From a virus: a stretch of 29,288 nucleotides of DNA. The notes beneath the pieces were generated by a model. That model was not told the origin of the DNA. It worked only from the letters and a program-made list of their open reading frames with translations, and made no database searches. The DNA lies in IMG/VR virus record IMGVR_UViG_3300037264_001217, positions 1-29,288 of that record; one strand, given 5' to 3'. Of this stretch, positions 1 to 29,288 are shown piece after piece (positions within the stretch are counted from its first letter, which is position 1; each line of letters opens with the position of its first letter). The position numbers and the translations under genes were made by a program.

Positions 1-259
1 GCCCAACGTCCCACCTTTCAGGCATAACCATTGTGAACCATGCTTGAGGATAGCCACCATTATCTGCATAACTGATTGCGGGTATTGCCCCATTACCACC
101 AGCCGTTGTGATTTGAGTGGCACCGCCTGCGGTGATGGCACCCATCATTTGCGGGTATATTTCTATGGTTTGAATGCCACTGGTAACCGCCACCACCCGC
201 GCATCCACATCGGCTTGGTTCAGTCCACCGCCCGCATAACTTGAAAGTGAAATAGTCAT
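1..259 (-). CDS. Tail-fibre-like protein, N-terminal part (cut by window edge)
   Basis: My translation starts at the ATG at 257-259, three bases after the stop of the preceding fibre gene, and stays open to base 1, so only the first 86 residues or so are visible. The start reads MTISLSSYAGGGLNQADVDA and continues RVVAVTSG. The segment GGLNQADVDARVVAVTSG closely matches GGLDQAQVDARVVAVASG in the C-terminal half of the preceding 532-residue fibre protein. The later segment FTMVMPERWD also resembles that protein's FAIRLPKRYD. This gene is therefore probably a second fibre or fibre-tip protein sharing the same receptor-side module. The exact role is unknown and the C-terminus is outside the window. 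Confidence 0.75.
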   Translation of the reverse strand, partial: MTISLSSYAGGGLNQADVDARVVAVTSGIQTIEIYPQMMGAITAGGATQITTAGGNGAIPAISYADNGGYPQAWFTMVMPERWDVG

Positions 260-262
260 GGT

Positions 263-1861
263 TTAAGCGTCCGTTGGTGTGTTGGTTGTAAATTCTATTT
301 CAACGCCAATAACTTGCGCTTCACCAGTAAACGTGTCAGCAGCATCGTCTCCCTGCCTTTGTACTCGGCCAACAAGTAATTTATCGTCGGTTGGTGTACC
401 AGTTATAGTCTGATTGCTTGACCAAGCAGTTATATGCAAATCATCAGTCGTGCCATTACCAGCCTGAGTGAATAAATTGAAGGCAGTACCACCTGTAGCT
501 ACCAAATCTCCACTGGCCAAAAAGTTCAGAAAAACATACATCAAACAGTTACCTGTATTAGTCGAGTTGGGTGCCCAAAAAATCCGCCACCTGATCTGTC
601 CATTGTCATATCGTTTAGGAAGGCGAATTGCAAAACTTGACTGCTCAAACCCAGATGGGCCTAAATTCACTGATGCAATACTAGTATTAATCGTTCCTTC
701 TGATGCATTGGAATGAATGTTCATTTCTTTAGCAGAAATCCAAAGCCTTTGTTTTCCACTCGCAACCGCTACTACCCGCGCATCTACCTGCGCCTGATCC
801 AGTCCTCCACTAGTGAGGGGAGTGAACTCCCAAGTTGTACCACTGTAGATAAACCAGAAACCACCACCGTTAATGTTTAAACTGGCATCTTCCGCTAGGC
901 CGTTAATGGTGCTGCCATTGCGAAGAATTGGAACTGGCGTAACGCTACAGTTGTAAGCAACGTCATGGACGAATGCAACATCGCCTTCATTAGGTGTAGC
1001 TTTCAAAGTGATGTCAAATGTACCGCCAATTGAATCTACGCCAACATCTTCGTTTCCGGTGATGGTGTAATTTGCTATTTTAACCGAAGCGGTTAATCCA
1101 CCTCCGCCACCTGCTCCTACCTCTTGCCATACCGCCGCGCCAACCGTAGCATCAAGGCAGAAAAACAGCTTGTCCAGCGTGGTGTTAAGCCATGGAGAGT
1201 ACAGCCCGTAACCATCGTTAGAGTCTTCATTGATGGTAGGGTCAACGGCAGCATTCAGGTTGGTCTTGATCGTGGTATAGACGCCAGCGCTGGATTTCCG
1301 CATCAAGCCTTCGGCAGCGGAAAAGTCTGCGTCAACAATCGCGCCTTCCAGATTCCCCTGAACTATGGTCCAGTGGGACAGCAGCGTGGGGCTGTCCTGA
1401 TTGGAGAAGAGAGCATCACCAACAGCAAGCGGCTCGGTAAAAAACGTACCCGCATCCGTCACCGTGTACATATCACCCTTCAATATGCCGCTCGGGGCTG
1501 TATCCAAATCGGGGGTATTGGTTGCCGCGTTGTATCCGCCCTTGTAATCCAGCCCGCCTACCAGCGCCGCAGCAATCTGTGCCGCAACAAACGCCTTGAC
1601 TGACTGCTGTGTCGGAACATCAATGGCGCTGTCGGAGACCATATCGTCTTCATCCAGCACCCATGCAGCACTTCCTACGTCCGTGGTGCTCTGGGTGATG
1701 AAGTCTCCGGGGTCAGCCTCCAGCGAGGCTTTGATGGCCGCATAAACGTTCTCGTACTTGATCCTCAAGTCTGAGTTAATCCCGGTCCCGCGCTTGACGT
1801 GAAGCAGGTCACCAATGGTCAGGGTGAGAATCTCGTCAAAGGTGTCTAGCGTGTTAGCCAT
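263..1861 (-). CDS. Tail fibre protein
   Basis: This 532-residue protein looks like a modular tail fibre. The N-terminal third contains the pattern VPTQQSVKAFVAAQ near residues 82-95, a form of the 'PTqkAVKayVd' motif common just after the virion-binding domain of phage fibres. It is followed by GGLDYKGGYNAAT and a stretch ending in HWTIVQGN, also typical of fibre shafts. A five-glycine linker near residue 254 separates this from a C-terminal half that should carry the tip domains, including the module GGLDQAQVDARVVAVASG repeated in the next gene. The ATG overlaps the acetyltransferase stop by eight bases. The C-terminal half is visibly more AT-rich than the N-terminal half, which suggests exchange of the tip. 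It would act at the virion surface in host recognition. Confidence 0.8.
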   Translation of the reverse strand: MANTLDTFDEILTLTIGDLLHVKRGTGINSDLRIKYENVYAAIKASLEADPGDFITQSTTDVGSAAWVLDEDDMVSDSAIDVPTQQSVKAFVAAQIAAALVGGLDYKGGYNAATNTPDLDTAPSGILKGDMYTVTDAGTFFTEPLAVGDALFSNQDSPTLLSHWTIVQGNLEGAIVDADFSAAEGLMRKSSAGVYTTIKTNLNAAVDPTINEDSNDGYGLYSPWLNTTLDKLFFCLDATVGAAVWQEVGAGGGGGLTASVKIANYTITGNEDVGVDSIGGTFDITLKATPNEGDVAFVHDVAYNCSVTPVPILRNGSTINGLAEDASLNINGGGFWFIYSGTTWEFTPLTSGGLDQAQVDARVVAVASGKQRLWISAKEMNIHSNASEGTINTSIASVNLGPSGFEQSSFAIRLPKRYDNGQIRWRIFWAPNSTNTGNCLMYVFLNFLASGDLVATGGTAFNLFTQAGNGTTDDLHITAWSSNQTITGTPTDDKLLVGRVQRQGDDAADTFTGEAQVIGVEIEFTTNTPTDA

Positions 1862-2321
1862 TAATGCTCTCCGGTCTCGCTACCTTGTACCGTCCGCCAA
1901 CGCGGGTAAACCCTGCCCTTTCAAACAGGACATCCACCAATCCACGCCCTTTTGGCACATTGGACGCGCACGCACACTCAACCACCCGGGGCTGCTTCCA
2001 CGCCCATTCCTGCATCGCTCTTAGCATGGCAAGCCCATCACCTTTGATTTCAGAATAGAACGCCCAGTCAGTGACATACCGCCTCCCGCGCACGGGGTCG
2101 GCCCACCAGAATGGTTCAATGCTGGCCATGAGGAAGCCGCGAATGATTTCGTTTCTTTCCGAAACAAGGAAGAGCTTGTCGTGAGAGACAACAAAGACCC
2201 GCATCGTATTAAATACGGTAGGTTTGTGAACTGCCACCTCTTCATTACCAGACCGGGCATGTAACCTCATCCCTGTTTCAATAATGTACGGTATATCCGT
2301 TTCAGTGGCCTTTCTGATCAC
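1854..2321 (-). CDS. GNAT-family N-acetyltransferase-like protein
   Basis: The protein (155 residues from a GTG at 2319-2321) starts VIRKATETDIPYI, a typical GNAT opening in which the first strand leads into an Asp-containing helix. Later come IKGDGLAMLRAM, matching the acetyl-CoA-binding GxG loop and helix of motif A, the strand VVECACASN, and FERAGFTRVGGRY, the usual 'yeklGF' ending. I chose the GTG because the GNAT fold begins there, 11 bases after the previous stop; longer in-frame starts would overlap the preceding gene and add an unlikely Arg/Pro-rich leader. GNAT-like proteins lie in the structural clusters of several podoviruses, where they are thought to be virion or core-associated; whether this one acetylates anything is unknown. 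Confidence 0.75.
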   Translation of the reverse strand: MIRKATETDIPYIIETGMRLHARSGNEEVAVHKPTVFNTMRVFVVSHDKLFLVSERNEIIRGFLMASIEPFWWADPVRGRRYVTDWAFYSEIKGDGLAMLRAMQEWAWKQPRVVECACASNVPKGRGLVDVLFERAGFTRVGGRYKVARPESING

Positions 2322-2331
2322 GGGGGCTTCT

Positions 2332-3498
2332 CTAGGACGTTGGCGTCCCCGGGGGCGGCGGGAATGACCACCAGTTTGCTGCCAGCTGGTTGGAGCTCGC
2401 CCCCAACCAGCTGGCGTCACTTGCCGGGCCTCCAGAACCCCAAGCGCCCCAGAAGCTCTGCATCAGGCCGAACTGCTGGTTGGCCCACGCCATGCCTTCG
2501 CGCATGGCTGCAGCGGACTGCTCAGGCGTCATGCCGGGCTGGTTGGCTTGGCTCATGACCTGCCCCATGATGTTGGAGTAGAAGTTGGTCATGGCAGTCA
2601 TGCCGTTCAGGACCATGGTGCGGGAGAAGTCCCTGCCTGCCTGCCCCTCCATGAGCCCCGCCTGCGCGTACATCTGCCCAAGGTTGTACTCATACGTCTG
2701 GGCGGCCTGCGAAAACCAGTGGTCAAGCTGCTTGTCCATGATGGCTGACTGCCCTTGATAGTCCAGCTTGATGGCTTCAAACTGCCCGGCAATCCTCTGC
2801 GTTTGCAATGACGCGGCCTGCCTGAATGACTGGTCTGACAGGATCGCGTTGTGGATGAACTGCTGCTCCGCCAGAGAAAACTGGTTCTTCATCGCGGCGT
2901 TGAATTCCGCTGACCGGGCGTAGGTTGCCGCGTCAGCAAATCCCACTTTGAAAGCCGTGTCCATTGCGGCCAGCTCTCCAAATGCCCCCGCCATTGCGCT
3001 GTTCTGCCCGCCTCCGCTCAAAGACTGCCGGATAGCCCTTTGCCGCGCCTGCTCAAAAAACGGGCTGTCACGGTCATACAGGTCTTCCAGCTGCCCCGCT
3101 ACCGTCTGCTCCCGGGTAACCTCCCAAGGGGTCATGGTGGGGTCGGCGGTGCCGGAGGAAGTTGAGAACGGAACCGGTGGGGCAACAGGAACGGTTGCAT
3201 TCATGCCAGCGATTTTGGCATCCCCGGTGCCCGGAGGCGGGGCTAGGTTCTTTGGGTCATACGCTGGCGGCTGTGTACCTGCGGGATTACCGGGCGTGCT
3301 GGGGGGCTGGTTAGCTCCCGCTGGCGGCGGCGGAGGCGGAGGCGTTCCGGTGCCGTGAGGCGGAGGCCCATCATCGTACCCGCTTTCGGGCGGCCCGTCC
3401 GCATTTTGGATTTCGTTGTGCGGGGGAGGCAAGAAGTCGTGGGTATCCTCTGCGCCCTGCCCCCCAGTAGAGTATCTCTTTTTGAATGGCTTGCCCAT
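2332..3498 (-). CDS. Proline-rich internal virion or tail-associated protein
   Basis: This 388-residue protein has two parts. The first ~110 residues are Pro/Gly-rich and probably disordered, with a run of seven prolines. The rest is Ala/Gln-rich and helical, running through FFEQARQRAIRQSLSGGGQN, SAMAGAFGELAAM and repeated aromatic/Gln patterns to a Gly/Trp-rich end. The 'ARqqAiqqlagrGl.nSsma..A...A' type pattern is known from the ends of podovirus tail or internal virion proteins thought to leave with the DNA. An upstream GTG is possible, but GGAGGAGG lies 8 bases before the ATG at 3498 and directly abuts the GTG, so the ATG is preferred. A promoter-like TGCTATAAT lies just upstream. The gene stops 10 bases before the GNAT gene. 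Confidence 0.65.
   Translation of the reverse strand: MGKPFKKRYSTGGQGAEDTHDFLPPPHNEIQNADGPPESGYDDGPPPHGTGTPPPPPPPAGANQPPSTPGNPAGTQPPAYDPKNLAPPPGTGDAKIAGMNATVPVAPPVPFSTSSGTADPTMTPWEVTREQTVAGQLEDLYDRDSPFFEQARQRAIRQSLSGGGQNSAMAGAFGELAAMDTAFKVGFADAATYARSAEFNAAMKNQFSLAEQQFIHNAILSDQSFRQAASLQTQRIAGQFEAIKLDYQGQSAIMDKQLDHWFSQAAQTYEYNLGQMYAQAGLMEGQAGRDFSRTMVLNGMTAMTNFYSNIMGQVMSQANQPGMTPEQSAAAMREGMAWANQQFGLMQSFWGAWGSGGPASDASWLGASSNQLAANWWSFPPPPGTPTS
2381..2415 (-). other. 13-bp perfect inverted repeat (RNA hairpin) before the GNAT gene
   Basis: GCCAGCTGGTTGG at 2381-2393 is the exact reverse complement of CCAACCAGCTGGC at 2403-2415, with a 9-base loop between. The hairpin would form in the message near the end of the proline-rich virion gene, about 60 bases before the GNAT start. 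No T run follows on the minus strand, so it is not a standard intrinsic terminator. Confidence 0.8.
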
Positions 3499-3506
3499 GT
3501 CAATCA

Positions 3507-3514
3507 CCTCCTCC
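3507..3514 (-). promoter_or_regulatory. Strong ribosome binding site deciding the start of the proline-rich virion gene
   Basis: On the minus strand the bases read GGAGGAGG, then TGATTGAC, then ATG. The spacing of 8 supports the ATG at 3498 and argues against the in-frame GTG at 3507, which would overlap the site itself. Confidence 0.7.
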
Positions 3515-3519
3515 GTAAA

Positions 3520-3528
3520 ATTATAGCA
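3520..3528 (-). promoter_or_regulatory. Candidate extended -10 promoter, TGCTATAAT
   Basis: The minus strand reads TGCTATAAT, a perfect match to the extended -10 consensus TGnTATAAT of bacterial housekeeping sigma factors. It lies in the short gap between the 948-residue repeat protein and the proline-rich virion gene. I see no -35 match at the usual distance, which extended -10 promoters do not strictly need. A transcript would begin almost at the ribosome binding site, giving a leader of about 15 bases. Confidence 0.4.
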
Positions 3529-3534
3529 TCCACC

Positions 3535-6381
3535 TCAGTGGGGGGCGTGAACAATATCCCAGTCCGGAGACAGGTAAAGGTGCTGGAACAGAATGTCCAC
3601 GCCATAACCATTCTCCGGGTCAATTACCTGATCTACTCCATCAAACGCCAGATACCCGGTCACCGTACCGTAGTAGGGCTGATTTATAAACGGCCATAGC
3701 CCCGGGCTTTCCACGTATTCCGTGTTGCCTGACTGCACAACTGTCGCCAGCATGTCGGTGTCCAACCCAAACACTGGGCCACCTCCGCCAGCATCTATAA
3801 GGGTCACGCCAAAAGCGACATGGACATCATCTTCTGTCGGGGCCGTGGTGACCAGATACAGGAAGAACTTGGTAACGCCACGCTGAACAATCGCTGACTG
3901 TGGCGTTACGGTAATCGTTGCCGTGGTGGCATCAACCAGCCGCTCATCCGTTTGGATTAACGCGGGCTGCGTAGTGAGCGTGATCTGCGCACTTGTGGCG
4001 TTAACTGCCCTGCTGCGAGCCACCCCTGCTGGCAGCGGGGTAAGCGTGATGACGGCGGAGGTGCATTCGACCATCCGTGATCCGCTGATGGTTGCCGGTT
4101 GCCCGGTAATCACAAGGTTTGCGGAGAGGGCCGCAACCGCTCTTGCCCGGAGGACGCTGGCAGCCTGTACCGCCAAGGTCAGCGCCGCCTGTGTTGCCGC
4201 CACAGCTCTGCCACGGCTTACGGCGGCCTGCTGCGGCGTCAGGGTAATGACACCGGAGGTGGCGTTGACTATCCGGTTGTTGCCGATGTTGGCTGCAAAC
4301 GGAGTGAGCGTGATGTTTTGGGAGGTGGCGGCAACCGCTCGGGCGCGGATTACTGCGGCTGCCTGCGGAGTCAGGGTTATAACCGCTTGAGTAGCATTCG
4401 CGGTCCTGCCACGGCCAATCGCGGAAGGCTGCGTGGTTAAAATAATGCTCAGCTGGGTGGCGTCCGCCTCGCGCCCGCGCCCGGCAATTACTGGCTGCGG
4501 CGTTAAGGTAATGGCGGTGGTGGTGGCCTGAACAGCTCTGGCTTTGGAAACAGCCGCCGCCTGCGGGGTGAGCGTGATCTGTGCTGTAGCAGCCGCAACT
4601 GCCCTGCTTCTCGTAACTGCAGCAGCCTGTGGCGTGAGCGTGATAGTCGCTTGCGTAGCGTCCGCTTCACGTCCGCGCCCTACTGCGGCAGCCTGTGGCG
4701 TTAGGGTGATGGCTTGGGCGGTGGCCAGAACATCTCTGGGCCTCGGGACCAAGGCTGCCTGTGGCGTCAGCGTAATCTGGGCAGTGGTGGCAGCGACTGC
4801 CCGGGTTCTCACCACCGCAGCTACCTGCGGCGTGAGGGTAATCACGCCCTGCGTGGCGTCTGCCTCGCGTCCACGCCCCGCTGTGGCCGCTTGAGGCGTG
4901 AGGGTGATCGTTGCCTGCGTGGCGAAGACCGCCCTGCTGCGGGCCACCGTAGCCGCCTGAGGCGTGAGGGTAATAGCGTTGGAGGTGGCCAAAGCCCCCC
5001 GGCCTTTGATAATCGTGGCCGCTTGGGGGGTGAGCGTTATGGCCGCTTGAGTGGCGTCCGCCTCACGTCCACGCCCGGTAGTAGTTGCTTGGGGGGTGAG
5101 CGTGATTACCGCTTGAGTGGCAAATATCGCCCGGCTCCTGACAACTGCCGCCGCCTGCCCTGTCACGGTAATGGCTGCAGAAGTAGCTAAAGCCCCCCGG
5201 CCTTTGATAACCACAGACGCTTGCGGAGTGAGCGTGACAACCGCTTGCGTAGCATTTGCTTTACGCCCCCGACCAACCGTAGTTGCCTGCGGGGTAAGGG
5301 TAATCGTTTTGGTCGTACAGTTGACGATACGGTCAGCGGGTATCTCATGGACAACCTTGATCTGAACATTGTATAAACGTCCTGTGGCAACACCTGATAC
5401 CCAACCAGTGCCGTAGGCGTAACATTCAAGGGCTTGGACTTTAGGCCATGTCCAACCGCCACTAGGTAGAACCAGCTTTTTCCATTCATCAGTGCTGAAA
5501 TTAGTATTGGGATAGTTAGTTACTGTAGTTACAGTACCTAGATTTTCTGCTTTACCATCAGTGAAGATGTCAGCGTTAATGGCAGCATAATCATTCGCGT
5601 CGCCTATTAAACGTGCATAGACCTCAACAATATCAGGACCGGAAGATGGCGCATTGGTACCACCTGCGGAAAGTTCATTGGTGTCATGCGAACCATTCCT
5701 ATCAGAAGTAAGTGCTGCCTGATTTCCACTAGCGAACGCCAGAAATGGTAGGGTATCGCTTGCCCAAGATGCATCCGGGTCAGTTGGCCCTTCATCTGAT
5801 GCATCAAAACGATAAGTTGTGCAGACGTGATTGGGAAAATACGTCCACTCAATTTCAGTTTTGAATTGTCGAGCTTCGCCAGCAGTAAATTGATAGTGAA
5901 TACTATAGATTTGATCAAAATCAACTTGCGTTAGGGGTTCTAACGATTCAAACCCTTGGAGCCAAGCCGACCAATCCGGCGTATCAGTAGTGGTAGAGGC
6001 GGAATGTACGAGGCGTGGATAAATTAAACTACCGCCAAAAGCAGCAAGAAAACTAAGGCCCCCGGAAGCGCCAATGTGTGCACCATAAAATCTAGTGCGA
6101 ACTTTTAAGAAATTATTCCATTTGGCATTAACGGACGTATGGCCCGCTGCCGTTAACTCATTTGTAGTATCACTGCCAGAGGTAGTGGTCGAGGCATAAG
6201 TGCTAGTAGAACCATCGAACGCATTCGCATCATTCGTCCAAACGGCATCGGGATCAGTCGGCCCAGATACCGAAGCATCAAGGTACGAAACCTCTATTGC
6301 TTGAGGTGCTGATCGACCAGATAGAGTCGCAAGCGGACTAGGCCGAGGAGGATGCCTCCAATATGGACGGAACACTGACAT
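3535..6381 (-). CDS. Large repeat-containing fibre-like virion protein
   Basis: This 948-residue protein has three zones. Residues ~31-350 hold two copies of one domain: the first begins near YLDASVSGPTDPDAVW and the second near YRFDASDEGPTDPDASW, each followed by an Asp/Thr-Asn-Glu-Leu segment (DTTNEL, DTNEL). Residues ~355-835 are about 22 copies of a 22-residue unit of the form ATxxxITLTPQAAxVxRxRAV. The last ~112 residues are a separate domain rich in aromatic residues. The repeated two-strand unit suggests an elongated beta-structured shaft, like other viral fibres; this is inference. The ATG at 6381 has only a weak ribosome binding site. The first zone is much more AT-rich than the repeat zone. 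Likely role: a surface fibre or decoration. I do not recognise a named family. Confidence 0.7.
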   Translation of the reverse strand: MSVFRPYWRHPPRPSPLATLSGRSAPQAIEVSYLDASVSGPTDPDAVWTNDANAFDGSTSTYASTTTSGSDTTNELTAAGHTSVNAKWNNFLKVRTRFYGAHIGASGGLSFLAAFGGSLIYPRLVHSASTTTDTPDWSAWLQGFESLEPLTQVDFDQIYSIHYQFTAGEARQFKTEIEWTYFPNHVCTTYRFDASDEGPTDPDASWASDTLPFLAFASGNQAALTSDRNGSHDTNELSAGGTNAPSSGPDIVEVYARLIGDANDYAAINADIFTDGKAENLGTVTTVTNYPNTNFSTDEWKKLVLPSGGWTWPKVQALECYAYGTGWVSGVATGRLYNVQIKVVHEIPADRIVNCTTKTITLTPQATTVGRGRKANATQAVVTLTPQASVVIKGRGALATSAAITVTGQAAAVVRSRAIFATQAVITLTPQATTTGRGREADATQAAITLTPQAATIIKGRGALATSNAITLTPQAATVARSRAVFATQATITLTPQAATAGRGREADATQGVITLTPQVAAVVRTRAVAATTAQITLTPQAALVPRPRDVLATAQAITLTPQAAAVGRGREADATQATITLTPQAAAVTRSRAVAAATAQITLTPQAAAVSKARAVQATTTAITLTPQPVIAGRGREADATQLSIILTTQPSAIGRGRTANATQAVITLTPQAAAVIRARAVAATSQNITLTPFAANIGNNRIVNATSGVITLTPQQAAVSRGRAVAATQAALTLAVQAASVLRARAVAALSANLVITGQPATISGSRMVECTSAVITLTPLPAGVARSRAVNATSAQITLTTQPALIQTDERLVDATTATITVTPQSAIVQRGVTKFFLYLVTTAPTEDDVHVAFGVTLIDAGGGGPVFGLDTDMLATVVQSGNTEYVESPGLWPFINQPYYGTVTGYLAFDGVDQVIDPENGYGVDILFQHLYLSPDWDIVHAPH
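3875..5319 (-). repeat. Array of about 22 coding repeats, 66 bp each
   Basis: The stretch encodes tandem 22-residue units built on ATQAxITLTPQAAxVxRxRA. The conserved part is ITLTPQ; the variable part is the Arg-containing second half. Four units end in GRGREAD, and these are spaced exactly three units apart, so a second-level period of 198 bp is visible in the right part of the array. The leftmost units are the most diverged, and one has 23 residues. Confidence 0.92.
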
Positions 6382-6392
6382 CGCTAATCATC

Positions 6393-6860
6393 TTAGCCTA
6401 GAGCTTCAAATACGATGTAGCCACCAAACGTAATGGAGTCAGTCGGGGTCGTCGCCAGCTCCAGAGTAGCTCTGGCACTGGGGGTAAGTATTGGCCGAGT
6501 TTCTGGAGTCCAAATCATCTGGAATGGAACACGAATGTTCCAGTACCAACTGTACTTGGAAACAATCGTACCGGCAGTTGCCTTGGTCGTGTTGGTATCC
6601 TTTACCACACCACCGAAAGCTGGAGCACCCAGAATTTGTGGGGGTGGTGTGATGGTATTACCACCTGAGCCAGTCGTTGTCTGTCCTGACTTCCATATCA
6701 GCAATAGCATTTCTTCCGCCGCATCGCCAATATCAAGTCCCTGACTGATGCCGACTTCATGAACTATGACACTGGCAGTTGAGGGTGCGGCGATCTCAAG
6801 CAGGTCAACTTGAACTGTTTCCGCCTGCCCATTAAATGTTGCTGTGTAGATAAGACCCAT
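6393..6860 (-). CDS. Conserved-type phage virion protein of unknown function
   Basis: This 155-residue protein begins MGLIYTATFNGQAETVQVDL and ends TDSITFGGYIVFEALG. It is rich in beta-forming residues, with a Gly/Thr/Pro loop in the middle (TTTGSGGNTITPPPQ) and Trp/Tyr-rich strands after it (YSWYWNIRVPF, FQMIWTPE). There is no signal peptide, membrane segment or catalytic motif. A GAGGTG ribosome binding site lies close to the ATG. It sits between two appendage genes, so a small structural or chaperone-like role in the appendage is likely, but nothing in the sequence proves it. Confidence 0.65.
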   Translation of the reverse strand: MGLIYTATFNGQAETVQVDLLEIAAPSTASVIVHEVGISQGLDIGDAAEEMLLLIWKSGQTTTGSGGNTITPPPQILGAPAFGGVVKDTNTTKATAGTIVSKYSWYWNIRVPFQMIWTPETRPILTPSARATLELATTPTDSITFGGYIVFEALG

Positions 6861-6863
6861 AGA

Positions 6864-8189
6864 TCACCTCACTAGTAAATGTGTAAAACGGCCCCGCTCA
6901 TCAAATGGGGGGAAACTTTTAGCGGCTGGAGCTGGTTTTAGCAGAATCGTCTGTGCCGCCCATTCAGTAGCCACTGACGGTGTTATGGTGGCAGGGTCTT
7001 CTGCACTTGTTGTGTATAAACCTTTGGTCGCACCATAATTAGAAGTGCTGCCATCAACTGTATTAGCACGATCCCAACGCTCAGTGTATCCAGCAGGTGG
7101 TGTTCCTGTCGGTGCGCCTTTATTGCCGGAAACAATCAGCGCCAGCGTATTGACCACATTCGGCGTGACACTTGGTGGATCAGCATTACCAGACGCGGCA
7201 GTTGCACCTGCACTACCATCAATCGGGCTAGCTGCATCATGTCCGTCAAACCTGCCAACCGTCCATGTGTACTTCGCGGATGAATTTAGCGTGACCGCCG
7301 AAAGCGCATCGCCATTTTCAGCACGACGATAGGTGGTGACAGTGACGTTTGTACTTTGGGCATCTTCACGAATCAGCGTCCATTGACTTGCAGTGATGGT
7401 GTTTGTCGTGCCACCTTCTTTACAGATTTGCAGGATCAGCAGATCGCCGCTGGTCGTACCGCTTGGTTTGGCAACCGCCAACGAAGTACCTGTACCTGTG
7501 CTGCCTGTTTCAGTACGGAAAACCGGCGTGGCGGGTAACGTGAATCCTGTCGGCGGAATAGCAAGGGTTTGAGCTGCCCACTCTTCTACAGCCGTCATGG
7601 TCATCGTGCCGGGGTCTTCTGCCGAGCCCGTAGTCAGAGCACGTTGACCAAACGCAACGCAACACGACGATGTACCAGTAGCAGAACGTTTCGCTACGCC
7701 CGCGCTGTAATTAGTTGACCACCCTGTATAGCCGGTGTCCGGGTCAGCAATGTCATCGTCATCTGCACCAAAGCAAGCGAGGAACAGCCAGTCAGCAGAG
7801 ATAGGTGGAGTTACTGTTGGAGGATTTGGGGCAGCATCAGAACCTGTAGCTGCCGTGCCTTTGTAAATGTCATTGGCAAGACTGACAACACCGTGACCAG
7901 TAATTCGTGCAGTAACCACCGCATAATCGTTAGCCTCACCAACCAGCGTCATCGTATCGCCGCCAGCGGCGATCTTGGCGAATATGGTTAACTGGCAGGC
8001 TGTGCCGTTGGCTTGGTCGGTGATGTTCGTCCAGTCAGCGGCGGTATAGGCAACCGCAGTATCACCAGCACAGAACGCAATCAGCAGATCGCCCGCCGAT
8101 ATGCTGGCAGGCATATTGATGGAGACGCCGGGACTTACCGAGGATGTGCCAGCAGTAGTATCGGTAGTGGCAACTACTGGCGAGGCCAT
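6864..8189 (-). CDS. Virion protein with a duplicated ~200-residue beta domain
   Basis: This 441-residue protein is two diverged copies of one domain. Each copy has the opening pattern 'SxSPGVSINMPASISAGDLLIA' / 'SLAVAKPSGTTSGDLLIL', a central 'DPPSVTPNVVNTLAL'-type segment, and a shared ending, EDPGTMTMTAVEEWAAQTLA in copy 1 and EDPATITPSVATEWAAQTIL in copy 2. The copies cover roughly residues 5-212 and 218-428. The pattern of alternating hydrophobic residues suggests a beta-sandwich of the kind found in phage appendages. The ATG shares a base with the preceding stop (TAATG), implying coupled translation. Probable fibre or decoration component; the binding partner is unknown. Confidence 0.7.
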   Translation of the reverse strand: MASPVVATTDTTAGTSSVSPGVSINMPASISAGDLLIAFCAGDTAVAYTAADWTNITDQANGTACQLTIFAKIAAGGDTMTLVGEANDYAVVTARITGHGVVSLANDIYKGTAATGSDAAPNPPTVTPPISADWLFLACFGADDDDIADPDTGYTGWSTNYSAGVAKRSATGTSSCCVAFGQRALTTGSAEDPGTMTMTAVEEWAAQTLAIPPTGFTLPATPVFRTETGSTGTGTSLAVAKPSGTTSGDLLILQICKEGGTTNTITASQWTLIREDAQSTNVTVTTYRRAENGDALSAVTLNSSAKYTWTVGRFDGHDAASPIDGSAGATAASGNADPPSVTPNVVNTLALIVSGNKGAPTGTPPAGYTERWDRANTVDGSTSNYGATKGLYTTSAEDPATITPSVATEWAAQTILLKPAPAAKSFPPFDERGRFTHLLVR

Positions 8190-8479
8190 TAGAAGTCCGC
8201 TTCAGCCGTAGTTCTTGCCGTGATTACGTCCGTTTCAGCTGTCGCTCGGGTATCCTGTTCCGCCATTTCCGCCAACCACTTTTTCCCCCAAGCCTTCGTC
8301 GCAAGAACAAACACCCGAGCTTTTTCCTCGTTGGTTGGGTTCAATGGGTCAACAGCTTCAAGCAGCTCCGGCCACTTCTTTAAAGCGGCATTAGCTAAAC
8401 GTAGCAACTGCGGGTTTGATGGTGTTACATCCACAGCGCCTGTGATGATGTCGGTCGCCCGTTCAATAAATGTAGCCAC
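8189..8479 (-). CDS. Small helical protein of unknown function
   Basis: This 96-residue protein starts at a GTG at 8477-8479, supported by AAGGAG six bases before it. It is mostly predicted helix: an N-terminal helix, then NPQLLRLANAALKKWPELLEA, then an Ala/Glu/Thr-rich tail (AETDVITARTTAEADF). There are no cysteines and no signal or membrane segment. It sits between two beta-rich virion genes and overlaps the next by one base. A small virion component or assembly helper is plausible. Confidence 0.65.
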   Translation of the reverse strand: MATFIERATDIITGAVDVTPSNPQLLRLANAALKKWPELLEAVDPLNPTNEEKARVFVLATKAWGKKWLAEMAEQDTRATAETDVITARTTAEADF

Positions 8480-8537
8480 AAGTTACTCCTTCAGGGGAAA
8501 CCATTGGCTTCCCCTATTGCTGATAAATGATCGCTCC

Positions 8538-8996
8538 TTACGCCTGATTGACGCGGAACAGGCCGTTTGCGTGCCACGTGATGCTCAAGGGGCCCGTGGT
8601 CATGTCAAACGTGCCGCCCAGATCAACCCACCCGACGCAGCGCAAGCCAGCATCGGTGCTGTTGTAGATGATCCCCCAGAAGGCATTGGTTGGGTTACCG
8701 GCGTTCTGCGCCCAAGACACGTCATCTCCATCAAACTGGGCCAGACCACCGGTAAGCGTTACCGCTGGATTGGCGATGGTCGCGCCATCCACAGCATAGG
8801 TGCCGCCCGGAGTGACTTCGTTGGTCTTGAAGTTGGTGGTTCCGCCAGCGCCCCAGCGGGGATCAGCGGTGGTTGTGGTGGGGGTAGTGGTACTGGTGAC
8901 GATACCAACCTTGAAAACATCGTTTTCAAAGTCGTGCAGCTTCTCCAGAAAGTCCACCAAGTTTTGGTCAAAAACTCCAAGATCACCTTGTGCCAT
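8538..8996 (-). CDS. Small virion structural protein
   Basis: This 152-residue protein starts MAQGDLGVFDQNLVDFLEKL, with a short helical start, then FENDVFKVGIVTS and a Thr/Pro linker. The rest is beta-rich and ends in TWHANGLFRVNQA. The layout (short N-terminal helix, strand KVGIVTS, Thr-rich linker, then a compact Gly/Trp-rich sandwich) resembles small structural proteins often annotated in podovirus tail clusters; I base this on pattern, not on a search. AGAGG lies about 10 bases upstream of the ATG. Position among the appendage genes supports a virion role. Confidence 0.65.
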   Translation of the reverse strand: MAQGDLGVFDQNLVDFLEKLHDFENDVFKVGIVTSTTTPTTTTADPRWGAGGTTNFKTNEVTPGGTYAVDGATIANPAVTLTGGLAQFDGDDVSWAQNAGNPTNAFWGIIYNSTDAGLRCVGWVDLGGTFDMTTGPLSITWHANGLFRVNQA

Positions 8997-9023
8997 GGTA
9001 GTTCATCCTCTTTGCAAGTGGCC

Positions 9024-10574
9024 TTATAAAGATTGTGACAAGCGGATTGTGGACCCAACCGGAATGGACATCAAATCAGTGCCCAAAGTGTCTAGTCCGA
9101 CAACAGTTAATTCAACTTCAAAATCAAGCTCCACATCCATGGTTTCCAAGGCCGCAAGCTCCACATCCATGGTGTAAGGCGCGATCTTTGAGAACCGCAG
9201 GACCGTGTGCGAGCCATTGCGATTCCAGTTATTTTCTGGCGGAACAAGGTCAGAAATGGCCTCATAAATCCAGTTCCCGGAGTATTCCACTATGGGGCCG
9301 GAAGACTCGGCGTTCAGATACACCAGCAAGGTGTCGCCTGCATAGACGTGAACCGTGTCTATTTGCACCACGTTCCACTGATCCGGCGTCAGCATCAGCC
9401 CACGGTACACGTACTGAACCGCCGCAGGGTTGAGAATGATCATCAACCGGTACGTGTCATTGGCTGATGGCGGCCACACCCGCACAGCATTCACGTGGCC
9501 GGGTTCCGTGAAGAGATAGGAATGCCCGGACCACACCGATGACATGTCAAAATAGTTGTTCCACGTGGGGGCTGGCATCAGGAATTCCGGATCGCCAATC
9601 AATTGTGGAGCTGCCCGGTCTGAGGTGACCTTGTTGGCAATCATGGTGTACGGACGGTCCCACACCACCATGAGCTGCTGGTACTCCCGTGGCTCCCACA
9701 TACCAGCCCAGCTCATCACATTGGGCGGGCGGGCCAGCAGGTTGCCCCACGATGTTTGGTGCGGGTTGTTGAAATTGTTGATGTGGCTATAAAAATCCCC
9801 ACCAAGCGTTGGTGGGTCGCCAATGTATTCGTAGATAATCTCGTCAAAGCGCTCCACGCTGGAGGACAGGCTGATGCTGGTCAGGTAACCGGCGCTGGCA
9901 ATGGTCACCGGCTCAAGATGTATCCCCCTCATGACCCCGCCAAACTGCACGAACGCTGACGTGTCGTTGTCAAATTTCAGGGTTTTGCCCGTATCAACGG
10001 ACCCCTCCAGAACATCATCACTGTCGGGGATAAAGCGCACCCTGTATTCGCCCGCCACCAGTGCTCCGGAGGCGTTCACTGACAGCTGGTGGTAAATCAT
10101 GTTGCGGTGGTTGGGCAAGGTTTTTGACACGCCCCCAAAATCACTGGGGATTTCAGTGGCGATGTCCGTTGACACGTAATCGTGGTCAACATCTTTCTCC
10201 GTCTTGCCAACGCTGGAGCGGCGCACTCTGGAGTACGAAGAAACAACAACGCTGATGGTCTCCCCGGCGCTCGGCAACACCGCCGCACGCAGGTGGATGC
10301 CCTTGATCACCCCGGTGAAATTGATCAGGCCGCTGTTCTTGCCTGCCAAGCTGATGACTTTGCTGACTGGGATGGAATTCCTCACCTTCTTGGTGCTGGT
10401 GTCGGGGATGATCCGCACCTGATATTCCCCCGCCGCCAGCACGCCACTGCTCACAATGACAATCTGGTGACTGGTCATGTTGCGATGATTCGGCAGCAGT
10501 CCGGACCAATCTCCTACGTCACTCTGGGCATTTTTCAGCACCGTGGTGGAGACCTTCCGGAATTGCTCTTTCAT
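9024..10574 (-). CDS. Virion appendage protein with internal duplication
   Basis: This 516-residue protein contains two copies of a ~105-residue domain near its N-terminus. Copy 1 has LPNHRNMTSHQIVIVSSGVL, then AAGEYQVRIIPD and GVIKGIHLRA. Copy 2 has LPNHRNMIYHQLSVNASGAL, then VAGEYRVRFIPD and GVMRGIHLEP. A different Trp/Pro-rich region follows (SYLFTEPGHVNAVRVWPP). The C-terminus carries a short repeat, TMDVELAALETMDVELDF. The ATG at 10574 overlaps the preceding TGA as TGATG; a TTG one codon earlier is also open but less likely. It is probably a tail-associated structural protein; no enzyme motif is visible. Confidence 0.7.
   Translation of the reverse strand: MKEQFRKVSTTVLKNAQSDVGDWSGLLPNHRNMTSHQIVIVSSGVLAAGEYQVRIIPDTSTKKVRNSIPVSKVISLAGKNSGLINFTGVIKGIHLRAAVLPSAGETISVVVSSYSRVRRSSVGKTEKDVDHDYVSTDIATEIPSDFGGVSKTLPNHRNMIYHQLSVNASGALVAGEYRVRFIPDSDDVLEGSVDTGKTLKFDNDTSAFVQFGGVMRGIHLEPVTIASAGYLTSISLSSSVERFDEIIYEYIGDPPTLGGDFYSHINNFNNPHQTSWGNLLARPPNVMSWAGMWEPREYQQLMVVWDRPYTMIANKVTSDRAAPQLIGDPEFLMPAPTWNNYFDMSSVWSGHSYLFTEPGHVNAVRVWPPSANDTYRLMIILNPAAVQYVYRGLMLTPDQWNVVQIDTVHVYAGDTLLVYLNAESSGPIVEYSGNWIYEAISDLVPPENNWNRNGSHTVLRFSKIAPYTMDVELAALETMDVELDFEVELTVVGLDTLGTDLMSIPVGSTIRLSQSL
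9125..9173 (-). repeat. 19-bp direct repeat, period 30 bp, inside the gene
   Basis: The same 19 bases (+ strand caagctccacatccatggt) occur at 9125-9143 and 9155-9173. They encode the repeated motif TMDVEL in frame, so one short tandem duplication is visible near the C-terminus of the 516-residue protein. Confidence 0.85.
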
Positions 10575-11182
10575 CAAATGATGTCCGTTGACAGCCCGAG
10601 CTGTATGCGCAGGGTGTTCTGCATCCCCTGCTTGTAGATGTACGGAGGCGCACCCGTCAGCTGCAGGTATTCAGTCAGGTAGCGGTCTCTCTGCCTGCGC
10701 TGGTACAGGTTGTAGGTGTCATCCAGCTGCTTGATGGTGTAATAAAGCAGCACATCATTGGCCAGCGTCTGGGTGGTACGCTTATCATCCAAGGCCAACA
10801 TCGGGGTGGTCGCGCCAAACGGCAGGTTGGTGGTAACCCAGTCCGCAGGAACGGAGTCATACCAGTAGAGCTTGGCCTGCCCCCCAGCGGTGAAAGCAAT
10901 GCTGACGTGTGCGTTCTGGTCAAATGCCAATGAGCACTGGGTAACGTCCGCGTGGTTGAGCACGATCACGGGAGTCAGGGTGATTTCCGGTGTGATGATG
11001 AAATTATCGGTGGCAAAATCCCACGTCAGCTTCCACACCTGATACATCAGCCCCAGCGATGTGTTCTCGGGCGCAAGCGGGCCCATTTCGTAGTCCTCAT
11101 CCAGTGCCCGGCTCCTTCCATCCGGGTCAAGCCAATCAGATGACTTTACTGTAGTGGACAGCCTGTTCTGGTAATGGGCCAT
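10574..11182 (-). CDS. Conserved-type phage virion protein of unknown function
   Basis: This 202-residue protein begins MAHYQNRLSTTVKSSDWLDP. It has an N-terminal extended part, a beta-rich middle (SLAFDQNAHVSIAFTAGGQA, KLYWYDS) and a helical C-terminal part with NLYQRRQRDRYLTEYLQL. The mix suggests a beta-sandwich with a helical arm that could pack against the tail. The ATG overlaps the preceding stop (TAATG), and its own stop overlaps the next start, so it is translated as part of a tightly coupled set with the flanking appendage genes. No catalytic residues stand out. Confidence 0.65.
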   Translation of the reverse strand: MAHYQNRLSTTVKSSDWLDPDGRSRALDEDYEMGPLAPENTSLGLMYQVWKLTWDFATDNFIITPEITLTPVIVLNHADVTQCSLAFDQNAHVSIAFTAGGQAKLYWYDSVPADWVTTNLPFGATTPMLALDDKRTTQTLANDVLLYYTIKQLDDTYNLYQRRQRDRYLTEYLQLTGAPPYIYKQGMQNTLRIQLGLSTDII

Positions 11183-12162
11183 TAGGGGATGGTCCCCTCA
11201 ATCCACGCCAGCCGCCATACCATGATCATGGTGAAGTTGACGGTTTTCGGTATGGTGAAGCCAGTGCCCTGCGCGGTGAACGATGTCTGGAATGACCCGG
11301 CATTTGTCCGAATCCTGATGCTCCTGATTCCATTGCCAAGGTTCCATCCGGTAATTCCGCAGTTGCATTGCATGTCAACGTAGTACGAATTATTGACGTA
11401 TGCCTTGTTGAACTGGGTTGCATTATCACACGCAGCGCTGACCCCGCTGGGATTTTGGATAATTGTCCCCAGCGCCCCGTCATAAGCCTGCCAGTCTGAG
11501 GTGAAGAGGGAATACTGCCCCATGGTTTGCCCCATGTTGCCGCCTTGGGTTGAGGCGTTGTTCACTTCTGCTGCGGTTGAAACGGTGTTGTAGGTAATCC
11601 CATTCAACGTCACCGTTCCGTTTACCGGAGTCAGCGGCGGGTAGTAACGCAGCTCATAGGTAACATCCAGAACTTCGTCCCCCAAAACCGTGATGGTGGT
11701 GGGATCGCCCATGCCGTCAACGATGCGGGCGCGGGTAATGAGCGTGGCCCCGCTCGTACCCCAGCCAACCCCTACCTCAGAAAGGTTGCCAGTCGCAACC
11801 CCCACGGCAAACCGATAGGTGATGAGGGACCATCCGTAGTAAGGCGGGGAGGATTGAGCGCCAAATGACTGCGCCTGCACTGTGGACGTTGAAGCCACAA
11901 ACGTCTGCAGTGCCGTGTCCGTGGCCAGCGCAGCATTGGTTCCGGCCCCCACATGGCATTTTGAACCGCTGTAAGCCCAGTTGTTTTGGGTGACCAGATT
12001 GTTGCGCCCGGAGTCCAGCATCTTGTTCTTGAACCACGGCACCAGCTCGCGCTTTTTGCCAGTGTGTATGTTGGTGGCGTCCATGCGGAAACGACCAATC
12101 ATGCCAACGGTCATCTGGCCGCACGGTACTTCGATTTCCTTGTGTTTGGGGAGAATGAGCAT
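11182..12162 (-). CDS. Appendage structural protein, paralogue of the preceding gene
   Basis: I start this 326-residue protein at MLILPKHK, the ATG at 12160-12162, because it overlaps the preceding stop as TAATG and has GCGAGG about 8 bases upstream. The longer open frame would run far into the previous gene. It shares matched blocks with the preceding protein: DEVLDVTYELRYYP, NGTVTLNGITYNTVS, AYDGALGT and FTAQGTGFTIPK, in the same order. There is a central Gly/Ser/Thr-rich region and no enzyme motif. The pair looks like a tandem duplication of a tail appendage or fibre subunit, possibly forming a mixed oligomer. Confidence 0.7.
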   Translation of the reverse strand: MLILPKHKEIEVPCGQMTVGMIGRFRMDATNIHTGKKRELVPWFKNKMLDSGRNNLVTQNNWAYSGSKCHVGAGTNAALATDTALQTFVASTSTVQAQSFGAQSSPPYYGWSLITYRFAVGVATGNLSEVGVGWGTSGATLITRARIVDGMGDPTTITVLGDEVLDVTYELRYYPPLTPVNGTVTLNGITYNTVSTAAEVNNASTQGGNMGQTMGQYSLFTSDWQAYDGALGTIIQNPSGVSAACDNATQFNKAYVNNSYYVDMQCNCGITGWNLGNGIRSIRIRTNAGSFQTSFTAQGTGFTIPKTVNFTMIMVWRLAWIEGTIP

Positions 12163-13115
12163 TATGGATGCCTCGCCCATGTGTATTGGTAAACCAAAGT
12201 CATGATCTTGGTGGCGTTTTTGGGAATCCTCAGCCCGGTTCCTTGCGCAGTGAATTGCGTCTGCCAATGAAGGTCGGTCGCAACTCTGGTCTTCGCGGTA
12301 CGGACTCCGAGCGGGGCGTTGCCTTCATTCAGGCCATAATCAACCGTGTAATTCCTGAAACCTGAGCCCCCGCTGCCAGCGGTGACAACCGCCCCCTGTA
12401 TGTCCGGGGAAGGGGCTCCCAGCGGGGCGTTTGCAGTGAGTGCGCCCAACAATCCGTCATACGTATAATGGTAGGAAGGGAAGCTCCCATCATGGTAATA
12501 CCGGTCAAAGGGGGACATGATGGCATTCAACAACAACGCCCGGTTTACGGTGTCGTAGGTGATGCCGTCAATGACCACAGTGCCTCCCACATCGCTTATT
12601 CTTGGCCAGATTTTCAGGCGATAGCTGACATCCAAAACCTCATCGGATGCCTTGACGATGGCCGGAGATACTGCCGCGTGCGCGAACATGTTAGTGCCCG
12701 CTGTGTTTTGGCCAGCGCCCACTTCCCGGACTGTCCCGGTGCCAACCCCGGCATCGAATCGTCTGGTCTGGGTTTCATGCAGCTCATAGGGGGAACTGGA
12801 ATTCCACACCTTTACCGGGCTCCCCTGAGGCACTTGGGAATACGCCAGAAAGCTTTCCATTTGCGTATCGGTGAATGCCGGGGCGGTGGAGCCCGAACCG
12901 ATATAGTGGACATTGGCCCACGAAGTTCCCCAAGTCGTGCAGAGGGAAAGGCCGTTGTTGGTGATCAGGTTTCCAAACCAGCCTGAGTCATAATTCATCT
13001 GCCCCATGCTGTTGTACTTGACGAGCCTGAATTCCCCCCCAAGGCCCGTGTGCTCGTTACCAGCGCCGGGGTGACCCAGCTCGCCATAAACGTCTCTGTA
13101 TTTTAATAGGTGCAT
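12162..13115 (-). CDS. Appendage structural protein, paralogue of the following gene
   Basis: This 317-residue protein is the first member of a tandem pair. Conserved blocks in order are WFGNLITNNGL, DEVLDVSYRLKIWP, GGTVVIDGITYDTVN, YDGLLGAL and FTAQGTGLRIPK. Two adjacent ATG codons are possible; AGGAGG at 13121-13126 sits two bases before the first and five before the second, so I prefer the second (13115), a difference of one residue. It lies between the large jelly-roll appendage protein and its paralogue. A tail appendage or fibre subunit is likely; it could be a structural partner of its paralogue. Confidence 0.7.
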   Translation of the reverse strand: MHLLKYRDVYGELGHPGAGNEHTGLGGEFRLVKYNSMGQMNYDSGWFGNLITNNGLSLCTTWGTSWANVHYIGSGSTAPAFTDTQMESFLAYSQVPQGSPVKVWNSSSPYELHETQTRRFDAGVGTGTVREVGAGQNTAGTNMFAHAAVSPAIVKASDEVLDVSYRLKIWPRISDVGGTVVIDGITYDTVNRALLLNAIMSPFDRYYHDGSFPSYHYTYDGLLGALTANAPLGAPSPDIQGAVVTAGSGGSGFRNYTVDYGLNEGNAPLGVRTAKTRVATDLHWQTQFTAQGTGLRIPKNATKIMTLVYQYTWARHP

Positions 13116-13124
13116 CATTCCCTC

Positions 13125-16073
13125 CTAAACGGGCGTCATGGAGCAGTTGCTGCTGTCCAGCGAAATTGAAAATTCCAAGGCTTCTTCCGGGGCAGTTGTT
13201 TCAATGAGTATCTGATCCAAGGCCCCGCTGGTCAAGGAATGCCCCAGATCAAGTTGGTCTTCGTATGGGCCGGTGGACTTCAATATCTGGCGCAGGGTGC
13301 CACTGCTTAATGCGTGGCCCAAATCCATCTGGTCTTCATATGGCCCGGTGGTCTTCAATATGAGACGCAGGGTTCCACTGGTTAGCGAATGGCCCAAATC
13401 CATCTGGTCTTCATTGATCGGGTACATGGCCCCAGAGGACAGGCTTATCGCAAACAACAGCGCTTCCTTAACCTCAATCGGATACAGGGTTGAAGTAACC
13501 AGCGTCAGGAATGACTGGGGAATTGATTCATCCTGCACCAGCCCGAATTCGTGCATGTTCCTTGGCACGATGTCGGGGATCATGATGACCGAGCTGTACA
13601 CCAGATTCTTGTACACCTCATCAGCCAAGTCCCACGTTATGGCATTCGTGCCGCCATCAAGGTGTGCCACGTGGGTGTTGTCCGTGCGATAAAACTCACC
13701 GGTCGGCAGCAGGGAAGTGAAGTCCTCAATTGCCCGGGGACGGGTCACACCGGACAAGTGCCCAACAATGGGGGAGCTACCGGTCCATGTGCCGCCCTGA
13801 ACTTCAAACTGCGCCCAGTCAAGAATCACCCAGCCCTGTGCCGTGACATCTATAACGGAGGGATCAAATACCTTGGCCGGGCTGGGGTATATCTGCACCC
13901 GGAATCCATTGTGAAGTCCGTCATTGGCCAAGGACAGGTCAACCCGCCACCAGTCCTTCCAGCCAACAATCCCGATGTAGGCATAGTTGGCCAGTGAATC
14001 GGTATCAAACGCCCCATCCTTGATACGGATACGAACCACCCCGCCGCCAAGGTTGGATGCCCCGCCAGTAAGCTGCGCCACCACATCAATGTACTCAGAC
14101 GGGGGAACCGCCACCTGCTCATGCTGTGGGGTGACAATCTGCACGCCATTGGCGTCAAAGGCGCGGCGAATGTAGATGCTGAAATCGTGCGTGCGGACTA
14201 CCTGCGGGATGGTGAATACCAGCTGCACGAAGCCATTGGCCACCTTTGACGTGCCCTGCAGTAGAGAAGCTCTGGAAGGCCACATATCAATGCCGTATTC
14301 GGTCTGCGCTACGGGGCGCTTGCAGTCCGGATTCTCCACCCCAGACAGCCCCACGCTGTCCCAGTAACTGAGCCCGCGCATGTACTGGAACCCGACCAGA
14401 TTGTCGGATGCAACCTCGCGGGCCACGCCATCCAGAATGTTGGAGGTTACCCCAACCCCCGTGGCATAGGTCAGGACGTGATCTGCGCTCAGACTGCTCT
14501 CATTGGTCAGCCCATAAACCGAACGGTTGGCTGCCATTTCGTAGATGTCTACCAAGTACACCGAAGATGACCCAGCCACCAGAACAAATTTCAGGTGGCC
14601 GCCCTCATACTGGAAGGTGAACGGAGCCTGTTGCAGGTACAACGGGTCGGTTGGGGGGCCCGCTGCCCAGACCGTCTGCTCATACTGCATCCGGATGTCG
14701 CACGCATCGCCGCTTTGCAGCCTTGCGTGGACCAGATAGGTCTTCCCCACCCCGAACACGGTGTTGAATTCCACGTACTTGCCAACGGACGCAAGGGTCA
14801 GGGTCTTGGTGCCATCCACCCATGTGCCGGTGCCGGTGGCGGATAGCACCATGCTGGCCCCCAGAGTGCCCTCTTGGAACTCGGAACAGCGCTCAGGGGC
14901 CTGATGCCGCAAAACCTCTACTTGGACATCAGTTACATAAATCGGGCTGCCTTCGCTGCCTGAGGGGCTCATGAAGGATATTTCCATCAGAGTCCGTGGG
15001 TACGTCTCGCTCAGCACAAGGGCTGTCTGTGCCACGAAATCCTCTGCCAACGGGTCATACCCGGTCACATCCAAGATGGCCCCGTAGGTTTGCCATGAGC
15101 TGGTGAGGTTCACCTGCACCGCATGGTGTTGTGGCGGGGTCAGGCCGGTCTTGCCCATGAAGGCGTTGACCACGCGCACTGCCGCTGTGCCGGAAACAGC
15201 CTTGGCTTTGAAGCTCACCGCTATTTTCAGTGGGTCGGCTTGTCTGGATGCGCGGCCAAACGCAGGCAGGATGAACGTAGCAACCTTGCCACCGGTTGCC
15301 GTGAAGGTCAGGCGCTGAACATCCTCACTGGCTGGCCCTGCTCCGGCCACGGTGGCCACCGTCACATTGGTCACCACCCATGACAGGTGCGTCAGGTCAC
15401 TGGGTTTGGCTACCCAGTTATCCACATACCGCGCCCCCGCGAAGCGCGGGAAGCCGGTCATGATGTACCAATGCGCCTGCGTCTGGTCCCAGATCATCCC
15501 ATAGGTGGTCCGGGTAAAGCCCAGTGTGTCATCCCCCTCCAGATTGGTCAGGTGGGAGACCAGCGGATAAAAGCGCTGCTCCACCCCACCGGGCAGCAGG
15601 TTGAACTGGTTCTTGGAGCTGGCCACGCAAATCCATGTGAGCGAGCAAATATCCCAGTAAAACTCCAGCAGCATGGAGGCATACGGGCCTTCACCCGTGT
15701 ACAGCTCCCACCAGTTGCCCAGCCCGTATTCCTTCCACGTTTGAGCTCCCCACAGGTTGGTGATCTTGAAGCTGCTGCCGTGGATCAACAGGGATAGCCG
15801 GTATTGCTCTTCGTTCAGGGGTGACGCCAGCTGAATGGCTGTGTCCGTGGTGATGGTCAACTCTTGCAGGAAGCCGTTGTCCGGGCTGATGGTAACCACC
15901 CCGGAAAGCACGGTGGAATTGGTGTAGACGGTCAGGTAAGTGGCGATATTCAGCGCCTGCAGGCGCGTAAACGCTTCCTCAATTGCGGTGAATTCATCAC
16001 GCAAATGCTTGGCCCGCTCGGTGCGCCCGGAACGCCCTTTGAAGTTGTTGTTGTAGAGCTTGGTGGTTGCCAC
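13125..16073 (-). CDS. Large appendage protein with jelly-roll domains and C-terminal repeats
   Basis: The 982-residue protein starts at a GTG with AGCAGG upstream. Residues ~1-165 match the two preceding genes in layout: a helical segment (LRDEFTAIEEAFTRL) followed by a beta-sandwich. Then come about three domains that look like CBM4/9-type or galactose-binding-like jelly rolls. One contains RLTFTATGGKVATFILPAFG and VSFKAKAVSGTAAVRV, and the last contains WVILDWAQFEV, a 'l.wAQlE' signature common in phage appendage jelly rolls. The C-terminus has 25-residue tandem repeats around EDQMDLGHSLTSGTL. The N-terminal module probably docks on the tail while the sandwiches face the host surface; the sugar-binding idea is inference. 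Confidence 0.7.
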   Translation of the reverse strand: MATTKLYNNNFKGRSGRTERAKHLRDEFTAIEEAFTRLQALNIATYLTVYTNSTVLSGVVTISPDNGFLQELTITTDTAIQLASPLNEEQYRLSLLIHGSSFKITNLWGAQTWKEYGLGNWWELYTGEGPYASMLLEFYWDICSLTWICVASSKNQFNLLPGGVEQRFYPLVSHLTNLEGDDTLGFTRTTYGMIWDQTQAHWYIMTGFPRFAGARYVDNWVAKPSDLTHLSWVVTNVTVATVAGAGPASEDVQRLTFTATGGKVATFILPAFGRASRQADPLKIAVSFKAKAVSGTAAVRVVNAFMGKTGLTPPQHHAVQVNLTSSWQTYGAILDVTGYDPLAEDFVAQTALVLSETYPRTLMEISFMSPSGSEGSPIYVTDVQVEVLRHQAPERCSEFQEGTLGASMVLSATGTGTWVDGTKTLTLASVGKYVEFNTVFGVGKTYLVHARLQSGDACDIRMQYEQTVWAAGPPTDPLYLQQAPFTFQYEGGHLKFVLVAGSSSVYLVDIYEMAANRSVYGLTNESSLSADHVLTYATGVGVTSNILDGVAREVASDNLVGFQYMRGLSYWDSVGLSGVENPDCKRPVAQTEYGIDMWPSRASLLQGTSKVANGFVQLVFTIPQVVRTHDFSIYIRRAFDANGVQIVTPQHEQVAVPPSEYIDVVAQLTGGASNLGGGVVRIRIKDGAFDTDSLANYAYIGIVGWKDWWRVDLSLANDGLHNGFRVQIYPSPAKVFDPSVIDVTAQGWVILDWAQFEVQGGTWTGSSPIVGHLSGVTRPRAIEDFTSLLPTGEFYRTDNTHVAHLDGGTNAITWDLADEVYKNLVYSSVIMIPDIVPRNMHEFGLVQDESIPQSFLTLVTSTLYPIEVKEALLFAISLSSGAMYPINEDQMDLGHSLTSGTLRLILKTTGPYEDQMDLGHALSSGTLRQILKSTGPYEDQLDLGHSLTSGALDQILIETTAPEEALEFSISLDSSNCSMTPV
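13188..13412 (-). repeat. Three tandem 75-bp coding repeats
   Basis: Three near-identical 25-residue units follow one another: EDQMDLGHSLTSGTL, EDQMDLGHALSSGTL and EDQLDLGHSLTSGAL, each followed by a 10-residue linker ending near TTGPY, STGPY or TTAP. Degenerate copies flank them on both sides (EALLFAISLSSGAM before, EALEFSISLDSSNC after), so the original array probably had five units. Confidence 0.9.
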
Positions 16074-16074
16074 G

Positions 16075-16650
16075 TTATCGCCTGCTGTACACGTCTAGTG
16101 GATCAGCTATGAGCTCATCAATCTTCAGGTGGTGCCGGGCAAACACCATGTACGTCCAGCCCAACCCGTCATGGACGCACAGCACGATGGCTCCATAGAA
16201 CCCCTCGTACCTCGTCCCGCTGGTGTCGCCAATGGTGTTGGCATACATGTTCCACGGCTTGCCATCCATGCCCGGGGCGTCCTTGCTGCTGGTCCACACT
16301 GTCCCGTTCTTGAAGCTGAACCTGCCATAATTGTCCGTGTCCAGACTGCCCGCATTGGCCACCACCAACGTGATCACTCGCGCCCCGCCTTCCACGGGCG
16401 GGGATAGCGTCAGGTCCACGTCCCCCTGCAGCTCAAGGTACTGGATGACCCCGAAGGCCGGGTCAATGGTGTAGGAATTGTCCACGATGCCGTGGTTAAA
16501 GACGTTCTCTTGGCTGGCGATGATGGAGCCAATCTGCTCCTTCAGGCAGTCAAACGCCCGCTCAATGGCGTCAAACTCAAGGTTTATCTCCCCGTCCGTG
16601 ATGATCTTGCCGAACTCTGCCGTAATCTGCGGGGTGTAGGTGCAGCTCAT
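16075..16650 (-). CDS. Small appendage adaptor-like protein (module shared with both neighbours)
   Basis: The 191-residue protein has an N-terminal helical region (EINLEFDAIERAFDCLKEQI), then GVIQYLELQGDVDL, then a beta-sandwich ending in GFYGAIVLCVHDGLGWTYMVF. The same order appears in the upstream neighbour (GLIQRLMVDASVEEF then GYYGAMVICTYGSEAGVMV) and in the first ~165 residues of the downstream 982-residue protein. The ATG overlaps the upstream stop as ATGA. Such stepwise proteins directly after a tail nozzle gene could be small spokes or connectors that attach larger appendages; this role is inferred. Confidence 0.7.
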   Translation of the reverse strand: MSCTYTPQITAEFGKIITDGEINLEFDAIERAFDCLKEQIGSIIASQENVFNHGIVDNSYTIDPAFGVIQYLELQGDVDLTLSPPVEGGARVITLVVANAGSLDTDNYGRFSFKNGTVWTSSKDAPGMDGKPWNMYANTIGDTSGTRYEGFYGAIVLCVHDGLGWTYMVFARHHLKIDELIADPLDVYSRR

Positions 16651-17219
16651 AGCGGCACCGCCGTCAGCACATCGTTGAAGGTCACTTCAGTGACCTCCGG
16701 GTTGTGTGCAAACACCTGCACCATGACCCCAGCTTCGGAGCCATAGGTGCAAATCACCATGGCCCCATAGTACCCATCCCCGATGATGGCCGATGGCTGG
16801 TAGGGCTCTGAGAGCGTAAAGAACTCAAACTGCTCGCGCAGTACCCCAAACACATGCGTCTGCAAGGTTGGCACGCTGAGCCGGAACACCGTATCCGGGC
16901 TGGCGCAGCGTATCGAAATGAACACCCGGAACGGGTCACCAGTCTCATGCTGCCCAATCTGGATGGTGAACTCTTCAACGCTGGCGTCCACCATCAGGCG
17001 CTGGATCAGGCCGTTGGCTGGCAACACCTCGGCCAGCTGGCCCGTGACGATGTTGATGAACTCTTCGAAATGGTCTTCCTGCCCAATGGCGTCAATGCTC
17101 CCGGCCCATAGCGCAAGGAATTCCGCCACCCGGTAGAATTCAGCCACCAGATCATCAGCATCCATGACGCTGGCATCAACGTCAGTGTAGGTGCTGGTAT
17201 AGGGCTCAAGCTGGGCCAT
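16647..17219 (-). CDS. Small appendage adaptor-like protein (first of three related genes)
   Basis: The 190-residue protein opens with MAQLEPYTSTYTDVDAS, then the helical segment DDLVAEFYRVAEFLALWAGS, then GLIQRLMVDASVEEFTIQIG and a beta-rich second half with IIGDGYYGAMVICTYGS. Its ATG overlaps the stop of the nozzle-like gene (TAATG). The same helix-plus-sandwich layout is seen in the next two genes, so this is the first of a three-member series. It probably binds the tail nozzle, but direct evidence is lacking. Confidence 0.7.
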   Translation of the reverse strand: MAQLEPYTSTYTDVDASVMDADDLVAEFYRVAEFLALWAGSIDAIGQEDHFEEFINIVTGQLAEVLPANGLIQRLMVDASVEEFTIQIGQHETGDPFRVFISIRCASPDTVFRLSVPTLQTHVFGVLREQFEFFTLSEPYQPSAIIGDGYYGAMVICTYGSEAGVMVQVFAHNPEVTEVTFNDVLTAVPL

Positions 17220-19372
17220 TATGCTCGGATGATCCTCCGCTTGCTGATGTGGTAACCCACGGCATAGAGGATGTGGGGAGACTCGTTGACCTCACGGTGG
17301 TACATGATCAGGCTCACGCACCGGGCATGGGAGTCCATGGGCACCCGGATGTCCCCTTCTGAAGCCCGTGAGTAAAGGAATTCCCCGTGCCGATCAATAC
17401 CATAACGCCCGCCGCCCAGCGGGATGGACTGCTCTAGAATGCGCTCGTAATTCCGCGCGTCTTCATTGTAGTTGTAGTCGGCTGATACACGAAGTGTAGT
17501 TCGTCCTTCGCCGGTCACATAGATGGTCGCCCTGCGGTAGCGCTTGTTGTACTCCGCCGTGCCGCTGAAGTGGTAGGCGGTGACAAGGTAGGCTTCCATC
17601 TCAGCCCCGTTGAAGTTCCTGCCCACGTCAATCTCAAACACCTTGCCGTCGATGTCGCCCAAGAACAGGCGCTCCACGGAGTTGCCCTCTTCGTTGGTCA
17701 TGTCCCCGCTGGTGGTGTCGGTGATGCTCAGGCCGTAATCAATAGCCGTTATCCCATTCACCCGGTTGCCGGAGAAGCCGATGCTCAGCGCTCCCTTGTT
17801 GGAAAAGAAGCACCGATACACGCTCAGGCCACGGTTTACGATGGACCCATCCACGCTGGAGGACTCCAGAAATGACTGCACCAATGGGTCAACCTTCATG
17901 GAAAGCTGGTTGGAGGCGAAGTCCCCGAATGCATCCGTGGTCGGCAGGCTGGAGAAGCCCCGGTCATCCAGATACACGGACTTGCCTATTCTTTGGATGG
18001 AGTTGGAGATAGCGCCAGTTTCGGAGTTGTGCAGCTTGAGCTGGATATTCTCCTGCACAAAGCCCTCCAGCCGAAACGTCTTGTTGCGGGTGAACACAAA
18101 GGACACGTCCCCCACTTCCTCAATGAAGCCAGTGATGTCATCGCCAGTGAGGATTTCATTGGCCCCCAGCACTGGCTGGAAGCTCAGCGGATCATTCTTG
18201 CCTGAGTGCTGCAGCGAGCCGCCGTCATACGCCAGCAGCAGGTGCCCGCGATGCACCCCGATGTGGGTCGGGGTATCAAAGGCCATGCCAGTCTCTATCA
18301 GGGTGAAGACGGTGCCGTCATACTCAAAGGCATTGCCCTCCCCGTTGACCCCGTACATCCTGAACGTGGACTCATGGCCGCCAAAGTTGTAGTTGCGGAA
18401 GCGGTACTTGCCGCCCGGTGGCAGCTCTTGCTCCAGCTGCGCAACACCAGTATCAGTCACGGCAAACTGGTTGCCACCAACCGTCAGGTCTTCCCCAAGG
18501 ATGAACGGCCCGGAGTTGATGACGTTGGTGACAATGAAGCCCTCGGCATCGTTACCAGCGAACATGCCAGCGGTTACCACGATCCTGCGAATGATGCAGT
18601 TGGCCCCACTGCTGACGCCAGTGATAGCGTCACCCTCGTTGGGCTCTTGAGAGCCATCCGTAAAGCGCACCTTGAAGCCAAGGTCTATCTGGCCCCACCC
18701 GGTGGCCGAACTCTTCCACAGCGTGCCCTGCGCATTCCCGGCAAGGTTGCGGAACGCATACACCGTGTCGTTGTAGACATGTACCCCGTTGACGGGCCCG
18801 GTGCATGTCCCAATCCCAACCTCGGTGATCAGGGCCCTGCGGTAATTCTCCGCTGCCAGCTGGGCGGCGTCGTGCAGGTCTTCATCGTCCTGCCCTTCAA
18901 ACTCGGTGGCGGTGGTGCCATAGCCAGAGGCATTGGATGTGCCGCCAGACCACTGAGCGCCCTCGTCCACGTCATTGCTCAGGTCAGTGATGATCAGGTA
19001 GCCTGAGTCATCTGCAGCTTCCTCATCTATCTCGTAAGCCACCACGATGCCAGTTTCCGGGCCAAGGTCGGAGGTGACCGTCTCGCCAAGGATGAACGGC
19101 CCACCGCTGATGGTGTTCAGGGTGATCTTCCAGTATTCGGCTTGGTGCGGACGCGGGTGCCCGTCAAATATCTCGTACCCGGCTATCCTGCGATAGGCAC
19201 CAGTCTGGAAGTGGGGTTCGTAGTTGCGGCATCCCAGCAGTTCACCGGGGGATATGCTGGCCGCTGAATCAACAAAGTTGAGGCCCCCAGCAAAGCGCAC
19301 CTTGTCTTCGGTACGCACTGTTGAGCCTCGCTGGCGGACGCTGGCCTTGGCGCTGGCAAGGCGGTAGCCCAT
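17219..19372 (-). CDS. Tail nozzle-like protein (tail tubular protein B-like)
   Basis: This 717-residue beta-rich protein follows the adaptor and starts with a TAATG overlap. Its N-terminal motif VRFAGGLNFVDSAASISPGE, followed by NYEPHFQTGAYRRIAGYEIF, is typical of podovirus tail tubular B or nozzle proteins: an opening with 'GGl....s...l.pge', then 'r.n.e......r.GY'. The centre contains repeated propeller-like segments such as GVHVYNDTVYAFRN and HIGVHRGHLLLAYDG, and two similar insertions around GGPFILGETV and SGPFILGEDL. The C-terminal DIRVPMDSHARCVSLIMYHR is typical of the end of these proteins. It should form the distal tube of the short tail through which DNA passes. Confidence 0.75.
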   Translation of the reverse strand: MGYRLASAKASVRQRGSTVRTEDKVRFAGGLNFVDSAASISPGELLGCRNYEPHFQTGAYRRIAGYEIFDGHPRPHQAEYWKITLNTISGGPFILGETVTSDLGPETGIVVAYEIDEEAADDSGYLIITDLSNDVDEGAQWSGGTSNASGYGTTATEFEGQDDEDLHDAAQLAAENYRRALITEVGIGTCTGPVNGVHVYNDTVYAFRNLAGNAQGTLWKSSATGWGQIDLGFKVRFTDGSQEPNEGDAITGVSSGANCIIRRIVVTAGMFAGNDAEGFIVTNVINSGPFILGEDLTVGGNQFAVTDTGVAQLEQELPPGGKYRFRNYNFGGHESTFRMYGVNGEGNAFEYDGTVFTLIETGMAFDTPTHIGVHRGHLLLAYDGGSLQHSGKNDPLSFQPVLGANEILTGDDITGFIEEVGDVSFVFTRNKTFRLEGFVQENIQLKLHNSETGAISNSIQRIGKSVYLDDRGFSSLPTTDAFGDFASNQLSMKVDPLVQSFLESSSVDGSIVNRGLSVYRCFFSNKGALSIGFSGNRVNGITAIDYGLSITDTTSGDMTNEEGNSVERLFLGDIDGKVFEIDVGRNFNGAEMEAYLVTAYHFSGTAEYNKRYRRATIYVTGEGRTTLRVSADYNYNEDARNYERILEQSIPLGGGRYGIDRHGEFLYSRASEGDIRVPMDSHARCVSLIMYHREVNESPHILYAVGYHISKRRIIRA

Positions 19373-20109
19373 TACCGTGTCTCAACTTGTAAGAACTGGT
19401 CGCTGTTCTCCATGCGCTGCCACTCAGATTCTGGTGTGTGGACAGACAACATCTGGTTGAATACCACGTCATAGTGCGCCAATGCCCCCGCACCAACCTC
19501 CGGCGCATCCTCATGCTCAGCGTAGAGAATCTTGGCCAGCAACACGATCAGGCGGCTGAAGTCATCCGGGATGGCGCTGACATCGGCGCTCACACGCATC
19601 TTGATGGGCTTTTTCCACACCTCGTACTTGCAGGACATGCCAATGGATTCAATCGGGTTGGACAGCACCAGCACCCGGTCGGGCCGGATGCTCCAGTGCG
19701 CAGGGAAATCCGTGATTGGTTGCACATCGTAGCTGTACAGGCGGGTGAACTGGTCCCACTTCATGTAACTCGGGAAGTAGGACTGTCCGTTTGCATCAAT
19801 GATCGCCAGCCGGTCTTTCGCAATGGCGTTGACCAGCTCGGTTTTGGCGTTGGGATTGGTCGCGTCATAGGTGCTTGACGGGGTGGGTACTATGGCGCTG
19901 CTCTGCAGCAGATTCACCGTCTCCTGTGACCACAGAAAGTCCCAGTCAATGCGCTCACGCTGAATCTGTGCATCAGCGGTTTGCACCCAGTAGACTACTT
20001 TCTTCGCATCGCCTGTCGCGCCTTCAACGTCAGACGGGGCATTTCCACCGTTCAGCCCCGTCTCCATAATCACGTCAGATACCAGCTGTAAAAAGGTATC
20101 CTTTGCCAT
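19372..20109 (-). CDS. Head-tail adaptor (tail tubular protein A-like)
   Basis: The 245-residue protein begins MAKDTFLQLVSDVIMETGLN and contains KKVVYWVQTADAQIQRERID followed by WDFLWSQE. The 'L...v..E.Gl.g......v.....r...wV..A...Iq....dW.FLw' pattern is typical of podovirus head-tail adaptors. These dodecameric proteins sit beneath the portal and accept the nozzle. Its start has GGAGG upstream, and its stop overlaps the next start. The placement between head genes and the nozzle gene fits. A two-strand YKYEVWKKP-like segment and a C-terminal helix bundle (ARLIVLLAKILYAEHED-type) also fit. Assignment is by pattern and order, not by search. Confidence 0.7.
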   Translation of the reverse strand: MAKDTFLQLVSDVIMETGLNGGNAPSDVEGATGDAKKVVYWVQTADAQIQRERIDWDFLWSQETVNLLQSSAIVPTPSSTYDATNPNAKTELVNAIAKDRLAIIDANGQSYFPSYMKWDQFTRLYSYDVQPITDFPAHWSIRPDRVLVLSNPIESIGMSCKYEVWKKPIKMRVSADVSAIPDDFSRLIVLLAKILYAEHEDAPEVGAGALAHYDVVFNQMLSVHTPESEWQRMENSDQFLQVETR

Positions 20110-20121
20110 GTCTGCCCTCCG

Positions 20122-20466
20122 TCAATATTCCACGGAGTTGTCCGTGATGAATTTCATCAATCTTTGCGTCACCCCGGTGCCAGACATCACCGGGAGCTTG
20201 GCCCCGGTCAACTCAGCGAGCTTCCGGGCCACATTCTTCAATTGAACAGCTGACATGCCTTCCAGAGTTTGCATCTCTGCGGACTTCACCTGCTCCACCA
20301 CGGCTATCTTTTCCTGCGCCGGGCCGGGGACCGTCGGGGCAGCCACGGAATCAATCGCTATGCCGTCCCCGGTAAAATAAATACCGTCCTGCATGTACCT
20401 GCGGCCCCGCTCATCTATCCCGTAAACGTGAGCGAAGTACCTCTTTCTGTCTAGTGTCCTGCTCAT
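20122..20466 (-). CDS. Small head-region protein of unknown function
   Basis: This 114-residue protein starts MSRTLDRKRYFAHVYGIDER. The N-terminal part is beta-rich with a YGIDERGRRYMQDGIYF segment. A Pro/Ala linker (APTVPGPAQEK) leads to a helical C-terminal half, including LEGMSAVQLKNVARKLAEL. The ATG has AGGAG eight bases upstream. It precedes the adaptor gene. I do not recognise the family; a small capsid or connector accessory protein is the simplest reading. Confidence 0.6.
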   Translation of the reverse strand: MSRTLDRKRYFAHVYGIDERGRRYMQDGIYFTGDGIAIDSVAAPTVPGPAQEKIAVVEQVKSAEMQTLEGMSAVQLKNVARKLAELTGAKLPVMSGTGVTQRLMKFITDNSVEY

Positions 20467-20484
20467 TGGCCTTTCTCCTGAGCG

Positions 20485-20712
20485 TTATGCCCAATTCCAC
20501 CAGTCTTTGGTCTCCAGCTTCTCACGAATGCTCAACCCCGCACCCAACGGCAAGTTCTTGCGGCCAGCCAGCTCTTCGTGAGACCGGGTATGGAGCAAGT
20601 TTGTTGGGCTCATAGCAGAATTGCAGCACTCGTCTATGCTTGGTACGTGCTCGGGTGGTCCGGATAGTCCGGGCCCCCGGCAAATACCTGATTGTAACCA
20701 TTCGCGGTGCAT
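20485..20712 (-). CDS. Small protein of unknown function
   Basis: This 75-residue protein begins MHREWLQSGICRGPGLSGPP and ends KDWWNWA. The evidence that it is real is a strong GGAGG five bases before the ATG and its fit between genes without overlap. It has three cysteines (two adjacent) but no recognisable zinc-finger spacing, and no membrane segment. The C-terminal Trp-rich end could be a docking tail. Role unknown. Confidence 0.5.
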   Translation of the reverse strand: MHREWLQSGICRGPGLSGPPEHVPSIDECCNSAMSPTNLLHTRSHEELAGRKNLPLGAGLSIREKLETKDWWNWA

Positions 20713-20778
20713 ACGTTCCTCCAGATCAGTACCAGCCGGGGTTACCAGCTGGCACTCATCGCTCGCCTGACTTCAGGA

Positions 20779-20988
20779 TTACGCGAAAGAGAACGGACCT
20801 TTCGCCTTGCTCTTGTCGGGGCCATTGGGCAGCTGATTGGGGCCGTTGGTATTACCCATACCAACAGCTTCCGGGTCTTTGCCCATGGACTCACGTGAGC
20901 TCAGGCCATTCTGGACTGATCCACCACTACCACTGGGGAATCCCCCCTTCAGGCCACCTTTCTTCATTGCGGGATTGCGGTTTTCCAT
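20779..20988 (-). CDS. Small Gly/Asn/Lys-rich protein of unknown function
   Basis: This 69-residue protein begins MENRNPAMKKGGLKGGFPSG. It is basic, low in hydrophobic residues and probably disordered, with many Gly, Asn, Pro and Lys residues. AAGGAG sits six bases before the ATG, an excellent ribosome binding site, so translation is likely. Position just after the decoration-like gene suggests a minor virion protein. No fold or motif is recognised. Confidence 0.55.
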   Translation of the reverse strand: MENRNPAMKKGGLKGGFPSGSGGSVQNGLSSRESMGKDPEAVGMGNTNGPNQLPNGPDKSKAKGPFSFA

Positions 20989-21017
20989 CTTGAACTCCTT
21001 ACCTGTGAGGGGTTAGC

Positions 21018-21443
21018 TTACCACCAGCTGACGGTGATAGTTGGGATGCCCGTACCGGCTGGCGTGCCGCCTGTATTGGCGATGAATGCCACTTCCAGCT
21101 GAGACAGCGCAGCGCCCGAATCACCACCCCGGGTCAGGTCAATGAACTGCCCCGCTGGCAGTACAGCGTCCGTGTCATCCTTGGAGCCACGGCTATCGGT
21201 GGCTGCCACGGTGGCAAGATTCAGCTCAGCGAACTTGTTATCGTCAGCTGCCGTGCCAACCCGCACGTAGGCCGGGGTGGTTACTGCGTTGAAGGTCACC
21301 GTGGCAAGCACGGAAACTTCTTCAATGCGGGCGAAGTTCATTCCCAGCGGAACCCGGATAGCATGAGCTGCAGCACCAGCAGAGAACGCATGAGCTGCAC
21401 CAAACCCGTGGCTGGTGACTTTCTTTGGTTGATCGTATGACAT
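21018..21443 (-). CDS. Putative capsid decoration protein
   Basis: The 141-residue protein follows the major capsid gene after a ~110-bp gap, where decoration or cement genes usually lie. It is beta-rich and Ala/Gly/Thr-rich, with segments AAAHAIRVPLGMNFARIEEV, TFNAVTTPAYVRVGTAAD, FIDLTRGGDSGAALSQLEVA and a final TVSWW. It has no cysteine or membrane segment. GAGGAT lies upstream of the ATG. I infer that it binds the outer capsid or stabilises it; an alternative is a head-fibre base. Confidence 0.6.
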   Translation of the reverse strand: MSYDQPKKVTSHGFGAAHAFSAGAAAHAIRVPLGMNFARIEEVSVLATVTFNAVTTPAYVRVGTAADDNKFAELNLATVAATDSRGSKDDTDAVLPAGQFIDLTRGGDSGAALSQLEVAFIANTGGTPAGTGIPTITVSWW

Positions 21444-21553
21444 TTTCGTATCCTCTTCACTGTGACTTGGGTGGGTGAGCCGCCTCTCTACTCTGCGAAT
21501 GGAAAGGCCGTAACACCCGCTTTTTGAAAGGCAGCTCCCCCGTTAACTGGAAG
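21444..21553 (-). other. Intergenic gap after the major capsid gene
   Basis: This ~110-bp stretch is the longest gap in the window. It holds the ribosome binding site of the downstream decoration-like gene. I found no clear hairpin with a T run and no good promoter hexamers. Confidence 0.6.
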
Positions 21554-22552
21554 CTAGGCTGCGCTCTCCCATCTCATGATCCGGCAGTTATCCCAACTAT
21601 CGGATGCTGACCCGGCATGGACAATGCCGAACCCGCCCAAGTAGTACCACGCGATACCGCGTGACCGGCCAAAATCAGTCGGGATTTTACCGCGAATTTC
21701 TTCGGGGATGGCAATGGCTTCCGCCACAGTGTCTTCGCCCAAGAAGAACGCCCAGTCAGACAGCGCATTGTTCCACGGGTCAGCGGTGCGGAAGTTCCAC
21801 GTCACTGAGTCAACCGCGCCACCCTTGGCAACGTGGGTCTGCTCAATGAAGCGGGTGTTCTCGTAGCGCCCAATCTCGCCGTTCATGATGTGCTTGAACC
21901 CGGTCTCCACGTAGAACGAGATGGCTTCAAGGTTGTTCTTGAACGTGCGAAAGGTGGTTGGCCAGCCAATGCCGTAATAATCATCGGCAATGTATGGCGG
22001 GACATTGCGTTCTTTCATGGCGTCAACGATGCCCTTGACGTGTTCTTTGTTCAGGGCAATGTTGTTGGTGATGGTGCAGCCGCCTTCCTCTACCGTTACG
22101 GCAGTGGCGCTGTTGCCACTGGTCGGCGTTACGGTCAGGCCGCTCAGCTTGAACTGGGCATGGGCCGCGCCGTCCAGCGTCTCCTTGGCGTCAATCTTCA
22201 ACACTTTCTTGATGATTTCTTCCACGGGGTGCCGGGACAGGTCATTCAGCTTCCCGGTGTAGGGCACTGAATTGCCGTACTCGGTGATGCTCAACTGACC
22301 TTGGGTGATGGTGAAATTCGTTTCTGGCATCGCCACCGTTTCGGTAAGCGCCGCGCCACCCGTTGTTACCCGGCTGTACACGTTCCAGTTGTACTTCTCA
22401 CCAGCGTTCAGCCCCTTTTCCATCGCATCTCGCGCATCGCACAGCTGGCGAAACTTGACGGCAGGAAGCAGTTCAACTCTGAGCTTGTCAGACAGCTCGT
22501 CGGAATACATGAATCCGCCGAGCACATCTACCGTCCATAATTGTCCAGCCAT
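21554..22552 (-). CDS. Major capsid protein, N4-gp56-type
   Basis: This 332-residue protein has the features of the N4-gp56 major capsid family: an opening GGFMYSDELSDKLRVELLP, then LTETVAMPETNFTITQGQLS, VPYTGKLNDLSRHPVEEII, and near residue 225 the diagnostic HIMNGEIGRYENTRFIEQT. HK97-like fold proteins of this size assemble the icosahedral shell on a scaffold. The C-terminus ends ASDSWDNCRIMRWESAA. GGAGAGG lies upstream of the ATG. The neighbouring upstream gene is scaffold-like, and decoration follows, as in many phage head modules. There is no N-terminal targeting sequence or obvious protease-cleaved delta domain. Confidence 0.85.
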   Translation of the reverse strand: MAGQLWTVDVLGGFMYSDELSDKLRVELLPAVKFRQLCDARDAMEKGLNAGEKYNWNVYSRVTTGGAALTETVAMPETNFTITQGQLSITEYGNSVPYTGKLNDLSRHPVEEIIKKVLKIDAKETLDGAAHAQFKLSGLTVTPTSGNSATAVTVEEGGCTITNNIALNKEHVKGIVDAMKERNVPPYIADDYYGIGWPTTFRTFKNNLEAISFYVETGFKHIMNGEIGRYENTRFIEQTHVAKGGAVDSVTWNFRTADPWNNALSDWAFFLGEDTVAEAIAIPEEIRGKIPTDFGRSRGIAWYYLGGFGIVHAGSASDSWDNCRIMRWESAA

Positions 22553-22589
22553 TATCCTCTCCAGTTCTCAAGTTATGGGCTGGAGATGG

Positions 22590-23807
22590 TCACCTCGCCA
22601 GATCGTGTCCTGCACGTCTGCGTAAGCGTTCCAAGTGCTCCTTGCCCGTGGGTACGTGCCGCTCTTGCGGTACACCAGATGGCGCTGTAGCGTCAGCTTG
22701 AGATGGCGGGGTGAAGGAGCGTTTGCGCTCTATGCGGGTCTGTCGTTCCTTTTCTTCTGCGCTGGGTAACGAGCCAAGACCAAACTGCTCAACGAATTTC
22801 TTTACAGCCCGGGCTGATGCACGCACCAACTCTACCTGCGACCGTCCTTCGTTTTCTGGGTTGGCTTGCATCTCTTTGTATTTCTGACGCGCCATGCCCA
22901 GTGCGTCTAGGTCATACAGAATATCTGGGAACTCGGTCCGGATAAGCTCATTCGCCTCCAGCCTGTCCTGCTCAAGCAAGCGCTCCAGTTCCTGCTGCGC
23001 CTCTCCTCTCGGGAATGGCGTAGTGGTGACCGCTGGACTTGGTGCTGGCTGTGCCGCTTTGGGCCTTGACGTAGCTATCTTTTCAAATACTTCGTCAATT
23101 CGTTTGGAGGAACCGTCAATCACCGCATCCATGAGCTCCCCTTTCAGGGTTTCATGCTCTGCCGTTGATAGACCGTCTTTTGATGGGTCTGGGGTTTGAA
23201 GATTCCCTCGCTGCACCTTCTCCGCTGCGTCCAGAATGGCCTGCGCTGCGCTTTCGGCAGTAGCTGCTTTCTGGAGGCGGATCGTTGCCGCTCGGTTTTT
23301 CTGGTATGGAACAAGGCCGCCAGCATCGTCAATGTCCTGCTGAGAGACTTGGTATTCCTTACCCAGAATCTTCACGCCAACAATACTCTCAACAGGTGGC
23401 CGTTGCAATACGGGCGCAGGCGCTGCGGGAGGCGCAACTGTTGGCGGGGCCTGCTCCGCCATCATGCGTGCCAGCTCCTTGGTTTCTGCTTCATCCATGT
23501 TGCGATTGGTGTCAATGACAGTGCTGCCGTCCTCGCCCGAAGCTGCCTCGGCCACCAGCGCCTGAATCAGCTTCACGTCAGGCGCATCCTCGCCGTCCTT
23601 GCGCTGCACCATGTTGCGGTTCTTGCGAGCCTTGTCGTACAGGTTGTTCATGCCAGCACGATGCTCTACCTTGGTTGGGGCCGCTTCACCCCCAGTGGGC
23701 ACCACAACCCCGGGATCGGGGGTGAGCTCAGGTGCCAGCTCAGCGGCTGCGCTTACCTGTTCTTGGGTCACCTTGCCGCTTGTGTAGCCATCAAGTTTCG
23801 CGTTCAT
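22590..23807 (-). CDS. Scaffold-like head assembly protein
   Basis: I start this 405-residue protein at MNAKLDGYTSGK (23807), with AAGAGG about 9 bases upstream; the longer frame would overlap the previous gene by 77 bases. It lies directly before the major capsid gene. It is highly charged, Ala/Glu/Gln/Pro-rich and mostly helical, with disordered Pro-rich linkers (APPAAPAPVLQRPP) and LERLLEQDRLEANELIRTEF. The basic C-terminal helix (KEHLERLRRRAGHDLAR) fits the capsid-binding end of phage scaffolds. A segment near residue 160, VKILGKEYQVSQQDIDDAGG, looks folded. There is no protease motif that I can see. Confidence 0.7.
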   Translation of the reverse strand: MNAKLDGYTSGKVTQEQVSAAAELAPELTPDPGVVVPTGGEAAPTKVEHRAGMNNLYDKARKNRNMVQRKDGEDAPDVKLIQALVAEAASGEDGSTVIDTNRNMDEAETKELARMMAEQAPPTVAPPAAPAPVLQRPPVESIVGVKILGKEYQVSQQDIDDAGGLVPYQKNRAATIRLQKAATAESAAQAILDAAEKVQRGNLQTPDPSKDGLSTAEHETLKGELMDAVIDGSSKRIDEVFEKIATSRPKAAQPAPSPAVTTTPFPRGEAQQELERLLEQDRLEANELIRTEFPDILYDLDALGMARQKYKEMQANPENEGRSQVELVRASARAVKKFVEQFGLGSLPSAEEKERQTRIERKRSFTPPSQADATAPSGVPQERHVPTGKEHLERLRRRAGHDLAR

Positions 23808-24192
23808 CTCTGTCAGCCTCTTCAAGTTGCGCCTCAGCCTGCTGGCCGCCGCGTATCGTTTCATCAATCCAGTTAATCAGCATCCGTGCAGCCCGTGCGT
23901 TGCGGTGCGCATCCAGCGCCACTTGGCTGGCCGGGTCAGCTTCCATCTGCCACGCCATGCAGGCCGCATCCAGCTCTCTGGTGGCGTATGCTGTTATAGC
24001 CATCATCGCTGGGTTGTTGTTCAGTGCGCGGACCAGTTCATCAGCCTTCAGCACCTCCCGGATCAGGTCAGCATCAGGGTCATTGCGTGCCAGTGCCTGC
24101 AGAGCCCGCAGCTCGCCCTCCATGGCTTCGTAAGTGTCCTTGGTCCTTGGGCCACGGTAACCATCCAAGTTGCCAAACTGTGTCTCAACCAT
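23791..24192 (-). CDS. Small helical head-region protein of unknown function
   Basis: This 133-residue protein starts at MVETQFGNLDGYRG, with its ATG overlapping the zinc-finger gene's stop by eight bases. An earlier in-frame start would add a Trp/Arg-rich leader that is out of character and covers the previous gene. It is Ala/Leu/Glu-rich and mostly helical, with ELRALQALARNDPDADLIRE and DAHRNARAARMLINWIDETI. It is flanked by the zinc-finger gene and the scaffold. A packaging or head-assembly accessory is possible, but there is no decisive motif. The ribosome binding site is weak, so translation may depend on coupling. Confidence 0.6.
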   Translation of the reverse strand: MVETQFGNLDGYRGPRTKDTYEAMEGELRALQALARNDPDADLIREVLKADELVRALNNNPAMMAITAYATRELDAACMAWQMEADPASQVALDAHRNARAARMLINWIDETIRGGQQAEAQLEEADRDERET

Positions 24193-24427
24193 TGACAGGC
24201 ACCGGCTCTGGTTCAGGCTCAACCGGTGCGAGCGGCTTCCTGTGCATGGCCTTCCGGATGCCCTCTTCCATGCGCATGGCATAGGCAAACGTCTGCTCCA
24301 CCACACCCAAGGCACAGGTGGCGCAGATGGTGCATTTGGTCATGGATGACTGAATCAGCAGGGGGACTGCATCCCTGTGCGTCCCACAGAACGAACAGAG
24401 TAATTCAGCGTTTCTTGGTACTGGCAC
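24185..24427 (-). CDS. Small protein with a ClpX-type C4 zinc finger
   Basis: The 80-residue protein begins at a GTG with GGAG six bases upstream. It contains LLCSFCGTHRDAVPLLI followed by KCTICATC. Cys11, Cys14, Cys35 and Cys38 give the C-x2-C...C-x2-C arrangement of the zinc-binding domain of the ClpX unfoldase, including the conserved CSFCG start and 'IC..C' end; the gap between the pairs is 20 residues, two more than in E. coli ClpX. The rest of ClpX is absent: there is only a helix (EEGIRKAMHRK) and a Glu/Pro tail. It sits between the portal and scaffold genes. It could bind partners that ClpX's own finger binds, or mimic it; that is inference. Confidence 0.75.
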   Translation of the reverse strand: MPVPRNAELLCSFCGTHRDAVPLLIQSSMTKCTICATCALGVVEQTFAYAMRMEEGIRKAMHRKPLAPVEPEPEPVPVNG

Positions 24428-24438
24428 TTTCCTCTCCT

Positions 24439-26889
24439 TTAACCTTCTTCAAATGGCACGGCTCCGAAGTTGTCACGGGCTATCACCCCGGGCTTGTCAT
24501 CGCCGCCCATCTTGGGTGGTGATGCAATGCGCTTGCCCTCGGGCCTTGGTGCTGGCTTTGCTGCGCCATTGGTTTTGGGCTGAGGTGTGGAGTCAATGGC
24601 CCCTGAAGCGTTGGTCATCTTCGTGTCCGGGGTCTTGCTGGCATCCAGCTTCTTGTTCTCCATGTCGTCACTCATGATCGCCTGCTGCTCAGCCAGCCTG
24701 AATTGCCGTTCGTCCATGGCAATGGTGTGCTGCAGGGAGATGCGTTGCTGCACCAGTTCCTGCTTGCGTATGGCGTTCTGCTCACTCTTGATCTGGTAGT
24801 CCAGCTGCATGTCCTTGAGCCTGCCAGCTTCAATCTTGTGCTCCAGCTCAAGCTGGGACACTTCGGTTTGCTGGGTCAACTGCAGCTTCTGCCCTTCCAG
24901 CTTCTCCTTGGACTGAATCTGCATCTGGGCAATCTTCTCAGCGGACTGGTACTTCTGGCCTTCGCTCTGGAGCAGCCCCTTCAGCTGCTCATTCTCCTGC
25001 TTCAGCTGTGTCACCTGCGGGTCTTCCTGCGCAGCACCAGCCAGTGACGGGAAGAACCTGTCTGCGCTCTTGAAACCCACCGCGCCCAGTACCTCAGTGA
25101 CCACTTCCTTCATGTCGGCCTGCTGCACCCACATGGGGTTAATCTCGGTCAGCGTCTGAAAGGCCAAACCAACCTTCTGCAGCCTGCGCTGCGGGTTGGT
25201 AGCCCCGAATCCCACGTTGATGGTCACCTTGACCGGCATGTCCATCATGCGGAATACCTGCTCAGCTGGCACGCCCATGCGCTGGCCAATGATTATCAGC
25301 ACGACCTCATCGGACTCCAGCGCCCGCTCCAGCTCCATCACCTGTTGCAGGGCAGGCTCCACCCACGTCTCGCTGAACGTGCGAATGGTCATCTCAGTGA
25401 TCTGGTTGGCCTGCTCCCCAAGGGCTTGGGTGTTGCCCACACGCTCAGTCACTTGGTGATTGTTCATCACGGTGGACTGGTTGAAGTTGCCAATCAGGTC
25501 ATCGTACTCAATCGCCAGCAGCTGCTGCTCCCTGAATGAGCTGGCAGTGGTGTCCTGAATCTGCCGGATGTGAACATCCCGCTGCGGGTCTTCCATGGCT
25601 GTCACCCCACCCGGGACGTTGCGCAGCAATGAACGCACATCCACGGACGTGCCGCGCTTGATGAAGTACCGGGGCGATAGCACATGACGGATGTTGTCTA
25701 TGCGCAGGTTGGTGATGTCGTTAATCTCATCCTGTAATGGCCTGCCAAGCTCAACCAAGCTCGATGGATAGGGCTTGTGCGACTCCACGGTAGCGAAGCC
25801 CATCACGTAGGGGCGCTCCTTGAGCGGGGTGGTGTCACTCAATGGCACCACGTCACTCAGCATGATTTCAGTGCCCAGCGTAGCGAAGTACCACTCTTGC
25901 CCGTCCTCGCGCATGTAGTTGTGATGCACCCACACGATGTCGTGGTCCTGAATCTCGGTGGTGGCGTCTTCGTAACGGTCTTCCCTGATCCCCTCCCGCG
26001 CTTGGCGAATGGGGTCATAGCTCTGGCGCATGGCACTGCGGATCACCGCACGATCCAGCTTCCTCCAGCGCACGTCCTTGGGGCCCTGTGGCCCAACCTG
26101 CGCCCGCTGCACGATGTCCCCCACGTAGAAGGGCTCCATGTCAATCAGGTATGGGCTGCTCTGTAGCGGGTTACGCCAGTCCGCAGCCGGTGAAAATCTC
26201 ACGTTCTCCACGGGCCGCAGGATGATGTCGGGATGATCGGCAATCACCCGGCGCTCGTACACCATGCGCTCATTGACCGTGGCATTGGTTACCTCATCAA
26301 CCTCAGTCTCCTTGAAGGCATCAAAGGTCTCACGGTATACCCACACCTGCTTACTGATGACCACGCCTTGCTTGGCGGCATCCTGCAGCGCCCCAATCAG
26401 GGTAAGGAACCATGGGATGTCGTTCTGCAAGCGGTAGTTCAGCAGCTCGCCCTGTGCCTCTGCTCCAAGGCGCTGGTTCTTGTCTGCTGGGTTGGGGGCT
26501 GTGGTGTTTACTGCGTCTTCGGTGGCGAAGTAGGCTGCAACCGCAGCAGCTTCCATCTTGCGCATCCCGGCCCGGGTCTTGGGCCTGAACAGCTTGGAGC
26601 GCTTATCGTAGGATTGGTCAGCGTAGCGGCTCCCCCGGGTGTGCTCGCTGTTGAACATGCGCATACTGTCTTCCATGCGCTTCCTAATTGAGGTATCAAA
26701 CCATGACTGGCTGGTTTGGTAGGCCGACCTGCAGCGCTTAATCCAGAACGCATCATTGCTGGGGTCTAGCGAGAGGTCTACCTCATCCTCATCATCACTG
26801 GAGGTGCGCGTCCCAGTCATCACTGACTCAGCCCCGAACCTTCCCCCCTCTAGTAAATCTTCACTGCCTCCGCGCATGTAGCCTGTCAT
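24439..26889 (-). CDS. Portal protein
   Basis: This 816-residue protein starts at MTGYMRGG (26889), whose ATG overlaps the preceding TGA; the longer frame adds only a short unlikely leader. Conserved portal-type segments include DKRSKLFRPKTRAGMRKMEA followed by AAVAAYF, then AAKQGVVISKQVWVY and LQDEINDITNLRIDNIRHVL, followed by a long helical stem. The last ~190 residues are a Gln/Lys/Glu-rich coiled region (EQLKGLLQSEGQKYQSAEK and similar), like the long barrel of P22-type portals, then a Pro/Lys tail. Twelve copies should form the ring through which DNA is packaged and ejected. The length is greater than that of most podovirus portals. Confidence 0.85.
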   Translation of the reverse strand: MTGYMRGGSEDLLEGGRFGAESVMTGTRTSSDDEDEVDLSLDPSNDAFWIKRCRSAYQTSQSWFDTSIRKRMEDSMRMFNSEHTRGSRYADQSYDKRSKLFRPKTRAGMRKMEAAAVAAYFATEDAVNTTAPNPADKNQRLGAEAQGELLNYRLQNDIPWFLTLIGALQDAAKQGVVISKQVWVYRETFDAFKETEVDEVTNATVNERMVYERRVIADHPDIILRPVENVRFSPAADWRNPLQSSPYLIDMEPFYVGDIVQRAQVGPQGPKDVRWRKLDRAVIRSAMRQSYDPIRQAREGIREDRYEDATTEIQDHDIVWVHHNYMREDGQEWYFATLGTEIMLSDVVPLSDTTPLKERPYVMGFATVESHKPYPSSLVELGRPLQDEINDITNLRIDNIRHVLSPRYFIKRGTSVDVRSLLRNVPGGVTAMEDPQRDVHIRQIQDTTASSFREQQLLAIEYDDLIGNFNQSTVMNNHQVTERVGNTQALGEQANQITEMTIRTFSETWVEPALQQVMELERALESDEVVLIIIGQRMGVPAEQVFRMMDMPVKVTINVGFGATNPQRRLQKVGLAFQTLTEINPMWVQQADMKEVVTEVLGAVGFKSADRFFPSLAGAAQEDPQVTQLKQENEQLKGLLQSEGQKYQSAEKIAQMQIQSKEKLEGQKLQLTQQTEVSQLELEHKIEAGRLKDMQLDYQIKSEQNAIRKQELVQQRISLQHTIAMDERQFRLAEQQAIMSDDMENKKLDASKTPDTKMTNASGAIDSTPQPKTNGAAKPAPRPEGKRIASPPKMGGDDKPGVIARDNFGAVPFEEG

Positions 26890-27464
26890 CTGTTCTTCCT
26901 CACGTAGCGGTGTCCATCGGCCTCTACAATGCTCCACTCCCCGGTTGCCAGCTTTCTGGCTATCTCCGCCTCCCTTACCCTCTTCTTGTCCGCGAAGTCA
27001 GATATGTCTGGTATACACTGGCCACGCGCATCCCTTGGGGCCGCCTTAAGCCTGTCAATGTCCATCCGGTCAGGCATCCCAAAGCGCCTCAATATCTCAT
27101 GGCCAGCAATTGTGGCCTGCCGCCGCCTTGGGTCGTTCATGATGTCTACCATTCGGATTGTATACCCATATTCGCTGTGAAGCTGCAGGCAGTACACGTC
27201 AATCATGCGGCCAAACGCATTAGGCTTTATTGCCCATGACCAGCCGGGGTATCGCTTCACCAGAATATCAGCCATGTCCTTGCACAGGATGACAGTGGAG
27301 CTACGGTAGCTATCGTCAAACTGGTTGGGGTTGGTGATTACCCCCTCAGGCTCCCCATGCGGATCACGCTTGCCGGTGTGCAGGATGTTGGCGAGCTTGC
27401 GCTTCACCCATCCCAGATCAAACTTCTCTACCTTGCGATGGGGGGTCGTCTCTTCTTCTGCCAT
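26886..27464 (-). CDS. Conserved-type protein of unknown function next to the portal
   Basis: The 192-residue protein starts MAEEETTPHR and is coupled to the portal gene by an ATGA overlap. Notable segments are VKRKLANILHTGKRDPHGEP, SSTVILCKDMADILVKRYPG and WSWAIKPNAFGRMIDVYCLQ, followed by GYTIRMVDIMNDPRRRQATI. It is basic overall and appears compact alpha/beta. The coupling suggests a role in packaging or portal assembly. It is not a recognisable terminase: no Walker A or nuclease motif is visible. The first 27 bases after the start are also found in the 116-residue gene at the right end, in another frame. Confidence 0.65.
   Translation of the reverse strand: MAEEETTPHRKVEKFDLGWVKRKLANILHTGKRDPHGEPEGVITNPNQFDDSYRSSTVILCKDMADILVKRYPGWSWAIKPNAFGRMIDVYCLQLHSEYGYTIRMVDIMNDPRRRQATIAGHEILRRFGMPDRMDIDRLKAAPRDARGQCIPDISDFADKKRVREAEIARKLATGEWSIVEADGHRYVRKNR
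27437..27463. repeat. 27-bp direct repeat, copy 1
   Basis: These 27 bases are identical to 29081-29107 and in the same orientation. On the minus strand this copy starts one base inside the ATG and encodes AEEETTPH of the 192-residue protein. A chance match of this length in 29 kb is extremely unlikely. Confidence 0.92.
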
Positions 27465-27478
27465 GGTAATTAACGCAC

Positions 27479-27506
27479 TCCAATTCGTCTATTCCAATTC
27501 GTCTAT
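27479..27506. repeat. Perfect 14-bp tandem repeat before the 192-residue gene
   Basis: The + strand unit tccaattcgtctat occurs twice without a gap, at 27479-27492 and 27493-27506. It lies in the 76-bp gap between genes and ends about 15 bases before the ATG of the downstream gene. Confidence 0.9.
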
Positions 27507-27510
27507 AACA
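27501..27510 (-). promoter_or_regulatory. Possible extended -10 promoter, TGTTATAGA
   Basis: The minus strand reads TGTTATAGAC, where TGT precedes TATAGA, four of six matches to TATAAT with the extended TG. It overlaps the right copy of the 14-bp tandem repeat and lies 37 bases or so before the 192-residue gene, in one of the few real gaps in the window. I see no -35 match at 17 bases. It could start transcription of the portal-proximal genes. Confidence 0.25.
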
Positions 27511-27540
27511 TGACGCGAACTGCAAATCCCGCACTATTGA

Positions 27541-28014
27541 TCAGGTATTGGCTTTCGTCATGAACCCCAATGGCACAATGCGTCCTGTTTCCTTGCTCTG
27601 CTTCGTGCCGTGATCATCCTTCATGAACGTACTTGGCGCTACACCCAGTGACGCCCACTTGGCCAGCAGGTGTTTGTGGCTTACCACGTAGACTGCACCA
27701 TCCATGCTCATGAACCCGTAGATTACCGGTATGCCGTTGTTGTAGAACGTCTCGCCCAGCTTTTGGAACCGCTCCACACTCAACAACCAACCTTCTTTCA
27801 GGAAGAATTCCTCATCGTAATTCCTGCACTTAATCTCACCCACCATGACCAGCCGCACGCCACGCATCATTTCAAAATCATGCGACAGCGCCTTGGACCC
27901 CTCCGTCTCCCTGATCATGCAATGCAGGCCACACCGGGATAGGAAACCACTGACAATGTTACAAACTATGTTTTGCTTGGCCCGGTCCTCATCATTCTCA
28001 AATAGCGAGCTCAC
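27541..28014 (-). CDS. Possible PD-(D/E)XK-type nuclease
   Basis: The 157-residue protein starts at a GTG overlapping the previous stop (GTGA). Its layout matches small PD-(D/E)XK nucleases: a first helix with acidic residues (FENDEDRAKQNIV), Asp46 in ALSHDFEMM, then Glu60 and Lys62 in the strand VMVGEIKCRN, then a helix (SVERFQKLGETFYN) and a strand (IPVIYGFM). The D...ExK spacing of 13 residues fits the family core. It could resolve branched DNA, recycle host DNA or help packaging; a degenerate non-catalytic relative is possible. This is a motif-based call, without a search. Confidence 0.45.
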   Translation of the reverse strand: MSSLFENDEDRAKQNIVCNIVSGFLSRCGLHCMIRETEGSKALSHDFEMMRGVRLVMVGEIKCRNYDEEFFLKEGWLLSVERFQKLGETFYNNGIPVIYGFMSMDGAVYVVSHKHLLAKWASLGVAPSTFMKDDHGTKQSKETGRIVPLGFMTKANT

Positions 28015-28196
28015 TTCTTCCCCACTATAGCTTCCAATTCCTTGGCGCAGTCACGTACACGCTTTGCCGTGCAGGGCTGGCGTATGAATTTAGCCAGCGC
28101 TCGCCACAGCTCTGGCAACTCCTGCGCCTTTGCCAGTATGGCCTCGGCGTCCTCTGGTGGCACTTCATGTAAATCACTTTTGAAGCCGAAGGTCAC
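28011..28196 (-). CDS. Small phage protein with CA-ELEA C-terminal signature
   Basis: I start this 61-residue protein at the GTG at 28194-28196, which overlaps the previous stop as GTGA; the TTG start 36 bases upstream would overlap the previous gene by 40 bases. The C-terminal half, LPELWRALAKF...DCAKELEAIV, resembles the ends of the two upstream proteins (LPGEWRD...CADELEALL and VKKWRALN...DCANEITEAL). Such short helical proteins with a 'CA.ELEA' end occur repeatedly in phage genomes; function unknown. Confidence 0.6.
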   Translation of the reverse strand: MTFGFKSDLHEVPPEDAEAILAKAQELPELWRALAKFIRQPCTAKRVRDCAKELEAIVGKK

Positions 28197-28411
28197 TTCA
28201 GTAGGGCTTCCAGTTCGTCGGCGCACAGCCAATCGTAGTGATCTGGATTATCCCGCCACTCCCCCGGTAACTCCCTGACCTTTGCCAGCTTGGCTTCGAG
28301 TTCCGCGATGCGGCGAGCAGCCCACCATTCGGGTTCAGTTTTCGCAATATTTGGGTCCATAATGCGTTGCTGCAAAATGTCGTAGGGTGTTGCCTGTGCT
28401 GTATCACTCAT
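28193..28411 (-). CDS. Small phage protein with CA-ELEA C-terminal signature
   Basis: The 72-residue protein starts at MSDTAQATPYDILQQ, supported by AGGAG seven bases upstream; its ATG overlaps the previous gene's stop by eight bases. The central helix AARRIAELEAKLAKVREL leads to LPGEWRD, then DWLCADELEALLK. The same end pattern is found in both neighbours. It may be a small helical dimer that binds another phage or host protein; nothing more can be said. Confidence 0.65.
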   Translation of the reverse strand: MSDTAQATPYDILQQRIMDPNIAKTEPEWWAARRIAELEAKLAKVRELPGEWRDNPDHYDWLCADELEALLK

Positions 28412-28925
28412 GCTCTGGCTCCTGTAGTGCCTCTGTAATTTCATTCGCACAATCAGCAAGCACCTCTCCTACTGTGATTGACAGACCGTTTAAGGCTCGC
28501 CATTTTTTTACTGTCCACTCCACCCTAGCAACCTTAGCCTCGGCTGATTCGGCACGATCTTTCCATGAGTGCATTGGCTTGTTGGCGATAGTTTTCCAGC
28601 GATCAATCTCCGCTTCCAGTTCGTCGGAATACGGCTTCATCCCGTCCACCACATGACGCACGTTCGATCCGCTGATTGCATCCAGCGACAATCCAGCTGC
28701 TTTCAGGACTTCATGTGCAGCAGCCCATTGCTCCTTTGTTGGTTCAATGAAAATATCAATCGGGATTGCACCAACTTGCAATGCTGTGTAGGCCGCGATG
28801 TCCAGTGCGCGTTTCAGCATGGCTTCGAGCGCCGCGATGCGCTTTTCAAGGCGCATCACTTTGATTGTCGTGTTTTCACGCTGTTCCTCTTTCACCCGAT
28901 TGCGATCCTGTCCGTAGTCACTCAT
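28404..28925 (-). CDS. Coiled-coil phage protein with related C-terminal signature
   Basis: This 173-residue protein starts MSDYGQDRNRVKEEQRENTT and overlaps the previous stop as TAATG. A first helix MRLEKRIAALEAMLKRALD looks like a coiled coil. Then come a middle part with PIDIFIEPTKEQWAAAHEVL, a second long helix (ELEAEIDRWKTIANK) and an end with WTVKKWRALNGL...ADCANEITEAL, a diverged form of the signature shared with the next two genes. No catalytic motif. Function unknown. Confidence 0.65.
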   Translation of the reverse strand: MSDYGQDRNRVKEEQRENTTIKVMRLEKRIAALEAMLKRALDIAAYTALQVGAIPIDIFIEPTKEQWAAAHEVLKAAGLSLDAISGSNVRHVVDGMKPYSDELEAEIDRWKTIANKPMHSWKDRAESAEAKVARVEWTVKKWRALNGLSITVGEVLADCANEITEALQEPEHE

Positions 28926-29275
28926 TAAAGATTGGAACCCACTTTTACTCGTACCAAATCTGCATCAGTTGGATGCCGCTCCAGCAGGCCACGGAGTTCG
29001 AGGTATCGGACTCGGATGTCATCTTTTGAACTAGAAATATCCACCCATGAACTAGAAATATCCACCCATTCACCCTCGCAGATGGGGGGTCGTCTCTTCT
29101 TCTGCCACCAGAGAGCGTCCCGCGCATCAGCTTCCGCAATCTCCCTTTCCAGCCTCGCCAGTTCATCATCCGGTGGCTGTGGGGCGGCTTCAATCATCAT
29201 TGCATACAGCCACTTTGCACCGCGTCTGGTCAGTATGACATCGTTCTCTGTTCTGCCAACAAGCGTATTTAGCAT
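28925..29275 (-). CDS. Protein of unknown function, possibly cut by the window edge
   Basis: The 116 residues from the ATG at 29275 begin MLNTLVGRTENDVILTRRGA and then run through a Glu/Ala-rich helix (DDELARLEREIAEADARDAL). A GAGG lies only two bases before this ATG and the frame stays open to the window edge, so the real start may lie outside. In the middle a 7-residue unit, WVDISSS, occurs twice in tandem. The segment WQKKRRPPI is encoded by the 27 bases that also begin the 192-residue gene in another frame. Function not recognised. Confidence 0.55.
   Translation of the reverse strand: MLNTLVGRTENDVILTRRGAKWLYAMMIEAAPQPPDDELARLEREIAEADARDALWWQKKRRPPICEGEWVDISSSWVDISSSKDDIRVRYLELRGLLERHPTDADLVRVKVGSNL
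29028..29069. repeat. Perfect 21-bp tandem duplication in coding sequence
   Basis: The 21-bp unit is present twice without a gap, at 29028-29048 and 29049-29069, with no mismatch. It keeps the frame and gives WVDISSSWVDISSS in the protein. The perfect identity suggests a recent slippage or duplication event. Confidence 0.92.
29081..29107. repeat. 27-bp direct repeat, copy 2
   Basis: Identical to 27437-27463 in the same orientation. On the minus strand this copy reads TGG CAG AAG AAG and encodes WQKKRRPPI, one base out of frame with copy 1. The identity ends abruptly on both sides. Confidence 0.92.
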
Positions 29276-29288
29276 TTCCTCAGTCGGC

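Follow-up and report, generated by a model that had tools for sequence, protein, structure and literature searches.

Roughly the middle half of a 948-amino-acid protein encoded by this virus is built from 22 tandem units of 22 residues. We consider, by a modest balance of probability, that this protein forms the shaft of an appendage on the neck or tail, folded as a length-variable, three-faced β-solenoid and encoded in an exchangeable cassette together with a phrog_644-like protein. Judged from its sequence, the array would belong, as a divergent variant, to a phage repeat family that is common yet apparently unnamed, and in which copy number varies by whole units. The window is the whole 29,288-base virus record IMGVR_UViG_3300037264_001217, and all positions are window positions. 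The repeat protein gene is laid out as follows.

3535–6381, minus strand: repeat-protein open reading frame, 948 amino acids, with no Pfam or PHROG matches.
5332–6381, minus strand: acidic N-terminal region (residues 1–350, net charge −18) holding a tandem pair of related domains (GPTDPDA.W motif).
3880–5331, minus strand: array of 22 units of 22 amino acids (66 bp), residues 351–834.
4462–5076, minus strand: stretch over four GRGREAD junctions (5056–5076, 4858–4878, 4660–4680 and 4462–4482), 198 bp apart.
3538–3879, minus strand: acidic C-terminal domain (residues 835–948, net charge −14).

The array is highly regular. A unit profile recovered 22 units, spaced by 22 residues 20 times and by 23 residues once, which bears out the preliminary description of about 22 coding repeats of 22 residues and moves its limits from 3875–5319 to 3880–5331. 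Identity at a lag of 22 residues in the repeat protein is 0.50; 1000 shuffles gave 0.12, with a maximum of 0.17. The ITLTPQ core had been called invariant, an overstatement of what is a strong conservation: it is exact in 13 of the 22 units, while [IVL][TI][LV]T is present in 20. TRF detected just a 2.1-copy, 198-bp part of the array (4495–4908). Other tandem repeats were seen in the window: a 75-bp repeat at 13237–13414 (2.4 copies, 81%, 25 codons) inside a 982-residue tail-region open reading frame (13125–16073), a perfect 14-bp duplication at 27479–27506 between the frames 26886–27464 and 27541–28014, and a perfect 21-bp duplication at 29027–29069, close to the right end of the record.

GRGREAD recurs every third unit as first described, in four copies each 198 bp from the next. 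Similarity between units three apart (0.596 for amino acids, 0.598 for nucleotides) was higher than in any of 20000 unit-order shuffles, supporting the proposal that whole triplets had been duplicated. The phase of this 198-bp super-repeat is kept over approximately units 1–14 (4408–5331) and fades after unit 15. A three-unit period could also be taken as a sign of trimer geometry; we rejected this because relatives show other super-periods or none, and the super-repeat reflects block duplication rather than trimer geometry.

Nucleotide identity between array units reaches 73% at most. The longest exact repeat within the array is 22 bp; it joins units 2/3 and 5/6 at a distance of 198 bp and looks like the relic of a later triplet duplication. 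Codons for the same residue agree between units at 0.31–0.42, highest at lag 3, against a random expectation of 0.29. Near-randomized codons with retained residues argue that the array is old and has probably been maintained by selection on the protein. Because the units are so diverged at the DNA level and share so short an exact repeat, frequent slippage between virions of the window phage is unlikely; assembly collapse of the array is unlikely on the same ground. The earlier suggestion that array length might vary between virions or strains is thus left standing for strains, where variation was seen in relatives of the window phage, and not for virions.

Pfam and PHROGs searched with the 948-residue protein gave no family, a PDB sequence search and a plasmid search gave nothing, and neither its N-terminal region nor its C-terminal domain matched a family. 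A related-locus search with the repeat protein and the products of 9024–10577 and 6864–8189 returned nothing, the repeat protein was absent from 38 records of MCP relatives, and no orthologue of it was found; open-access papers searched for the repeat motif held nothing relevant. The only match among annotated phages was MW202473. DNA patterns of three TLT cores placed 66 bases apart drew many contigs from IMG/VR, and the same 22-residue pattern proved to occur in at least 102 loci forming 49 dereplicated clusters. The unit is therefore not a singleton, and its billing as the most unusual structure in the window must be qualified, the repeat type being common among environmental phages.

Over 527 distinct units, the family consensus approximates RKLTADxGTFTLTGQDAxLxRG, in which positions 3/5, 10/12 and 17/19 are hydrophobic while 21, 1 and 2 are basic; positions 10–14 are biased by the search pattern, and 3, 5, 17 and 19 lie outside it. 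These FTLTG-type proteins, unnamed relatives from environmental phages (IMG/VR; EBPR siphovirus 2 gp72; Manatee Spring phages), have in common with the window protein the tandem 22-residue units and their exact spacing, the inward hydrophobic positions, the TLT core, the basic corner and an upstream phrog_644 gene. A five-unit profile from the window alone matches them down to E 4e-70 (L029). The window array departs from them in fewer acidic residues, a stronger three-unit super-repeat (super-repeats in relatives being rare, of other step sizes, or absent) and unmatched terminal domains. It departs further at positions 8 and 14, where it has mostly Ala and Pro, respectively, instead of the Gly found in 88% and 99% of cases in the FTLTG family (position 14 being fixed by the search pattern). 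Gly at these positions is typical of, but not strictly defining for, a family defined in the present analysis, and the window array is therefore classed as a divergent FTLTG-type variant. The ITLTPQ subtype was not found beyond the window, an ITLTP pattern search giving only low-complexity or otherwise unrelated arrays, so the link to the family rests on the five-unit profile. Relatives of the array protein carry no consistent PHROGs or Pfam family name, and no convincing Pfam, PHROG or PDB match.

A second group, the TLTGVSATG-type arrays of aquatic phages, resembles the window in its 22-residue spacing, TLTG core, phrog_644 linkage and whole-unit length variation; its match to the window profile is weak (L108, E 1.5e-4), the second half of its unit is rich in Gly and Val, and its homology is unsettled. 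A scan of genome contigs gave one clear family member, Mesorhizobium contig L213; the family array of L213 and L094 lies in a Mesorhizobium sp. WSM3626 contig and possibly in a prophage. Several candidates were set aside. An ungapped unit profile was abandoned when iteration carried it into low-complexity sequence, and Pam1 gp10 is not claimed as a short family member, its profile score lying within the shuffle range, as does that of a 362-residue MW202475 protein that looks array-like by eye. A match of the A4 profile to the PDB adhesin 6xi3 (E 0.002) was spread over weak repeats and treated as composition.

With regard to fold, AlphaFold2 placed three short strands in every unit in both runs, one on 12 units with a 16-row alignment and the other on 8 units with a 45-row alignment, at low confidence (pLDDT about 51, pTM 0.43–0.45). 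Foldseek found no significant match for the array model, and the PDB list consisted mostly of β-solenoids. The two BFVD matches of highest probability (prob 1.00, TMq 0.70 and 0.77, E 0.05–0.14) were phage proteins, one of which takes its name from an F5/8 domain. AlphaFold2 over-predicts β-solenoids for repeat sequences (PMC11795689), so the proposed fold rests more on the 3/5–10/12–17/19 pattern than on the model. The β-structured rod of the preliminary description is held up in its β regularity, the models showing no separate globular units; as a rod it is plausible on weak support. The 22 units (484 residues) would form one continuous β-solenoid rod in which each unit makes one coil of three short strands, its inward residues at 3/5, 10/12 and 17/19. 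Right-handed parallel β-helix proteins, such as tailspikes and Cthe_2159 (PF14262), have about 22 residues per coil, close to the unit length of the window array. Several family arrays score against PF14262 (L029 at 41 bits), which may reflect shared TLTG composition; the window protein differs in having no PF14262 match and no recognized enzyme or binding domain.

The 7/7/8 spacing of inward residues suits a triple β-helix as well as a single-chain solenoid, and the array could instead form an intertwined homotrimeric fiber shaft, as a triple β-helix or β-spiral, with three chains wrapped together and each unit supplying three strand-turn modules. Many phage fiber shafts are trimers, and low monomer confidence from AlphaFold2 is expected where a fold needs partners. 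The idea of a repetitive, β-rich shaft is shared with the triple β-spiral of the adenovirus type; however, the repeat there is 15 residues long and the unit here 22, so the β-spiral first suggested does not apply in its adenovirus form, and trimerization leaves unexplained a three-unit super-repeat that is rare or differently stepped in relatives. We regard a homotrimer as unlikely, albeit a serious competitor. The low pLDDT, together with a predominance of small polar residues, would also fit a flexible, mostly disordered Thr/Ala-rich spacer with no fixed fold. This we consider quite improbable given that the position-specific hydrophobic pattern is retained across hundreds of diverged units, that spacing is exactly 22 residues at 20 of 21 steps, and that residues were kept while codons became nearly randomized, indicating selection at the protein level. 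Furthermore, phrog_644 linkage is missing from the genuinely low-complexity, TP-rich arrays that the search pattern also picked up.

Returning to the solenoid, the array proteins of the family are probably stiff appendage shafts whose lengths change by whole units between relatives. Within the TLTGVSATG group, proteins of 446 (L043/L107), 468 (L005/L041) and 512 (L049) amino acids are near-identical except for whole 22-residue units, and the agreement in length of separate contigs within the first two pairs argues against assembly error. The MLLTLLRN group, near the window's repeat type, comprises same-ended proteins of 203, 226 or 246 amino acids (54–98% identical to a single reference); another, related form of 422 residues holds approximately 18 units. 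Unit number would set shaft length, which would evolve as single units or blocks are lost or duplicated unequally. Tandem repeats changing in number are also reported among the BACON domains of crAss-like phages (PMC6949934), and there the repeats are whole domains rather than 22-residue units.

The array carries a net charge of +30 (pI about 12), as its first description as positively charged implied, and lies between two acidic regions that leave the whole protein near neutral. In the solenoid model, an outward corner at positions 21-22-1 would present two Arg or Lys per coil, and the acidic N-terminal tandem domains and acidic C-terminal domain would constitute the two ends of the shaft, of which one would anchor it and the other make contact. 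Binding of the corner Arg ladder to an anionic polymer (LPS, capsule or nucleic acid) might be the very purpose of the array, and the net charge of +30 is in keeping with this, as are the two Arg/Lys per coil that most units carry. Across family arrays, however, net charge per unit ranges from −2.5 to +2.3 with a median of 0, so that charge is not a conserved family property; positive charge is therefore a trait of the window variant, and, with the near neutrality of the whole protein also counting against it, a cationic purpose is very unlikely.

The cassette also takes in genes upstream of the array gene.

8538–8996, minus strand: phrog_644-like protein, 152 amino acids (PHROG E 1.4e-10), same strand as the array gene and 2157 bp upstream of it.
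8189–8479, minus strand: cassette open reading frame of 96 amino acids, with no homologue found among the fetched loci.
6864–8189, minus strand: 441-amino-acid protein; a related frame lies directly upstream of the repeat array in L231.
6393–6860, minus strand: 155-amino-acid protein immediately upstream of the array gene (11-bp gap); its homologue is directly upstream of the array in MW202742 (L208).

Using a profile grown from the window 8538–8996 protein, we found a phrog_644 relative in 65 of 102 FTLTG loci and in none of the 21 low-complexity control loci. After DNA clustering the linkage held in 33 of 49 array clusters, against 0 of 16 and 1 of 21 (MCP relatives) in the controls (p below 1e-6), and in 12 of 19 clusters of the TLTGVSATG group; these counts are lower bounds, as many contigs end early. 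The family phrog_644 protein has approximately 145 residues and is co-directional with the arrays, being always on the array strand and, in nearly all of 70 pairs, upstream or abutting. The gap in the window resembles a common 2-kb class of other loci. We infer that the phrog_644 protein may be the base, collar or partner of the shaft.

The cassette is accessory. Two genes on its downstream side are informative.

2332–3507, minus strand: conserved gene; in L204–L206 its homologue directly follows that of 10574–11182, with the cassette absent.
1854–2420, minus strand: acetyltransferase-like gene (read from sequence), conserved beside the 2332–3507 homologue in relatives; a comparable Pam1 module is annotated.

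Three relatives that are syntenic through the tail-fiber genes (L125, L127 and L128, 80–84% MCP identity) lack both the array and a phrog_644 protein over the DNA that was examined; there, the homologues of 10574–11182 and 2332–3507 adjoin, and that of 9024–10577 follows 1854–2420. In the window, the cassette sits between 10574–11182 and 2332–3507, with local rearrangement. In other MCP relatives, parts of the cassette occur upstream of a large relative of the 24439–26937 gene, which we read as the portal. The 517-residue product of 9024–10577 has two similar N-terminal segments (LPNHRNM...HQ...GEY.VR.IPD), and its first 300 residues are matched in L204–L206, placed elsewhere in the gene order. 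Repetitive proteins follow the tail genes in MCP relatives, namely an HVRDAG.WK repeat (L140:14416–14937) and collagen-like GPTGPTG repeats (L142:16702–17196 and L144:15679–16443), as if this region often holds repeat proteins.

The array gene itself lies in the structural region, on the same strand as tail-fiber-type genes (11182–13118, phrog_4176) and the MCP gene (21554–22552, phrog_1357). One MW202473 protein, annotated as tail tubular protein A, joins the array at its N-terminal side to a phrog_394 tail protein (E 1.2e-35) at its C-terminal side. The phrog_644 homologue of MW202475, the closest to that of the window (56%), adjoins a head-tail adaptor gene (phrog_637) a few genes before a head-closure gene (phrog_578), and in Pseudanabaena phage Pam1 a homologue (46%) is flanked by 'needle head' and by a protein resembling PDB 'Needle protein' chains (E 2.4e-7). 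By association, this fusion and these neighbors point to the neck or short tail as the likely location of the array protein, while the genomic context of arrays differs from phage to phage.

Taken together, the array gene product would build the shaft of an appendage that the virion carries at its neck or short tail, forming an exchangeable cassette with the phrog_644 protein as its putative base, collar or partner, and serving perhaps as a spacer or to set reach. It is tempting to extend this, more tentatively and short of an even chance, to a widespread module in which a phrog_644 base protein and a shaft of 22-residue coils travel as a cassette among unrelated tailed phages, in neck, tail-adaptor and tail-fiber regions, with reach tuned by whole coils, singly or in blocks.

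Repetitive phage appendages are a kind already known; the family, its partner linkage and its whole-unit length variation look new. Naming the repeat would annotate many phage proteins now called hypothetical, and for phrog_644, which has no known function, linkage to the arrays offers a first testable role. The length and reach of phage appendages affect which cells are touched, and close natural relatives differing by one to three coils offer ready material for testing if reach depends on unit number.
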